From positions 1 to 54,666 of the forward strand of contig CABZOW010000004.1 of assembly GCA_902527525.1 (NCBI GenBank): DNA of 54,666 nt. Direction: 5' to 3'. A program made the translations under genes and the position numbers. This document shows, in pieces, positions 1-54,666 of the stretch (the first letter of the stretch is position 1; every line of letters starts with the position of its first letter). The notes under the pieces are model-generated. The model was given only the letters and a program-made list of their open reading frames with translations. It was not told the DNA's origin and searched no databases. The DNA comes from an uncultured Alphaproteobacteria bacterium (GTDB lineage Bacteria > Pseudomonadota > Alphaproteobacteria > HIMB59).

Positions 1-95
1 AAAACCTTATGTATAAAGAACCTGAAGTTGAAAAAAAAAATAAAAAAGACTCTTCTATTCAAGAAAAAAAGAATGATAAAGATGAACTCTACTAA
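1..95 (+). CDS. C-terminal tail of a protein upstream of purF, probably CvpA (5' end outside window)
   Basis: Reading from base 3, the frame stays open and ends at a TAA at 93-95. It encodes about 30 residues that are very rich in Lys, Glu and Asp, as expected of a charged cytoplasmic tail. It overlaps the likely start of purF (ATG at 82) by 14 bases. In many alphaproteobacteria cvpA (a colicin V production-type membrane protein) lies immediately before purF, so this is most likely the CvpA tail. That assignment rests on position and composition only, because no diagnostic domain is inside the window. Confidence 0.45.
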   Translation, partial: NLMYKEPEVEKKNKKDSSIQEKKNDKDELY

Positions 96-1119
96 AATTA
101 AAGAAGAGTGTGGTGTATTTGGAATTTCAAACATAAATGATGCTTCAGCATTGGCAGCTTTGGGTTTACATGCTCTACAGCATAGAGGTCAAGAGGGTTG
201 TGGCATAGTTTCTTATGATGGCAAAAATTATTATTCCGAAAAAAGATTTGGGCTAGTTGGAGATAATTTTAATAATGAAGACACGATTAAGAAATTACCA
301 GGATTTTATGCAATTGGGCACAATAGATACAGCACAACGGGTGGTAAAATATTAAGAAATGTTCAACCTTTTTTTGCAGATACTAATGCTGGTGGCATAG
401 GTGTCTCTCATAACGGTAATTTTACGAACGCAATTACACTCAGAAAAAAGCTAGTTGAAGATGGAGCAATTTTTTATACAACCTCCGACTCTGAAACAAT
501 TGTACAACTTATAGCAAGATCAAAAAAAGAAAAAAATATTGATAAAATTATAGAGGCTATTTCACAAATCCAAGGTGGATACGCTTTGGTGATGCTTACT
601 AAAAATATTTTAATTGGTGCAAGAGATATTTATGGCATCAGACCTTTGGTTATAGGTAAAATAAATAAATCCTTTGTACTAGCTTCTGAAACATGTGCGC
701 TAGATATTATTGGTGCTGAATTTGTTAGAGAAGTTGAAAATGGTGAAATTGTTTACATTGAAGATAATGAATTACATAGTCTAAAACCATTTGGAAATCA
801 TACTCCTAGGCCTTGTGTTTTTGAGTATATTTATTTTTCACGACCAGATAGTATTTTGAGAGGGAAGACTGCTTATGAGTATAGAAAAAATTTAGGAAGA
901 GAGTTAGCAAAAGAAGACAATGTTGATGCAGAATTAGTTGTACCCGTTCCAGACTCAGGAAATGCAGCAGCAATAGGATACAGCCAACAAAAAAAAATTT
1001 ATTTTGATTTGGGTTTAATAAGAAACCATTATGTTGGTAGAACCTTTATTGAGCCAGGTCAACAAATTAGAAGTTTGGGAGTAAAATTAAAGTTAAATGC
1101 TAACAAAACTTCACCCTAA
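82..1119 (+). pseudogene. purF: Amidophosphoribosyltransferase PurF, 3'-truncated
   Basis: PurF makes phosphoribosylamine from PRPP and glutamine, the first step of purine synthesis. The start at 82 is chosen because the following MNSTKIKEEC places the Ntn nucleophile Cys at residue 10, immediately after the usual short propeptide; an upstream in-frame ATG at 28 would lie inside the preceding gene. The class II glutamine amidotransferase domain (GVFGI, ALQHRGQEG, GHNRYSTTG) is complete. The phosphoribosyltransferase domain begins but stops after about 345 residues, against roughly 480 in intact PurF, just after RSLGVKLKLNANK. The PRPP-binding loop with its paired acidic residues is therefore missing. 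The last codons overlap folC. As it stands the enzyme cannot bind PRPP and should be inactive. The cause is either a genuine deletion fusing purF to folC or an assembly or amplification artefact. Confidence 0.85.
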
Positions 1120-2329
1120 GTTTTCTGATCTATCTTTAGGAAGAATTAAAAAACTTCTAAAAAAAATAAATTTTGATGAGAGCTTATTACCAAAAGTAAT
1201 TCATATAGCAGGTACTAATGGTAAGGGTTCAACAGCAGCAATTTTAAAGTCAATACTCAACCACCATGATTATTCAACACATGTTTACTCTACCCCACAC
1301 CTAGTAAAGTTTAATGAAAGAATACAATTAAGATCAAAAGATATTTCCAATCAAAAGTTATTAAAATATTTAAGATATTGTGAAAATATAAATGAAGGAA
1401 ATTTAATTACTTTTTTTGAAATAACCACAGCAGCAGCTTTTAAAGCTTTTCAAGATCATAAAGCTGACTATTTAATTTTAGAAGTAGGACTCGGTGGAAG
1501 GTTTGATGCAACAAATATAATCAAAAAATCAAAGTTTGCAGCCATTACTCCGATTTCATTAGATCATCAAGACTATCTAGGTACTTCGTTAAATCAAATC
1601 GCATTCGAAAAACTAGGTATTTTGAATTCAAAAAGTACAATTGTCGTTAACAGGCAAAAGTTAGGAGTAATGAATTATATTAAGTTACAACTAAAGAAAA
1701 GAAAATTGAATGCAGATATTTATAATGATGAATGGAAGATAAGATCTAAATTTTATATTTCTGATAATGTAAAAATAGATATGTCAAAATTAAATTTATT
1801 GGGCTCACATCAATTAATTAATGCTGGATTAGGAATACATTTAGCAAAAAAAATTTTAAAAGATGCATTTGATACGGAAGTGACGAAAAAAGCATTAACA
1901 AATTGTCAATGGCCAGGAAGATTACAAAAAATTAAAAGTGGCGTTTTAACAAGAGAGATTAAAAAATTCAAAGATATTTATTTAGATGGATTTCACAATA
2001 TAGATGGAATGAAAGCCTTTATTGCATCATTAACTAAAAATAAAAAAATATTAATATGCTCTTTTTTAAATAATAAAAAGTATTTGCAAATGCTTACTAG
2101 TTTGTCAAAACACTTTAATAAAATTGTTGTAGTTAAAATGGATGAGAAAAATTCTATTACCAAAGAACTATTGCCCAAAAATCTCTCTTTATATTTTGCT
2201 GATTCTTTAGAGCAGTCTTTAAAAACTATTAATGAATTATCATCAACTCAGACTTCTGTTTATTTTGGAGGTTCTTTGTATTTTATAGGTGAAGTTATAA
2301 AAAAGAACCAATCTCGAAAATTAAGTTAG
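1097..2329 (+). CDS. folC: Bifunctional folylpolyglutamate synthase / dihydrofolate synthase
   Basis: FolC adds glutamate to dihydropteroate and to folates in the cytoplasm (Mur ligase superfamily). Seen near the N-terminus are the family signature HPKFSDLSLGRIKKLL and the ATP-binding P-loop AGTNGKGS, then LEVGLGGRFDATN, the LDHQ metal/substrate motif, WPGRLQ, and DGFHN in the C-terminal Mur ligase domain. At 410 residues it is slightly short. The extreme N-terminus is probably lost at the junction with purF, because the conserved KLHPK motif begins at residue 4. The start codon at 1097 lies within the truncated purF, so translation may be coupled. If the junction is real, this is the downstream scar of a deletion; otherwise the true start lies on another contig. 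Confidence 0.88.
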   Translation: MLTKLHPKFSDLSLGRIKKLLKKINFDESLLPKVIHIAGTNGKGSTAAILKSILNHHDYSTHVYSTPHLVKFNERIQLRSKDISNQKLLKYLRYCENINEGNLITFFEITTAAAFKAFQDHKADYLILEVGLGGRFDATNIIKKSKFAAITPISLDHQDYLGTSLNQIAFEKLGILNSKSTIVVNRQKLGVMNYIKLQLKKRKLNADIYNDEWKIRSKFYISDNVKIDMSKLNLLGSHQLINAGLGIHLAKKILKDAFDTEVTKKALTNCQWPGRLQKIKSGVLTREIKKFKDIYLDGFHNIDGMKAFIASLTKNKKILICSFLNNKKYLQMLTSLSKHFNKIVVVKMDEKNSITKELLPKNLSLYFADSLEQSLKTINELSSTQTSVYFGGSLYFIGEVIKKNQSRKLS

Positions 2330-2411
2330 ATATTATTATTTTTTATTAGCAATCTATTTGATCCATTTTTATGAGATTAGGGTAATTAATGATGATTAAC
2401 CTTAATCCTCC

Positions 2412-2449
2412 AAAAAAACCATTCTTGTGGTTTGACTGCAAGAATGGTT
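2412..2449 (-). terminator. Rho-independent terminator for the minus-strand operon
   Basis: An 11-bp perfect stem, AACCATTCTTG (2417-2427) with CAAGAATGGTT (2439-2449), surrounds an 11-base loop. On the minus strand the stem is followed by a run of seven T (A2412-2418 on plus). It sits just past the stop of the DCC-family gene at 2454, so it should end transcription of the 2454-3744 group. On the plus strand no T-tract follows, so it would act weakly for folC. Confidence 0.8.
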
Positions 2450-2453
2450 CTCC

Positions 2454-2789
2454 TCAGATCTTAGATTTATTCTTATAATATAATAACAAAGCTAACGTTT
2501 CGTATGCGATGTTCCATAATTGCTTAAAAATTGGTAACTTTAAAAAGGATGATAAGTATTTCCATCTGGGCATGGTATCCCACAAAATTAAAAATGACTC
2601 TGATCCGGAGATCAGCCTACCCTGATGGTAAACGTGCATTCTTCTGAATAAATCTTTTTTTGAGAGGTGATTTATATGTTCATCTCTATCTTTGGAGATA
2701 TCAACGTAGTTTATATCGCACGTTTTTTTTTTATAATGACTTATTTCAGCATTACAAATATTACATGAGCCATTGAAATATACTTTCAT
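2454..2789 (-). CDS. DCC-family (DUF393) thiol-disulfide oxidoreductase-like protein
   Basis: A 111-residue protein. Its N-terminus has the DCC-type motif FNGSCNIC (residues 5-12), a CxxC at the position where the DUF393/DCC family has DGxCxxC. Next come a thioredoxin-like strand (INYVDISKD) and the family's typical R-M-H-V....-G..-SGSESF..LW segment at residues 50-70. The C-terminal third is hydrophobic. DCC proteins are predicted thiol-disulfide oxidoreductases; their substrates are unknown. One base separates it from the upstream glutathione S-transferase gene, so the two are probably cotranscribed, which would fit a shared redox role. Confidence 0.75.
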   Translation of the reverse strand: MKVYFNGSCNICNAEISHYKKKTCDINYVDISKDRDEHINHLSKKDLFRRMHVYHQGRLISGSESFLILWDTMPRWKYLSSFLKLPIFKQLWNIAYETLALLLYYKNKSKI

Positions 2790-2790
2790 T

Positions 2791-3408
2791 TTAATTTACA
2801 CTTGGCGGCACTGTGCCATCTTTCAATAAATCGTAACCCTTTATAACAGCAGGTCTAAGTGCAATTTTATTATACCATCTAGTCAAATTTAAATATTTAT
2901 TTAAACCAATATGGTGGATTGGATGTCTTGCAATCCAAGGGAATGTTGCAATATCAGCAATTGAATACTCTCTTGCTAAATATTCATTGTTAGATAAATG
3001 ATCATCCAAATTTTTGTAAATAGTTTCTGCTATTTTAAAATATCGTTGTTCTCCAAATTCACTTTTACCTGGGTTGTAATGATGAAATTGATGATGCTGC
3101 CCTAACATTGGTCCAATATACCCCATCTGTGCCATCAACCATTGAGTAGTTAAATTTTGATTTTCACCATAAAACTCACCAGAGAAGTTTGCTAAATATA
3201 TTAATATCGCACCAGACTCAAAGATAGTCTGGTTTTCATGTCTGAGTACGGGAATTTTTGAGAAAGGAGAGATTTTTTTAAAATCTTTGTGGAACTGTTC
3301 TCCTTTATTTAAGTTAATAAATGTAACTAAGTACTTTTCGTTGATCTCCTCTAACATTATAGAAATTTTTCTAGCATTTGGAGTTGAGTCTGCGAATAAC
3401 TCAAACAT
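2791..3408 (-). CDS. Glutathione S-transferase family protein, YfcG/Ure2p-like
   Basis: A 205-residue cytoplasmic protein with a thioredoxin-fold GST N-domain: MFELFADSTPNARKISIMLEE, the cis-Pro region KIPVL near residue 53, and the glutathione-contacting ESGAIL. An all-helical C-domain follows, containing GPMLGQHHQFHHYNPG. That GPM.GQ segment is characteristic of the YfcG/YghU (nu-class, Ure2p-like) group, which reduces disulfides using glutathione. The final motif around residues 150-165 (SIADIATFPWIARH) is the usual GST N-capping box. It starts next to a four-TM membrane protein gene (3409-3744), apparently in the same operon. The exact substrate cannot be read from the sequence. Confidence 0.85.
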   Translation of the reverse strand: MFELFADSTPNARKISIMLEEINEKYLVTFINLNKGEQFHKDFKKISPFSKIPVLRHENQTIFESGAILIYLANFSGEFYGENQNLTTQWLMAQMGYIGPMLGQHHQFHHYNPGKSEFGEQRYFKIAETIYKNLDDHLSNNEYLAREYSIADIATFPWIARHPIHHIGLNKYLNLTRWYNKIALRPAVIKGYDLLKDGTVPPSVN

Positions 3409-3744
3409 CTAAATAAGGCTCATTATGAATTTATGAACAAAATATCCTATTACTAGCAAGGTTAATCCGATCAAGTAAATTAGCCAAAAATTCATATTAA
3501 GATTTTTTGCGAAGAAGAAGGGTAAGAAAAATATGTATGAAACAGGTACCCCAATTAGAATACTTTTAGCAAAAATTACAGTATTTTCTGTATTTTTATG
3601 CTCTAAGAAAGAGAAGGCGATGGCGATAATACTCGCGATTGGAAGAGCAATAATAAATCCAGACAGCTCTGGTTTTTTACCAGAAAGCCAGCTTGCAAAT
3701 GCAATTACAAGGGCTGCTAATATTACTTTTAGAGCAAAAATCAT
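3409..3744 (-). CDS. Small four-TM inner-membrane protein, DUF3147/GlpM-like
   Basis: A 111-residue, very hydrophobic protein with four predicted membrane segments (about residues 2-17, 26-46, 58-79 and 86-108). The loop SWLSGKKPELSGFIIALP between the first two is the most conserved-looking part. Length and topology resemble small membrane proteins of the DUF3147/GlpM type, whose function is unknown. It is the first gene of a minus-strand group with the GST and DCC proteins, abutting the GST gene directly. The family assignment is tentative; that it is a membrane protein is clear. Confidence 0.6.
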   Translation of the reverse strand: MIFALKVILAALVIAFASWLSGKKPELSGFIIALPIASIIAIAFSFLEHKNTENTVIFAKSILIGVPVSYIFFLPFFFAKNLNMNFWLIYLIGLTLLVIGYFVHKFIMSLI

Positions 3745-3773
3745 GTACAGTATTTTATACTAATAAATAAAAA

Positions 3774-4610
3774 TTAAAGATTATTTTCAGGAACTAAGAA
3801 CGTTGTAGAGGCCCAGTCACTATGCCAGATTGGTTCTTGTTCATCAGGTTTTGATTTTAATGGATAAATGACAACTGAGTCTAATAGATACTCCTTACCA
3901 GGTTCTATATCAAAAGTAAATTTACCCTTCTCATCTGTTTTGATATTTGAAACAGATAATTTAAAGTTTTTATATTTTGAGAAAATTGTAACGAGGTTAT
4001 TTGGAAGTGGTTTTTTTTTATAATATAAAGTTGCACTTATTTGATTAAAGTCAAAATTTGTATAAGGGTTTTGATCTAAAACAAATTCAAATAAAAGTCC
4101 TGTTTTTTTATCTTTTCCTTTACTAGCACTACTTGTAGTAATTAAAGATTTTGCATAACGCCGATAACTCTCTATAAAATTACTTTGGGGGAAGTCTTTA
4201 TCTAAATGAGTTTGAATTAATTGTTCAAAACCCTTCTCAGAAACAAAATCCTTAAATTTTTGAAATTTTTTGTAATTTACAAATTTATCAGTAGTTTCGT
4301 GATAAATAATTAATAAGTCTTCTAACTTTGTCTTTGTGTTTATCGCTGGTACATCACCAAGTATACCTTTGACTTTTTCTTTTTTATTTTTAGAACCAGA
4401 TATAATTTTAAAGGTTTTAAAATCTTGCGGATTATACATTAAGGCCATGCCTTGAAATTCTTGCCCTACTCTCAAGTGAGCATTTATGATGTTATCATCA
4501 AGCTGGTATTTGTTTGGCTCAATCCAAAATTCGTGAGCGCTTACTTGAACAAAGCAAGCAATGAGAGATGAAAAAACATAAAGAATTCTTAAGTGAACTT
4601 TGGTAAACAT
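3774..4610 (-). CDS. DUF4198 periplasmic protein
   Basis: A 278-residue protein with an N-terminal signal peptide (hydrophobic stretch about residues 8-24, cleavage near VSA-HEFW). The mature protein starts HEFWIEPNKYQL, the hallmark of DUF4198 proteins (periplasmic, often near metal transporters), whose N-terminal His could bind a metal. The C-terminal part (about 185-265) reads as a beta-sandwich that ends in the family's typical WHSDWASTTF segment. The gene diverges from a HupE/UreJ-like gene whose start lies only 6 bases away. This pairing suggests a shared role in uptake or handling of a transition metal such as nickel or cobalt. The role is inference; the family is fairly secure. Confidence 0.75.
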   Translation of the reverse strand: MFTKVHLRILYVFSSLIACFVQVSAHEFWIEPNKYQLDDNIINAHLRVGQEFQGMALMYNPQDFKTFKIISGSKNKKEKVKGILGDVPAINTKTKLEDLLIIYHETTDKFVNYKKFQKFKDFVSEKGFEQLIQTHLDKDFPQSNFIESYRRYAKSLITTSSASKGKDKKTGLLFEFVLDQNPYTNFDFNQISATLYYKKKPLPNNLVTIFSKYKNFKLSVSNIKTDEKGKFTFDIEPGKEYLLDSVVIYPLKSKPDEQEPIWHSDWASTTFLVPENNL

Positions 4611-4616
4611 GACTAA

Positions 4617-5723
4617 ATGATTAAGTACTTATCTTTTTTAATTTTTCTATTAAGCCCCTCTCTGCATACACATGAAATTAAACCTGCGATTGTAGATATT
4701 ACCATTATAGAGGAAAATGCTTCAATTGAATTTAAATTGAATGCTGAAACTGTGCTATCTGAAATCGATGCCTCCATTTATGTTGATACAAATAATTCCC
4801 CTCAGTCTCAAAAATATGACGAATTTAGGGCCTTTTCTGTTCAAAAAATAGAAAAGTTAGTATTAAAAGATAAGTCTAAATTTATTTATAAGATCCAAAT
4901 CAATAGTGAGGGTGAGATTATTCCTCTCTTACTAAATAAAGTAGAGACGTTTGATGAGGCAAACGTTGAGATGCCGAGAGATACTATTTTATATCTCAAT
5001 TTCGATCTTAAAGACTCTTCTTCGTTTACAATTCAATTTGATAAAAAGATAGGACCTGTTGTAATTAGACAATTTGAAGATTTATCAAAAGAGTCTGTCT
5101 TGTTTACAAGTTATTTACAGCCAGCTGAAAAATCGCCCCTTTTGTCCCAACAGTCACAATCCTCAGCAGGAAAAACAATAATTGAATATTTAATTCTAGG
5201 AATAGAGCACATTGTTCCTAAAGGGCTAGATCATATATTATTTATTATAGGTATCTTTTTTTATGCAATTAAATTTAAACCTCTATTACTTCAAGTTACT
5301 ATGTTTACGATCGCACATTCTATTACACTAATTCTTGCTAGTTTTAACTTAATCTTTATCCCTGCAGCAATTGTAGAACCCTTGATCGCTCTATCTATCA
5401 GTTATGTCGCAATAGAAAATATTTTTCAAAGACGTTTGGTTGTTCCTCGATATGTCATAATTTTTATCTTTGGATTAATTCATGGTTTAGGTTTTGCTTT
5501 TGTTCTTGGAGATATCGGTTTCAATACAAGTCAACTGTTAGTAAGTCTAATTTCATTTAATCTTGGAGTTGAAGTAGCTCAAATAGCAATCATTATTCTC
5601 GCGTCAATTATTTTTATTCTACCCTCACGCCAAAGTTGGTATCGAGCATTTTTGCAAATTCCTATTTCTGTTATAATCTCCTTGATAGGTTTATATTGGT
5701 TTATTGAAAGGGTATTTTTTTAG
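4617..5723 (+). CDS. HupE/UreJ_2 family membrane protein, possible metal permease
   Basis: A 368-residue protein with a signal peptide ending near LSPSLHT and mature N-terminus HEIKPAIVDI. An extracytoplasmic beta-rich domain follows (about residues 20-185), then a membrane domain with six or seven TM segments. The membrane domain opens with the HupE-type motif GIEHIVPKGLDHILF, whose His and Asp residues are the presumed metal site; a second motif, HGLGFAF, lies near residue 290. HupE/UreJ relatives are implicated in nickel uptake, and this fused-domain form is found in proteobacteria without hydrogenase or urease. It diverges from the DUF4198 gene with start codons 6 bases apart, so each promoter must lie inside the other coding region. 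It overlaps the convergent phosphatase gene by 4 bases. Confidence 0.78.
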   Translation: MIKYLSFLIFLLSPSLHTHEIKPAIVDITIIEENASIEFKLNAETVLSEIDASIYVDTNNSPQSQKYDEFRAFSVQKIEKLVLKDKSKFIYKIQINSEGEIIPLLLNKVETFDEANVEMPRDTILYLNFDLKDSSSFTIQFDKKIGPVVIRQFEDLSKESVLFTSYLQPAEKSPLLSQQSQSSAGKTIIEYLILGIEHIVPKGLDHILFIIGIFFYAIKFKPLLLQVTMFTIAHSITLILASFNLIFIPAAIVEPLIALSISYVAIENIFQRRLVVPRYVIIFIFGLIHGLGFAFVLGDIGFNTSQLLVSLISFNLGVEVAQIAIIILASIIFILPSRQSWYRAFLQIPISVIISLIGLYWFIERVFF

Positions 5724-6274
5724 AAGTCTACTTTTATATTTCCTAAAATTGATAAAGATTTATCTGCAATCACAATTTCTCCAGAATTTGGATAATAATC
5801 AAGAAAGCCACCGACGATCACATAATGAGTGACGAAAACTAGGTTCCCCCCACTATCATCCCATTTGTTAATAAATTCTCTCAATTCCAACATTTGTTTT
5901 GTATGATTTTTTTGATACTTACCAGAAAATGTTGAGTTTAATGCACTAAAATTCTCATAATCTCCAAACGCATACCGGGCTGTATCTTGGCAGCGGCACC
6001 ACTGACTGGAAAAGACAAAGTCTACCTGTATAGAATATTCAATAAATAATTGACCTATTGTTTGGGATTGACGAACTCCTTGTTGATTTAAATTTCTTTG
6101 CGTTGAGCAGTCTTCTAATTCAAAGTTATCAGGATCTCCAACCCCTGGAGCATAAGCATGACGAATAAAAACTACTTTACCGCCATCTTTTAACAAATTC
6201 CAACTGTTCTCGTTGGAAAAAGAATGGGGGGCAAATAAAAAATAAAAAAGTAGAAAAAAATTAATAACTCTCAT
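5720..6274 (-). CDS. Exported histidine phosphatase family protein
   Basis: A 184-residue protein with a signal peptide (residues 1-20, NFFLLFYFLFAPHSFS). A histidine phosphatase domain follows: VVFIRHAYAPG carries the catalytic RHx motif (RHA here), FSSQWCRCQDTA is the second Arg region, and FVTHYVIVGG holds the second catalytic His. Family members hydrolyse phosphomonoesters through a phosphohistidine. The export signal makes a periplasmic phosphatase likely, with unknown substrate. Its start overlaps the stop of the GGCT-like gene by 4 bases (ATGA), indicating coupled translation. Confidence 0.8.
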   Translation of the reverse strand: MRVINFFLLFYFLFAPHSFSNENSWNLLKDGGKVVFIRHAYAPGVGDPDNFELEDCSTQRNLNQQGVRQSQTIGQLFIEYSIQVDFVFSSQWCRCQDTARYAFGDYENFSALNSTFSGKYQKNHTKQMLELREFINKWDDSGGNLVFVTHYVIVGGFLDYYPNSGEIVIADKSLSILGNIKVDF

Positions 6275-6768
6275 TGTTGAGAGTGATACTGATGATAAGC
6301 TTGTTTTTTAACATCATTCCAATACTGATCTGCTTCTTCCGCTGTATATTTCCCATAAAGTTGCATCCAAAGTTCAGTGGTTACTAAAGTTAAGGCCTCG
6401 TCTTTCTCTTTCCATTCATCATAAATCCAAGGGTCCATAGAAGGCTCAACTCCTTTTTGAGAGAAAAATTTTGCCTCTGAGTGTTTTCCATCAGTCTCAA
6501 CAGACATTATTTTAGGAGCAAATTCTACATCTTCAAAAAAACGTATGCGTGCAATATCATCGTCAGTTAAACCACTAACCAATATCCCATCAACGCCCGT
6601 GTAGTTATCACCAAAAATTATAACTGGGAAATTCTCATCAATGACAAGGCGTAATTCACTTTTAGGTGCAAAAGCAGGAATTATATCCAAATGGTTAGAT
6701 GTCTTTCCAATAACTTTTTCTAAAACTAAAATAGAACGAAGTGTGCCGTAAAAAAAATAATTACCCAT
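6271..6768 (-). CDS. AIG2/gamma-glutamylcyclotransferase-like protein
   Basis: A 165-residue protein beginning MGNYFFYGTLRS, the YGTLR signature of the GGCT/AIG2 fold that binds the gamma-glutamyl or ADP-ribose-like substrate. VDGILVSGLTDDDIARI.FFED around residues 78-96 matches the conserved acidic region where the catalytic Glu lies. Members include gamma-glutamylcyclotransferases, which release 5-oxoproline, and Nudix-adjacent proteins of unknown role. The adjacent 5-oxoprolinase subunit gene pxpA (7 bases upstream, same strand) makes a 5-oxoproline-producing role plausible: this enzyme would release the substrate and PxpABC would open it. That link is inferred from context. Confidence 0.75.
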   Translation of the reverse strand: MGNYFFYGTLRSILVLEKVIGKTSNHLDIIPAFAPKSELRLVIDENFPVIIFGDNYTGVDGILVSGLTDDDIARIRFFEDVEFAPKIMSVETDGKHSEAKFFSQKGVEPSMDPWIYDEWKEKDEALTLVTTELWMQLYGKYTAEEADQYWNDVKKQAYHQYHSQQ

Positions 6769-6775
6769 TATAGTT

Positions 6776-7552
6776 TTAAAAGAATTCTGGAAGTGTTACT
6801 TGCTTTATCTTCATTTCTTCAAGGAGTATGCAAATTTGTTTAGATATTTCAATACTATTTGGTGTGTCGCTATGTACACAGATTGAATGTATATTTGTAT
6901 TTAAAGTATCCCCTGCGCGAGAAATAATTCCCTTTTGTATGAGCATTGCTCGAACGTGTTCACTGGCACTTTTGGGGTCTGTGATTAGAGAGCCACTAAC
7001 AGAACGAGGTGTGAGTGTGCCATTACTCTCGTAGGTACGATCTGCAAAAATCTCAAGAGCAGTAGCAGTGTCACTCTCCGAGCTCATTTTTGCAAGTTCA
7101 CTTAATGCTGGCGCAAGTAATATCAAAGAAGGGTAATTTTTTTTTAAATAGCCTACTATTTCAGCAGAGAGATCCTGGTCAATACAAGCCATGTTACTGA
7201 GAGCTCCGTGAAGCTTAATGTGAGTCACTTTAGCACCCATTTCTAATGCAAGGTTATGAATAAAAAGTAATTGATCGTTGAGAATTTCATGAATGAGTTG
7301 CTTGTTCCAATTGATTTGTGACCGTCCAAAGTTATCTCTATCTAAAAAAGAGACGTGAGCTCCAATTGAAACATTTTTTGTATTACAATAACTAAGTGCT
7401 TTAGAAACAACTTCTTTTGAACCCCCATGAAATAAACATGAAATATTGGCAGAGCTAATTTTGTCTATTAGTTGCTTATCAACAGCCTCATAAAAACTAT
7501 GATTTTTTTCTGCTATATCAGAATTAAAATTAATTTTATTCAAATGCACCAA
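6776..7552 (-). CDS. pxpA: 5-oxoprolinase subunit A (LamB/YcsF family)
   Basis: With PxpB and PxpC this subunit hydrolyses 5-oxoproline to glutamate using ATP. The 258-residue length is typical. Visible motifs are FNSDIAE near residue 8 (usually DLNCDLGE), the region SIGAHVSF..RDNFGR, IKLHGALSN (usually HGxLYN), EIFADRTY and ICVHSDTPNS near the C-terminus. The usual CGFHAGD motif is altered here to CLFHGGS, losing the Asp. The start is TTG at 7552 or GTG at 7549. Unlike the common pxpBCA order, it is divergent from pxpBC with only 20 bases between start codons, so the two promoters must overlap coding sequence. It shares a strand with a GGCT-like gene that could supply its substrate. Confidence 0.85.
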   Translation of the reverse strand: MVHLNKINFNSDIAEKNHSFYEAVDKQLIDKISSANISCLFHGGSKEVVSKALSYCNTKNVSIGAHVSFLDRDNFGRSQINWNKQLIHEILNDQLLFIHNLALEMGAKVTHIKLHGALSNMACIDQDLSAEIVGYLKKNYPSLILLAPALSELAKMSSESDTATALEIFADRTYESNGTLTPRSVSGSLITDPKSASEHVRAMLIQKGIISRAGDTLNTNIHSICVHSDTPNSIEISKQICILLEEMKIKQVTLPEFF

Positions 7553-7572
7553 AGTTACATTAAGATATTAGT

Positions 7573-8292
7573 GTGTATTTCAAAGGAATAAATTCTTATG
7601 GAGACCGAGGGATGGTCTTAGATTTTGGAGATGACTCCTCAAAATCTATATCGATAGAGGTGAATAAAGCATTTTCCACTATTGCAAATCTTGGACTGCC
7701 TTTACTTAATATAATTCCTTCATTTAATAAAATTGTGATCATTTTTGAAAATTCGCAAATACGCGATCAAAATAAAGAAAAAATTACTTTAGAGATGAGT
7801 GAGATAAAATCTCAATCTCATAAAAGTGCCCATAAAAAATGGAAAATACCTGCCTGTTATGATGAAAGTTTCGCTTTAGATTTAAAGTTAATTCAAAAAC
7901 TTCATCATATAACAAAAGAAGAGATAATTAATCTCCATACCTCTGAGAGTTACTATACTTATTATATAGGCTTCATGCCTGGATTTCCGTATCTGGGCGA
8001 TATCCCCTCTCAATTAATTACACCGCGATTAGCCACTCCAAGAATTAATATTCCTGCTCGATCCATTGGAATAGCTAAAAACCACACTTGCATATATCCA
8101 AAAATATCACCAGGTGGCTGGAATATTATCGGACAAATACCCTTCGATATATTTGATCTTCAAAACCCTAACCCCTCTCTTTTTTTACCTGGAGACAAGG
8201 TAAGTTTTTACTCTGTCAACCACAAAGAGTTTCAGCAAATCCAAAAGAAACATTTTTCAATTAATGAATTGATCAAGGAATACTCCTCATGA
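7573..8292 (+). CDS. pxpB: 5-oxoprolinase subunit B (KipI-like allophanate hydrolase subunit 1 family)
   Basis: A 239-residue cytoplasmic protein with the family signature IGFMPGFPYLGD near residues 137-148 and the second signature ISPGGWNIIGQIPF near residues 177-190, followed by LFLPGDKVSF. These define the carboxyltransferase domain C/D group to which PxpB and Bacillus KipI belong. The GTG start at 7573 gives the expected N-terminus (ongoing strand, then GDRGMVLDFG). The stop overlaps the start of pxpC by 4 bases, as usual for the pair. Role: subunit of the ATP-dependent 5-oxoproline hydrolase. Confidence 0.88.
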   Translation: MYFKGINSYGDRGMVLDFGDDSSKSISIEVNKAFSTIANLGLPLLNIIPSFNKIVIIFENSQIRDQNKEKITLEMSEIKSQSHKSAHKKWKIPACYDESFALDLKLIQKLHHITKEEIINLHTSESYYTYYIGFMPGFPYLGDIPSQLITPRLATPRINIPARSIGIAKNHTCIYPKISPGGWNIIGQIPFDIFDLQNPNPSLFLPGDKVSFYSVNHKEFQQIQKKHFSINELIKEYSS

Positions 8293-9167
8293 ACTCACTT
8301 GTGATCACCCGTACAGGGACTCATTTAACTGTTCAAGATTTCGGAAGATTTCATTATCAACACTTAGGGGTTTCCCCCAGTGGTGCTATGGACCAACGAA
8401 TTATTAAAGAATTAGAAAAAATTATACCACTCCATCATAATCAATTTATTGAATTTGCCTATGTGGGACCATCAATAAAAGTAAAGGAGGGCTCTGTAAA
8501 AGTTTGTGTAGGTGGAAATTGTAATATGAATATACAAAAAAATAATGGTACTCAAATTATGTGTCAACCTTATAAGAGTATAAATTTATTTGAAGGGGAT
8601 GAGTTGAATATTCATAATACAATTGAAACTGTTTATGGTTACATCGCAGTTGAACATGGGCTTGGGTTAAATCCTTGTTTAAAAAGTTTCTCTACAGATA
8701 CAAAGGCGGGAATTGGCTCTATCAATAGGCCGTTGAAAGTTGATGATACCTTTGAAATTCTGGAAGATGTGAGTTCATGGGATCATCTATCCATACCAAA
8801 CCCTACTTACAAAAAGGAGACAAACTTTAAAGTTTATCCTGGTCCACAACTTCAATTTTTTACAGATCAAGCTCTACAATCGTTTATTAGCACTACTTTT
8901 ACAATATCAGCTCAAAGCGATCGGATGGGTATCAGGCTCAAAGGAGAGGCGATCCTCAGCTCTGAGTCACACGATATTTTGTCTGAGGGTATTTTACCGG
9001 GGTCTATTCAAGTACCCAGTGATGGGCAGCCTATTGTATTGATGCGAGATATCCCCTGCACTGGTGGATATCCAAAGATTGCAATTTTAAAAGAGAAAGA
9101 TATTTCCAAAATCTCTCAACTTCCTCCTGGAAGCCAAATTACGTTTGATTTACAAACAATCTATTAG
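8289..9167 (+). CDS. pxpC: 5-oxoprolinase subunit C (KipA-like biotin-dependent carboxyltransferase family)
   Basis: A 292-residue protein of the allophanate hydrolase subunit 2 family. It shows the N-terminal TVQDFGR....LGVSPSGAMD motif (residues 14-36), the YGYIAVEHGL region, VYPGPQLQFF, SDRMGIRLKG near residue 213 and EGILPGSIQVPSDGQPIVLMRD near residue 235. With PxpB it forms the catalytic part of 5-oxoprolinase. It starts by ATGA overlap with pxpB, so translation is probably coupled. The family alone does not exclude another lactam substrate, but pxpA next door supports 5-oxoproline. Confidence 0.88.
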   Translation: MNSLVITRTGTHLTVQDFGRFHYQHLGVSPSGAMDQRIIKELEKIIPLHHNQFIEFAYVGPSIKVKEGSVKVCVGGNCNMNIQKNNGTQIMCQPYKSINLFEGDELNIHNTIETVYGYIAVEHGLGLNPCLKSFSTDTKAGIGSINRPLKVDDTFEILEDVSSWDHLSIPNPTYKKETNFKVYPGPQLQFFTDQALQSFISTTFTISAQSDRMGIRLKGEAILSSESHDILSEGILPGSIQVPSDGQPIVLMRDIPCTGGYPKIAILKEKDISKISQLPPGSQITFDLQTIY

Positions 9168-9191
9168 CCAAATTTGTATGTATAATTAGAA

Positions 9192-9929
9192 ATGAAAATT
9201 TCAAATATTCAAGATCTCATTCCCTCATCGACTAAGTCAAATAGCGCTGTTGCCTCAAGGCAAGATGCTTTAGAAAAATTTAACTCTTTTAATCCTGCAC
9301 TCTATGCAAAGACAAGAAATTTTCTCAATGGACAAATTTCTAGATTATCTGCTCACATCAAATATGGAATTATTTCAAATAAAGAGATTTATGAACTTGT
9401 TCGAGATAAATATGCTTTTAATGAAAGCGAAAAATTTATCCAAGAATTAGCATGGAGAGATTTTTGGAGAAGTTACGCCTATCATCATCCCGATCAACTG
9501 TGGACAGATGTGGAAGAATATAAAACAGGATTTCAAGCACATGAGTATCAAGATGACTTGCCTGAAGACATCACATCTGCAAAAACTCCAACACAAGTAA
9601 TCAATGTTTTTATCGATCAGCTTCTTACTACTGGATATCTGCATAACCACTCACGTATGTATTTGGCCTCTTATATTGTTCATTTTAGAAGAGTGAAGTG
9701 GCAGGCAGGAGCAAAGTTTTTTCTCAGTCATTTACTAGACGGTGATATTGCGAGTAATAACTTTTCTTGGCAATGGATAGCGAGTACCTTTGCAGGAAAG
9801 CCTTATATTTTTAATTTAGAAAATGTCCATAAATACTGTCACCGCTCAATTGAGATTATAACTGAGAAAAACCAAGAAATAGATGGAAGCTATGAGGAGA
9901 TTAGTGCGAGGCTCTTTCCCAATTTATGA
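9192..9929 (+). CDS. FAD-binding domain of a cryptochrome/photolyase, encoded as a separate protein
   Basis: A 245-residue, all-helical protein corresponding to the C-terminal FAD-binding domain of photolyases. Seen are the region FLNGQISRLSAHIKYG (phosphate and FAD contacts), ELAWRDFWRSYAYHHP, the NHSRMYLASYIVHF segment, and the DGDIASNNFSWQWIASTFAGKPYIFN motif that surrounds the flavin and the electron-transfer Trp chain. The N-terminal alpha/beta antenna domain is absent. The following gene, overlapping by 4 bases, looks like a piece of that domain, giving a split photolyase with the usual order reversed. It may repair UV lesions or act as a blue-light receptor. The FAD fold is secure; the exact activity is not. 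Confidence 0.82.
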   Translation: MKISNIQDLIPSSTKSNSAVASRQDALEKFNSFNPALYAKTRNFLNGQISRLSAHIKYGIISNKEIYELVRDKYAFNESEKFIQELAWRDFWRSYAYHHPDQLWTDVEEYKTGFQAHEYQDDLPEDITSAKTPTQVINVFIDQLLTTGYLHNHSRMYLASYIVHFRRVKWQAGAKFFLSHLLDGDIASNNFSWQWIASTFAGKPYIFNLENVHKYCHRSIEIITEKNQEIDGSYEEISARLFPNL

Positions 9930-10321
9930 ACCTGATCTTTTTATATGATGAGTTCATGAGGGTGCCTCTAGGCATTGAGGGAAATCCTGTATACATCTTT
10001 GACAATACCTTGAGTGAGGGCTACGAACTCAGTGAAAAAATCATTGAAAATAGATACTTTTTGGCCAAAGAGGCAGGAGCTGAGATATATCAGGGAGACA
10101 CATACGAGATATTGCAAGAAATTCATAGTCAAAATCCCATATCGAAAATCACAACCAAAGCTACTTTTAGGCCAGTGTACCAAGAGTTATTTCAAAAGCT
10201 CGGTGATGCATATGATTTAGAGCAATTGCCCGATTACTTCTTGTTACAGGACAATTATCTTCAACCTGCAAAAAGATTTTTTCAGTATTGGAACAAAATC
10301 AAGAAAAATTTAAAATACTAG
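9926..10321 (+). CDS. Short protein resembling the N-terminal (antenna) domain of photolyase
   Basis: A 131-residue protein. It starts MNLIFLYDEFM, then GNPVYIFDNTL, a helical segment with RYFLAKEAGAEIYQGDTYEILQEI, and ITTKATFRPVY. This strand/helix succession (beta strand, then V-IFD, then 'GD...L' and a threonine-rich strand) is how the alpha/beta N-domain of cryptochromes and photolyases runs, but shortened. The gene overlaps the FAD-domain gene by 4 bases, so the two products are probably made together and may assemble into one enzyme. No chromophore-binding residues can be assigned. The homology is a pattern judgement and could be wrong; an unrelated Rossmann-like protein is the alternative. 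Confidence 0.55.
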   Translation: MNLIFLYDEFMRVPLGIEGNPVYIFDNTLSEGYELSEKIIENRYFLAKEAGAEIYQGDTYEILQEIHSQNPISKITTKATFRPVYQELFQKLGDAYDLEQLPDYFLLQDNYLQPAKRFFQYWNKIKKNLKY

Positions 10322-10323
10322 AC

Positions 10324-10524
10324 ATGGCAGAGAAGTGTAAATACTGCGAGGGAGAATTATCCGTCATGGATAGCGTCTACATTGAGTCTGAAATTCGAAC
10401 AGCCCCAAAGAAAGTACAAAACCTAATTAAAAGTCATCACAATCTTGTCTGCTATATGTGTTACAAAAAGCTAAAAGCTATCAAAGTTATCAATACTGAA
10501 GATAAAAATAAAAAAGTTAATTAA
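10324..10524 (+). CDS. Small zinc-ribbon-like protein
   Basis: A 66-residue protein. The ATG at 10324, three bases after the preceding stop, is preferred over an upstream in-frame ATG at 10288 that lies inside the previous gene. Two CxxC knuckles, KCKYCEGEL near residues 4-12 and LVCYMCYKKL near residues 41-50, suggest one zinc site. The rest is basic. It is the last gene of the plus-strand group with the split photolyase and overlaps the end of the convergent acyl-CoA synthetase by 4 bases. Function is unknown. Confidence 0.6.
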   Translation: MAEKCKYCEGELSVMDSVYIESEIRTAPKKVQNLIKSHHNLVCYMCYKKLKAIKVINTEDKNKKVN

Positions 10525-12148
10525 AGTTTTTTGACTGTTTCTCTTAGTTCGTACTTTTGGATTTTACCCGTTGACGTTTTTGGCAAGACTTGGAATACAA
10601 AAGTTTTAGGCATTTTAAAACCTGCTAAATGCTCTCGGCAAAATTTCTTGAGCTCATCTTCCTCAACTGTTTGACCGTCGGCCAATTCGATAAAGGCACA
10701 GGGTGTCTCCCCCCCACTTTTCATCAGGCCTTGCTACTACCGCTGCCAGTGATACGGCAGGATGCCTTGTAATAATATTTTCGATTTCTACAGAGGAGAT
10801 ATTCTCACCCCCACTAATGATGATATCCTTTGATCGATCTTTAACTTGGATATATCCACTGGGGTGCATTACTGCCAAGTCCCCGGAGTGAAACCATCCA
10901 CTTTTCATAGACTCCTTGGAGGCTTCTTCATTTTTATAATATCCCATCATCACAGTGTTTCCTCGGATCATAATCTCACCCATGGTTTCTCCATCAGAGG
11001 GAACCGGTTCGAGCGTATCGGGATTCATAACCGATACCATTTCGGTGTGCGGATAGCGGACTCCTTGATAAGCTTTCAACTCAGAGCGCTTATCTTCCGC
11101 TAAACTATTCCATTCCTTATTCCAAGCACAGTGAACGACGTGGCCATAAGTTTCAGTGAGCCCGTAAACATGCATAACCTCAAAGCCCAAGGACTCCATT
11201 TTTTGGAGAATTGAACTGGGCGGCGGGGCTCCCGCAGTCATAACATAAACCTTATTTTTCAATGCCTTTTGATCTTCAGCTGGAGCATTGGCGATCATAT
11301 TTAGAACAATCGGAGCGCCTCCAAAATGCGTTACATCATATTCATCGATTAATTCAAAAATTTCTTTAACAACAATATTTCTAATAAAAATCACACGCGC
11401 GTGCAGCATCGCCAGAGTCCAAGGATACCCCCAGCCGTTACAGTGAAACATAGGAACGGTATATAGGTACGTCAGGCGGTTAGGCATGTTCCAGGCGCTG
11501 ATACTTCCCATTGACATTAAATAAGATCCTCGATGATGGTAAACGACACCTTTAGGGTTTCCTGTCGTGCCCGAAGTGTAGCTGAGTGAAATTGCTTGCC
11601 ACTCATCATCTGGTCTAATCCATTCAAACCCTTCGTCACCTGTTTCTAAAAAACTCTCATATTCTAATTTTCCTATTGCGGGGATATCTCCAAGGCCCGC
11701 TTGTTTGTCGTCAATGTCAATGACCGTGATCTCCCTGTCAACTTGTGCTATGGCATCCACTACTACATTGTGAAATTGTCGATCTACAATAAAAACTTTA
11801 CAGTCACTGTGATCTAGGATGTAAGCAACAGTTCTTGTGTCGAGGCGAGTATTGATTGTATTCACGACGCCCCCCCGTCATAGGCACAGAATAGTGTGCT
11901 TCAAACATTTCAGGTGTATTAGCTGCCATAATAGAGACAACATCACCCTTACCAATACCTACTTTTGTTAAAGCGCTTGCAAATCGAGTACAGCGGTCAT
12001 AAACCTGTCTCCAAGAATATTTTCTCTCTTTATATACTAAAGCTTCGTAGTCGGGATAGACGTCTTTGATGCGGTCAAGGAAACTGATGGGAGTTAAGGG
12101 AACAAAGTTTGCATCATTTTTATGCATTCCTTGTTCAAAATTACTCAT
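10521..12148 (-). pseudogene. AMP-binding acyl-CoA synthetase, interrupted by two +1 frameshifts
   Basis: Three adjacent reading frames (12148 to about 11871, about 11870 to 10712, and about 10711 to 10521) together encode one acyl-CoA synthetase of about 540 residues. Seen in order are the N-terminal segment with EALVYKERKYSWRQVYDR, the P-loop YTSGTTGNPKGV, MFHCNGWGYPW, TAGAPPP, YGLTETYGH, the hinge-region SGDLAVMHPSGYIQVKDRSKDIIISGGENIS, and the catalytic Lys region LPKTSTGKIQKYELR. Both breaks fall in runs of seven G on the coding strand (plus-strand C7 at 11870-11876 and 10709-10715), and in both a G6 run would restore the frame exactly. Systematic homopolymer miscalls are therefore likely, and the gene may be intact. 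It abuts the FadN-like gene. It resembles the medium-chain/DmdB-like group, but its substrate cannot be fixed. Confidence 0.85.
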
Positions 12149-14487
12149 TAGTTTTTTAGTCTTCTCCCTGTAGACAACATTGCATGGATCCTATCCCTCG
12201 TCTTATTGGATTGTATTAAATTTATCAAAGACTGTCGCTCTAAATTATATAAGTCCGCTTCGCTCAATTCTTTTGATTTGGTTGTGTCTCCACCACTAAG
12301 GACGTCCGCTAAATGAAGACCAATATCCACATCGTAGCCAAAAATAATGTTTTTTTGCTCCAAACCTAACAAAACTTGGTGCATTTTCTCTTTTACTTCA
12401 GGGCCGCTAAGAACGAACTTCGGCTTTTCTGGAGCGGAGTAACCCTCTTTTAAAGCAGCTACTTGTTTGAACGCTTCGACTAAAAGATTATCTCGGTTCA
12501 AAACAAAAATATCACTGTCTAAGAAAAATTTGTGCTTTTTGGCTTGGAGCGGAGAGTGTGCCATCAGCCCATACCCTATAATATCAAATACTTGTAGGGC
12601 TGCTTGATCGTGATCGCTTGTATATTTATCATCTTGCACCCATCTCCATAACAGTTCTTTACATCCACCACCGCCTGGTACCAGACCCACGCCTGTCTCG
12701 ACTAGGCCCAGCGTACTATTCATGTGAGCGACCATTTTAGAAGTTTGGCATGCCACTTCAAAACCTCCTCCAATAGCGAGTCCCGCGACAGCACTGACTG
12801 TGGGCTTGGTTGCGTATTTCATTTTCTTACATGCAGATTGGAAATCAGATAGGTATTTATCAATCCCTTTCCAGTCTTTCACGTCCGCTAAGCCAATCAT
12901 GGTATTTAAATCAGCACCGGCGGAGAAATTCATTGCCTCATTATAGACGACAAGGCCTTGATAATTATCTTGCTCAAGGCGATCAACCGACTCCTCTAAT
13001 ATTTTCATCGCATCTGCATTCAGAGCGTTTGCCTTGGTGTGAAATTCACAACACAGTATTTTTTGTTCACGCGGCTCGTCGGTAAACTGCCATACAGTAG
13101 CTGCAAAATTTCTAGATAAATGATTAGCGTATTTTTTGTGATCACCGAGTCGGCGTACATCCTCTCCTCGAGAGATAAACTTCATACCTGCCTCATGATC
13201 ATAAGCTCGTGAAGAGGTGGAGTCGTAAGGCTCTTGTTTTAGTCCAATCATGGTTTTTAATAATTCGGGAATTTCTTGTTTTTCATCCTGAAGTCGTTGA
13301 ACAAATCTGGTGAGCCCGTACTCATTCAATAATTCAAATGGACCCTCATTCCAATTAAATCCCATCCGAAGGGCATCATCGATGTCTGTCACATTTGATG
13401 AGACTTCAGGGATGCAAAAAGCGCTGTAATTAATGATTTTGGCGAGTACTGCAAAAGCATATCGGCCATATTCACTATCGTCATCAAGAAGGGCTTTAAT
13501 CCCCTCTTTCTCAACTCTTCGAGCAATTTCTAAATCGACTTTATCGAAATCATAATAACTCATATCTGAGGTATTCATCGCCTTGACGATTTCATCATCA
13601 TCAACGATTGTAGTTTGGTAAAAACCACCAGGACCCTTATTTCCATTAAATCCTTTTTCTAATAATTTCTCGACCAAGGGATGAGGTGCGACCACATCCA
13701 TAAAGGGATCATTTTCTTGTAATTCTTTTTTAAAACTTGCAAGCACATCTTTCATCAGATCAATTCCAATGAGATCGTATAATCCAAAAACACCTGTTTT
13801 AGGAATTCCTAAAGGTCGACCAAATAGTGCATCGGCGATTTCTACTGGAAGGCCTCGCTCTAACGCTTCATACATCGCGACCTGCATCGCGTACACACCA
13901 ATACGATTACCGATAAAGCCCGGGGTATCGTTACAATTTACAATTCCTTTACCCAGTTCATTTTGACAAAAGTCACGAAGGCCACTCATCTTATCTTTGT
14001 TCATCGTTGGTGTTTCAACAATCTCTAATAATCTCATAAATCGAACGGGATTGAAAAAGTGCGTAATACAAAAATCAGCTTTCATGGTATCTGACATTTC
14101 TTGAGTCAAAATTGAAAGAGGAATGGTAGATGTGTTAGATGAAATGATGGAGTTGGGGCTACGAACTTTATCAATTTGAGAATAAAGCTTATGCTTGATG
14201 TCTATACGCTCAACGACTGCCTCAATCACCCAGTCAGCATCTTTGATTTCATCAAAGTCATCTTCGAGGTTACCAGGTTTAATATGTTCCAGACGGGAGC
14301 GCTCCACTAAAAGGGGTGGGTCTGACTTTTTAATTATATCTATGGCGTTTTCTGAAATTTGGTTCGCTGACTCCTTACCCTTTAGATCGAGTAGGATAAC
14401 TTCGCGATTGGAGTTAGCTAAATGAGCGGCAATACCAGAGCCCATTGTGCCTGCTCCTATTACAACAATTTTTTTAAACGCAGTCAT
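12148..14487 (-). CDS. FadN-type 3-hydroxyacyl-CoA dehydrogenase / enoyl-CoA hydratase
   Basis: A 779-residue bifunctional beta-oxidation enzyme. The start at 14487 (MTAFKKIVVIGAG) is preferred over an upstream in-frame ATG at 14703, whose extension runs into the neighbouring gene. The N-terminal half is the NAD-binding dehydrogenase (GAGTMGSGIAAHLA at residues about 10-23, the catalytic His in THFFNPVRFM, ETPTM, TPGFIGNRIG). The C-terminal half is a crotonase domain (NALNADAMK, FSAGADLNTM oxyanion-hole segment, AGLAIGGGFE, LVETGVGLVPGGGG). Dehydrogenase-first order is that of Bacillus FadN, not of FadB, where the hydratase comes first. It is read just before the acyl-CoA synthetase, which would activate the fatty acid. 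The block looks richer in GC than its surroundings. Confidence 0.88.
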   Translation of the reverse strand: MTAFKKIVVIGAGTMGSGIAAHLANSNREVILLDLKGKESANQISENAIDIIKKSDPPLLVERSRLEHIKPGNLEDDFDEIKDADWVIEAVVERIDIKHKLYSQIDKVRSPNSIISSNTSTIPLSILTQEMSDTMKADFCITHFFNPVRFMRLLEIVETPTMNKDKMSGLRDFCQNELGKGIVNCNDTPGFIGNRIGVYAMQVAMYEALERGLPVEIADALFGRPLGIPKTGVFGLYDLIGIDLMKDVLASFKKELQENDPFMDVVAPHPLVEKLLEKGFNGNKGPGGFYQTTIVDDDEIVKAMNTSDMSYYDFDKVDLEIARRVEKEGIKALLDDDSEYGRYAFAVLAKIINYSAFCIPEVSSNVTDIDDALRMGFNWNEGPFELLNEYGLTRFVQRLQDEKQEIPELLKTMIGLKQEPYDSTSSRAYDHEAGMKFISRGEDVRRLGDHKKYANHLSRNFAATVWQFTDEPREQKILCCEFHTKANALNADAMKILEESVDRLEQDNYQGLVVYNEAMNFSAGADLNTMIGLADVKDWKGIDKYLSDFQSACKKMKYATKPTVSAVAGLAIGGGFEVACQTSKMVAHMNSTLGLVETGVGLVPGGGGCKELLWRWVQDDKYTSDHDQAALQVFDIIGYGLMAHSPLQAKKHKFFLDSDIFVLNRDNLLVEAFKQVAALKEGYSAPEKPKFVLSGPEVKEKMHQVLLGLEQKNIIFGYDVDIGLHLADVLSGGDTTKSKELSEADLYNLERQSLINLIQSNKTRDRIHAMLSTGRRLKN

Positions 14488-14593
14488 GATTAAGCACGAG
14501 ATAATAGCAAAAAGAGTCCTTGTGTTAAGAGTAATCGACCCCAATTCCCACATATTTTGACACAACCAAAAAATACCTATAAATAATGATTTT

Positions 14594-15013
14594 TTAGTAA
14601 TATTCATAGGTTTTGGTCTTTCTTTTGGTCTTGGAGACAAACTCGAAGGGGTCAATCCAGCACCCATAGCGAGAATCGTGACCAAGATCAGGACTGTAAG
14701 CACGGATGCGTTGATGGATCGCTAGTTTCTTATTTTTCAACCGTTCGGTGGGTTCGTTCATCGAAATCACTAAATCCAACTCTCCCACCTCCGCGCTACA
14801 AGAAACCCCTCCAACAGATACCTGACAATCCCCTCGAACTTCCACCCTCTCCTCTAAAGGCTGAGGGAGTTCAACCAGCTCATCACGAGACGGAAGCACA
14901 AAGTGTATGCCAGAGTCTTGAGTGTAACGATCCTCCAATCGAGAGGATTGGCTATAGTCACTGATTAAATGAGAAAGCGGTTTCTGCCTTCGAAGCCAAT
15001 AATATTTCCTCAT
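14594..15013 (-). CDS. Hypothetical protein
   Basis: A 139-residue protein with no recognised domain. The N-terminus is aromatic and basic (RKYYWLRRQKPLSHL), the middle is acidic (ELVELPQPLEERVEV), and the C-terminal 20 residues are strongly basic. It overlaps the stop of the 195-residue gene upstream by 4 bases, so the two are almost certainly translated together. The base composition is like the neighbouring GC-richer block and unlike the AT-rich remainder of the window. Function is unknown; the tight four-gene string (14594-16198) of unknown proteins suggests a transferred cassette. Confidence 0.55.
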   Translation of the reverse strand: MRKYYWLRRQKPLSHLISDYSQSSRLEDRYTQDSGIHFVLPSRDELVELPQPLEERVEVRGDCQVSVGGVSCSAEVGELDLVISMNEPTERLKNKKLAIHQRIRAYSPDLGHDSRYGCWIDPFEFVSKTKRKTKTYEYY

Positions 15014-15597
15014 GCATACCTACCCTGCTTCATCTCTAATAATTTTTCTAGTAACTTGAAATACTTTGAAGTGGTGCGTGTTTGAATTTCTTCTAAGACC
15101 ATTAAGCTTTGATGGCTATTCACATCTCGTTTAAAGGCAATAGCTAGCAACTCTTCACTTTTTTTTAATTCAAGCTTCTCCCCTTTCTTCAAATAGCTCC
15201 TCGAAAGTTTTCGAGTTCTGCGAAAATCTAGAAGCAAATCAGATCGGTAGTAATCTAACATCTCAGTGCTTAAAACAGCACTTTCCATAGAGGCTAAGCG
15301 TCTAAACTTCCACGCACAAAAAATAAATTGATCGACTAAATCATTTTCAAGAATATTTCGGGGCTGCCAATGATCGACCATGGCTCGGTGGTACTGCTCA
15401 AACTCTGCCAGATCTTCACCCAGCGCAATATACTTATTCGAGTATCCGCCATGACAGTAGGCATTCAAACAGGATCGCTGTTTACCCCTCTCCGTCACCG
15501 GACCGAGTCCCAACGAGCCATTTCTTTTACTCGCCTCTATTTGTTTTGCCGAGCGGACCTTCACCAGCACCTGTCCAATAGCTACCCTACTCAGCAT
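15010..15597 (-). CDS. Uncharacterised protein with an N-GSxGPVTxxGK motif and a long helical C-terminus
   Basis: A 195-residue protein. Near residues 23-50 it has SKRNGSLGLGPVTERGKQRS followed by a short N-A-Y-C-H-G-G-Y segment. This resembles a widespread uncharacterised group of bacterial proteins whose N-termini read like 'N..KSTGPVT.EGK.RSS.NA..HG'. The following region ALGEDLAEFEQYHRAMVDHWQP and the long helical stretch with charged repeats (residues about 75-190) also fit that group. No catalytic motif is visible. It sits between the 139-residue and 64-residue unknown genes with overlaps at both ends. The family resemblance is from memory of the pattern, not a search. Confidence 0.55.
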   Translation of the reverse strand: MLSRVAIGQVLVKVRSAKQIEASKRNGSLGLGPVTERGKQRSCLNAYCHGGYSNKYIALGEDLAEFEQYHRAMVDHWQPRNILENDLVDQFIFCAWKFRRLASMESAVLSTEMLDYYRSDLLLDFRRTRKLSRSYLKKGEKLELKKSEELLAIAFKRDVNSHQSLMVLEEIQTRTTSKYFKLLEKLLEMKQGRYA

Positions 15598-15782
15598 CGT
15601 CTTCTCCCATCATCGAAATCAGGAAAGAGGCGCCGCATTCGCTGCAGATACTCTGTTTTAGGTTTAGGGATAATCTCCTCTTTTCTCATAAACCCATCTT
15701 CATCATAAATAAATTTATATTTTTTTTTAAGCTCTTTAGGCCGACGGACGTAATACCGATGGTTGTAAAAAAATGATGCCAT
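15591..15782 (-). CDS. Small basic hypothetical protein
   Basis: A 63-residue protein rich in Lys, Arg and Tyr (FFYNHRYYVRRPKELKKKYKF). The ATG at 15782 is chosen because AAAGGAG lies five bases before it on the minus strand; a GTG two codons upstream lies inside this ribosome site. It ends overlapping the start of the 195-residue gene by 7 bases, making it the first gene of an unknown three-gene operon. No domain is recognised. Confidence 0.5.
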   Translation of the reverse strand: MASFFYNHRYYVRRPKELKKKYKFIYDEDGFMRKEEIIPKPKTEYLQRMRRLFPDFDDGRRRC

Positions 15783-15838
15783 GATCACTCCTTTGTTGTT
15801 GTTTATTAGGAGAGATTATGAGTGTTAGCAGGTATCTT

Positions 15839-16198
15839 TCACCTACGGGAAACCTTTCTGTCCCGTTTTTTTTGTTCTTTATCTAGCCAAATATATTGTT
15901 GAAATTCGGGCTTTCTTTTCAAATCTTCCCATTTTCGAATGAGTGATTTCCAATGATCTTTTGCCATAGAACGACCCAGTCTTGTGTAATATCCATCTAA
16001 TGCCTGCATATGGGTAAATTCATCATGATAATATAATTTTTTAGCTGCCTTCTCATGTGAGCCATATTTTTCGACAAAATGCTGATAAATCTCAAGGAAA
16101 CGTTGATCCATCTTAACTTCATCTCTATGCTTAAATGGTTTCTTATTAATTAAATGACGAGCCAACTGCTGCCAAAGTATTTTATAATTAGTGCTCAT
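15839..16198 (-). CDS. Hypothetical basic helical protein
   Basis: A 119-residue protein, mostly helical and basic, with many aromatic residues. The N-terminal half contains RFLEIYQHFVEKYGSHEKAAKKLYYHDEFTHMQALDGYYTRLGRSMAKDHW, which could form a small DNA-binding or helical bundle fold, but I recognise no family. Its start at 16198 lies 29 bases from that of the divergent cytosine methyltransferase, so they share a regulatory region. It may be a restriction-modification accessory or simply a neighbour. On the plus strand its 3' end also contains a hairpin with a T8 tail (15844-15872). Confidence 0.5.
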   Translation of the reverse strand: MSTNYKILWQQLARHLINKKPFKHRDEVKMDQRFLEIYQHFVEKYGSHEKAAKKLYYHDEFTHMQALDGYYTRLGRSMAKDHWKSLIRKWEDLKRKPEFQQYIWLDKEQKKRDRKVSRR

Positions 16199-16227
16199 AA
16201 TTATTTACTAAAACTATATAAATTAAA

Positions 16228-17202
16228 ATGATGAAAGTAACCTCTTTAGACTTATTCGCAGGTATAGGTGGTATGAGAATTGGTTTAGAAAAGGCATTAA
16301 AAAAATATCGCTTCAAACATGAATGTGTCATGGCAAGTGACATAGACAAATATGCCAAAGAAACCTATTTAAATAATTTTCCATCTACTCCTTTTATTGG
16401 TGATGTTAGTGACTTAAATAATGAGAATAAGATTAAAAAAATTATACCTAAACATAACCTTTTATTAGCTGGTTTTCCATGCCAGCCCTTCTCCAGAGCT
16501 GGACACAAAAAAGGACTTGAGGATACTAGGGGTACTCTTTTTTATTATATTGCTAAAATATTATCTAATAAGAAACCTGATGCTTTTATCTTAGAAAATG
16601 TCAGAGGTCTAAAAGAACATGACGAAGGGAAAACCCTAGAAATAATGCTTAAAGTTTTAAGAAAGAAATATTTTGTTCCCGACCCAAAAGTATTAAATTC
16701 AAAAGATTTTGGGCTACCACAAAATAGGGCAAGAATTTTTATCGTAGGAATAAGAAAAGATCTCTATAAAAAAAAATTTATTTTCCCAATTGGAAACAAA
16801 AAAGAAACTTATGTGGGTCAGATACTAGAAAAAAGAGTTGGTAAAAGTTTTCAAATAAGTGACAGGCTATGGGACAGTCATGTGAAGCGTAAAGAGAGAA
16901 ACAAAAAAAATGGTAAGGGTTTTGGGTATAGCCTTTTTGATAAGCATGATCCCTATACAAGGACTCTATCAGCGAGATACAACAAAGATGGTAGTGAAAT
17001 TTTAATTAAAACAAAAAAGAACCCTAGAAAATTGACTCCCAGAGAATGTGCAAATTTACAGGGTTTTCCTAAATCATTTAAACTTACGGTCTCAAATGCT
17101 CAGTCCTATAAACAATTTGGAAATGCTGTTTCAGTTGATGTTGTAGAAAATTTATCTAAAAGTCTTATTCAAAGTTTATATTCAAAAAAAATTAATCGAT
17201 AA
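16228..17202 (+). CDS. DNA (cytosine-5) methyltransferase, DISARM DrmMII-like
   Basis: A 324-residue enzyme that transfers methyl from S-adenosylmethionine to C5 of cytosine in DNA. Motif I is LDLFAGIGGMRIGL (residues 7-20). The catalytic PCQ loop is GFPCQPFSRAG with nucleophile Cys85. ENVRGL at 123-128 is motif VI, and QNRARIFIVGI follows near residue 165. The target-recognition stretch lies about 190-270, and the C-terminal TPRECANLQGFP...SYKQFGNAVSV closes the domain. No partner restriction nuclease is adjacent. Instead its last 11 bases overlap the end of the convergent drmB-like gene. In class 2 DISARM such a methylase marks host DNA; here it would be transcribed separately from the defence operon. 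Confidence 0.88.
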   Translation: MMKVTSLDLFAGIGGMRIGLEKALKKYRFKHECVMASDIDKYAKETYLNNFPSTPFIGDVSDLNNENKIKKIIPKHNLLLAGFPCQPFSRAGHKKGLEDTRGTLFYYIAKILSNKKPDAFILENVRGLKEHDEGKTLEIMLKVLRKKYFVPDPKVLNSKDFGLPQNRARIFIVGIRKDLYKKKFIFPIGNKKETYVGQILEKRVGKSFQISDRLWDSHVKRKERNKKNGKGFGYSLFDKHDPYTRTLSARYNKDGSEILIKTKKNPRKLTPRECANLQGFPKSFKLTVSNAQSYKQFGNAVSVDVVENLSKSLIQSLYSKKINR

Positions 17203-19099
17203 AATCTTTAAAGAAGGATATCTCTCGATTATCTATTTTCCCCGATATCAAAGATCTATTTAGAAGTCTATTTCCTTCTTCACAAGATGTTTCGGGAAGC
17301 AAACTACAGCTATAACATGCAGCTATATTGGTTCCATCAGTGCCTTGTTGATCGTTCTCAATGCAAAGAGGATCATATGAACACCACAATGAAGAGTTTA
17401 TTGCTTTTTGGACATTTTTCTCTAATAAAAAGGGCTCACACTGTCTAATCAATCCTCCATAAGATCCCTCACTATCCCCTGAGGCTGTATAAATCAAAAC
17501 ACCGTTCATTGGATGATTAGGGTTAGAATTGCAATAAATTCTCTCTCTTAGCTCTGTAGCGCTATATCCACACTCATAACTAAACTGTTTGATAATTAAA
17601 TGAGAAAAAGTATGCAGAAGGTAAAATTTATAACTAATGTTTCTATTATCTAAACCCATATTTTTTCTAAAAGAATTATATCTATCAATTGATTTATCCA
17701 TGCTACTCACAAGTTCATTATCAATAATATCTTTCTCCCATTTTGAAATTGAGTCTTGATTAAATTCAAAGAAAATTCCCTCACCCCTCACCTCAATACC
17801 AGGGCTCCATCTCTCACCATTTTTATCTGTTTCGACAACTGATTGAATTCTATTATCTTGGGATAATGTTAAACTTTCAGGATCATGCGGCTCAATTCTT
17901 GTGAAGCCATAAAAAGCTCTGATTTCTCTGAGCTTTTCAACTTTATAGATATTATCAAAGATATTTTTAAATTTTTCAGAAAACAAAGAATTATCTATTT
18001 TTTTAATTATTAGATTTTTTTCCTTATCAAATTCTTGGTTGATAATAGCCTCATATTCTTGAAGTCTAAATTCTTCTTCACTTAAATGTTCAGATTTATT
18101 GACACTTAGATTTATATATTTCTTTTGAAACGCCTTTTTTAATTCATCAACATTTACATTAAATACAGTTGCAAAAGCATTTAATTGCTGGTCGATTTGA
18201 TCATCAATATTGGTTTGTGCTAAATCTATAAGCTTTTCATTATGTTCTTTAAAAATTTTGTCTATATCTTTAGAGAACTCAACTTGACTTTTTGGAAGGT
18301 AAATTGATGATTTTGTTATTGGAAAATAAGCGTTCGAGGCTCCTTGCTGCATGACTTTTAATGTTTCTTTGCATTTATCATAATTGGCTCCTTGCCATGG
18401 CTTGGACCCAGTACAATTTTCTTTGCCAATGCCAGCAGTCATCACACCTTGAAATGTTTTGAATTTTTTGCAATCTAGGCACACAACTCTAATTGATGAA
18501 ATGTTTTCTTGATCTTCAAATTTTAATCTATGACTTGTATCTTCGTCATCAATTTCATAATCATGTATCCAAGCACGGTACGGAAAATCTTGGACATGAC
18601 CTTTTTTACATACAGCGATAAATCGTGAAGGTATAAGTTTAGGCAATCTATCAGGGTTTTGTTGTTTTGTTTTAGAACAAATATTTTTAATATTAGTTAT
18701 AGATCCATTACAAAAAAGGGGATCGTGTTTCTTTCCATTAGCATGTTCAGCTGTCAAAGAAACTTTATTCATATATCCACACCTAGGACAATAATGCCAT
18801 CTCGGAAATCTAAAGGCTTTTATAGTTCTCTGCTGCATTAAGTGGGAACTGTGTTTAGAAAAATAAACTGGTGGAACTTTAAAATGATCAACTCCCAGTC
18901 TTTTTTGAAGTCTCACATCTCTAATTCTCCATTGGGGGGGATAGTCACCAGATGCCCAGTACGCCGGACTAGATAAAATGACACTATCGTCATTAATAGT
19001 GGGCATGATACTTCCTGGACCATAAACAGATAAATATTGGGGTATTCTTATATCAACTTTTTTGGGAAAATATTTGAATCTTTTATTATTGTTTGACAA
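17192..19099 (-). CDS. drmB: DrmB-like DUF1998 protein of a DISARM-type system
   Basis: A 635-residue protein with four cysteine clusters: CPRCGYMN at residues 104-111, CKKGHVQDFP near 164, CLDCKKF near 207, and the C-terminal series ending CYSCSLLPETSCEEGN near 595-612. The DUF1998 core is present: LLHTFSHLIIKQFSYECGY, then LRERIYC and VLIYTASGDSEGSYGGL. In DISARM, DrmB forms a complex with the helicase DrmA that loads on foreign DNA. The N-terminus overlaps the 3' end of the drmA-like gene by 14 bases, which indicates tight co-expression. Overall length and domain order agree with DrmB. It is the last gene of the defence operon. Confidence 0.85.
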   Translation of the reverse strand: MSNNNKRFKYFPKKVDIRIPQYLSVYGPGSIMPTINDDSVILSSPAYWASGDYPPQWRIRDVRLQKRLGVDHFKVPPVYFSKHSSHLMQQRTIKAFRFPRWHYCPRCGYMNKVSLTAEHANGKKHDPLFCNGSITNIKNICSKTKQQNPDRLPKLIPSRFIAVCKKGHVQDFPYRAWIHDYEIDDEDTSHRLKFEDQENISSIRVVCLDCKKFKTFQGVMTAGIGKENCTGSKPWQGANYDKCKETLKVMQQGASNAYFPITKSSIYLPKSQVEFSKDIDKIFKEHNEKLIDLAQTNIDDQIDQQLNAFATVFNVNVDELKKAFQKKYINLSVNKSEHLSEEEFRLQEYEAIINQEFDKEKNLIIKKIDNSLFSEKFKNIFDNIYKVEKLREIRAFYGFTRIEPHDPESLTLSQDNRIQSVVETDKNGERWSPGIEVRGEGIFFEFNQDSISKWEKDIIDNELVSSMDKSIDRYNSFRKNMGLDNRNISYKFYLLHTFSHLIIKQFSYECGYSATELRERIYCNSNPNHPMNGVLIYTASGDSEGSYGGLIRQCEPFLLEKNVQKAINSSLWCSYDPLCIENDQQGTDGTNIAACYSCSLLPETSCEEGNRLLNRSLISGKIDNREISFFKDFID

Positions 19100-22000
19100 T
19101 TCTATTAATCCTTACTTGTCCTTGTCCATCAACTGTTCTCATATTTGTTAATGTTTCTATCGCATCGTCCCAGTTCTCATCTAAGGAGGTATTGAATGGT
19201 TTAAGCAAAGGTTTTTTTTGATTTAATTTCGTAATATCCATATATCCATAAATCTCAGGCTCTAAACTTTTCCATTTTTGGAAAAAACTATCTATTAATT
19301 CTTCAATTTCAGATTTCTCATTTTCATAATATTCAGGTTCGCAAATTTTAAACCTCTCAAGGACAATTGATTTAACTTTTGTTATGAGTTCCTCATCTAC
19401 TAGTTTTATGGAAGGTTTATCTTCAAGACTCTCATCACCAATCAATTTCACTAAGGTTAAAATCACCGAATGTAATGCTCTTTCTAGAAGATTTTTGGAA
19501 AAAGGAGTAACAGATGTAGGTTCCACATAGCTATATATAGAGGAATGATAGTGATCAAATCTCTCAAAGTGCGATCTATCTCTTGATTTCGAGGTGTTGT
19601 ATATTGTAAAAACCAAGCCTAAATCAGATTTGCTTCTACCAACTCTACTAGATGCCTGAATATATTCTGAAGTGGTTTTTGGCTGACCATTGATGATCAT
19701 TATATTTAATCTCGAAATATCAATACCTACTTGGATCATATTCGTTGCAAGACAGATATCTACAACACTACCGCCGCTCATTTTTACTTCTTTATCATCA
19801 GTACCAATAATTTTATTTTGCTGTAATCTTTGAAAGTATTTTGTCAAATTAGACTCAGTTTCTCTACTGGTTAACTCTACCTTGCCTTTGTCTGAATAAA
19901 GATATCTTCTAATATGTTTTTTTTTCTCATTTTTTGAGGAAATATTTAGGCGGTCATAATACCTTCTCAGGGTATTTCTTATATTATTTTCGATTAGCGT
20001 ATTAGCTTGGTTCAGCTCTCTAGTAGAATTAAAATACAACACACTAGTCCAATACATATCGGCAATATGTGGATCACCTTCATTGAAAAGATGGAGCTTA
20101 GGTTCCTGTGCGATGTAAGCTGTAAGTCTTGATAAGGTAATTTGTTGTGATGAATTTGCAGAAAAAAATATTCCAACATACATTCTTCCTTTTTTTTCTT
20201 CTTTAACTTCAGCAAAATAAGAATTTCCCATTTTACTTAACTGAGGAGGAAACAAATTACTCTGCCTACCATATAATGATCTTATTTGATTTTGAGAGTT
20301 TGAAATTGTAGCTGTTGAAGCAATGATTTTAGGCTTAATGCTCTTTTGATTGATCGTATCTTCGCATAACTTTTCTATCATTAACTCAAAAAAGCCAACC
20401 ATAGAACCTAATTTTCCAGAAATTAGATGTAGCTCATCTTGAATAATTAGCTGAGGTTTAATTTGATTTGGATTTTTCTTGTTGAAGAAAAGTTTCTTTA
20501 CCTCTTTAAATTTCCAAGGTGTGATTGCAAATTTATCGACAGTTGCAATTATTAAGCTTGGCTTTTGCGTATAAAGAACTTCATCAACTGTATACACAGG
20601 AAGGCCTTCATGAAAATCACATTTTGTGTTTTCACAGTAATAATCCCCATCGTCACCGTATCCTTTGGTTGTTAAATCCTCTTGATTTTTTTGTAGTGGC
20701 CCCATTTCAGTTCCACACCAAGGACAATTGAGCAAAACTAAGTTAGTTCTTTTGCCGTTTTCTCTTATTTCATTTTTTATACTTCTCCATCTTTCTTTAG
20801 TGTTTGGCGACGAATTATTACCCACAAATAATCCAATGGATATTTCTTTTTCTCCAAGGAGACTCAAATTACCTCGTCTAATTTTTTCCATCGAGCAAAT
20901 TAATGATTGGGCACGTTGGAATTGTTGGCCAGTAAGGAGGCGAAGTGTATATCTCATCAATATATAATTTCCGAAAGATTTTGAGTTTATAATTTTGTTA
21001 TAAAAAATTGTAAAAGCAGAAAGTCCAAGATATGCCTCTGTTTTTCCACCACCAGTTGGGAACCAAAGAAGGTCTACAATGTTTCTAGAGGGGTCGTCTT
21101 TATCAATAATCGACTTTAAATTAATTAGAATAAAAGCTAATTGAAATGGTCTCCATAAACCTCTTTTTATATTAGCTGCATAATCTTCATAATTAGTTAT
21201 GTCTATTTGATAGTTTTCTTCAGAATATTTAAAGTTATCTTTGTCCCAAATATTCTTTTTTCCATTAAATCCATTTTCAACAATATGGTAATGACATTGC
21301 TGCATAATCATTGACTGATTCATTAATTGAAATGCTTTTAAACAATGGGGGCTAAAAATATCAGAGCCTCTGCTAATTAAAGATAGTCCTTCTTTTATTC
21401 GTCTTTTAATATTTTTACATTGTTCTAAATTTCTTAAAAAAAAGAAATTCTCACTTTCAGACATATTGTCTTGTTCGGCAGAAGTTTTAATTATCCAATC
21501 ATCATAATTTGAAATCAATAAATTAACTTGGTTAGAAATATAATTTTCATCCTTGCTAAGTTTAAACATTGACAGCTCAATTGCCTCATTGGGCTCTACT
21601 GGATGAGTATAGTGTTTTGGCATAGATACTGTGTACACAGAATTACATAAACTTTTTATAGGATCATTCCAACTACATGCACAACCATGACCAATAGCAA
21701 AATTCTTTTTATCTCTATTTAAAAAATTTGAATTATATAGATCATAAATTAGATCATGGTATTTCTCTCTCTTGAAATTATCCTCTTGGTTAAGAATAGT
21801 TTCAAAATCTGATTTGAAAGAAATGAAACAATTTTTATTATTTAAACTATTAATTCTTAGATTGGCTTGAAAAATACATTCTTGGTTATCAATTTTTGGT
21901 TTTTCTCCCGGTGCTTGCTCTTTTTGAATATTATTAATAAGAGAAGTGGTAATAAAAAAAAGTCCTTTATGTGATTTATACGTTCTGCCCTCAATATGAA

Positions 22001-22919
22001 TTTTTATTTTGTCATCCTCAAAAAGATGGTCAATTTTAAAATTTTTTTTATTTGACAATTCATCAGCACGTAAAATATAGCTAAGATTCCTCTTATATCT
22101 AACATAACCACTAATATTTTTTGAAAACTTTTCATCAGAAGGCATTGATTTATATAAATCTTGCAGATTATTTAATAATTCTTGAATTTTATTTTTATCT
22201 AATGAACTTACCTTGTTGAATAAAGATAAAAGTCTTTTATCTGTTTTATCATTAATGTCTTGTTTACAGATTTTTCTTATAGGATTAATGATGTTACCAA
22301 AATTATTTTCATCAATTCCTAAATCTTCATAATAAATATTTCTATCAAGACTAAACTCTTCATAAATATTTAAAGATTGATTAATATAGATTACTTCTAA
22401 AAAAAGTAATTCAATAATTTCATCCTCTATATTATCAATTTTTTTATAAACAGATATCTCATCTGCTATTACTTCAATATCATCAGAAAAATCTGTGATA
22501 ACTGTCAAACCCAAAGAACTAGGTAAATATTGATTTGCTAAACTTATATTAGTGTCTTCTGCAGATTCAGTTTCTACTTTCTCATTTTCATTATCCTCTA
22601 TCTCAAAACTATTGTCATTATTAGCAACATCTTCTCTTCCATACTTTATTTCATCTTCATTTTCATCTGAACTTGAAATATCTTCTTGGGTTTCGTTGCT
22701 ATCAATAATTGATCTTTGTGGAAATAAAACTCCTGCACCATATTTATTTTTGGGCCCTGGTTGTAAAACTATTTCAGTTTCGTAGTCAAAAAAAGATTTA
22801 GATAATTTATATTTATTGGGAAATAAATTTTTGAAAGTCTTTATGTCTGGCCCAATTGACTCTTGATATATTTGATCATATAAAGAATTTCTAAAGCTAT
22901 TTTCCGTCATATACATCAT
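19086..22919 (-). CDS. drmA: DrmA-like SF2 helicase of a DISARM-type system
   Basis: A 1277-residue helicase. The first 590 residues are a large, acidic and poorly conserved N-region. The Walker A motif is PTGGGKTEAYLG (621 on). A CxxC pair (CPWC at 732-735, then C762 and C767) forms a probable zinc element inserted in the first RecA domain. The DExH box is QDELHL (827-832), and STATISNS follows near 868. In the second RecA domain ATNMIQVGIDI (1058-1068) and QASSRVGRS (1088-1096) are motifs V and VI. This architecture with GGGKT-EAYLG and DELH is that of DrmA, the ATPase that works with DrmB in DISARM. It overlaps the upstream NERD-helicase gene by 23 bases. Confidence 0.87.
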   Translation of the reverse strand: MMYMTENSFRNSLYDQIYQESIGPDIKTFKNLFPNKYKLSKSFFDYETEIVLQPGPKNKYGAGVLFPQRSIIDSNETQEDISSSDENEDEIKYGREDVANNDNSFEIEDNENEKVETESAEDTNISLANQYLPSSLGLTVITDFSDDIEVIADEISVYKKIDNIEDEIIELLFLEVIYINQSLNIYEEFSLDRNIYYEDLGIDENNFGNIINPIRKICKQDINDKTDKRLLSLFNKVSSLDKNKIQELLNNLQDLYKSMPSDEKFSKNISGYVRYKRNLSYILRADELSNKKNFKIDHLFEDDKIKIHIEGRTYKSHKGLFFITTSLINNIQKEQAPGEKPKIDNQECIFQANLRINSLNNKNCFISFKSDFETILNQEDNFKREKYHDLIYDLYNSNFLNRDKKNFAIGHGCACSWNDPIKSLCNSVYTVSMPKHYTHPVEPNEAIELSMFKLSKDENYISNQVNLLISNYDDWIIKTSAEQDNMSESENFFFLRNLEQCKNIKRRIKEGLSLISRGSDIFSPHCLKAFQLMNQSMIMQQCHYHIVENGFNGKKNIWDKDNFKYSEENYQIDITNYEDYAANIKRGLWRPFQLAFILINLKSIIDKDDPSRNIVDLLWFPTGGGKTEAYLGLSAFTIFYNKIINSKSFGNYILMRYTLRLLTGQQFQRAQSLICSMEKIRRGNLSLLGEKEISIGLFVGNNSSPNTKERWRSIKNEIRENGKRTNLVLLNCPWCGTEMGPLQKNQEDLTTKGYGDDGDYYCENTKCDFHEGLPVYTVDEVLYTQKPSLIIATVDKFAITPWKFKEVKKLFFNKKNPNQIKPQLIIQDELHLISGKLGSMVGFFELMIEKLCEDTINQKSIKPKIIASTATISNSQNQIRSLYGRQSNLFPPQLSKMGNSYFAEVKEEKKGRMYVGIFFSANSSQQITLSRLTAYIAQEPKLHLFNEGDPHIADMYWTSVLYFNSTRELNQANTLIENNIRNTLRRYYDRLNISSKNEKKKHIRRYLYSDKGKVELTSRETESNLTKYFQRLQQNKIIGTDDKEVKMSGGSVVDICLATNMIQVGIDISRLNIMIINGQPKTTSEYIQASSRVGRSKSDLGLVFTIYNTSKSRDRSHFERFDHYHSSIYSYVEPTSVTPFSKNLLERALHSVILTLVKLIGDESLEDKPSIKLVDEELITKVKSIVLERFKICEPEYYENEKSEIEELIDSFFQKWKSLEPEIYGYMDITKLNQKKPLLKPFNTSLDENWDDAIETLTNMRTVDGQGQVRINRIVKQ

Positions 22920-24708
22920 ATTCTAGCAGCCTATTGTATATTTGCTGTATTTTTTTACGAAATTTTTCGTTTATCAAAATTTTTAAATTGCTCTTGGCTC
23001 TAGTTAAAGCAATGAAGTGATATAAATTTTCTTGTGCATTACTAAAATCTACATCTATATAAATTATAGTTGAGGCCTCTAATCCTTTGAAACCTTGTAA
23101 TGTAGAAAAATATACTTGATCTTTTTTGTATAAAAATGAGTGGATATTCTTCTCTGTTAAAATTGTTAAATCAAAATTTACATCTGCAAAATTAACTTTA
23201 TTAAGTAAAGAATTGGGAAGTGTGAATTTAGATAAAAATACAATACCTTGTTTAATTAACTCGTAGTCAAAGCTCTTAATTATTTCAGATATTTTAAAAA
23301 TAAAATCATCTTCGTTTGTAAAATATTGAATTTCTGGAACTAGATTGCTTTTAGTAACTAATTTGAATGGTAAATGATTATATTCTCCAAAAGCGGAAGC
23401 ATACTTACCTATATTAACTGTATTTCTGTAATTTTTCTTTAATGTGCTTTTCCAAAAACTATCAAAAAATGAATTATAGTTTTTTAAAGATTGTCTTTTA
23501 TAAATATTTTGGTTTTCAAAATCACCAAAAAAAACTAGTGAACTTTCATCAAAAGTATTTTTTAAAAGTAAGTTAATAAATTCAAGATTTAAGTCAGATA
23601 AAATATCTTGTGCTTCATCAACAATAATAAAATCAAATTTATATTTTTCATCTATTGCGGCGATAGCAAATCTAGGAAGTATCTCATCAAAAACTTCGCT
23701 ATCATTTTTGCCCTCTATTGAATTTTTATAATCAACCTCTAAAGATGATTGTCCAACTATTTTTCTCATCAAATCATGAATAATAAAACAATTTTCATTA
23801 TTCATATTTTCATTTTCCAATTTAAATTGAACAGATGTTTTGATTAACTTATTAAAATAAAGAAAACAAACTTTGTGAGTCAATGAAACTCTCTTATATA
23901 GCTCAATAGCTAAAAAACTTTTACCGGTACCAGGTGGTCCCTGAAATAAAATCTTTGGATTTGAGTCTAAGTTATCTTCAATATTGTCTAATTGATCTTG
24001 CTGTTCAGTTGAAAAACTACAAATTGCTTCATCTACTAATTGATTTAAATAAGATAATTTTACAACAAATTGAAAGTCAGGTCTTAGGATCTGCTTAATT
24101 GATTTCATTAATTTTTGATCAAAATGTTTATTTTTAAACTCGAATTGCTTTGAATTATTAAGTTGCAAATTAACTGACTTAATTAACCTTTGAATGAAAT
24201 CTTCATCTGAATTGAAATCATCATGGCAAGTAAGGTCTTCTCTATTGATGTCTGAGGGTAATATTGGTCTAGTACATTCGGGAAACATGACATGCATACC
24301 TAAAGATCGATTAGATATTTTCTCCCATATAATTTTATGGTTATCTTTTAATCTCTTATGAATAACTTCATTGAGTTTAAACATACCATCCTTTGCTTGT
24401 TGGAAAGGAGATTTGGTTAATTTTTCATAGTTTCCCTTATACCTATTGAATATGGTCCATACTCCGTCTTCACATTTAAGATGAGAGGATTTAGCTTCAA
24501 TACAAATTATTCCAAATTCTGGAATAAGAATAACAAAGTCTATTTCTCCAAATCTATATTTATCTCTGGAAGTTCCAGGAGGTAAACCCAAGGAATGCAA
24601 AACAATCCAATTTTTAGTTTGCTTATTTTTTTCAAAAATTTTAAATATTTTTTTTTCAGCCGAACTTTTCGTATATTCAAAAATATTTGGGGGATAACAT
24701 TTAGCCAT
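22897..24708 (-). CDS. NERD nuclease domain fused to an SF1 (UvrD-like) helicase
   Basis: A 603-residue protein. Residues 15-130 form a NERD domain: GEIDFVILIPEFGIICIEAKS gives the PD-(D/E)xK-type acidic residues E55/D57 and the E71-A-K73 pair. An SF1 ATPase follows: Walker A GPPGTGKS at 257-264, Walker B IIVDEAQD at 361-368, FFGDFENQ near 393, TLQGFKGLE near 536 and ALTRAKSNL at 567-575. NERD proteins are predicted nucleases, and NERD-helicase fusions turn up in defence islands and plasmids. In this operon it sits between the DrmE-like and DrmA genes, overlapping both, where known class 2 DISARM has no such protein. The PLD protein DrmC is missing here, so this could provide the nuclease activity of the system. 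Confidence 0.82.
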   Translation of the reverse strand: MAKCYPPNIFEYTKSSAEKKIFKIFEKNKQTKNWIVLHSLGLPPGTSRDKYRFGEIDFVILIPEFGIICIEAKSSHLKCEDGVWTIFNRYKGNYEKLTKSPFQQAKDGMFKLNEVIHKRLKDNHKIIWEKISNRSLGMHVMFPECTRPILPSDINREDLTCHDDFNSDEDFIQRLIKSVNLQLNNSKQFEFKNKHFDQKLMKSIKQILRPDFQFVVKLSYLNQLVDEAICSFSTEQQDQLDNIEDNLDSNPKILFQGPPGTGKSFLAIELYKRVSLTHKVCFLYFNKLIKTSVQFKLENENMNNENCFIIHDLMRKIVGQSSLEVDYKNSIEGKNDSEVFDEILPRFAIAAIDEKYKFDFIIVDEAQDILSDLNLEFINLLLKNTFDESSLVFFGDFENQNIYKRQSLKNYNSFFDSFWKSTLKKNYRNTVNIGKYASAFGEYNHLPFKLVTKSNLVPEIQYFTNEDDFIFKISEIIKSFDYELIKQGIVFLSKFTLPNSLLNKVNFADVNFDLTILTEKNIHSFLYKKDQVYFSTLQGFKGLEASTIIYIDVDFSNAQENLYHFIALTRAKSNLKILINEKFRKKIQQIYNRLLEYDVYDGK

Positions 24709-27260
24709 TAAGGAATATAAAGTCTGTTCACATGACTAATTGGCACACTAAAGTTTACCGTACGAACAGTATCTATCTTAAGAACCCATCCTTCAGGATT
24801 TTCTGAATTATCTCCACCAAGTTGTACGGATCCATTTTTATCTATATCGACCCTTATTCTATCATTATGTATATTAAAAATATTATCATTAAATATATTC
24901 ACAGTTTGTTCGAGAATTCTTTTAGTTAAATCTCTGCCTACACTTTGATGTTTAGATCTGATTAATTGTGCTGAGTTATAAACTTCCCTTAATTCTTTAT
25001 CTGAATATCTAGAATCACATATTTTATTTATTAAAATTAAATCACTATATTCCTCTGGACAATAAACATCACCGTACAGCCAATTGTGTAAAGTGTTTCT
25101 TGTTTTTTTAAAACCAATTTTTTGTAATTGAAATAAAATATCATCTGTGTCAAATCCTTGACCTGTATTAAATTTATTTTCTAACATATTTTTCCATTTT
25201 TCTGAATTTTTCTTCAAAACTTCATTTTCCTCATTGTTTGAAATCCTTTTAGTCTCTTCTTCATAAATTACTTTATCTCCGGTATTTCTTATAATTATTA
25301 TGTCATCGTATTGAAAATTTGATGAATTGACTTTAGATATCTCAAACTTCTCATCCTTCTCTTGATTAATGATTTTATAATCGTGATTTTGATAAAAATA
25401 GGCCATACCTCCGCACTGAAATTTTAGGAGTATTGGAATTACTTGCTCCTCATTTGATTGATAAGACTCAAAAATTGGCCTATCCAATAATTCATCTAAA
25501 TTTACAAGACGCATTTTATCGTCATCTAAAGATTGTTCGACTTTATCTTTAGATGAAATAGTTTCATATTTTTCACCAAAAATATTTATTTTCTCATTAT
25601 TGTTGCTATCAAATTTAACGAGTTCCAACCAAGCTTTTTTGGAAAAAAACTTTTTATAAAAATTATGTTCAAAATTATTACATAAAAATGTTATTTTTTT
25701 TGATAATTGTGAGAAAATAATCTTGTGAAGATAATCTCTTTTTATGTAGCAACACACTAACATTGACTCAAAAGTAGGTAAATCTTGGGTTTTATTTAAA
25801 ATATTCTTTAAGGTTAAAAAGGTGCAATTTGGATATTTGTTTTTTAATTGGTCATTAAAGTTAAAATTATTTGGTATTATAACCAGTGTATCTTGATTAT
25901 TTATTCTTAAAAATTCGTTTATTTCCATTATTTTATTCTCAAAAAATATATTTTTTTTAAAAAACTCTTTAATTAGTGAGTTTATTTTTTCAAAAGAGGA
26001 TATTTTGTTGGTATCGAGATCAAATTTTTTTATCTCTAATATTTCAGAGAATATTTGAATTGATTGTTTAGCTAATTTAAATTTTTCATTATTTTCGATA
26101 TCAATTAAATCATTTGATCTAAATATAGTATTTGTAAGTTTAGATAAAATTTCTCTTTCTTCTTCACCAAAGTTTTTTAAATCTTTTGTTAGTTCAAAAT
26201 ACAAATTACATATTTTGTCAAAATCAGAGTCTATATATTTAACAAAATTGTAATCAAATTCCTTATAATCAGAAATACGTTTTGAAATTGATTTTTCAAA
26301 ATTAGTATTTGAATTGATTAAAGTATTCTCTGTATTCCTATCATTGCCATACAATAAGTAATGGAAATTTTGTTTTTTTATTAAATTAATTTGATTTATT
26401 TGATTAGGGTGAATAAATAGAATTATTTTATTGTTTTGAGTAAATCTATCCACCCAAGTATCTTTATTAACAAGGGAGTTTATATTATTCACAAATAGAG
26501 TTTGATTGTGATCTGCTAGTTCAAGATTCTTAAGACTATTTGTATATTCAAATACAGTCGCATTATCAAAAATCTGATCCTTATACTTGTAATGAGTTCT
26601 TAGACTTTTTTTGTTTATGAAAGATAACGGAAATTCATTGATATAAATTTTCTTTGCTTGGTCATTTTGGAAGTAATAAGTATCCAAAAAGTCTAAGTGA
26701 TTATGTTTCTTGTTTCTATTAATCAAAAATATATTTTCTTCTGTGAGATTTTCAAAGTTATAATTATTTTCTTCTTTGAAAAAATCTTCCAACTTATTAA
26801 TGTTTTTTTTATTTTTGAAAGAGGGAAATTTAGAATTTCCTTTGGGTGCTGACCTATTTGTTCGAACGATTTTATTTTTTTCATTTAGCAAGTGCTTATT
26901 TATCTCTTTGGAATTAACATCACTGATATAAATTCTATTGAAATATTGATTCATACCTTGACCTACTTGAGGAATTTGTTCTGTAACATAATTATGAAAT
27001 ATGAATATTTCGTTGTTAAATGGTTCGATGTAGCAATTATCTCCTTGACGAGGAAATTCCTTATTATGATTAGAAGTGTTGAGTGATTGAGAGAGAGAAT
27101 ATAAATAAAAAACGTTATAGAAATCTTTTTCATTCAATGGCAAAATTATTGAAATTTTATTTGAATTAGAATTCTTTATTAAAGACACTAATTCTGTGTA
27201 AATTTTATCGTAATTATCGAGGCATATATTCTCTTTATTTTGAATTTTCAAAGACTGCAT
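24708..27260 (-). CDS. DrmE-like protein, first gene of the defence operon
   Basis: An 850-residue protein with no classical catalytic motif. The N-terminal part (residues 1-200) has short hydrophobic strands (ISIILPLNEKDFYNVFYLYSL, IFIFHNYV) that look Rossmann- or NTPase-like without a P-loop. The middle is rich in Asn and Lys. The C-terminal 200 residues carry a Trp-rich segment, WKNMLENKF..G.....DILFQLQKIGFKKTRNTLHNWLYGDVYCP, and a final HVNRLYIP. Size, operon position ahead of drmA and drmB, and the general plan agree with DrmE of class 2 DISARM, whose function is unknown. The equation with DrmE is an inference from context and rough pattern. The start at 27260 lies 36 bases from a GTGAAA-N14-TTTCAC operator. 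Confidence 0.6.
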   Translation of the reverse strand: MQSLKIQNKENICLDNYDKIYTELVSLIKNSNSNKISIILPLNEKDFYNVFYLYSLSQSLNTSNHNKEFPRQGDNCYIEPFNNEIFIFHNYVTEQIPQVGQGMNQYFNRIYISDVNSKEINKHLLNEKNKIVRTNRSAPKGNSKFPSFKNKKNINKLEDFFKEENNYNFENLTEENIFLINRNKKHNHLDFLDTYYFQNDQAKKIYINEFPLSFINKKSLRTHYKYKDQIFDNATVFEYTNSLKNLELADHNQTLFVNNINSLVNKDTWVDRFTQNNKIILFIHPNQINQINLIKKQNFHYLLYGNDRNTENTLINSNTNFEKSISKRISDYKEFDYNFVKYIDSDFDKICNLYFELTKDLKNFGEEEREILSKLTNTIFRSNDLIDIENNEKFKLAKQSIQIFSEILEIKKFDLDTNKISSFEKINSLIKEFFKKNIFFENKIMEINEFLRINNQDTLVIIPNNFNFNDQLKNKYPNCTFLTLKNILNKTQDLPTFESMLVCCYIKRDYLHKIIFSQLSKKITFLCNNFEHNFYKKFFSKKAWLELVKFDSNNNEKINIFGEKYETISSKDKVEQSLDDDKMRLVNLDELLDRPIFESYQSNEEQVIPILLKFQCGGMAYFYQNHDYKIINQEKDEKFEISKVNSSNFQYDDIIIIRNTGDKVIYEEETKRISNNEENEVLKKNSEKWKNMLENKFNTGQGFDTDDILFQLQKIGFKKTRNTLHNWLYGDVYCPEEYSDLILINKICDSRYSDKELREVYNSAQLIRSKHQSVGRDLTKRILEQTVNIFNDNIFNIHNDRIRVDIDKNGSVQLGGDNSENPEGWVLKIDTVRTVNFSVPISHVNRLYIP

Positions 27261-27296
27261 TTTTATTAATTAAATAATCATAAATTAAATTGTGAT

Positions 27297-27330
27297 TTTA
27301 GTGAAAAAAAAGATTTACTATTTCACTAAA
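27297..27330. promoter_or_regulatory. Inverted-repeat operator A, at the defence operon promoter
   Basis: Perfect 10-bp half-sites TTTAGTGAAA (27297-27306) and TTTCACTAAA (27321-27330) are separated by 14 bases. The element lies 36 to 70 bases upstream of the DrmE-like gene, where a repressor would block the promoter. The same core with the same spacing occurs at 32306-32339 and 32915-32948. The centres of the GTGAAA and TTTCAC boxes are 20 bp apart, two turns of the helix, which suits a dimer or a pair of dimers on one face. Confidence 0.7.
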
Positions 27331-27382
27331 TAATGACATTAAAAGTTATTGTGACTCTTATATATTTTTAGTTAAGCGCCCA

Positions 27383-28075
27383 TTATTTTTTTATGGTACT
27401 TAATTTTTGTAATTTTAAATTAGAAATTAAATTTTTATTAATAAACAATCTGAAAAAAACAAGAATTAGTAAAAAAGATGAGATTTCTAAAACTATAGAA
27501 AAAAGTAAATAAATTTGTTTATTATTATTCGCATTATTAATTTCAATGTTTAGATTATCAATTTCTCCTAAAGTAGCACCTGCTTCTTTTTGCAAAACTC
27601 TATAAAATTTCATAATTTCGTATAAATAATCTTCAAAAATGGAATAACTAGATAAATTTTCAACTTCTAATTCTTCAATATTTTTTTTTAAATTTTCGAA
27701 ATTTCTAATGGTGGTTTGATCTATAAACTCTTTTACATATTTATTTGAAATCACTATTTCCATAAAATTTGAAGTATAAAATTTCAAATTAGATAATAAA
27801 TCATCACTAAATAATCTAAAATTTAATGACATCTGAATTGATTCTAAATACTCACTGTTTAAAGATGTAAGCGAAAAATAAGAGGATTGTATATTTTGAA
27901 ATTTATTATTTAACTCTGGTATTCTTTCCTGCATATTTCTAATATTCCCCTCTGCTTGAACAACATATTGCTGAATTGCCAAAGATCCAAATTGTAAAAC
28001 ACCAGCTATGATCAAAATTATAAATCCTCTTTTACTAATTTTACTAAACTTCTTCACTACTTCTAATATCCACAA
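27383..28075 (-). CDS. Membrane protein with two TM segments and a long helical extracytoplasmic domain
   Basis: A 230-residue protein. TM1 is at about residues 16-34 (GFIILIIAGVLQFGSLAI) and TM2 at about 190-212 (LLFSIVLEISSFLLILVFF). The 155 residues between are predicted helical, with heptad-like patterns (residues 40-65 and 125-150), probably outside the cytoplasm. The architecture is the same as that of the 250-residue protein encoded upstream, whose 3' end it overlaps by 32 bases, so the two are likely partners or old paralogues. The fold recalls the sensor part of chemoreceptor-like proteins but no signalling domain follows. It is the last gene of the channel/protease operon. Confidence 0.6.
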   Translation of the reverse strand: MWILEVVKKFSKISKRGFIILIIAGVLQFGSLAIQQYVVQAEGNIRNMQERIPELNNKFQNIQSSYFSLTSLNSEYLESIQMSLNFRLFSDDLLSNLKFYTSNFMEIVISNKYVKEFIDQTTIRNFENLKKNIEELEVENLSSYSIFEDYLYEIMKFYRVLQKEAGATLGEIDNLNIEINNANNNKQIYLLFSIVLEISSFLLILVFFRLFINKNLISNLKLQKLSTIKK

Positions 28076-28796
28076 ACTGAATTACGATGAAGATTAATAA
28101 TTGCAAAACAAATGAAATTAAAATGATATTTGTCGATAATTGAGATGTTTCATTTTTTTTTAAATTGAGATCTATTATTTTTTTATCGACTTCATTTTTA
28201 GCAGATTGAAATATACTTAAAGCATTTTCAAGTAAGCCCCTAGTTTCAAAAATAGAGTCTATTAAATTTCTTTGAAAAGTTCTGAAGTCAGTATTAGGAT
28301 TTTCACTATTAAAATCAATACTTTTAAGAACTTCAACTGCTTTATTATACCCCTCCTCTAATTCTTCAATATCATATTTAGATAATTGTTCATTTGTGAA
28401 ATTGTATTTCATATCTCTCGCTGAATTTTTAAGTTGCGTTGGCATTTGATTAAGAATTTGGAAAATTCTAAATGTTATTGTTTGTTCTCGATCAATTTCT
28501 TTTTCGAATGTTTCATAGGTAATATTTATAATGTCAGAAGTTTGAGTAAATCTCCTATCCGATTTATGAAGGTTTTCACTAATTAACTGAACCCATTGAT
28601 TGTAAATTCTTTGTTTTGTTTGTTCTTTTGAGATTTGTAAAGAAATATCATTTATTTTAATTTCATAGCTAATTGAGATTATTGAGGCGATCAGTGCAAA
28701 AACTGTTAAAAAAATTGCAAGGTCAACAACTCTTTTTAAAGTTGAGTAATCAAAAAAGTTTATAGAATTTTTAAGATGAACTAATCTTAATCTCAA
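28044..28796 (-). CDS. Membrane protein with two TM segments and a long helical extracytoplasmic domain
   Basis: A 250-residue protein with TM1 at about residues 25-46 (VDLAIFLTVFALIASIISISY) and TM2 at about 218-240 (STNIILISFVLQLLIFIVIQF). About 170 helical residues between them are rich in Gln, Lys and Glu, including a probable coiled coil near 180-212 (FQSAKNEVDKKIIDLNLKKNE). It shares this plan with the next protein (27383-28075), and the genes overlap by 32 bases. No enzymatic motif is seen. In the operon it follows a secreted protein, a PrsW-like protease and a pLGIC homologue, so a membrane-complex role is plausible. Confidence 0.6.
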   Translation of the reverse strand: MRLRLVHLKNSINFFDYSTLKRVVDLAIFLTVFALIASIISISYEIKINDISLQISKEQTKQRIYNQWVQLISENLHKSDRRFTQTSDIINITYETFEKEIDREQTITFRIFQILNQMPTQLKNSARDMKYNFTNEQLSKYDIEELEEGYNKAVEVLKSIDFNSENPNTDFRTFQRNLIDSIFETRGLLENALSIFQSAKNEVDKKIIDLNLKKNETSQLSTNIILISFVLQLLIFIVIQFVDIRSSEEV

Positions 28797-28800
28797 ATAA

Positions 28801-29388
28801 TTACTGTCGGAAAGGGTCTCTTGAAGACGGTTTTTTTAATTTTCTTTTCATATTAATACTATTTCTTGAAGTTCCAACTTCAGCAACAAGTTCCTGACAT
28901 TGTGCGAGAGAAACTGCTGCGTTATAACTACCATCTAAAACTAAACCTAGTAAATCTCTGTCATTATATGTGAATCTAATTGAGTCCATCTTTGCAAAGG
29001 TTACAAGAAATTCTGCTCCAACTACAAACTCTATACCTTTATGATCACCATAGCTCACTACTTCTGCTTCACCAATCCACTTATCAGCAAATGGTTCAAA
29101 AATTACACCCATTTCATGGATATCTCCAACTTGTAGGCTACTCCATAAAGGGTTCACAAGATGCAAATAAACATTTTCAGCGTTTTGTCTGTTATCAACA
29201 TAAACTGAGAGCATTTCTCCTCCTTCATATACTGGTGAAGATGTATAGCAGCCAAAATTTAGATGGGGAAGTATACCAATTTCCCAGCCACCGATTTCAT
29301 CATAAAAAATGGGATCATCATTACTGGCAGAATACAATGATGAAAAGTTTGTAGTCATCAAAAAGAGCAATAATAAAATTAATTTCAT
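28801..29388 (-). CDS. Secreted protein of unknown function
   Basis: A 195-residue protein with a clear signal peptide (residues 1-21, LILLLLFLMTTNFSSLYSA). The mature part is beta-rich (GGWEIGILPHLNFGCYTSS, YVDNRQNAENVYLHL, IEFVVGAEFLVTF, SIRFTYNDRDLLGLVLDGSYNAAVSLAQC) and has two cysteines, C47 and C166, that could form a disulfide. The C-terminal 20 residues are basic. The final '-DGSYNAAVSLAQCQ' segment resembles the ends of small periplasmic proteins that pair a helix with a late Cys. It overlaps the stop of the PrsW gene by one base. It may be a soluble periplasmic partner of the channel. Confidence 0.6.
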   Translation of the reverse strand: MKLILLLLFLMTTNFSSLYSASNDDPIFYDEIGGWEIGILPHLNFGCYTSSPVYEGGEMLSVYVDNRQNAENVYLHLVNPLWSSLQVGDIHEMGVIFEPFADKWIGEAEVVSYGDHKGIEFVVGAEFLVTFAKMDSIRFTYNDRDLLGLVLDGSYNAAVSLAQCQELVAEVGTSRNSINMKRKLKKPSSRDPFRQ

Positions 29389-30203
29389 TAATTTATAAAA
29401 CCAAAAATTATTGCAATTAACAATGAAAAAATAAATCCCACTAATGAAATTTTAATAAAATCTTTATAAAGTGAATTTGTAGTCTCGTATTTGAACTTAT
29501 AGGTTTCTAGCTTTGGTAAGAAAATTAAGCAACCTGTAATTAATATTATGTCAAAACCAAAAATATAATAGTCAACATAATTTTCAAATAATACTTTACT
29601 GTCAAATGTGTAATTATGCAAGCCATGCAAAAATATAGGTACCACTAATGATAGAGAAAGAATTATATTTTTTTTAAATTTTACTAATCTTGACTTCGCA
29701 ATAAGAATACCCATTATAATTCCTAAAGACACATGCCCTATTAAAGCCCACCATCTATTTTCAATAAATTTAATCATTGGCTCCAAACCATAGTAGTCGT
29801 AAATAAGGTAATTATAATTTTCTGCAACAGCATAGCCCAAACCAACTGTTACCCCATAAATAACGCCATCTGATATTTCATCAAAGTACGTACTCTTATA
29901 AACAAATAAAAAAATAATTGAAAATTTTAAAAATTCTTCAAGAAAGGCTGCTCGAAAAAAAGCATTTAGGGAATAAAAATGCTGATTATCAAAATAATTT
30001 ACTAAAAAAGGATCTACAATAGTAATTAAAAGATCTAAAGGAATAATTATTATGTATGTCAATGCAAATGTTGAAAGAACCATCGTTATTGGTTCTTTGT
30101 TTTTTTCTCTAAGTAAAAATAAACCTATTAATAATATTGCAGGTATTATATTAAGCGATAAATAAAAAAAGCTAGGCGTATTATTTTGTAATATGGATAT
30201 CAT
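29388..30203 (-). CDS. PrsW-family intramembrane metalloprotease
   Basis: A 271-residue membrane protein with eight or so TM segments. The PrsW/CPBP-like residues are visible: FLEEFLKF at 88-95 supplies the double Glu and Lys, AVAENYNYL at 125-133 the second Glu/Asn, IGHVSLG at 155-161 a His, and LHGLHNY at 192-198 the last pair of His. PrsW in Bacillus cleaves an anti-sigma factor in the membrane, so this protease could process a membrane regulator or the neighbouring membrane proteins. The gene directly abuts the pLGIC homologue upstream (30204) and overlaps the secreted-protein gene by one base. It may release a signal from one of the 'TM - helix - TM' proteins of the same operon, but this is speculative. 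Confidence 0.82.
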   Translation of the reverse strand: MISILQNNTPSFFYLSLNIIPAILLIGLFLLREKNKEPITMVLSTFALTYIIIIPLDLLITIVDPFLVNYFDNQHFYSLNAFFRAAFLEEFLKFSIIFLFVYKSTYFDEISDGVIYGVTVGLGYAVAENYNYLIYDYYGLEPMIKFIENRWWALIGHVSLGIIMGILIAKSRLVKFKKNIILSLSLVVPIFLHGLHNYTFDSKVLFENYVDYYIFGFDIILITGCLIFLPKLETYKFKYETTNSLYKDFIKISLVGFIFSLLIAIIFGFIN

Positions 30204-31370
30204 TTATTTACTTAAATATATCAGCGCACCAATAACAGAACTTGATAAAATATAAGAAAATGGAGCTAATACTCTTAATTTTAGATCAATTGGATTAAAG
30301 TCTCCTGATAGTTTGTCTCTTCTATAATCATAATATGAATAAATTGTCACAAAAGTAGCTAAGCCAGAAAATAAATATGAAATTAGAATAAAAGAGTCGA
30401 GAATAGTTAAGCTATTTAACTTTGGAATATCCGCATTAACAGCAAAGTTGTATGCAATCAAAGCTAATAAGCATACTATGGAAACATTCAACTTCGCTTC
30501 TATCTCATTATTTCTAATCCAAAATACACTAAAGGATAGGAAAACTAAGAAAATTACGGGTATCATAATCTTTAATACATAGTAATTAAAATTTCTCTTA
30601 AAACTAAATTCATAGGTAATGTTTGCATACTGATCACCATTTAAAAATGTAAAAGGTTCCTCGTAAATATTATGTGAACTCAAATTAAATTCGTGTAATC
30701 CAGAGAGCTGGGATATTACTTTCTTGTTCCACTCAAGCTGAGATATTGGATTTTCTCCATAGAAGTCAGCAAATAACTGATCATAATTATCAATTAAATC
30801 ATCTGTACCAAGAGAAGGATATTCAAAGTTTAAAAAAACTTCTATTTCATCAAAAGGAAATTTTTTGTAATAATTTTCATTAACTATTTCTATTTCTTTT
30901 TCTTGTTGATATTCAAACAACCAATAACTTCCATCGTAACTTTGATCATTTGATACTTTAAATACATATAAATAATTATATTTTGTCTTAATATCTTTAT
31001 TTGTTCTTAAATCAGGTAAATAAACATGAATTCTTTCAAAAATTTTCTTAATTTGATCATCATTTGTAAATTCACATGACTCAGATGAAAGGTTTGGGTA
31101 ACGGTCATTAATATAAGACTCAAATGTTTCATTAGGATAGTAAAGAATTTGATTGTAGCCTATATTTGATTTTGATGATTGTTCAAAGATTTTCCATTTT
31201 TTGATAGCAACCTCAGTGGAAAGAACAAAACCTTTTTTAATAGAGGTATCTGAAATAATTGTCTCTGGATCTAATAAAATATTACATAAGTCATTTGATT
31301 TTAGATTTACTGGAACCAGCAAAATGTACGATGTGATTAATATCCAAATATATTTATAAAAATTGCTCAC
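30204..31370 (-). CDS. Pentameric ligand-gated ion channel (Cys-loop family) homologue
   Basis: A 388-residue protein with a signal peptide (1-24) and an extracellular ligand-binding domain to about residue 260. The 'FPFD' motif of the loop that is the Cys-loop in animals lies at 171-174 (KKFPFDEIEVF); the cysteines are absent, as in other prokaryotic members. Four TM helices follow: M1 262-285 with the conserved Pro (MIPVIFLVF), M2 about 293-311 (the pore helix, LNVSIVCLLALIAYNF), M3 322-346 and M4 365-386. Relatives such as GLIC and ELIC gate on protons or small amines. The domain before residue 165 is longer than in GLIC and of unknown ligand. The gene heads the stretch with the PrsW protease. 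Confidence 0.85.
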   Translation of the reverse strand: MSNFYKYIWILITSYILLVPVNLKSNDLCNILLDPETIISDTSIKKGFVLSTEVAIKKWKIFEQSSKSNIGYNQILYYPNETFESYINDRYPNLSSESCEFTNDDQIKKIFERIHVYLPDLRTNKDIKTKYNYLYVFKVSNDQSYDGSYWLFEYQQEKEIEIVNENYYKKFPFDEIEVFLNFEYPSLGTDDLIDNYDQLFADFYGENPISQLEWNKKVISQLSGLHEFNLSSHNIYEEPFTFLNGDQYANITYEFSFKRNFNYYVLKIMIPVIFLVFLSFSVFWIRNNEIEAKLNVSIVCLLALIAYNFAVNADIPKLNSLTILDSFILISYLFSGLATFVTIYSYYDYRRDKLSGDFNPIDLKLRVLAPFSYILSSSVIGALIYLSK

Positions 31371-31418
31371 AAAAACAGGTCATTTGATTTATAAGTCTTT
31401 AAATATACTATTTGTATT

Positions 31419-31727
31419 TTAAAATAGCCAAGAATTATCGCATCCTGATACCCAAGATTTAACCTCATCCCCAGAAGATTGATAATCAGGAAATATTTCT
31501 AATATCAAACTATTGTTGAATATTACTTCACTTTGAGAATTACAAATATCCTTTGTCTTAAAAAGATCTGGAAAATAAATTTTATACCAACTATTGCTTC
31601 CTTGGCAGTTATCGCCTGCCAAGGTTGAAGACACGTAATAATTACATAAGAATGCTTTATATTCTTTTGCATAAGAAAAGGAATTTAAAGAAATCATAAT
31701 AATGATTAGGGTAAATATTTTTTTCAT
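31419..31727 (-). CDS. Small secreted cysteine-containing protein
   Basis: A 102-residue protein with a signal peptide ending near residue 20 (IFTLIIIMISLNSFSYA). Four Cys of the mature part (about residues 28, 41, 62 and 95) may form two disulfides. Short aromatic motifs (CNYYVSSTL, WYKIYFPDLF, SWVSGCDNSWLF) suggest a small beta-rich domain. No family is recognised. It lies three bases after the small membrane protein gene and 48 bases before the pLGIC gene on the same strand, so it belongs to the same transcription unit; it might be a soluble modulator of the channel. Confidence 0.5.
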   Translation of the reverse strand: MKKIFTLIIIMISLNSFSYAKEYKAFLCNYYVSSTLAGDNCQGSNSWYKIYFPDLFKTKDICNSQSEVIFNNSLILEIFPDYQSSGDEVKSWVSGCDNSWLF

Positions 31728-31730
31728 GAC

Positions 31731-32063
31731 TTAAAAGCTTGTAATAGTTACGAATAAAAACAAGATAGCTTTAATTAGCCTACTAAGAACACATAGATGC
31801 AATATAAAAGTTATAAATCCATGTGACTCATGCTTAATATTTGATTGGTACAGACCAACGCATGTGTAAATCATAAAGGCAGTCATCAAAGAAAATGATA
31901 TTTGGTTTGGTATATAGTCCATAGATATTCCAAGTAAACCAGTAACTAAAATACTTAGGAAAACAAAAATCCCCCAGAAAGATGTGCCTATACCTAATTC
32001 TCCTCTCCAGTAAGACAAGAAGAAATTATCAGCAGGTTTTTTCATAGAAATATTATAGGTCAT
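31731..32063 (-). CDS. Small integral membrane protein with an N-terminal SYWRGELGIGTSFW motif
   Basis: A 110-residue protein with about three or four TM segments (residues about 27-46, 55-75 and 85-108). Just before the first is FFLSYWRGELGIGTSFWG, a motif ('WRGE.....SFW') I recall at the start of many small uncharacterised alphaproteobacterial membrane proteins. Function is unknown. The start abuts the stop of the HTH gene (32064), so it is translated from the same message. It precedes the secreted Cys protein and the pLGIC gene and may be part of one membrane assembly. Confidence 0.55.
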   Translation of the reverse strand: MTYNISMKKPADNFFLSYWRGELGIGTSFWGIFVFLSILVTGLLGISMDYIPNQISFSLMTAFMIYTCVGLYQSNIKHESHGFITFILHLCVLSRLIKAILFLFVTITSF

Positions 32064-32261
32064 TTATACTCCCTCCTTCAATTGTTTCTCACAGAATTTG
32101 TCAATGTCAGCCATAACATATCTGACTTTGCCATTAAATAGTCTCTTAAATTTAGGACCTTGTCCTGTCTTCCTCCAATACCTTAACGTGTGATATGGTA
32201 TGTCTAAATAACTAGCAAGACTTTTTTCGTTTAAATGTGTGTTTATTTTTTTAGTTTTCAT
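32064..32261 (-). CDS. AlpA/excisionase-like helix-turn-helix DNA-binding protein
   Basis: A 65-residue protein. It carries a MerR/AlpA-like winged HTH: LNEKSLASYLDIPYHTLRYWRKTGQGPKF is the helix-turn-helix with its Arg/Lys-rich wing start, and VRYVMADIDKFCEKQL is the second strand-helix pair of the HTH_17 type. Proteins of this size regulate integrase or excision in mobile elements, or a nearby operon. It heads the channel/protease operon and its promoter region (32262-32334) contains operator B, so it may be the autoregulator of this set and of the defence operon. That is an inference; the 153-residue protein at 32953 is the other candidate. Confidence 0.72.
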   Translation of the reverse strand: MKTKKINTHLNEKSLASYLDIPYHTLRYWRKTGQGPKFKRLFNGKVRYVMADIDKFCEKQLKEGV

Positions 32262-32305
32262 TATTTTCTCCTTATTTAATATATTTAGTTATGTTATGAA
32301 AAACT

Positions 32306-32339
32306 TTTAGTGAAATTTAAAATTTTTATTTTCACTAAT
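32306..32339. promoter_or_regulatory. Inverted-repeat operator B, at the channel operon promoter
   Basis: Half-sites TTTAGTGAAA (32306-32315) and TTTCACTAAT (32330-32339) are separated by 14 bases, with one base differing from a perfect repeat. It lies 44 to 78 bases upstream of the HTH gene that begins the channel/protease operon and overlaps the last codons of the upstream unknown gene (stop at 32335). Core and spacing are identical to operators A and C. Confidence 0.7.
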
Positions 32340-32871
32340 GTACAGTGATTATTTCTTTTTCTAATTGGTGAATATATAAATCAAATTCGTCTAATACTTC
32401 ATCAAAAAGATTTTGAACATATTTTCTAGAGTATATGTGATTTTTTTTTAATTCTTTTTCATTGTGTTTTTTTATGTATTTATTTGCCCTAACGGCAAGT
32501 AAATAATAAAAATGGTATTTAGTTAAATAGTCATACAAATTATTTCTATGGCATACTTTGGTTATAACGATAAATAACCAACTAAGCTCTTTGTGAAAAT
32601 GTGTAACAATATAATTATAACCCCTGGGGTCATTTTTAAATTTTTTCATATCGTTAGGAGATACAATACCAGTATCTGCACCACCCCATTTTTTATCATG
32701 CTTGTTTTTAGACTTAGCTATTTCCTTATAAACCACATCAAGATTAAGTCTGGAATTTATTAAATTTAAATCTCTTTTTGCATTTGTTATTTGAGGTATG
32801 TATTTAGGTTTCTTAGACTCGTCACCTTCTTCAAAATAATCAGTAATATCAATAATTTTTCCTTTTTTCAT
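32335..32871 (-). CDS. Hypothetical helical protein in the regulatory region
   Basis: A 178-residue protein rich in Lys, Asn and aromatic residues and mostly helical. The N-terminus (KKGKIIDITDYFEEGDE) looks like a short strand plus a charged helix. Residues 80-130 are hydrophobic (YIVTHFHKELSWLFIVITKVCHRNNLYDYL). No domain is recognised. It diverges from the 153-residue regulator-like gene across a 81-base region that contains operator C, so it is likely controlled by that operator. It may be a nuclear component of the system or an accessory of a mobile element; nothing visible decides. Confidence 0.5.
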   Translation of the reverse strand: MKKGKIIDITDYFEEGDESKKPKYIPQITNAKRDLNLINSRLNLDVVYKEIAKSKNKHDKKWGGADTGIVSPNDMKKFKNDPRGYNYIVTHFHKELSWLFIVITKVCHRNNLYDYLTKYHFYYLLAVRANKYIKKHNEKELKKNHIYSRKYVQNLFDEVLDEFDLYIHQLEKEIITVH

Positions 32872-32914
32872 ATAATCAGTCCTAGTTGAAAGTATGTGTC
32901 AAAGATGATTAAAT

Positions 32915-32948
32915 TAAAGTGAAAAAGATTATAGTTTATTTCACATAA
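32915..32948. promoter_or_regulatory. Inverted-repeat operator C, between the divergent regulator genes
   Basis: Half-sites TAAAGTGAAA (32915-32924) and TTTCACATAA (32939-32948) are separated by 14 bases. The outer bases differ from operators A and B, but the core GTGAAA-N14-TTTCAC is identical. The site lies 43 bases upstream of the 178-residue gene start and ends 4 bases before the ATG of the 153-residue gene, so it could regulate both and give autoregulation of the latter. Confidence 0.65.
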
Positions 32949-32952
32949 GAAA

Positions 32953-33414
32953 ATGTCTGGATATACAAGAGAGTTTTTATCAATAGAGCAAGCACTAAAA
33001 GAAATAGTAAGAAAAATTGATAAAGAAGATATCAAGAGTGCAACTGGGAAATCAGAATCTTTTTTTCGAAAGTGTAGTGATGAAAGTGATAGTGAACATA
33101 ATCTTCATCTAAAAGATGCCGTAGAAATAGATATTTTAGCTTTTAAAAAAGGTTTAGGAACGCCTCTGATGTCCTGCATCGAAGCTTTAATAAAAAGTAA
33201 AAGTTCAGCTAATGAATATGAAGCTATAACCACATCTTTATTAAATATAGGTGGTAGGATCGGATCATTGATGGAAAAAATAAAAGATTTTACTCATATT
33301 CATAGTGAGGGTGGTATCAGCTTAACCAAAAGAGAAAAAGATGAAATTTATAAATCGATAGCAAGTCTTGAAGAAAAAGTGATTAATTTAAAAATATCAG
33401 TAGATAAGAACTAA
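32953..33414 (+). CDS. Putative phage-CII-like regulatory protein
   Basis: A 153-residue cytoplasmic protein. The first 90 residues look like a small DNA-binding helical domain: IEQALKEIVRKIDKEDIKSATGKSESFFRKCSDESDSEHNLHLKDAVEIDILAFKKG (a helix pair, then a 'K-S-x-S-F-F-R-K-C-S-D' turn). The C-terminal region (about 100-150) contains GGRIGSLMEKIKDF and a coiled coil. It is clearly paralogous to the protein at 46796-47260. The pattern resembles the CII/CP76 type of phage regulators, but this is not certain. It diverges from the 178-residue gene across operator C. Both paralogues lie beside pLGIC genes, so the pair probably belongs with that system as its regulator. Confidence 0.6.
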   Translation: MSGYTREFLSIEQALKEIVRKIDKEDIKSATGKSESFFRKCSDESDSEHNLHLKDAVEIDILAFKKGLGTPLMSCIEALIKSKSSANEYEAITTSLLNIGGRIGSLMEKIKDFTHIHSEGGISLTKREKDEIYKSIASLEEKVINLKISVDKN

Positions 33415-33494
33415 TTTCTTATTGAAGTCTCCAAAGTAAGTTTAGTACAGCCAGATAATTATCTTCAATTTTAATTTTGTTTAATCTTTTAAAT

Positions 33495-34193
33495 TTAACG
33501 TTTTAGTAGACGTAAGAATATAAAAAAGAAATTTCTCAGTGATAAAACTCGAATTATAGAATTTGCAACATATGTGAGAGCGGCAGCATTTAAAACTTTT
33601 TTACATTGATTTATATATTCGCTGGGAACATTTTCTTTTAAGATTGGCATTGCCCGATTAAAACTTGCATCATACTCACATTTTAAAGTGAATAGATTAA
33701 TAAAAATCTCAATACAAAAAAAAAGAAGAGCGATAATCGTAGCAATTAAAGTTAAAGAAAGACTATTAGTAAAAGCAAATATTGGACCAACTCCTAGCGT
33801 TACAATAGAGGATCCGATTGTTCGAAAAACAACGGTCTTTTCGAGTAGCTTATGTCTTTGTATCAAGGGTTTATAATTTTCTTTATGTTGTATTGCGTGT
33901 CCTACTTCATGAGCAATAATAGATAGTGCGGTGAGACTTTTTTTATTTAATAGCTCATTCTCAATGCCTATTGATTTATTTCTAGGATTGTAAAAATTTT
34001 GCAAACTAACTTTTTGGGGTTCTATTTGTACTTCTTTTAACCCTTGGTCATTGAGTATTTTATCAGCAAATTCTCTTCCTTTAAAAGGCATTAAATCTAA
34101 TGATTTATTATAATTTTGATATATGTAGCGAACATAGATATAAGGAAAATATATTAAGAAAATTAATAATAATGGTAATAGAATTTTTATCAT
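33495..34193 (-). CDS. Zinc metallopeptidase of the YugP family
   Basis: A 232-residue membrane-anchored protein. An N-terminal TM (residues 2-22) is followed by a soluble segment with the zinc-binding HEVGHAIQH motif near residue 94 (the HExxH helix), and two further TM segments (about 122-165), then FTLKCEYDASFNRA with the third ligand. Its size and layout are those of YugP-type M48-like membrane zinc peptidases (neutral zinc metallopeptidase family 2). Substrate is unknown. It is convergent with the regulator gene at 32953 and appears independent of the operator-linked operons, although membrane protease functions recur in this island. Confidence 0.8.
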   Translation of the reverse strand: MIKILLPLLLIFLIYFPYIYVRYIYQNYNKSLDLMPFKGREFADKILNDQGLKEVQIEPQKVSLQNFYNPRNKSIGIENELLNKKSLTALSIIAHEVGHAIQHKENYKPLIQRHKLLEKTVVFRTIGSSIVTLGVGPIFAFTNSLSLTLIATIIALLFFCIEIFINLFTLKCEYDASFNRAMPILKENVPSEYINQCKKVLNAAALTYVANSIIRVLSLRNFFFIFLRLLKR

Positions 34194-34240
34194 TTCACTA
34201 ATTTGGAAAAAATATATTTAGAGGTTTGTATTTTATTAAT

Positions 34241-34645
34241 TTAAATTTCTCTACAAGTGCCAAATCTAACCCCAATAGAATCAGCGTAACCACTATCACT
34301 TGGTCCATCGCCCACATGACCAAAAATAGTAGAGTAAGTAAACTCATAATTTAATGCATTAATCATAAATGTCTGACCATAACGATTACTACATGTTAAT
34401 AGAGCTAGGTTCTTAGAATTATCAAGACAGTATGCTTGTTCAAAAAGTAAATCAGGGCTTTCAATTGTTCTATTGTCAAAGTCAATTTTGATGTCAAATT
34501 GACTTAAATTAAAAAGGGTTAATTTATACTCGCTACCATTATAATAAAATCCCCCACTATCAATATCAGTACAAGTAAATAACTCCTCTTGAGCTACCAA
34601 ACTTCCACAAATAAAAAAAAGGATTCCAATCAGATATTTAATCAT
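34241..34645 (-). CDS. Secreted protein of unknown function
   Basis: A 134-residue protein with a signal peptide (residues 1-18, MIKYLIGILFFICGSLVA). The mature part has five Cys in a beta-rich pattern (TCTDID, AYCLDN, LLTCSNRYGQ, GTCREI). Most of the coding region (34341-34645) lies inside the 518-bp direct repeat, but its last 100 bases are outside, so this copy is complete while the second copy (52445-52768) is truncated. Function is unknown; its C-terminal FGTC motif may pair with an earlier Cys. Confidence 0.6.
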   Translation of the reverse strand: MIKYLIGILFFICGSLVAQEELFTCTDIDSGGFYYNGSEYKLTLFNLSQFDIKIDFDNRTIESPDLLFEQAYCLDNSKNLALLTCSNRYGQTFMINALNYEFTYSTIFGHVGDGPSDSGYADSIGVRFGTCREI

Positions 34646-34858
34646 TTTTTATTAAATTAATTTCACTTCCTCTTCTCCAAAGATGCCATTGACCACCTAG
34701 AAGCAAACATCAAGTTTTCTAAAATTTCATCAATAAATTTCATTGTTGAATTATCATATTAATCTAATTTTAATAAGGTCTCTCCATTTTCAGGTTCAGA
34801 AAATTGTTTTGAAAGCTCATCTAAATAATCATCTTTTTCATAGTATAAAGCTTTTAAA
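34341..34858. repeat. 518-bp direct repeat, left copy
   Basis: Identical, base for base as far as I compared by eye, to 52464-52981 (offset 18123, same orientation). It contains most of the secreted-protein gene, a fragment resembling the start of an UPF0114 (YqhA) gene, and the last 34 codons of an ftsB-like gene. Just outside, the left copy continues as a truncated beta-glucosidase (34859 on), the right copy as the complete ftsB-like gene. The repeat therefore encloses 17,605 bases of unrelated sequence. Confidence 0.9.
34663..34743 (-). pseudogene. Fragment resembling the N-terminus of UPF0114 (YqhA), 26 codons
   Basis: The minus-strand frame from the ATG at 34743 reads MKFIDEILENLMFASRWSMA and stops six codons later. 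The 'ENLMFASRW' pattern matches the N-terminus of UPF0114 membrane proteins, where FASRW is followed by a TM helix; here the frame diverges instead. A second identical copy is at 52786-52866 in the other repeat. It is too short to be functional and is probably the remnant of a truncated gene. The homology is a pattern judgement. Confidence 0.4.
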
Positions 34859-35010
34859 CCATCAATACCTTTTAATTTTTTTTGGGCGAATTCGTCCCAA
34901 ATAGATTTTCCACATTTTCCATAACTATTGCCTTCTATTTGATATGATGAAGTAGCAGCACCAAAAGTGAAATTATCTGGAAAATCCTTAAGAACAGAAA
35001 GATTATCCAA
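34759..35010 (-). pseudogene. Beta-glucosidase (GH1), truncated after about 50 residues and fused to an ftsB-like tail
   Basis: An 83-codon frame. Residues 1-49 are the start of a family 1 glycosidase: [18 protein letters not shown] is the conserved N-terminal signature, and [10 protein letters not shown] follows. Residues 50-83 ([19 protein letters not shown] and on) are the C-terminal end of an ftsB-like protein identical to that at 52882-53175, because the 518-bp repeat begins at 34858. More than 85% of the glycosidase, including both catalytic Glu, is missing. It overlaps the stop of aglK by 8 bases, so the gene once completed the alpha-glucoside operon. Confidence 0.85.
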
Positions 35011-36079
35011 TTATATTAGTATTTTGAGAATTGAATAAATTAGATCTATATAAATCAAATTTCACTTTAATAGTATCGCCAACTTTAACAGGACTATCTC
35101 CAGGTGCTTCAACAACAACTGGTTCGTTATCATGTTCTAAATATATAAAAGTATTTGAACCTAATTTCTCAACAACAAACGCTTTGCTTTCCCAGTCATG
35201 ATCTGACTCAGCTGTTATATGAATATCTTCTGGTCGTATACCAAATGTGACTTTTTCATCTGATTGACTTGTTGACTTTTTTGGGAGAACTAAGTTAGTC
35301 CCAAGAGCTTCTACCTCTGTACTTTCACTTGAAGATGATTTGTATTGAGCAGGGATAAAATTCATTTTCGGCGAACCAATAAATCCTGCAACAAATAAAT
35401 TACTTGGTTTATTGTAAAGCTCTATCGGGTCCCCTTGTTGAGAAATCTCTCCTTGATCTAAGACAACAATTTCATTAGAGAGAGTCATTGCTTCAGTTTG
35501 ATCATGGGTAACATAAACCATTGTGGTGTTTAGTTGCTCATGTAGTTTTGCTAATTCAATTCTCATTTGAACTCTTAATGCAGCGTCTAGGTTAGATAGA
35601 GGCTCATCAAAAAGAAAAACCTGAGGTTTTCTTGTTATAGCTCTTCCGATAGCTACACGTTGACGTTGACCGCCAGATAATTGTTTGGGTTTTCTTTCTA
35701 AATAATCCTGAATTTGAAGTGTTTTTGCAGCTTCTAAAACTCGCTCATTAATTTCTTCTTTAGATCTTTTTTCTAATTTCAGGCCAAACGCCATGTTGTC
35801 AAAAACTGTCATGTGGGGATACAAAGCATAAGATTGAAAAACCATGGCTATATTCCTATCTTTAGGAGATAAATCGTTAACTTCCCTGTCATCTATTGAG
35901 ATAGTTCCAGAGTTTATTTCTTCTAAACCTGCTATCATTCTCAATAATGTTGATTTACCACATCCAGAAGGGCCAACTAAAGTAGTGAATGATTGATCCT
36001 TTATGTCCAAAGAAAAATCCTTAATCACATGTGTTTTGCCATAAAATTTATTTAAAGATTTAATGTTAATGGATGCCAT
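35003..36079 (-). CDS. aglK: Sugar ABC transporter ATPase (AglK/UgpC/MalK type)
   Basis: A 358-residue cytoplasmic ATPase. Walker [10 protein letters not shown] (residues 37-45), Q-loop [12 protein letters not shown], signature [14 protein letters not shown] near 135, Walker [14 protein letters not shown] and the switch His in [10 protein letters not shown]. The C-terminal third is the TOBE/MalK regulatory domain ([11 protein letters not shown]). It energises uptake of the sugar bound by the SBP at 40784 through the permeases at 38600 and 39736. It is the second-last gene of the operon before the truncated glucosidase. Confidence 0.88.
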
Positions 36080-36120
36080 ATTTCAAATACAATTTTACTT
36101 TGTTTTTTTAAAAAAATCAT

Positions 36121-37275
36121 TCATCGAAATTTAATATTTTTCTTTGATAGTTGATCAATACTTGAAACACCCATCAAAATCATATCTCTCTCAATTTCAT
36201 TCTTTAAATTACCTAGAGCTCTTTCTACTCCTTTTTGTCCACCAACAGCTAAAGCATATAAATACAATCTACCACCAGAGCAAGCCTTAGCCCCTAAAGA
36301 TAATGCTTTTAAAATATGAGTGCCTCTTCTTATCCCCCCCTCACAAATTACATCTATTTTATCACCGACTGCGTCTACAATCTCAGATAATTGATCAAAT
36401 GGTGATCTAGAACCATCCAACTGTCTTCCTCCATGATTAGATAACATGATTGCCGAGGCTCCTACGTCAATAGCTTTTTTAGCATCTTCTACAGACATAA
36501 TTCCTTTTAAAGCGAATTGTCCTCCCCAGTGTTTATTAATAGTTTCTATACCCTTCCAGTCTAGAGAATTATCAAGCATTTTAGTAAAATAATCACCAAC
36601 ACTTGTCATAACATTCGTGCCCTCTGCAATATGTTTTTTTAAATTACTTAATTCCCACTTAGGTTTTGTAAAATAATTATAAGCCCAAGAGGGATGACTG
36701 ATGAAACTAATAAAACTTTTAAACGATAATTTCATCGGAATAGTAAAACCTGTTTTTAAATCTCTCTCCCTATTTCCTCCAACAGCTGTGTCAACTGTCA
36801 CTGCTAGTGCATCAAATTTAAATTCTTTACAAGACTCTATGAGACTTTTATTTAGACCTTGATCTTTGTGGACATAGAGTTGAAATAATTTTGGTGAAGA
36901 AATTTGTTTAGCAATTTCCTCAATGCTTGCTGTGCCTAAAGAGGAAACCCCAAACATAGTTCCAAATTTTTCTGCAGCTTTTCCTACCCCAATTTCTCCC
37001 TCGTGATGGAAAAGTCGCTGAAGTGCAGTAGGCGCACAATATATTGGCATATCTAATTTTTTCCCCAAAATAGTAGTGGTCATATCAATTTTTTTAACCC
37101 CAGCTAAAACATTAGGAACTAAGTCACAATCATCGTAAGCAAGAGTATTTCTCTTATAAGTAGCTTCGTCATCAGCTGCGCCATCAATGTAATGAAATAT
37201 TGGACTAGGTAATTTTTGCTTAGCTAGGTTTCTAAAATCATCAACGTTGTTACAATTTTCTATGGATTTAAACAT
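36121..37275 (-). CDS. FMN-dependent alpha-hydroxy-acid dehydrogenase (LldD-like)
   Basis: A 384-residue flavoprotein of the lactate/glycolate oxidase family. Seen are the N-terminal FHYIDGAADDEATYKRN, MPIYCAPTALQRL..HEGE (FMN contacts), LFQLYVHKDQGLN, LAVTVDTAVGGNRERDLKTGF, ALKGIMSVEDAKKAIDVGA, the catalytic-His motif MLSNHGGRQLDG and the FMN-phosphate loop EGGIRRGTHILKALSLGA. The reaction is oxidation of a 2-hydroxy acid such as L-lactate to a 2-oxo acid. It lies inside a sugar-uptake operon, an unusual place, between aglK and the GH4 glucosidase; a sugar-acid or 2-hydroxy-acid substrate is possible. Confidence 0.87.
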   Translation of the reverse strand: MFKSIENCNNVDDFRNLAKQKLPSPIFHYIDGAADDEATYKRNTLAYDDCDLVPNVLAGVKKIDMTTTILGKKLDMPIYCAPTALQRLFHHEGEIGVGKAAEKFGTMFGVSSLGTASIEEIAKQISSPKLFQLYVHKDQGLNKSLIESCKEFKFDALAVTVDTAVGGNRERDLKTGFTIPMKLSFKSFISFISHPSWAYNYFTKPKWELSNLKKHIAEGTNVMTSVGDYFTKMLDNSLDWKGIETINKHWGGQFALKGIMSVEDAKKAIDVGASAIMLSNHGGRQLDGSRSPFDQLSEIVDAVGDKIDVICEGGIRRGTHILKALSLGAKACSGGRLYLYALAVGGQKGVERALGNLKNEIERDMILMGVSSIDQLSKKNIKFR

Positions 37276-37286
37276 TAAATTTTATT

Positions 37287-38603
37287 TTATTTCAAATAAC
37301 CTAGGTGCTCTTTTTGAAATTCTATCATTGTATCCATTAAAGAAGCTACTGAGTTTGGGTTTTCCACAAGTGGGTCAGCCAAAAGAGCATGAACAGCAGT
37401 TTGTTTAGATTCATTTAATATTGCCTTTGAAGTCAATTGAATTGTCCCTACTTGCGCATTAAGAAGAGCACCAAAAGGCTCAGGATAATTATCTAATTTT
37501 TTACCATGAACCCCTGTTTTATTTATTATGGCAGGTACTTCAACAACAATATCATTTGGCAAACACTCAATGAAATTCTCATTCTTGATGTTTACGGCAT
37601 GCTCTAACATATTTAAGTCTGCCACAATACTCTCAATAATTGGTATCGCTCTTTCATGAGGTTCAGGATGACTCATATCAAAAAATTGCTCATAGCCATC
37701 TTTTGAAAAAAATGACAAACATCTTTTTTTATATTTATTATAAAAGTCTAAAATTCCATCATGGTCAGCAACACTATAAGCCCAAGATAAATATTCTCCT
37801 AAATGACTATCCGTTGTAATTGGCAAATACCCATATCTTTTAAATAACTCAAAAAATAAGCCTCTCTCTGCACCGGCATTAGAAAAAAATCCTTCATGAT
37901 CATTAACTAAATCAGAATAATAACTTTCAAAGTTTTTATTGATTAAGGGATATCCATCTTTGCCAGAGTCTTTATAAGTTGCTTGTAATAAAATGCTAAA
38001 GTGATTCAAACCTCCAGCTTCAAATTGAATATTGTCTAAATCAGTTTCCATCAGCGTAGGAAGCTGACGGCTCATGGAAGCAATTTCATGACATAAGCCT
38101 GTAATTTTTAAATTTGGAAAACGCGTGGTCAACGCATGGCAAATACGTTGCATGGGATTTGAGTAACTAAATATAAATGCCTCTGGACAAATTTTTTCAA
38201 TATCCTCACAAATTTTAATAATGGCTGGTATTTGACGCATTGCATGAAATAGACCACCAGGCCCCCCATTTTCTCCATAGACCTGTTTGATGCCATATTG
38301 GAGGGGAACTTTCCAATCTTGCTCCCAAAGATCAAATCTACTCCCCACTTCTATTGATATAAGACAAAAATCAGCTTTTTGAAGAGCCTCTGTTCGAGAG
38401 GTTGTCGATACTATATTAAAGTCCACGCCGAGCTTTTCTTTGAAAGAAAGTGCAATGTTATGCGTATTTTTTAAGGTTTCAGAATTAATATCGTGTAAGA
38501 CCAATGTAGACCCAGAGAGAATTTTTGATTTAAAAAAATCACCAACAATGCCTAGACCAAAGTTAGTACTTCCAGCACCAATTATTACTATTCTATTACT
38601 CAC
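37287..38603 (-). CDS. Family 4 glycosidase (alpha-glucosidase/alpha-galactosidase, NAD- and metal-dependent)
   Basis: A 438-residue GH4 enzyme. The Rossmann NAD-binding motif IVIIGAGSTNFGLG is at residues 4-17, and ICHALTTRF precedes the metal-binding Cys in ITGLCHEIASM (near 171-181). The second ligand region is GLNHFSILL. GH4 enzymes cleave alpha-glucosides through an NAD-dependent oxidation at C3, with Mn2+. It replaces the GH13-type AglA found in rhizobial agl operons. The start overlaps the stop of the permease gene by 4 bases. It should hydrolyse the imported alpha-glucoside. Confidence 0.87.
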   Translation of the reverse strand: MSNRIVIIGAGSTNFGLGIVGDFFKSKILSGSTLVLHDINSETLKNTHNIALSFKEKLGVDFNIVSTTSRTEALQKADFCLISIEVGSRFDLWEQDWKVPLQYGIKQVYGENGGPGGLFHAMRQIPAIIKICEDIEKICPEAFIFSYSNPMQRICHALTTRFPNLKITGLCHEIASMSRQLPTLMETDLDNIQFEAGGLNHFSILLQATYKDSGKDGYPLINKNFESYYSDLVNDHEGFFSNAGAERGLFFELFKRYGYLPITTDSHLGEYLSWAYSVADHDGILDFYNKYKKRCLSFFSKDGYEQFFDMSHPEPHERAIPIIESIVADLNMLEHAVNIKNENFIECLPNDIVVEVPAIINKTGVHGKKLDNYPEPFGALLNAQVGTIQLTSKAILNESKQTAVHALLADPLVENPNSVASLMDTMIEFQKEHLGYLK

Positions 38604-39739
38604 CCTTTTATAGATCCTGCTACCAATCCTCTTATAAAGTATCTTTGAAGAGAAAAGAAAATAAATAATGGCACAGTCATTGAGACAAAAGCACCAGTTG
38701 TTAGTATCTCCCAGTTTTCTCCTCTTGACCCAAGAAGCTCTTTTAGCTTTGCTGTTAAAATAATTTCACTTGGATGTTTATCTAAAAAAACTAAACCTAC
38801 GAGCAAATCATTCCATACCCATAAAAATTGTAAGATAAAAATAGATGCGAAGGAGGGTATTGATAATGGAACTACAATTTTTATAAAAGTATCGTAATGC
38901 GTTGCCCCATCAACTCTAGCCGCCTCGATCATTTCGCTTGGGAGTGTTTTTAAAAAATTCCATAACAAAAAAGTAGTTGATGCGAGACCAAATCCAGTAT
39001 GCGCCATCCAAATACCAGGAAAAGATTTTGCACTGACTCCAAACAATGCTCCAAAGTCATTATAAATTGTTAATACAGGTATTAGACACATCTGTAGTGG
39101 AACAACAAGTGAGGCAATAATTGTGGCTAACAAAATATCTCTCCCATAAAATTTCATCCAAGTAAGTGCGTATGCAAAATAAGAACATATAATTAGAGGT
39201 ATTAAAGTTGCAGGGAGCGCAACTGCTAATGTATTTAAAAAAGCCTGCCCTAATCCTTCTTTTAGGAGTACCTCTTTATAATTATCAAGTGTAAAGCTAG
39301 GCGGACTCTTAGCAGACACAAAAATTCTTTTACCTTTTTTCTTCTTAAACTCCTCTTTCGATTTCCATACATAATCACCATTTTCAAAAACTATTATTTC
39401 TGTTTGATCCTTAAATAGCGCAGTCTCGCCAACTTTGAATTCGTCAATGTTCTTAGATGTTATTCCAAAACGAAAAATCTTTTTTTCTTGCCCTCCATCG
39501 AATAAATTACTTTTAATAAAATAATAATTCCCCTCTTTGATTTGAACATCCTTGCCTTCAGTTCGATATATCTCGTTAATTTCTGTGGTAGTAAAGGATG
39601 TCCACCAACCACTGATGGCCAATACGTCCTTGTCCCTTAAAGAGCTGATAAATAATCCAAAAGTAGGAACAATCCAAGCTACTACAAAAAAAAGTAATAA
39701 AAGTTGTGATAATACTGAGGTAAATGTAATTTTTTTCAT
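38600..39739 (-). CDS. aglG: Alpha-glucoside ABC permease AglG
   Basis: A 379-residue inner-membrane protein, MalG-like. TM1 is at about residues 12-32. A large periplasmic insertion (about 35-155) precedes the other TM segments. This insertion distinguishes AglG from shorter MalG relatives. The cytoplasmic EAA loop EAARVDGATHYDTFIKIVVPLS lies near residue 270. It pairs with AglF (overlap 4 bases) to form the channel that AglK drives. Confidence 0.85.
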   Translation of the reverse strand: MKKITFTSVLSQLLLLFFVVAWIVPTFGLFISSLRDKDVLAISGWWTSFTTTEINEIYRTEGKDVQIKEGNYYFIKSNLFDGGQEKKIFRFGITSKNIDEFKVGETALFKDQTEIIVFENGDYVWKSKEEFKKKKGKRIFVSAKSPPSFTLDNYKEVLLKEGLGQAFLNTLAVALPATLIPLIICSYFAYALTWMKFYGRDILLATIIASLVVPLQMCLIPVLTIYNDFGALFGVSAKSFPGIWMAHTGFGLASTTFLLWNFLKTLPSEMIEAARVDGATHYDTFIKIVVPLSIPSFASIFILQFLWVWNDLLVGLVFLDKHPSEIILTAKLKELLGSRGENWEILTTGAFVSMTVPLFIFFSLQRYFIRGLVAGSIKG

Positions 39740-40719
39740 ACTTTTTGGTCTTGTTTATGCCTGTATAGGTTCCAGGCTAAAATAGGAGTCACCCCAATTA
39801 AAATACAAAAGGCAAGTACGCTTCCTCTTCCAGAGTCGCCCCCACCTCTAAACATCCAATCGTACATGAGATTTGCTAATACCTCAGTTTGCCATTGTCC
39901 ATTTGTCATGGCATAGATAATATCGAAAACTTTTAAAACTAAGATTGTGATAATGGTCCAAATTACCAAAATAGTTTGCTCTAAATAAGGAACAATGATT
40001 GACCAAAATATTTTAAGTTCACTTGCCCCATCAATTCGTGCGGCATCCAAAGTTTCATTTGGAATACTTCTAAGAGCAGCACTAAAAATTACAAGAGCAA
40101 GACCTGTTTGTATCCATATCATAATTGCCATTAAAAAGAGATTATTCCAAATGGGTATTGTCAACCAAGCTTGCGGCTCGAAACCCAATGCAACTGCAAT
40201 GGCATTTAAAAGTCCAATTTGTTGATCGCCAGGACCTCTGTAATCGTACATAAATTTCCAAATTACACCTGCCCCAACAAATGAAATTGCCATCGGCATA
40301 AATATAATCGATTTAGCAATAGATCCCCACCAGACCCTATCTGCTAAATTTGCAATCACTAAACCAAAAAATGTACTCATAGTCGGTACTACTATTAACC
40401 ATCCTAAGTTATTAATGATACTTCGTTTGAAATCAGGATCTTTGATTGCCCAAGAGTAGTTGTATAATCCTACAAAGTTTTCACCTATCTTATCGTAAAA
40501 GCTCAATCTAATAGTTTCAAAGACGGGATATAGTATAAAGACAAATAGCACTATAAAAGCTGGTGCGGTGAAAATTATAACTCTAATTGAATTTTCTAAG
40601 GCAAACTTTTTTGATGCTCTTACCCTAAAATAATCCAATAAAAAGTTTGAAAAGTGAAAAAATGCTACAAAAAAAAGAACACCAATAAGAACAGTTATTG
40701 CAAGGGAAAATATACTCAT
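39736..40719 (-). CDS. aglF: Alpha-glucoside ABC permease AglF
   Basis: A 327-residue MalF-like permease, with six to seven TM segments. The EAA loop DAARIDGASELKIFWSIIVPYL lies near residues 228-249, and the substrate-region GWLIVVPTMSTFFGL near 105. The length is normal. It starts 64 bases after the SBP gene, across a hairpin (40736-40764), and overlaps aglG by 4 bases. Together AglF and AglG form the transmembrane pore. Confidence 0.87.
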   Translation of the reverse strand: MSIFSLAITVLIGVLFFVAFFHFSNFLLDYFRVRASKKFALENSIRVIIFTAPAFIVLFVFILYPVFETIRLSFYDKIGENFVGLYNYSWAIKDPDFKRSIINNLGWLIVVPTMSTFFGLVIANLADRVWWGSIAKSIIFMPMAISFVGAGVIWKFMYDYRGPGDQQIGLLNAIAVALGFEPQAWLTIPIWNNLFLMAIMIWIQTGLALVIFSAALRSIPNETLDAARIDGASELKIFWSIIVPYLEQTILVIWTIITILVLKVFDIIYAMTNGQWQTEVLANLMYDWMFRGGGDSGRGSVLAFCILIGVTPILAWNLYRHKQDQKV

Positions 40720-40735
40720 AGAATATTTAGAGAAA

Positions 40736-40764
40736 CTAAGGGCAAATATACTATTCGCCCTTAG
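40736..40764 (-). terminator. Intercistronic hairpin between the SBP and permease genes
   Basis: An 8-bp perfect stem, CTAAGGGC (40736-40743) and GCCCTTAG (40757-40764), with a 13-base loop. On the minus strand no long T-tract follows, so this is a partial terminator or an RNA-stabilising hairpin. Such structures between binding-protein and permease genes raise the binding-protein level relative to the permeases. Confidence 0.6.
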
Positions 40765-40783
40765 ATAAGAAAATTACTTTTTT

Positions 40784-42094
40784 TTACTGACCAGCTTCCC
40801 AGCTAGCTTGTATTTCGTCAGCGACTTCCTTAGCTGACTTACCATTGGTGTAATCAACCATACCTGTCCAGAAAGATCCTGCTCCAACCCAACCAGGCAT
40901 TAAGTCTGATCCATCAAATCTAAAGGTTGTTGCATTCATTAAAATCTCATGCAGACCTTTAAATGTTTCACTGGAGTATTTGTCAACATCCACGTACTTA
41001 TGAGGTGTTAAAAAACCACCTTTTTCCATGAATCTTTCATTAGCTTCAGTGTGAAGCAAGAATTTCATGAACTCGGTAGTTATTTTTCTGTCATTGGTAG
41101 GAGCCATTAGAGTTCCAGCACCTAAAACAGGTTTTCCTAGGTCTTGAGCTTCAAAAGGTGGGAAGTAGAAAAAGTCATAGTCAACACCAGCCTCTGATCC
41201 TTCAGGAAAGAAGGCGGGAATAAAGCTAGCTTGTCTATGCATCATACACTCCGCAGGAGAAGTAAAGAGCCCATTTGGTGAGTCTCTAAAGTCAGTTGTA
41301 GCAACGGCTTTAGTTCCACCATTAACATAAGAGTCATTTAATGCAATTGAACCAAAGAATTCCATTGCATCGATCACTCTTTGATCATTGAACTTCATAT
41401 CATTAGACACCCACTGATCGTAAGTCATAGGTGAATGAGTTCTTAACATGATGTCTTCCATCCAGTCAGTAGCTGGCCACCCAGTTGCTCCACCAGAACC
41501 TAATCCAATACAGAAAGGTGTATTTCCATCACTAACCATTTGATCTGCTAATGCTAATAATCCCTCCATACTTGTAGGGATTTCATAACCGTTATCTTCA
41601 AAGTTATCTGGTGAGTACCACACTAAACTTTTTACATTCACTCTGTAAAATACACCAAAAAACTTTTCAAAACCAGTTTGATCTTTATATGTTGTAAGGT
41701 CTACCCAAGATTGACCTGCAGCATAGTTATCAAGAACCATTTGTTTAACATCATCACCTAATGGTGATAAACAACCAGTCGCTGCAATATTCGCTGCTAA
41801 TCCTGGTTGAGGGAATACAGCGATATCCGCTGGACTTCCTGCTTGACAGTCAATATTAATAATTGATTCAAACTCATCAGATCCCCCGTACTCGACAGAG
41901 GCACCAGTTGCTGCTTCAAATATTGATATGACATCCCTGAAATCATCATCTTGTGGTGCCAACCATGGACCAAAGATTGTTAATTTTTCTCCCGACAGGT
42001 CAGGACCTGAATAAGCGTGAGAACCAGCATTTGCATAACTTGCCCCGAATAGAGAAAGTGCAATTATTACTGTAAACGTTTTTAATATTTTCAT
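40784..42094 (-). CDS. aglE: Periplasmic alpha-glucoside-binding protein AglE
   Basis: A 436-residue type 1 sugar-binding protein. The start at 42094 (MKILKTFTVIIALSLFGASYANA) is chosen because it begins a standard signal peptide and AGGAGGAGGATT precedes it; an in-frame start 22 codons earlier lacks such a site. The mature protein has the extracellular solute-binding family 1 pattern (LTIFGPWLAPQDDDFRDVISIFE, VEYGGSDEF, DIAVFPQPGLA, TGWPATDWMED). It delivers the sugar to AglFG. It is the first and presumably best-expressed gene of the operon, with a hairpin after it. Confidence 0.87.
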   Translation of the reverse strand: MKILKTFTVIIALSLFGASYANAGSHAYSGPDLSGEKLTIFGPWLAPQDDDFRDVISIFEAATGASVEYGGSDEFESIINIDCQAGSPADIAVFPQPGLAANIAATGCLSPLGDDVKQMVLDNYAAGQSWVDLTTYKDQTGFEKFFGVFYRVNVKSLVWYSPDNFEDNGYEIPTSMEGLLALADQMVSDGNTPFCIGLGSGGATGWPATDWMEDIMLRTHSPMTYDQWVSNDMKFNDQRVIDAMEFFGSIALNDSYVNGGTKAVATTDFRDSPNGLFTSPAECMMHRQASFIPAFFPEGSEAGVDYDFFYFPPFEAQDLGKPVLGAGTLMAPTNDRKITTEFMKFLLHTEANERFMEKGGFLTPHKYVDVDKYSSETFKGLHEILMNATTFRFDGSDLMPGWVGAGSFWTGMVDYTNGKSAKEVADEIQASWEAGQ

Positions 42095-42288
42095 AGAAAT
42101 CCTCCTCCTAGAAAATTTGATTATAAAATGTAACAAACTGATTATGATTTCAAATAGCAAAAAGCCGTTTCATTATGCATATATGGAATATTTAAAAAGC
42201 TAGTTAAATCAATGTTTTTTAATTAAAAAAGGGCAAAAATCTAAAATTATTTAATTTAACTATAAAATAATTGTATACCTAATTGATC

Positions 42289-42732
42289 ATGAATCATGCG
42301 ATATCCACATTTCATTGGCACTGTAAGCATACCTGGAAAAAAAGTGCAAAAAATACATCTTGGTGCTTGATCGGATGTTCTATAGGTGATTTTGGAACTA
42401 TTTTATATTTTCAAATCACCCAAATCCCTTGGCCAGTCATGAGTATTATGATACTCGCGATAATTAATGGATTAATTACAAGTATAGTACTTGAGACGAT
42501 AGTTTTAATTCGACAAAACTTCAAATTTAATCAAGCACTAAAAACAGCCTTAGGCATGAGTTTCATTTCAATGATATCTATGGAAATAGCTATGAATGTC
42601 ACTGACGTTATTTTAACTGGAGGGGCAATACTTACATGGTGGGTAGTTCCAATTATGCTTTTTGTAGGATTTATTACCGCTTGGCCATATAATTACTGGA
42701 GATTAAAAAAGTATAATATTGCGTGTCATTGA
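42289..42732 (+). CDS. DUF4396 membrane protein
   Basis: A 147-residue protein starting at the ATG 42289 (a TTG two codons earlier is possible). Before TM1 it has HWHCKHTWKK, a His/Cys pair, and TM1 begins CLIGCSIGDFGTILYF. Three further TM segments follow, with MISMEIAMNVTDVILTGG near 108-125. The pattern fits DUF4396, small four-TM proteins, some of which lie next to copper-handling genes. The Cys and His residues near the N-terminus would suit metal binding. It overlaps the nuclease gene by 10 bases. Confidence 0.7.
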   Translation: MNHAISTFHWHCKHTWKKSAKNTSWCLIGCSIGDFGTILYFQITQIPWPVMSIMILAIINGLITSIVLETIVLIRQNFKFNQALKTALGMSFISMISMEIAMNVTDVILTGGAILTWWVVPIMLFVGFITAWPYNYWRLKKYNIACH

Positions 42733-43187
42733 AAATTTTCATCTTATGCTCACTATCTTCTTTATTTCTATTTTCAAATAATCTTTTTGCCTCTCATGTC
42801 ACCGTTATTGATGGAGATACAATTAGATTAGGTGATGTGAAAATACGCTTTAGTGGAATAGATGCCCCTGAAATAAAACAAACATGTGTTGCAAGTGAAG
42901 GAAAAGTTGCATGTGGAAAAATATCAAGAGATCTTTTAATTGAAAAAGTTACAAATAATAAAATTAGTTGTACAGATGAAGGAAAAGATTTTTATGGAAG
43001 AGTGTTAGGTGAGTGCTTTGTCAATGGAGAGTCTTTGAGTAGTTACTTAGTCAGAGAGGGTTTTGCATTTGCATACAGAAAATATTCAAACAAATATATA
43101 GAAGACGAAGAGTACGCCAAATTCAATAAGCTTGGAATGTGGTCCATGCAATTTCAATATCCATGGGATTATCGAAAAAACAATTGA
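42723..43187 (+). CDS. Exported thermonuclease-like (SNase family) protein
   Basis: A 154-residue protein, GTG start, with a signal peptide (residues 4-23, IFILCSLSSLFLFSNNLFA). The staphylococcal nuclease fold follows: HVTVIDGDTIRLG, KIRFSGIDAPEIKQ (catalytic Arg, Asp and Glu equivalents), then FYGRVLGECF with the second catalytic Arg, and LVREGFAFAY. It is expected to cut DNA or RNA outside the cytoplasm with Ca2+. It lies in a plus-strand string with the DadA gene, whose start (TGATG) shares a base with its stop. Confidence 0.83.
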   Translation: MSLKIFILCSLSSLFLFSNNLFASHVTVIDGDTIRLGDVKIRFSGIDAPEIKQTCVASEGKVACGKISRDLLIEKVTNNKISCTDEGKDFYGRVLGECFVNGESLSSYLVREGFAFAYRKYSNKYIEDEEYAKFNKLGMWSMQFQYPWDYRKNN

Positions 43188-44410
43188 TGAATAATGTTAA
43201 AAATATCGCTGTAATTGGGGCGGGTATTGTTGGACTGAGTACATCTTATTATTTACAGTCCTCAGGTCATAACGTTACAATTTTTGATCAAAAAGATCCA
43301 GGCTCAGGAACTTCGAGAGGGCATGCAAACGTGATTGCAGATTATGGAGTTCCGGCATTAAACCAACCAGATATTTGGAGAAATTTATTGCGCTATGTTT
43401 TTAATAGTGACTCACCTCTACACGTAAGTTGGGCTTATTTGCCTAAAATGATTCCTTGGATTGTTAAATTTCTTAAAAACTGTAATTCAAAATCAATGAA
43501 CTATACAGCAGAGCAAATGACAAGCCTTTTAAAGGATGCCCTACCATCTTATAAAACCTTATTGACTGAGATTGGTGCCAAAGAACTAATCACTCACAAA
43601 GGAGTTTTATATGTTTGGATGAATGAGAAAGAAAAACCAACTCCTGATCAAATAGAAGTTAGAAAAAAAAATAATGTTGAACAAATAAGTCTATCTCCAG
43701 CTGAGATCTTGGATCTCGAGCCCAATTTAAGTAAAAGTATTAAAGGGGGATGGTATTTCCCTCGTGCCCACCACACTTTAAATCCAGATAAAATATTAAA
43801 TAAGTTATTTTTGAAGTTTCTTAAAAAAGGCGGGCAATTTTTAAAGGAAAGAGTTTTCTCAGTAAATCCCAGTCACGGAAAATTTAAGATCAACAATCGA
43901 GATTTTGATTGCTTGGTTATTTGCATTGGTGCCTTTTCAAATGATTTAGTAAATCAACTAGAAAATAAAAGGATACCTCTTGAAACAGAAAGGGGGTACC
44001 ACTTAGAATTTCTTGGAATGCAAGATTATTTAACTCGTCCTACTTGTTTGGTAGAATCCGGCATGTACTTGACTCCCCTTGAATATGGAATTAGAGCTGC
44101 GGGAACAGTAGAACTAGCGGGCACAAAGAAAAAGATCAATGAATCTAGGCTAAAATATATTAATCATTACGCTAAACAACTCATTCCAAAACTTCAAGAT
44201 TATCAAAATTCATGGTTGGGTTATAGGCCGACCCTTCCAGACTGTTTGCCAATTATTAGCAAGTCCCCAAAACTCGATAATCTTTTCTACGGCTTTGGAC
44301 ACAATCACCTAGGTTGGACTTTAGGTCCTATTACTGGAAAAGTAATCTCTGGGCTAGTAAACGGTGAGACATCAAACAATCCAGCTTTTTCAATTGATAA
44401 GTTTTTATAG
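43187..44410 (+). CDS. FAD-dependent amino-acid oxidoreductase of the DadA type
   Basis: A 407-residue flavoprotein. The ATG at 43187 overlaps the nuclease stop, giving MNNVKNIAVIGAGIVGLSTSYYL with the dinucleotide-binding GxGxxG, then GHNVTIFDQ and GTSRGHANVI. The C-terminal half contains LETERGYHLEF, RAAGTVELAG, and near the end WLGYRPTLPDCLPIIS...FYGFGHNHLGWTLGP. This is the D-amino-acid dehydrogenase (DadA) group; it could oxidise D-amino acids or related secondary amines. It is transcribed with the next secreted protein. Confidence 0.85.
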   Translation: MNNVKNIAVIGAGIVGLSTSYYLQSSGHNVTIFDQKDPGSGTSRGHANVIADYGVPALNQPDIWRNLLRYVFNSDSPLHVSWAYLPKMIPWIVKFLKNCNSKSMNYTAEQMTSLLKDALPSYKTLLTEIGAKELITHKGVLYVWMNEKEKPTPDQIEVRKKNNVEQISLSPAEILDLEPNLSKSIKGGWYFPRAHHTLNPDKILNKLFLKFLKKGGQFLKERVFSVNPSHGKFKINNRDFDCLVICIGAFSNDLVNQLENKRIPLETERGYHLEFLGMQDYLTRPTCLVESGMYLTPLEYGIRAAGTVELAGTKKKINESRLKYINHYAKQLIPKLQDYQNSWLGYRPTLPDCLPIISKSPKLDNLFYGFGHNHLGWTLGPITGKVISGLVNGETSNNPAFSIDKFL

Positions 44411-44979
44411 TGTATCTAAAGCTCTGCATTTTCATATTTACTATTTTAATTTTCTCAAAATTATTTTCTAATTCCTTGGATCAAGATTACTGTGTAGGTT
44501 ATTTAGAAGAAGTCTACTGGTCTTTAGACCCGATTGAAGAGATTGAGACACGAGATCAAATTATACTCTTCTTCAATGAAAATTTTGAAGGAGCTAAAGG
44601 TTTAAACTATGACTTGTATTATGACTTGCAATCAAAACAGTTTTTAACTGACTTAAATGGTGTTGATATCAGTCAATACAAAAAAGTTAATTACCCTAAT
44701 TTTGAAATCTTAGTGTTGGATGCATACATCAATCTATTTAAAGGAGACGGAACTAACTACTGTCCTGCTTTTTGGAATGATTGCTCCGAGGAGTCATTAA
44801 ACTCTTTTTTTCAAGCATCTGAGGATTTTAGTCAATCTTGGAATGGCGAAGAAAATGTAATACGATTTCTCGAAGATCACTTCGTTAATCATTATTGCGC
44901 GATGTATCTGGATACTTCTATTAATCAGAAAACTTTCACCAGCGACCTCAATATTTTAATCAATCAATTGACTAAATAA
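44410..44979 (+). CDS. Secreted hypothetical protein
   Basis: A 189-residue protein from a GTG that shares one base with the dadA-like stop (TAGTG). The signal peptide is KLCIFIFTILIFSKLFSNS. Four Cys of the mature part lie at about 28, 120, 126 and 166 (DYCVGY, TNYCPAFWNDCSEES, HYCAMYLD), probably as two disulfides. It is acidic, with many aromatic residues. No family is recognised. Confidence 0.5.
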   Translation: MYLKLCIFIFTILIFSKLFSNSLDQDYCVGYLEEVYWSLDPIEEIETRDQIILFFNENFEGAKGLNYDLYYDLQSKQFLTDLNGVDISQYKKVNYPNFEILVLDAYINLFKGDGTNYCPAFWNDCSEESLNSFFQASEDFSQSWNGEENVIRFLEDHFVNHYCAMYLDTSINQKTFTSDLNILINQLTK

Positions 44980-45052
44980 ATTACTAACAACTTTTTTGAT
45001 TAATGCATAACTTCTATCAAAGCCCGATCAATAATTATGATAATGATAACTT

Positions 45053-45265
45053 ATGGGATGGTGGAACGGGAAAGAGGACTTAATTCAAAGTATTGAAATC
45101 CCTTATAGTAAGTGTACAGAATGCGGGGATTACAAAGAGGTCTCAAAGAAATATATCAATAAAATCAACGATGATATGATTACGATTTGCTACGATTGCA
45201 GTAAAAAGCGCTATATTGAGTCATTAATGGTGGTTTCAGCTATCGATGGAGTTGATGATTTTTGA
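45053..45265 (+). CDS. Small zinc-ribbon protein
   Basis: A 70-residue protein with CTECGDYKE near residue 20 and CYDCSKKRY near residue 46, a CxxC...CxxC pair forming one zinc site. The rest is charged with a helical C-terminus. No family recognised; such proteins often bind nucleic acids. It lies alone between the dadA group and the second channel locus. Confidence 0.5.
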   Translation: MGWWNGKEDLIQSIEIPYSKCTECGDYKEVSKKYINKINDDMITICYDCSKKRYIESLMVVSAIDGVDDF

Positions 45266-45397
45266 TGATTGTAGGTTAAGTAAAAAAATAAGATCACACA
45301 CTTATATAATAAGACACCCACAGTGACCACTAAAGGGACAAAACCACTTTGAAAAGACATCAAGCAAACAAAGAGTAAAACGCTCACAGAGGATTTG

Positions 45398-45847
45398 TTA
45401 AAAATACAAGTATAGATAATCTTGAGCGATAATTTTGGAAGCAATAAAAACCTTTTCTGGAGGGAGCTCATCATAGCTACTCCAACTGATATATTTAAGG
45501 GAGCCATCAAGACCGACTAGCTGGCGGATTTCATCTAAAGATCGAAGTGGGGGACCCTCAAAAGTAAGACTAAGAATGTCTATATGCTTTTCATTGCCCT
45601 CTACATGCAGGCTTACCACTTGCCACTGATCTTGACTGCGATAGGGAAAGACATAAATATTTGATTGTGATCCTACACTGATTGTTTGAGCATAACTATG
45701 TATCTGGTCATCAATAGTTTCTTTGAATAATTGTTTCATATCATTATCTAAACTACCAAGCACAAAAATTGCTGCAGGTTTATTTTCTGCCATCATAGGT
45801 AAGGACCAACTCATGGATAAGAGTAAACATAATAATTTTTTGATCAT
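45398..45847 (-). CDS. Secreted hypothetical protein
   Basis: A 149-residue protein. The start at 45847 overlaps the stop of the lipoprotein gene (ATGA) and begins a signal peptide MIKKLLCLLLSMSWSLPMMA; an upstream in-frame start 5 codons earlier is less suitable. The mature part is a mixed alpha/beta domain (AAIFVLGSLDNDMKQLF, ISVGSQSNIYVFPYRSQ, IDILSLTFEGPP, DGSLKYISWSSYDELPPEKVFIASKI) without Cys. It forms an operon with the lipoprotein and HTH genes upstream; no function is known. Confidence 0.55.
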   Translation of the reverse strand: MIKKLLCLLLSMSWSLPMMAENKPAAIFVLGSLDNDMKQLFKETIDDQIHSYAQTISVGSQSNIYVFPYRSQDQWQVVSLHVEGNEKHIDILSLTFEGPPLRSLDEIRQLVGLDGSLKYISWSSYDELPPEKVFIASKIIAQDYLYLYF

Positions 45848-46371
45848 GTCCACCCCTGGCAAGTATCAAGCGCACTGACAAGAGCAGAACTGAGTCCATT
45901 TGCTTTCATTTGTATTTCCTGTTTTTCAAATCGATTGAGAGGATCATTAATTGAAAATGAAATCTGCCCTCTTTTAGATAACAAATCTTCAAGCTTGGAG
46001 AAATGATGTTTGTAAAAACTCATCAGCTCCCAGCGAACATATCCGTCTGCATTTAATCGACTGGCATCTTTGCCGTCGTATGTCTGCCCTGAGAGAATCC
46101 AATCGAAAGTTTCACCACTCATAACGTCAAAATCCTGAGGTTCAAAATCACGATTAGTGTAAACTAACCGAGCATCACAACTTAAGTCGGGATCGACGAT
46201 AAAAATAATCATTCGCTCACTGTTCTCCAAGCTAAAGACCAAATCGAGGTTGTCTTCCTTGGCCTCCATATGTATCCAGTTATCAAACTCATGGTGAATG
46301 GAGCTTCTCTCAGCCTTCAACGTACAATTAGTTAAAAAAGTAGTGATAAATAATAATAATAGAACTCTCAT
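45844..46371 (-). CDS. Putative lipoprotein
   Basis: A 175-residue protein with a lipoprotein signal: MRVLLLLFITTFLTNC, where LTNC is the lipobox and the Cys at 16 the lipidation site. The mature part is beta-rich (DLVFSLENSERMIIFIVDPDLSCDARLVYTN and GQISFSINDPLNRF), and ends with an amphipathic helix and a Cys (ALVSALDTCQGWT). The end resembles that of other small periplasmic proteins of this window, with a helix and late Cys. It starts at the stop of the HTH gene (one-base overlap), so it may be co-regulated by that gene's promoter. Confidence 0.6.
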   Translation of the reverse strand: MRVLLLLFITTFLTNCTLKAERSSIHHEFDNWIHMEAKEDNLDLVFSLENSERMIIFIVDPDLSCDARLVYTNRDFEPQDFDVMSGETFDWILSGQTYDGKDASRLNADGYVRWELMSFYKHHFSKLEDLLSKRGQISFSINDPLNRFEKQEIQMKANGLSSALVSALDTCQGWT

Positions 46372-46691
46372 TACTTTTTCTCTCCTGGCTTGAAATGGCT
46401 CATTAGGAATTGCTGAGGAAAGGGGACCTTTAAATATGAGGCGTACTGCCTAGTAAAGAAGTAGTTCAAAGGATACTGAATAAATTCCAGATCACCATTT
46501 TCAAGAGCATCAAGAGTGCTACGAGAATAATTCAAATGCTGCATTACATCCTCAACTGAAATATTATTCTCCAGCCTGATTTGAGCAAGGCAGCGCAAAT
46601 ACTCCTCGATATTACTCAGAGATTGGGGTTCAAATTTTTTATCGGAGGAGGATCCTCCAGTTAAAGTAGGGGTAATATAATTAGACTTCAT
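46371..46691 (-). CDS. RodZ-type helix-turn-helix (HTH_25) protein
   Basis: A 106-residue protein. After an N-terminal tail (1-27) comes a Cro-like HTH of the HTH_25 kind: LRCLAQIRLENNISVEDVMQHLNYSRSTLDALENGDLEFIQYPLNYFFTRQYASYLKV. The 'LENGD......Y....YASYL' pattern is that of RodZ and HTH_25 regulators. No TM segment follows, unlike RodZ. It is divergent from the regulator-like gene at 46796 and may bind the CCCC-containing arms between them. Confidence 0.72.
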   Translation of the reverse strand: MKSNYITPTLTGGSSSDKKFEPQSLSNIEEYLRCLAQIRLENNISVEDVMQHLNYSRSTLDALENGDLEFIQYPLNYFFTRQYASYLKVPFPQQFLMSHFKPGEKK

Positions 46692-46798
46692 ACCCCTATA
46701 ATGAGAAAAAGCATTATTAAAAATAGTCCAAAGCTTTTTTACTTTTGGACAGAGATTATTGATTACCCCATTATCATAAATTGCTATAGTGGGGTATG
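46689..46798. promoter_or_regulatory. Divergent control region with three CCCC arms and a GTCCAAA hairpin
   Basis: Arm 1 is CATACCCC (46689-46696), overlapping the start codon of the HTH gene. Arm 2 is TACCCCATTAT (46764-46774). Arm 3 is ATAGTGGGGTA (46786-46796), in reverse orientation, overlapping the ATG of the regulator-like gene. Arms 2 and 3 form an 11-bp inverted repeat with one mismatch and 11 bases between. A hairpin, GTCCAAA (46726-46732) and TTTGGAC (46744-46750), lies midway. The mirrored arms over both start codons look like an autoregulatory switch. Confidence 0.55.
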
Positions 46799-47260
46799 TC
46801 TAAAACCAAAGAAATTATCACCATCGAACACACCCTTAAAGATGTCCTAAAAAATCTCAGTGATCAAGACATCCAAGAGATTACCGGTAAGTCCAAATCA
46901 TATATCTACAAGTGTGCCGATCCTGATGATCATGAAAGGAACATCCAATTTAGAACTGTCATTCTTTTAGAGCATGCCATGCAAAAAATTTATCAAAAAA
47001 CTCCTTTTAGTAATTTTCTGAAAGATTACCTAGCAACAGCGCAACCTGAAAAACCTGCAAGTGAAAGCGAGGTGCAATCAGAGATATTGGCGATCGGGGG
47101 AAGGCTGGGAGATTTAATGGACGCGGTGCGTGAGTCGATGGATGAGAAGAGCTCGGGGGGAGCAAAAATAGTCCCTCACGAAAAAGAGAAAATCTATCAA
47201 GACATCCAAAAATTGGATGATCAGTTGAGTAAAATTAAGAGTGTGCTAAAATCACTTTAG
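46796..47260 (+). CDS. Putative phage-CII-like regulatory protein, paralogue of the 32953 protein
   Basis: A 154-residue protein. Regions shared with the protein at 32953-33414 are: N-terminal IEHTLKDVLKNLSDQDIQEITGKSKSYIYKC (there IEQALKEIVRKIDKEDIKSATGKSESFFRKC), then a middle PFSNFLKDYL, and GGRLGDLMDAVRES (there GGRIGSLMEKIKDF), plus a coiled-coil end. It is probably DNA-binding and an autoregulator of its promoter. Two bases separate it from the PDZ-pLGIC gene that follows, so these form an operon. In both loci a gene of this family stands next to a pLGIC, which supports a functional link. Confidence 0.62.
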   Translation: MSKTKEIITIEHTLKDVLKNLSDQDIQEITGKSKSYIYKCADPDDHERNIQFRTVILLEHAMQKIYQKTPFSNFLKDYLATAQPEKPASESEVQSEILAIGGRLGDLMDAVRESMDEKSSGGAKIVPHEKEKIYQDIQKLDDQLSKIKSVLKSL

Positions 47261-47261
47261 C

Positions 47262-48647
47262 TTGTTACTAAGGGGGATTTTTGTAGGTGTCTGGGTTTTC
47301 CTCTCCAGCGTGAGTTGGGGAGCAGAGATTTGTGAGCGACTCTTAAAAAAAGACTTCAGAGAAACATCTAACATCCGGTTAGCTTATAACGACAGTGGCG
47401 TGGTTCTTGAGCAAAATCAACCAATTATCAACAAAAAACGCTTCGGTTCCTATGCTTTTACTACCCCTCTTGAGGTCGGAGACCGTATTTTGGCGGTTGA
47501 TCAAAAACCAGTTGCCTCTGATGATAGCGATGCTCATCTCTACTTGTCTAACTTATTAGAGACTTCAGCAATGAGAGACCTCACATTAACCGTTCAACAC
47601 CAAGACGGTGAGGAAGAGATAATCGACCTGAAACGCATTCCTTACTTAGGCCACCCCATAGTTGAAGCAAATATAATCTTAAATGATTTTGAGGTAACTC
47701 AGCAAAGCAGCAAGTCCAATCTAAATTTAGAAGTTTACTTGCAGTGGCAAAATGAAGACTTAATACATAATTTCTTTAATTTAACAGATTTAGATAAATC
47801 ACCCATTAAATGTATTTATAGAAAGTCAGCCGAACTTGAAAATATTTTACAAAAAATTTGGTATCCCACATTTGAAACGACACAAACTGGATCTTTTATA
47901 AACGATGTCAACTTTAAAAGTTTACTGATTACTAATGATCAATCTGTTCCATTTAATTTTATCCTAAAGCAGCAAATCAATTACCAGGTAACTAATTCCT
48001 CAGACTTTAGAAAATTCCCTTTTGATGATATTTCTACATCTGCAGATTTTATATTTCAGGATATTGATCTAAGCGTCCCCCCACGGTACAACCCAGAGAT
48101 TACTATGAGCCAAGGCAATGATATTTTGTATGAATGGAAAATTAATGACCATCGTCTTAACTGCTGCGATACTCAACTTTACGGGCAAGGAGTACTGCAG
48201 ACACTGGATTACAGTTTTGATCTCAACCGTAAATCTTTTTACTACGTTTTGAAGATTATTCTCCCTGTAATCTTTCTCGTCTATTTATCCTTTAGTGTGT
48301 TTTACATTCGAGCAAGAGAACTCGAGTCAAAGCTGGCAGTTTCAATGGGAAGCTTGTTAACTCTTGTTGCCTATAACTTTGTGTTTGGGGATGATGTCCC
48401 AAAATTAAACTATATCACTGTTTTAGATGCCTGGATTTTGCTCTCGTACCTGTTTGCGGGCTTATCTACCATGATTACCATATGGAGTTACTGGGACTAT
48501 CACAGGGATCAGCAAACTGGTCTCTACAATACAATTGATAGGACACTTCGATGGTTCGTTCCCATAACCTATCACCTTCTCATGGCCATTTTATGGTGGG
48601 GGATCACAAATAATTGGAACTTGCTTGGGACAAGTATTGCTGTCTAA
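47262..48647 (+). CDS. PDZ-like domain fused to a pentameric ligand-gated ion channel homologue
   Basis: A 461-residue protein from a TTG at 47262; no ATG lies near the expected start, and the signal peptide runs 1-21. Residues about 40-125 look like a PDZ domain (FTTPLEVGDRILAVDQKPV near 66-84, then a SDAHLYLSNLL helix and LTLTVQH). A pLGIC ligand-binding domain follows, with KFPFDDI at 251-257, and four TM helices: M1 326-349 (Pro335), M2 357-375, M3 386-410, M4 428-447. The TM domain is closely similar to the 388-residue channel at 30204. The fused PDZ is unusual and may recognise peptide ends outside the cytoplasm. It is in an operon with the regulator-like gene. Confidence 0.8.
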   Translation: MLLRGIFVGVWVFLSSVSWGAEICERLLKKDFRETSNIRLAYNDSGVVLEQNQPIINKKRFGSYAFTTPLEVGDRILAVDQKPVASDDSDAHLYLSNLLETSAMRDLTLTVQHQDGEEEIIDLKRIPYLGHPIVEANIILNDFEVTQQSSKSNLNLEVYLQWQNEDLIHNFFNLTDLDKSPIKCIYRKSAELENILQKIWYPTFETTQTGSFINDVNFKSLLITNDQSVPFNFILKQQINYQVTNSSDFRKFPFDDISTSADFIFQDIDLSVPPRYNPEITMSQGNDILYEWKINDHRLNCCDTQLYGQGVLQTLDYSFDLNRKSFYYVLKIILPVIFLVYLSFSVFYIRARELESKLAVSMGSLLTLVAYNFVFGDDVPKLNYITVLDAWILLSYLFAGLSTMITIWSYWDYHRDQQTGLYNTIDRTLRWFVPITYHLLMAILWWGITNNWNLLGTSIAV

Positions 48648-48702
48648 AATTAATTAATTTCTCCCCAATCTTTATCTCTAGAATTTAATACTTTAGTCTT
48701 CA

Positions 48703-49470
48703 GTGCAAAGACCTCTCTCTTCCTTTCTGTTTTCTAGTTACTCCTTCTCTAAGTCATTTCCTACCAAGGGTTTATATGACAAACATAAAAAATGGAGGGG
48801 AAGCATTGAGGTGGTTTTTTCATGGTTCCTTTCTGTACTGCGGCTTGTTTCATCCTCCAAATACGCCGTAGTACAAAGAGGAAAATATTTAATATTAATA
48901 TTTACCTCTTTCTTATTTATTTCCACAACCTCAGCGATGACTTTGGAAAAATTTCATGGCTGGAATATTCAATTGCTGGAGGAGGAAATGATCGCAATCG
49001 AACGCAGTGGAGATATCGAGGACTCAGAAAACATCATCTTTGTGATGACTAAAAATAATTGTGACCGCGTTCTCCAATTTTTTGAATTATTTACGCTATC
49101 TACTCACCCGGATCTCACAAAACTAATCGATCAAGAAATTGAGCTCCTGGAAAACGGCCATACCACGACGGGGATGGTTATGGAAATATACCCCTACAAA
49201 AACGGACACATGATTTTAATAGGGATGGGGTCCTATGGGCATGAAACCATTAAAGAATATTATACTTTTCATAAACGCTCGCGTTTAACAGTCACTGATG
49301 TTCCCGTGGAGGAGCCAGTTGCCTTGAGAACATTTATAGACTTGCCAACAATTCAGTGGGCCATGCCACAAGTAGAAGAAGCCATGGACAGAGCGCACAA
49401 GCACTGCAAAAAAATACCTGATCCCATCATGGCCAATCTAAATTATTCCCAGAAAGGACTAAAATCATGA
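48703..49470 (+). CDS. Probable periplasmic protein, start uncertain
   Basis: A frame of 255 codons from a GTG. The first 60 residues look atypical; a signal peptide, YLILIFTSFLFISTTSA, ends near residue 77, and the mature part begins MTLEKFHGWNIQ. The true start may be a non-ATG codon near residue 36 (GTG). The mature domain (180 residues) has 'NIIFVMTKNNCDRVLQFF' and a long helix with a late Cys (MDRAHKHCKK). A comparable order of features (W-I, NNI.F, Cys, and ...AH..C at the end) occurs in the protein at 50272-50814, suggesting distant paralogues. It overlaps the next gene (ATGA). Confidence 0.55.
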   Translation: MQRPLSSFLFSSYSFSKSFPTKGLYDKHKKWRGSIEVVFSWFLSVLRLVSSSKYAVVQRGKYLILIFTSFLFISTTSAMTLEKFHGWNIQLLEEEMIAIERSGDIEDSENIIFVMTKNNCDRVLQFFELFTLSTHPDLTKLIDQEIELLENGHTTTGMVMEIYPYKNGHMILIGMGSYGHETIKEYYTFHKRSRLTVTDVPVEEPVALRTFIDLPTIQWAMPQVEEAMDRAHKHCKKIPDPIMANLNYSQKGLKS

Positions 49471-49694
49471 CTTTTTTACACTTCCTCGCAGCAGTCTTAT
49501 TCTTGTATGTCGCTGATGAGCAAAACCACAGCCAGCTTCATTTTGGTAAGAAATGCTTTCAAAATGAAAACGGCGATATTATCTTCTCCCACATTTGGGT
49601 AACGCGCCCTTTTGATGAACTGCCCGCCAACAAAGAGCAGTGCACCATACCTGAGGAACCTGAGCCTCCAGTGCTTCCTAAGTATGGAAAATAA
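49467..49694 (+). CDS. Small secreted hypothetical protein
   Basis: A 75-residue protein, starting by ATGA overlap with the previous gene. A short signal peptide (FLHFLAAVLFLYVA) precedes a 60-residue mature part with two Cys (GKKCFQNENG and KEQCTIPEEPEPP) and a Pro-rich end. It is likely co-expressed with the channel locus. Nothing more can be said. Confidence 0.5.
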   Translation: MTFLHFLAAVLFLYVADEQNHSQLHFGKKCFQNENGDIIFSHIWVTRPFDELPANKEQCTIPEEPEPPVLPKYGK

Positions 49695-49723
49695 TTTTTT
49701 TGACAAAATTGAAACTAGCCCAT

Positions 49724-49816
49724 GCAGCCGTAGCTTTAAATGGCAAAAAGCGTCCCACACTGAGATTTCTTGCGGGGAGGGAAAATGCAGGTTCGACTCC
49801 TGATCCGGCTGCGCCA
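49724..49816 (+). ncRNA. tRNA-like RNA with an enlarged anticodon loop
   Basis: A cloverleaf can be drawn over 93 bases. The acceptor stem is GCAGCCG (49724-49730) with CGGCTGC (49806-49812), 7 perfect pairs, then G and CCA (49813-49816). TA follows, then a D arm GCTT (49733-49736)/AAGC (49748-49751) with GG in the loop, and a T arm CAGG-TTCGACT-CCTG (49788-49802). The anticodon arm has only a four-pair stem TCCC (49753-49756)/GGGA (49775-49778) and an 18-base loop in place of 7, so no anticodon can be assigned. There are two extra bases before the 3' acceptor strand. It could be a decayed tRNA, a tRNA with an insertion or intron, or a tRNA-like regulatory RNA. Confidence 0.5.
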
Positions 49817-49858
49817 AAACTATTTGGGGAGTTTTCAAAAAAACTTATAATACCTCTT

Positions 49859-50272
49859 ATGGGTCATAGTTATTTTATTGAATGTCAAAAATGCGATTAT
49901 AAATCTGAGGAGATTACAATGGGTGTGGGTTTTCTGTTTGGAAACATTGACGACATCCTCCATGCGCTGAGAGGCAATGATAAAAAAACAGTGCAACTTC
50001 TAAAGCACCGAAAGCAAATTCACACACATTACTCACGAGGATACTCCCTGTATCAGTGTACTAGTTGCCATTCATTAGAGAATAAGTGTCACCTGACATT
50101 GTACAACCAACAAGGAGACCTTGTATTCCAAACAGACTCGTATTGCCGGTCATGTCAAAAGGCTAGAGAGTACATGCCAGAGGATAGTGATAATGAAACT
50201 ATCCCAGATCTATGCTGTCCTAAATGTCACCAGCAAGACCTTCAAGTCCTACTAGGAATACTCTGGGACTGA
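49859..50272 (+). CDS. Zinc-ribbon protein of unknown function
   Basis: A 137-residue protein; the ATG at 49859 is chosen because a longer frame from 49700 would run through the tRNA-like RNA. Four Cys pairs, ECQKCDYK (near 8), QCTSCHSLENKC (near 64), YCRSCQKA (near 98) and CCPKCHQQD (near 119), could bind two zinc ions. The N-terminal ECQKCDYKSEEITMGVGFLFG and the helix DILHALRGNDKKTVQLL suggest a small compact domain. It ends sharing one base with the start of the next gene (TGATG). Function is unknown. Confidence 0.6.
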   Translation: MGHSYFIECQKCDYKSEEITMGVGFLFGNIDDILHALRGNDKKTVQLLKHRKQIHTHYSRGYSLYQCTSCHSLENKCHLTLYNQQGDLVFQTDSYCRSCQKAREYMPEDSDNETIPDLCCPKCHQQDLQVLLGILWD

Positions 50273-50814
50273 TGTACTATTCAAAGATGATATTTAAATA
50301 TATTTTAATTCTCTCCATTTGGCTGACACCAACTTTTCTTTTTGCTGATCCATGGCAAATAGATCAAGATGAAAATTTCATCACATTAAAAAAAAATGGC
50401 GAAATTCAACATGGAAACAATATTCATTTTAATTTTGATAAAGACAACGGCTGCAAATTTAATGTTTTTTTCTTCATTTACACCATGCAAGACAACCCAT
50501 CACCTTTAGAAGAAATTTTTGAAGATCCTCAAATTTATTTGAATTTTGGTGGTCAAGATATCCTTGCGAGCGTTGGCTTTACTTCACCATTTGGCCTAGG
50601 TGAAATTGCGGGCATCTACGTCGCTACAAACATTCCCCTATCAAATGATTTCATCCAAATGAATGAAGATATGCTGCAAGACAATTTAATGACCATGACC
50701 ATACAAAAAGAGTATGCGAAGTATTTTGATATCCCTGAAGAAAATTGGAGTTTTGAAAATTTTGGAGACAAAATGCATGAAGCTCATAATACCTGTATAG
50801 CTAATCAAGTTTAA
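50272..50814 (+). CDS. Periplasmic protein of unknown function
   Basis: A 180-residue protein whose ATG shares a base with the preceding stop. The signal peptide is IFKYILILSIWLTPTFLFA. The mature domain runs PWQIDQDENFITLKKNGE, NNIHFNFDKDNGCKFNVFFFIY, GGQDILASVGF, GIYVATNIPL, and ends WSFENFGDKMHEAHNTC, with two Cys far apart. The order W-I, NNI.F, a Cys and a final helix AH..C is shared with the protein at 48703-49470, so the two may be paralogues. A palindrome (50820) follows the stop. Confidence 0.6.
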   Translation: MYYSKMIFKYILILSIWLTPTFLFADPWQIDQDENFITLKKNGEIQHGNNIHFNFDKDNGCKFNVFFFIYTMQDNPSPLEEIFEDPQIYLNFGGQDILASVGFTSPFGLGEIAGIYVATNIPLSNDFIQMNEDMLQDNLMTMTIQKEYAKYFDIPEENWSFENFGDKMHEAHNTCIANQV

Positions 50815-50819
50815 AATTT

Positions 50820-50835
50820 CCTAACACGTGTTAGG
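50820..50835. promoter_or_regulatory. Perfect 16-bp palindrome CCTAACACGTGTTAGG
   Basis: CCTAACAC and GTGTTAGG form a perfect 16-bp palindrome without a loop, typical of an operator for a homodimer, 3 bases after the stop of the periplasmic protein gene. No T-tract follows, so it is not a terminator. The next gene starts 148 bases later. The regulator is unknown. Confidence 0.5.
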
Positions 50836-50983
50836 TAATGATTTAAATTAATTTTATTTATGATAAAGTTCTATCAGCACCGATTTACTATCACAATATT
50901 GCGGGTGCTTAATAAATGCAGCTAAAACGGTGAATCTTAAATTTCCCCATTAGTTGCCTTGTTTTAACCAAAGGAGGTTTACA

Positions 50984-51139
50984 ATGCCAATGAAAAAATT
51001 AACGCTAAAAGAAATAAGAGAACTAGGAATACCTATTCATCGCTCTTATATTCGATTTCATCAAAAACCATTACCAAATCAAAAACTTAAAAAGTTTTTA
51101 AATTCTGCTAATAAACCAAAGGACGGTAAAAATGGTTAA
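50984..51139 (+). CDS. Small basic protein, first of three small overlapping genes
   Basis: A 51-residue protein, starting at an ATG with AAGGAGG seven bases before it (50971-50977), the best ribosome site in the region. It is basic and helical (MPMKKLTLKEIRELGIPIHR). The stop overlaps the next small gene by 8 bases. No family known; plasmid or phage genes of this kind are common. Confidence 0.5.
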   Translation: MPMKKLTLKEIRELGIPIHRSYIRFHQKPLPNQKLKKFLNSANKPKDGKNG

Positions 51140-51284
51140 AGTCATAAAAAGTATAATTGCTAGAAAGCCTGAAGATTTAGTGAAACTAAAGTATAAAACA
51201 GGAATAATTTTTGGAAGAAATGTAAGGACAGTAAATAAAAGAAAAGAGGTCAATTATGTCAGAACAAAATATCAAAATCTATAA
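51132..51284 (+). CDS. Small basic hypothetical protein
   Basis: A 50-residue frame, ATG at 51132 to TAA at 51282-51284, overlapping the previous gene by 8 bases and the next by 29. It is strongly basic (VKVIKSIIARKPEDLVKLKYKTG). Its tight overlaps with both neighbours are the main evidence that it is real. Confidence 0.35.
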   Translation: MVKVIKSIIARKPEDLVKLKYKTGIIFGRNVRTVNKRKEVNYVRTKYQNL

Positions 51285-51441
51285 GGTAAAATCTAAAGAG
51301 GACTTTATTAAACAAAGGGAAAAAGACACAGGTTCAAAAAATATATTTCTCACAGAAATAAAATCTGAAATGTCTAGAGATGAAAAATTAGAAATCTTAA
51401 TCAAAGCTCTTCAAAAACAAGGTTGGAAAATTAAGCATTAA
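51256..51441 (+). CDS. Small hypothetical protein
   Basis: A 61-residue charged protein (IKIYKVKSKEDFIKQREKD, MSRDEKLEILIKALQKQGWKIKH), ATG at 51256 with AGAGGTC before it. The C-terminal helix is amphipathic. It is the last of three overlapping small genes before a T-tailed hairpin. No family recognised. Confidence 0.45.
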   Translation: MSEQNIKIYKVKSKEDFIKQREKDTGSKNIFLTEIKSEMSRDEKLEILIKALQKQGWKIKH

Positions 51442-51465
51442 ATTTCGACGGATACACTTTTGGAT

Positions 51466-51528
51466 ACACTGCAGAGCATAATTTAATAACTTTTATAATA
51501 TAGAATTATTGTTTTGCAGTGTTTTTTT
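51466..51528 (+). terminator. Terminator-like hairpin with T-run after the small genes
   Basis: ACACTGCA (51466-51473) pairs with TGCAGTGT (51515-51522), followed by seven T (51522-51528). The 41-base loop is long for a simple terminator and could fold further. Just before it GGATACACT occurs twice within 21 bases (51450-51470). The rest of the gap to 51733 shows nothing I can name. Confidence 0.4.
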
Positions 51529-51733
51529 CTTTTATATCATCCTTGGTAATACAGTACTCCTTAACCATAATTTACAATAATCGACGAAAACTTGTTCTTT
51601 TGGGTAATGCCAAACCAAAGTGTGCATTAAATTTCAGAAATTTTTGCTCATTTTCTTCACATTTTGGTTTTCCTTAGAAATCAATATTGAGAGAATTGAC
51701 TATGTTGGTTATCATTAGTTACAGGTAATTTAA

Positions 51734-52021
51734 ATGAAACTCTTTAAAGCAAGTATGTTAGTAAATATCTTTTTTGTACTTGTAATTAGTTATTTAGCCT
51801 ATCACCTAGTTTATGGAAAATTTAATATTCAAAATTATTTAGTTTATAAGTTTGAGGAAAAAATCTGGAAACAAAAACAAGAGACACTGGATATAAATAT
51901 TGCTGATGTCGCAATGGATTTAAATGCCTTACGCCTTGGACAAGAGGATTATTTAGAGGAGTTAGAAATTCAAAAAAACCTTCTTCCTAATGAAGGAGAG
52001 ACTGTATTAAAGTTGGATTGA
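51734..52021 (+). CDS. FtsB/DivIC-like septum protein
   Basis: A 95-residue protein with one N-terminal TM (residues about 8-27, VNIFFVLVISYLAYHLVYG) then a coiled coil and the end NEGETVLKLD. FtsB is a bitopic divisome protein that joins FtsL and FtsQ, with a coiled coil after the TM. The GKFNIQNYLVYKFE pattern just after the TM matches the protein at 52882-53175 (GKYNLQNYFINKFE). Having two such proteins within 1.2 kb is unusual. FtsB normally lies between eno and pdhA in alphaproteobacteria; neither is here. Confidence 0.7.
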   Translation: MKLFKASMLVNIFFVLVISYLAYHLVYGKFNIQNYLVYKFEEKIWKQKQETLDINIADVAMDLNALRLGQEDYLEELEIQKNLLPNEGETVLKLD

Positions 52022-52029
52022 TTAAAATT

Positions 52030-52485
52030 ATGTCATCAAAGTTAAACTTATTTACTCAACATGGATATGATGAAGAAAGTGGAATTAACCATACTGTGGA
52101 GTATGGATTCAAGCCAAATGCTGATTTTGTAATGGTTGAAAACTTTAACAATGAAATACAACACTCAGAGCAACCACATGATATTCCTGCTGTGGGTTGG
52201 GAAGTTGAAATAACAATTAAAAAAGAAGATTTAACTATCAATCAAATTGAAGACCATAAAAATGAATTAGATGAAGGTATAAAAGTTGATATGACAGAGA
52301 CTATAGTTGATTTCTTCAATGAAACCAGAAAAGAGGATTATATCGACACTTATCAGTATGTTGATTTATTTAGACAAAATCAAAAAGACAAACATTTTGA
52401 ATATATTTCAAAAGAGTTTGAAGATTATTTGCAAATGTGGGGTATTAATTATAATAAAAAACTAACTCATAATTTAATGCATTAA
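52030..52485 (+). CDS. Hypothetical protein, C-terminus altered by the repeat junction
   Basis: An open frame of 151 residues from the ATG at 52030 (a start four codons earlier is possible). It is acidic, with beta strands (TVEYGFKPNADFVMVENF, GWEVEITIKKEDLTI) then helices (EDHKNELDEGIKVDMTETIVDFFNET, HFEYISKEFEDYLQMW). The last 7 residues (LTHNLMH) come from the right copy of the 518-bp repeat, so its natural end has been lost, perhaps only by a few residues. It follows the FtsB-like gene by 8 bases. Function is unknown. Confidence 0.45.
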   Translation: MSSKLNLFTQHGYDEESGINHTVEYGFKPNADFVMVENFNNEIQHSEQPHDIPAVGWEVEITIKKEDLTINQIEDHKNELDEGIKVDMTETIVDFFNETRKEDYIDTYQYVDLFRQNQKDKHFEYISKEFEDYLQMWGINYNKKLTHNLMH

Positions 52486-52768
52486 TCATAAATGTCTGAC
52501 CATAACGATTACTACATGTTAATAGAGCTAGGTTCTTAGAATTATCAAGACAGTATGCTTGTTCAAAAAGTAAATCAGGGCTTTCAATTGTTCTATTGTC
52601 AAAGTCAATTTTGATGTCAAATTGACTTAAATTAAAAAGGGTTAATTTATACTCGCTACCATTATAATAAAATCCCCCACTATCAATATCAGTACAAGTA
52701 AATAACTCCTCTTGAGCTACCAAACTTCCACAAATAAAAAAAAGGATTCCAATCAGATATTTAATCAT
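52445..52768 (-). pseudogene. Truncated second copy of the secreted protein (34241-34645)
   Basis: The first 101 codons are identical to those of the gene at 34241-34645, including the signal peptide. At the repeat boundary (52464) the frame leaves the homologous sequence and ends after six foreign residues, so the last 34 residues with the C-terminal Cys are missing. It is the truncated product of the repeat's right copy. Confidence 0.8.
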
Positions 52769-52981
52769 TTTTTATTAAATTAATTTCACTTCCTCTTCTC
52801 CAAAGATGCCATTGACCACCTAGAAGCAAACATCAAGTTTTCTAAAATTTCATCAATAAATTTCATTGTTGAATTATCATATTAATCTAATTTTAATAAG
52901 GTCTCTCCATTTTCAGGTTCAGAAAATTGTTTTGAAAGCTCATCTAAATAATCATCTTTTTCATAGTATAAAGCTTTTAAA
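52464..52981. repeat. 518-bp direct repeat, right copy
   Basis: The second copy of 34341-34858, in the same orientation; no differences were seen. To its right lies the complete ftsB-like gene (52882-53175); to its left the unknown gene at 52030. Joining the sequence left of 34341 to the sequence right of 52981 through one copy gives intact genes on both sides. Confidence 0.9.
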
Positions 52982-53175
52982 TCCATATCGACAGCTAATG
53001 ACTTTTGCTTCAGGTTATAATGAAAGTCTTGAAACAATTTTAATTCAAACTTATTGATAAAGTAATTCTGTAGATTGTATTTTCCATTAAAAATGTGATA
53101 AGTCAGATAAAAAAGTAGAAAAACGACTACTATATTCAATAATATTTTTGAATTAAACCTCATTACTCTTCTCAA
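52882..53175 (-). CDS. FtsB/DivIC-like septum protein
   Basis: A 97-residue bitopic protein: a short basic N-terminus (MRRVMRFNSK), TM (ILLNIVVVFLLFYLTYHIFNG), then GKYNLQNYFINKFE and a coiled coil, ending [13 protein letters not shown]. The C-terminal 34 residues lie in the 518-bp repeat, and the N-terminus is in unique sequence, so this is the complete original of the tail fused to the truncated glucosidase at 34759. In the cell it would work in the divisome. A second FtsB-like protein is at 51734. Confidence 0.72.
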   Translation of the reverse strand: MRRVMRFNSKILLNIVVVFLLFYLTYHIFNGKYNLQNYFINKFELKLFQDFHYNLKQKSLAVDMDLKALYYEKDDYLDELSKQFSEPENGETLLKLD

Positions 53176-53265
53176 TTAAACTTTAACATTGCCCTTTTAT
53201 AAGAGAGCATAGACTTAAAATTTAACTGTTAATAAAATGTGGATATAATTACGCTTTAAAGAGTA

Positions 53266-53616
53266 TTATTTATTTAACCTCTTTATTGACTCTATGAATT
53301 TGTAGTAACCTTTATTCTGTTTAATAAAATTCTTTTCATATCTTAGAAGGTCATCTTTTATTTGTTTTTTAAGTTCTGTTTTTGTTGCAACTAATCTTAA
53401 TAATTTATTTTGAGCTCTGTATATTCTAAAGGCTTCCTTCCAATACTTTCTTTCAGGTCCTTTAAAATCATTCCAATGAGGCATAAATTTTTTCTCATTC
53501 TCGTGCCATTGTTTATTAATATCTTTAAATTTATCGATAATAGATAAACCCCTTCTAGCATTTCTTCTAACAGGTGCTTTTTTCTTTTTTGGTTTGAATT
53601 CAATTATTTTTGTCAT
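53266..53616 (-). CDS. Basic hypothetical protein
   Basis: A 116-residue, strongly basic protein (KIIEFKPKKKKAPVRRNARRG at the N-terminus) followed by helical regions with aromatic residues (MPHWNDFKGPERKYWKEAFRIYRAQNKL). It could bind nucleic acid. It lies one base from the next gene upstream, in a minus-strand group of unknown genes that continues beyond the window. I recognise no family. Confidence 0.5.
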   Translation of the reverse strand: MTKIIEFKPKKKKAPVRRNARRGLSIIDKFKDINKQWHENEKKFMPHWNDFKGPERKYWKEAFRIYRAQNKLLRLVATKTELKKQIKDDLLRYEKNFIKQNKGYYKFIESIKRLNK

Positions 53617-53617
53617 T

Positions 53618-54067
53618 TTAATTTAACTCATAATATTTCTTAATGAGATTATCATAATGTTTTTGTCCGTATTCATCTTTTAATTTACTAATTCTATCTT
53701 TTGTAAAAAATGCATTAAAAAAAGTTTGAAAATAATTCAAAACAGTTCTATCTCTCTTTGACTTTCTAAAATATTCAGCACATAAATATGAAATGCAATA
53801 CATTTTAACTTTAGGATTAGTGCTTAATTTTTTCCAATGGATTGTAAAAAATACTCGTACTAAATTCTTATCTCGATTAGTAGAATAAATAGTATCCGCT
53901 TTAACTGTTAAAATTTCTACAAAATCATCCATATACTTATCTAATTCTTTTTTTGGTAAATCTTTATCAGGAAATTCTGGGAAGAACTCTGGAAGATATG
54001 CACACTCACTAATAATTTTAGCTTTAATTTCTAAATCTTTTTTATCATCGCTCCATAGTTCAGACAT
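53618..54067 (-). CDS. Hypothetical helical protein
   Basis: A 149-residue protein, mostly helical: an acidic N-terminal third (DKKDLEIKAKIISECAYLPEFFPEFPDKDL) and a basic C-terminal half (RDKNLVRVFFTIHWKKL, YFRKSKRDRTVLNYFQTFFNAFF). No domain recognised. It sits one base from its downstream neighbour and six from the upstream partial gene, so the three form an operon. The gene group looks like a small mobile-element module, but no hallmark gene is seen. Confidence 0.5.
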   Translation of the reverse strand: MSELWSDDKKDLEIKAKIISECAYLPEFFPEFPDKDLPKKELDKYMDDFVEILTVKADTIYSTNRDKNLVRVFFTIHWKKLSTNPKVKMYCISYLCAEYFRKSKRDRTVLNYFQTFFNAFFTKDRISKLKDEYGQKHYDNLIKKYYELN

Positions 54068-54073
54068 TTAATT

Positions 54074-54666
54074 TTAATCTAAAATTCCTAAATTATTTAA
54101 ATTATTTTGCGAATTGTACATTTTCATTGTGTGAGGAATGTAAATCTCCATCATAGAATAATCACAACCTTCTTTTTCAATAATCTTGGTAGTGTCAATT
54201 TCACTTTGAATAGCTAAATATTCAATTTTTTTTGTTTGGTTTTCATTTAATAGGTTTTCTCTAAACGCTGCATCTAAAGTACTCATCAAAATATATTTCC
54301 CATCGTTTTCTTTATGATCTTCTTTACACATAGACATAATTTTGTTGATTGCATATCCAGATACAATAAAGTTTTTTATATTTATAAAAATCTCATCTTT
54401 ACTTACTTCTAAACTTTCAAGGTCTTTTTCTTTATTATCCTCTATTCTGTTAGTAAGTAATTCACATTGATAATAAATAAAATTGTAAATCCTCTCACCA
54501 TTGTCTAAAGCAAATCTTTCAGAAATTGTAATTTTTAAATTATTCTTATTCAGTTCACCAATACCTCCTGTATACCACCCTAAACTATTGAATTTGATGA
54601 ATTCATCTGAAATTGAAATGATATCTGAATATTTTACGGTTAAACCATCAGAAAAAATATTTTCCA
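54074..54666 (-). CDS. Hypothetical protein, 5' end outside the window
   Basis: The frame stays open from 54666 down to a stop at 54074, so about 196 residues of a longer protein are seen. An internal ATG at 54337 is probably not the start, as the frame upstream has no stop and reads as coding (VKYSDIISISDEFIKFNS, LGWYTGGIGELNKNNLKITISERFALDNGERIYNFIYYQCELL). The last part contains KEDHKENDGKYILMSTLDAAFRE. No family is recognised. Confidence 0.5.
   Translation of the reverse strand, partial: ENIFSDGLTVKYSDIISISDEFIKFNSLGWYTGGIGELNKNNLKITISERFALDNGERIYNFIYYQCELLTNRIEDNKEKDLESLEVSKDEIFINIKNFIVSGYAINKIMSMCKEDHKENDGKYILMSTLDAAFRENLLNENQTKKIEYLAIQSEIDTTKIIEKEGCDYSMMEIYIPHTMKMYNSQNNLNNLGILD

What the first reader, a model, noticed from the sequence alone, without database searches (positions are those of the whole stretch)
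27297..32948. One operator, GTGAAA-N14-TTTCAC, at three promoters, linking the defence operon and the ion-channel operon
Inverted repeats with identical cores and exactly 14 bp spacing lie at 27297-27330 (before the DrmE-like gene), 32306-32339 (before the HTH-led channel/protease operon) and 32915-32948 (between the divergent unknown and regulator genes). Each lies 36-44 bases upstream of a start codon. The chance of three same-spaced cores at just these promoters is low, even in AT-rich DNA. One regulator, either the AlpA-like protein at 32064 or the CII-like protein at 32953, could control the whole 16-33 kb island.
Basis: partly seen in the sequence, partly recalled or inferred. Interest (0 to 1): 0.85.

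Follow-up and report, generated by a model that had tools for sequence, protein, structure and literature searches.

The report
Shared operator of swappable defence operons
In a marine bacterium, one small phage-type regulator very probably binds the same DNA switch in front of its own gene, a membrane-channel operon and an anti-phage operon; in related bacteria the same switch stands in front of entirely different anti-phage systems, as if they were plugged into one socket.

Summary
GTGAAA-N14-TTTCAC occurs exactly three times in the window, at the stated places, and nowhere else in the 722 kb genome (0.13 expected). The sites persist in three related genomes although their spacers have diverged. 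There the operon behind site 1 is not DISARM but unrelated cargo: Mza/Z1 systems or RmuC; a fourth genome has a PD-(D/E)XK/methyltransferase set. One genome carries a fourth site before a second cassette. In another family of the order the motif stands before the CII-like gene and before DndB or DUF4268 cargo.

The owner is most likely the CII-like protein (32953-33414), not AlpA. Its relatives keep a paired-site layout without AlpA, and their half-site changes with the recognition helix. The core paralogue (46796) has its own single-copy operator, GTCCAA-N13-TTGGAC. Coliphage 186 CII binds ATGTTTG-N13-CAAACAT on its own start codon.

I read this as a 186-CII-like regulator that controls its own gene, an AlpA/channel/PrsW module and an interchangeable defence slot, probably as a repressor (direction unproven). 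Corrections: site 3 is 8 bp from the CII-like start and 47 bp from the divergent gene; the methyltransferase at 16228 has no site. No binding or expression was tested.

The parts
27301..27326 (.). Site 1: operator GTGAAA-N14-TTTCAC, 40 bp before the drmE start codon
   Evidence: same place conserved before other cargo in G018, G034, G152, G033
32310..32335 (.). Site 2: operator, 48 bp before the AlpA-like gene; overlaps the stop codon of the 178-aa gene
   Evidence: conserved in G018, G034, G152 with changed spacer
32919..32944 (.). Site 3: operator between divergent genes, 8 bp from the CII-like start and 47 bp from the 178-aa gene start; spacer holds an invariant TATAAT on the minus strand
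   Evidence: proximal site also present in G059, G053 and IMG/VR relatives
32953..33414 (+). CII-like regulator (153 aa), the likely owner of the operator
   Evidence: weak Phage_CP76 match, family-level matches, HTH plus helical hairpin in the predicted model, covariation of helix and half-site
32335..32871 (-). 178-aa protein of unknown function, divergent from the regulator
   Evidence: about 90% identical in the sister islands
32064..32261 (-). AlpA-like HTH protein, first gene of the module operon; a target rather than the owner of the operator
   Evidence: HTH_17/MerR match; present only in four islands of the genus
31731..32063 (-). small protein (110 aa) of the module
31419..31727 (-). 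small protein (102 aa) of the module
30204..31370 (-). ligand-gated-channel-like protein (Neur_chan_memb)
   Evidence: Pfam over cut-off
29388..30203 (-). PrsW-family intramembrane protease
   Evidence: Pfam E 3.4e-25
28801..29388 (-). 195-aa protein of the module, unknown
28044..28796 (-). 250-aa protein of the module, 98% identical in the sister islands
27383..28075 (-). 230-aa protein, weak type II restriction enzyme match; last gene of the module before the slot
   Evidence: PADLOC E 0.00057
24708..27260 (-). DrmE-like protein, first gene of the cargo in this genome
   Evidence: DrmE_C E 6.8e-18
22897..24708 (-). NERD-helicase of the cargo
19086..22919 (-). DrmA-like helicase of the cargo
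   Evidence: PADLOC 652.7 bits
17192..19099 (-). DrmB-like protein of the cargo
   Evidence: PADLOC 266.3 bits
16228..17202 (+). C5 cytosine methyltransferase (type II / DrmMII-like), convergent, without an operator
46726..46750 (.). Operator of the core paralogue, GTCCAA-N13-TTGGAC
   Evidence: conserved upstream of the core gene, single copy in 23 of 52 genomes
46796..47260 (+). Core CII-like paralogue with a different recognition helix
47262..48647 (+). Core channel-like protein with a PDZ domain, 2 bp after the core CII-like gene

Best explanation
The three repeats are operators of the CII-like regulator encoded at 32953-33414. As with coliphage 186 CII, a multimer binds two inverted half-sites about two helical turns apart. 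At site 3 it sits over the divergent promoters of its own gene and the 178-aa gene (autoregulation). At site 2 it controls the AlpA/channel/PrsW module, and at site 1 the defence cargo, here a DISARM-type operon. Site 1 works as a standard socket: in related genomes unrelated defence operons sit behind the same operator. Shown by sequence: the sites, their conservation, the swapped cargo, and the change of half-site with recognition helix. Inferred: binding itself; that the default effect is repression; and that a membrane signal through the neighbouring channel-like protein and PrsW relieves it.
For: Three exact sites in 722 kb, all here. Sites conserved with diverged spacers in three sister genomes and in a second family. 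Fifteen of 16 exact sites in the six genomes with an island-type CII-like gene lie in the island (the 16th is G059:C1:109135); 12 in the 156 others, 11 for the reversed control. Unrelated first cargo genes start 34-58 bp after the operator, 197 bp in one case. A fourth operator stands before a second cassette in G152. CII-like relatives keep a proximal and a distal site whose half-site changes with the recognition helix. The core paralogue has its own conserved single-copy palindrome. The annotated 186 CII site has the same layout and lies on the cII start codon. AlpA is absent where the layout persists. An invariant TATAAT lies inside site 3 in four genomes.
Against: No binding, footprint or expression data. 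The window protein scores below the Pfam cut-off (15.2 vs 26) and the profile comparison with 186 CII alone is not significant. Site spacing is N14 here but N13 in the core paralogue and the IMG/VR relatives. The -10 elements behind sites 1 and 2 could not be fixed, so activator and repressor are not separated. Operators of the more distant CII-like genes (G068, G082, G088, G107) were not found. Few independent changes of half-site were counted.
Confidence: 0.8

Rival explanations
1. Same regulator and same sites, but it activates the cargo and module promoters, as 186 CII activates pE, and represses only its own gene.
For: 186 CII is an activator (PMC7708051) whose site lies on the cII start codon and serves the divergent promoter pE. 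The cargo sites lie 34-58 bp before the start codon, a place compatible with overlap of a -35 element. No good -35 element is apparent there by eye.
Against: An invariant TATAAT inside site 3 and the 8-18 bp distance to the regulator's own start codon suggest blocking. Known defence-island regulators BrxR and RptR repress (PMC9122601, PMC12255303). The -10 position is not consistent.
Confidence: 0.35
2. The AlpA-like protein owns the operator.
For: It is an HTH protein encoded directly behind site 2.
Against: Found only in four islands of one genus; absent from loci in the other family and in IMG/VR contigs that keep the paired sites. Half-site changes follow the CII-like helix.
Confidence: 0.05
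3. The palindrome is mainly a recombination or insertion site for cassette exchange, not a regulatory operator.
For: Site 1 lies at the boundary of the exchanged cargo; a fourth site bounds a second cassette in G152; in G034 the core is exactly inverted relative to G018 with an inverted copy of the flank.
Against: Sites 2 and 3 lie between conserved genes; the position before start codons is constrained; the core paralogue's palindrome lies at a locus that is not exchanged; half-sites follow the helix. A double role at site 1 is not excluded.
Confidence: 0.07
4. Chance inverted repeats in AT-rich DNA.
For: With two mismatches allowed, counts are close to those of shuffles.
Against: Exact counts, restriction to the island, conservation across two families and placement before unrelated cargo.
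Confidence: 0.01

Closest known systems
Coliphage 186 CII and its pE operator (Phage_CP76, PF06892)
   Same: Inverted half-sites about two helical turns apart (ATGTTTG-N13-CAAACAT), site at the start of the regulator's own gene, HTH protein of similar size; family-level weak homology.
   Different: Different half-site; several operators serving defence operons in a bacterial chromosome instead of one lysogeny promoter; the window protein is below the family cut-off.
BrxR family (WYL regulators of BREX and other defence islands)
   Same: A small regulator with an inverted repeat at its own gene and a second one at the defence operon, associated with diverse defence systems (PMC9122601).
   Different: Unrelated protein family, much shorter spacer (5 bp), 11-bp arms; no WYL domain was matched here.
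RptR (repressor of restriction-modification islands)
   Same: Small HTH-type regulator whose binding site is conserved before defence operons (PMC12255303).
   Different: Binds three direct copies of a 6-bp palindrome TAGCTA at one promoter; regulator is the first gene of the operon it represses.
Defence hotspots of P2-like phages and P4-like satellites
   Same: Variable defence cargo at a fixed place (PMC9122126); one relative locus here carries an integrase and an AAA_25/primase-like protein (L073).
   Different: No shared operator placed before each alternative cargo is known to me there; no integrase was seen in the window's island.

Membership tests
Phage_CP76 / 186-type CII regulators | Match to the Pfam family over its curated cut-off | tested here: not met
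   Window protein 15.2 bits against a cut-off of 26. One family member, in G068, passes with 30.4 bits; 10 of 14 members match at E up to 0.1.
Phage_CP76 / 186-type CII regulators | Detectable similarity to 186 CII itself | tested here: inconclusive
   Profile comparison with the single 186 CII sequence not significant; 186 CII matches PF06892 with 163.6 bits.
Phage_CP76 / 186-type CII regulators | Inverted half-sites about two turns apart at the start of the regulator's own gene | tested here: met
   Site 3 and its counterparts against the annotated 186 site.
Phage_CP76 / 186-type CII regulators | Transcriptional activation | not testable with these tools
   Needs reporter assays; the -10 analysis was inconclusive.
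BrxR / WYL regulators | WYL domain | tested here: not met
   No WYL match among Pfam hits of the window protein and its relatives.
DISARM (cargo behind site 1) | drmA and drmB core genes | tested here: met
   PADLOC DrmA 652.7 bits, DrmB 266.3 bits.
DISARM (cargo behind site 1) | drmC (phospholipase-D-like) core gene | tested here: inconclusive
   No DrmC match among the proteins scanned between 17 and 31 kb; genes further out were not scanned for it.
DISARM (cargo behind site 1) | Methyltransferase with the operon | tested here: met
   C5 methyltransferase adjacent and convergent; DrmMII 307.6 bits, generic type II models score higher.

The most novel reading that the evidence does not exclude
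A membrane-to-DNA alarm: the channel-like protein senses infection or membrane damage, PrsW cleaves or releases the CII-like regulator, and all promoters bearing its operator respond together, so that any defence cassette dropped behind the operator is wired into the alarm at once. Support: channel-like and CII-like genes are paired in 28 of 29 genomes with an over-cut-off channel hit; PrsW, channel and CII genes form one tight operon in G068; 186 CII is degraded by the membrane proteases FtsH and RseP (PMC7708051).
Probability: 0.25. Interest if true: 0.88.

Novelty: new variant of a known kind. Interest (0 to 1): 0.74.

Why it matters
How defence islands are switched on, and how newly acquired systems avoid mis-expression, is largely open. 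Here one operator stands before several unrelated defence cargoes in close relatives, which suggests that new systems are adopted by placing them behind a ready-made control site. It makes a phage-type CII family a candidate new class of defence-island regulator, gives a sequence handle (half-site plus recognition helix) to find its targets, and links it to channel-like and protease genes whose role in defence can be tested.

Tried and rejected
A fixed -10 element downstream of the operator: only weak peaks, not usable. Operators in G068, G082, G088, G107 (CII-like about 25-30% identical): no convincing recurring repeat; G113 shows GGGAA-type repeats by eye only, not counted. Fold search of the CII-like model against viral proteins: no match with E <= 0.001. 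Solved-structure sequence search: no convincing relative. Phage GenBank records: no relative by tblastn. Wider class: only a few distant CII-like genes outside the order; neighbourhood looked at but not developed. Extra exact site G059:C1:109135: not close before a gene start, treated as chance. Seven of the 12 background hits share one spacer type (GTGAAAGCTTTTTAGTGAGTTTTCAC and near copies) and look like one orthologous site unrelated to the island. Taxon: relatives are titled only 'uncultured Alphaproteobacteria'; a HIMB59-type marine affiliation is my inference and was not tested. AlpA as owner and chance origin were considered and rejected.
Full report
Check of the observation. The exact pattern GTGAAA-N14-TTTCAC occurs three times in the window, at 27301, 32310 and 32919, and the whole 722,145-bp assembly holds only these three (the assembly is rated 50% complete). 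A second-order Markov estimate gives 0.0098 expected in the window and 0.13 in the assembly. Among 40 simulated windows no family of GC>=2 inverted repeats with equal spacing reached three members. The stated distances need correction: the cores lie 40 bp before drmE, 48 bp before the AlpA-like gene, 47 bp before the 178-aa gene and 8 bp before the CII-like gene. No site within two mismatches stands before the methyltransferase at 16228.

What surrounds it. Behind site 1 lies a DISARM-type operon: a protein with a DrmE C-terminal domain, a NERD-helicase, DrmA and DrmB, with a convergent C5 methyltransferase. Behind site 2 lies a run of genes that starts with an AlpA-like HTH protein and includes two small proteins, a ligand-gated-channel-like protein, a PrsW protease and three further proteins. 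Site 3 lies between a 178-aa protein and a CII-like regulator.

Conservation. Three other genomes of the genus (G018 = AG-891-G06, G034 = AG-918-C13, G152 = AG-894-C10) keep all three sites with changed spacers. In a second family of the same order (G059, G053; regulator 50-52% identical) one exact site stands before the regulator gene and a one-mismatch site before the divergent operon. Across 162 genomes of the order, 16 exact sites fall in the six genomes with an island-type CII-like gene, and 15 of them lie in the islands. The other 156 genomes have 12, and the reversed-motif control finds 11 in all 162. One of the 12 is site 1 of G033, whose contig ends before the regulator would be reached.

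The cargo is exchanged. The module from the 230-aa gene to the regulator is shared within the genus, but the operon behind site 1 is not. It is DISARM-type in the window; MzaB- and MzaC-like genes with a NERD/UvrD helicase and a C5 methyltransferase in G018; MzaC- and MzaD-like genes with a PD-(D/E)XK protein in G152; a PD-(D/E)XK homologue, a methyltransferase and a DrmD/SNF2-like helicase in G033; and a small gene followed by RmuC in G034. In the other family it is DndB-like (G059) or DUF4268 (G053). RmuC has been reported in an anti-phage system, Shield (PMC10270631). G152 has a fourth operator 34 bp before the first gene of a second cassette, whose homologue is the first cargo gene in G018. 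The first cargo gene starts 34-58 bp after the operator, except 197 bp in G059. In G034 the operator core is the exact inverse of that in G018 and the module-side flank is repeated inverted on the cargo side (30 of the first 31 bp), so a junction of exchange lies at the operator there.

Which protein owns the sites. AlpA-like genes were found only in the four islands of this genus. CII-like relatives in IMG/VR contigs keep one palindrome just before their own start codon and, in those read, a second toward the divergent gene with the same or a related half-site. The half-site differs between groups: GTGAAA (L074, L075; the distal site has one degenerate half), ATGAAA (L076-L080), ATCCAA (L073), GGCC-rich (L082). 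These changes go with changes in the recognition helix: TESHFRKC, SLSHFRKC, SEAHFRKC, REDIRRFS (the ATGAAA sites were read by eye because the script filtered them out for low G+C). The core paralogue at 46796 (about 30% identical, helix SKSYIYKC) has its own palindrome, GTCCAA-N13-TTGGAC, conserved in the upstream alignment and present exactly once per genome in 23 of 52 genomes of the genus. The GenBank record of coliphage 186 annotates the CII site on the start codon of cII; its sequence is ATGTTTG-N13-CAAACAT. Ten of 14 family members match Pfam Phage_CP76 weakly and seven match the PHROG of CII-like activators; one member passes the Pfam cut-off, the window protein does not. A comparison of the family profile with 186 CII alone is not significant. 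I therefore say it works like 186 CII and is probably a remote relative, without filing it as a curated member.

Mechanism. Committed model: a CII-like multimer binds the paired half-sites, represses its own promoter and controls the module and cargo promoters together. Repression as default is inferred: the operator at site 3 covers an invariant TATAAT on the minus strand in four genomes and lies 8 bp from the regulator's start codon; the known defence regulators BrxR and RptR repress (PMC9122601, PMC12255303). The rival, activation as for 186 pE, is not excluded; a search for a fixed -10 position was inconclusive. The signal is unknown. Channel-like and CII-like genes are paired in 28 of 29 genomes that have an over-cut-off channel hit; in G068 PrsW, channel and regulator genes follow each other in one operon; and 186 CII is degraded by the membrane proteases FtsH and RseP (PMC7708051). 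This suggests, without proof, that a membrane signal controls regulator stability.

Novelty. Regulators linked to diverse defence systems are known (BrxR, RptR), and so are variable defence slots in phages and satellites (PMC9122126). In the papers searched I found no report of a 186-CII-type regulator in this role, or of one operator placed before several unrelated, interchangeable defence operons. Only part of the literature was searchable. I rate it a new variant of a known kind.

Noticed in passing
window 46726-48647: A core CII-like gene and a channel-like gene with a PDZ domain form a tight pair under their own operator GTCCAA-N13-TTGGAC; the island seems to carry a second, diverged copy of this pair.
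   Followed up: partly
window 34241-51139: This stretch is inverted relative to G018, G034 and G152; a short GH1 remnant (34759-35010) lies near one end.
   Followed up: no
window 30204-31370: The channel-like gene (388 aa) differs from the 466-aa channel-like gene at the same place in the other three islands, so this gene too may have been replaced.
   Followed up: no
L020 / G034:C2:72842-72867: Operator core exactly inverted relative to G018, with a 31-bp inverted copy of the flank on the other side: a sign of recombination at the operator.
   Followed up: partly
L073 3671-12677: IMG/VR contig with a CII-like gene also encodes a phage-type integrase and an AAA_25/TOTE-primase-like protein, so it looks like a satellite or integrative element.
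   Followed up: partly
L070 and L069 (G068, G082): In the other family a CII-like/channel/PrsW operon lies next to a DISARM-like operon with DrmA about 36% identical to the window's; its operator was not found.
   Followed up: partly
L085-L088, L090: Distant CII-like genes in other Alphaproteobacteria, several beside what looks like a sensor gene.
   Followed up: no
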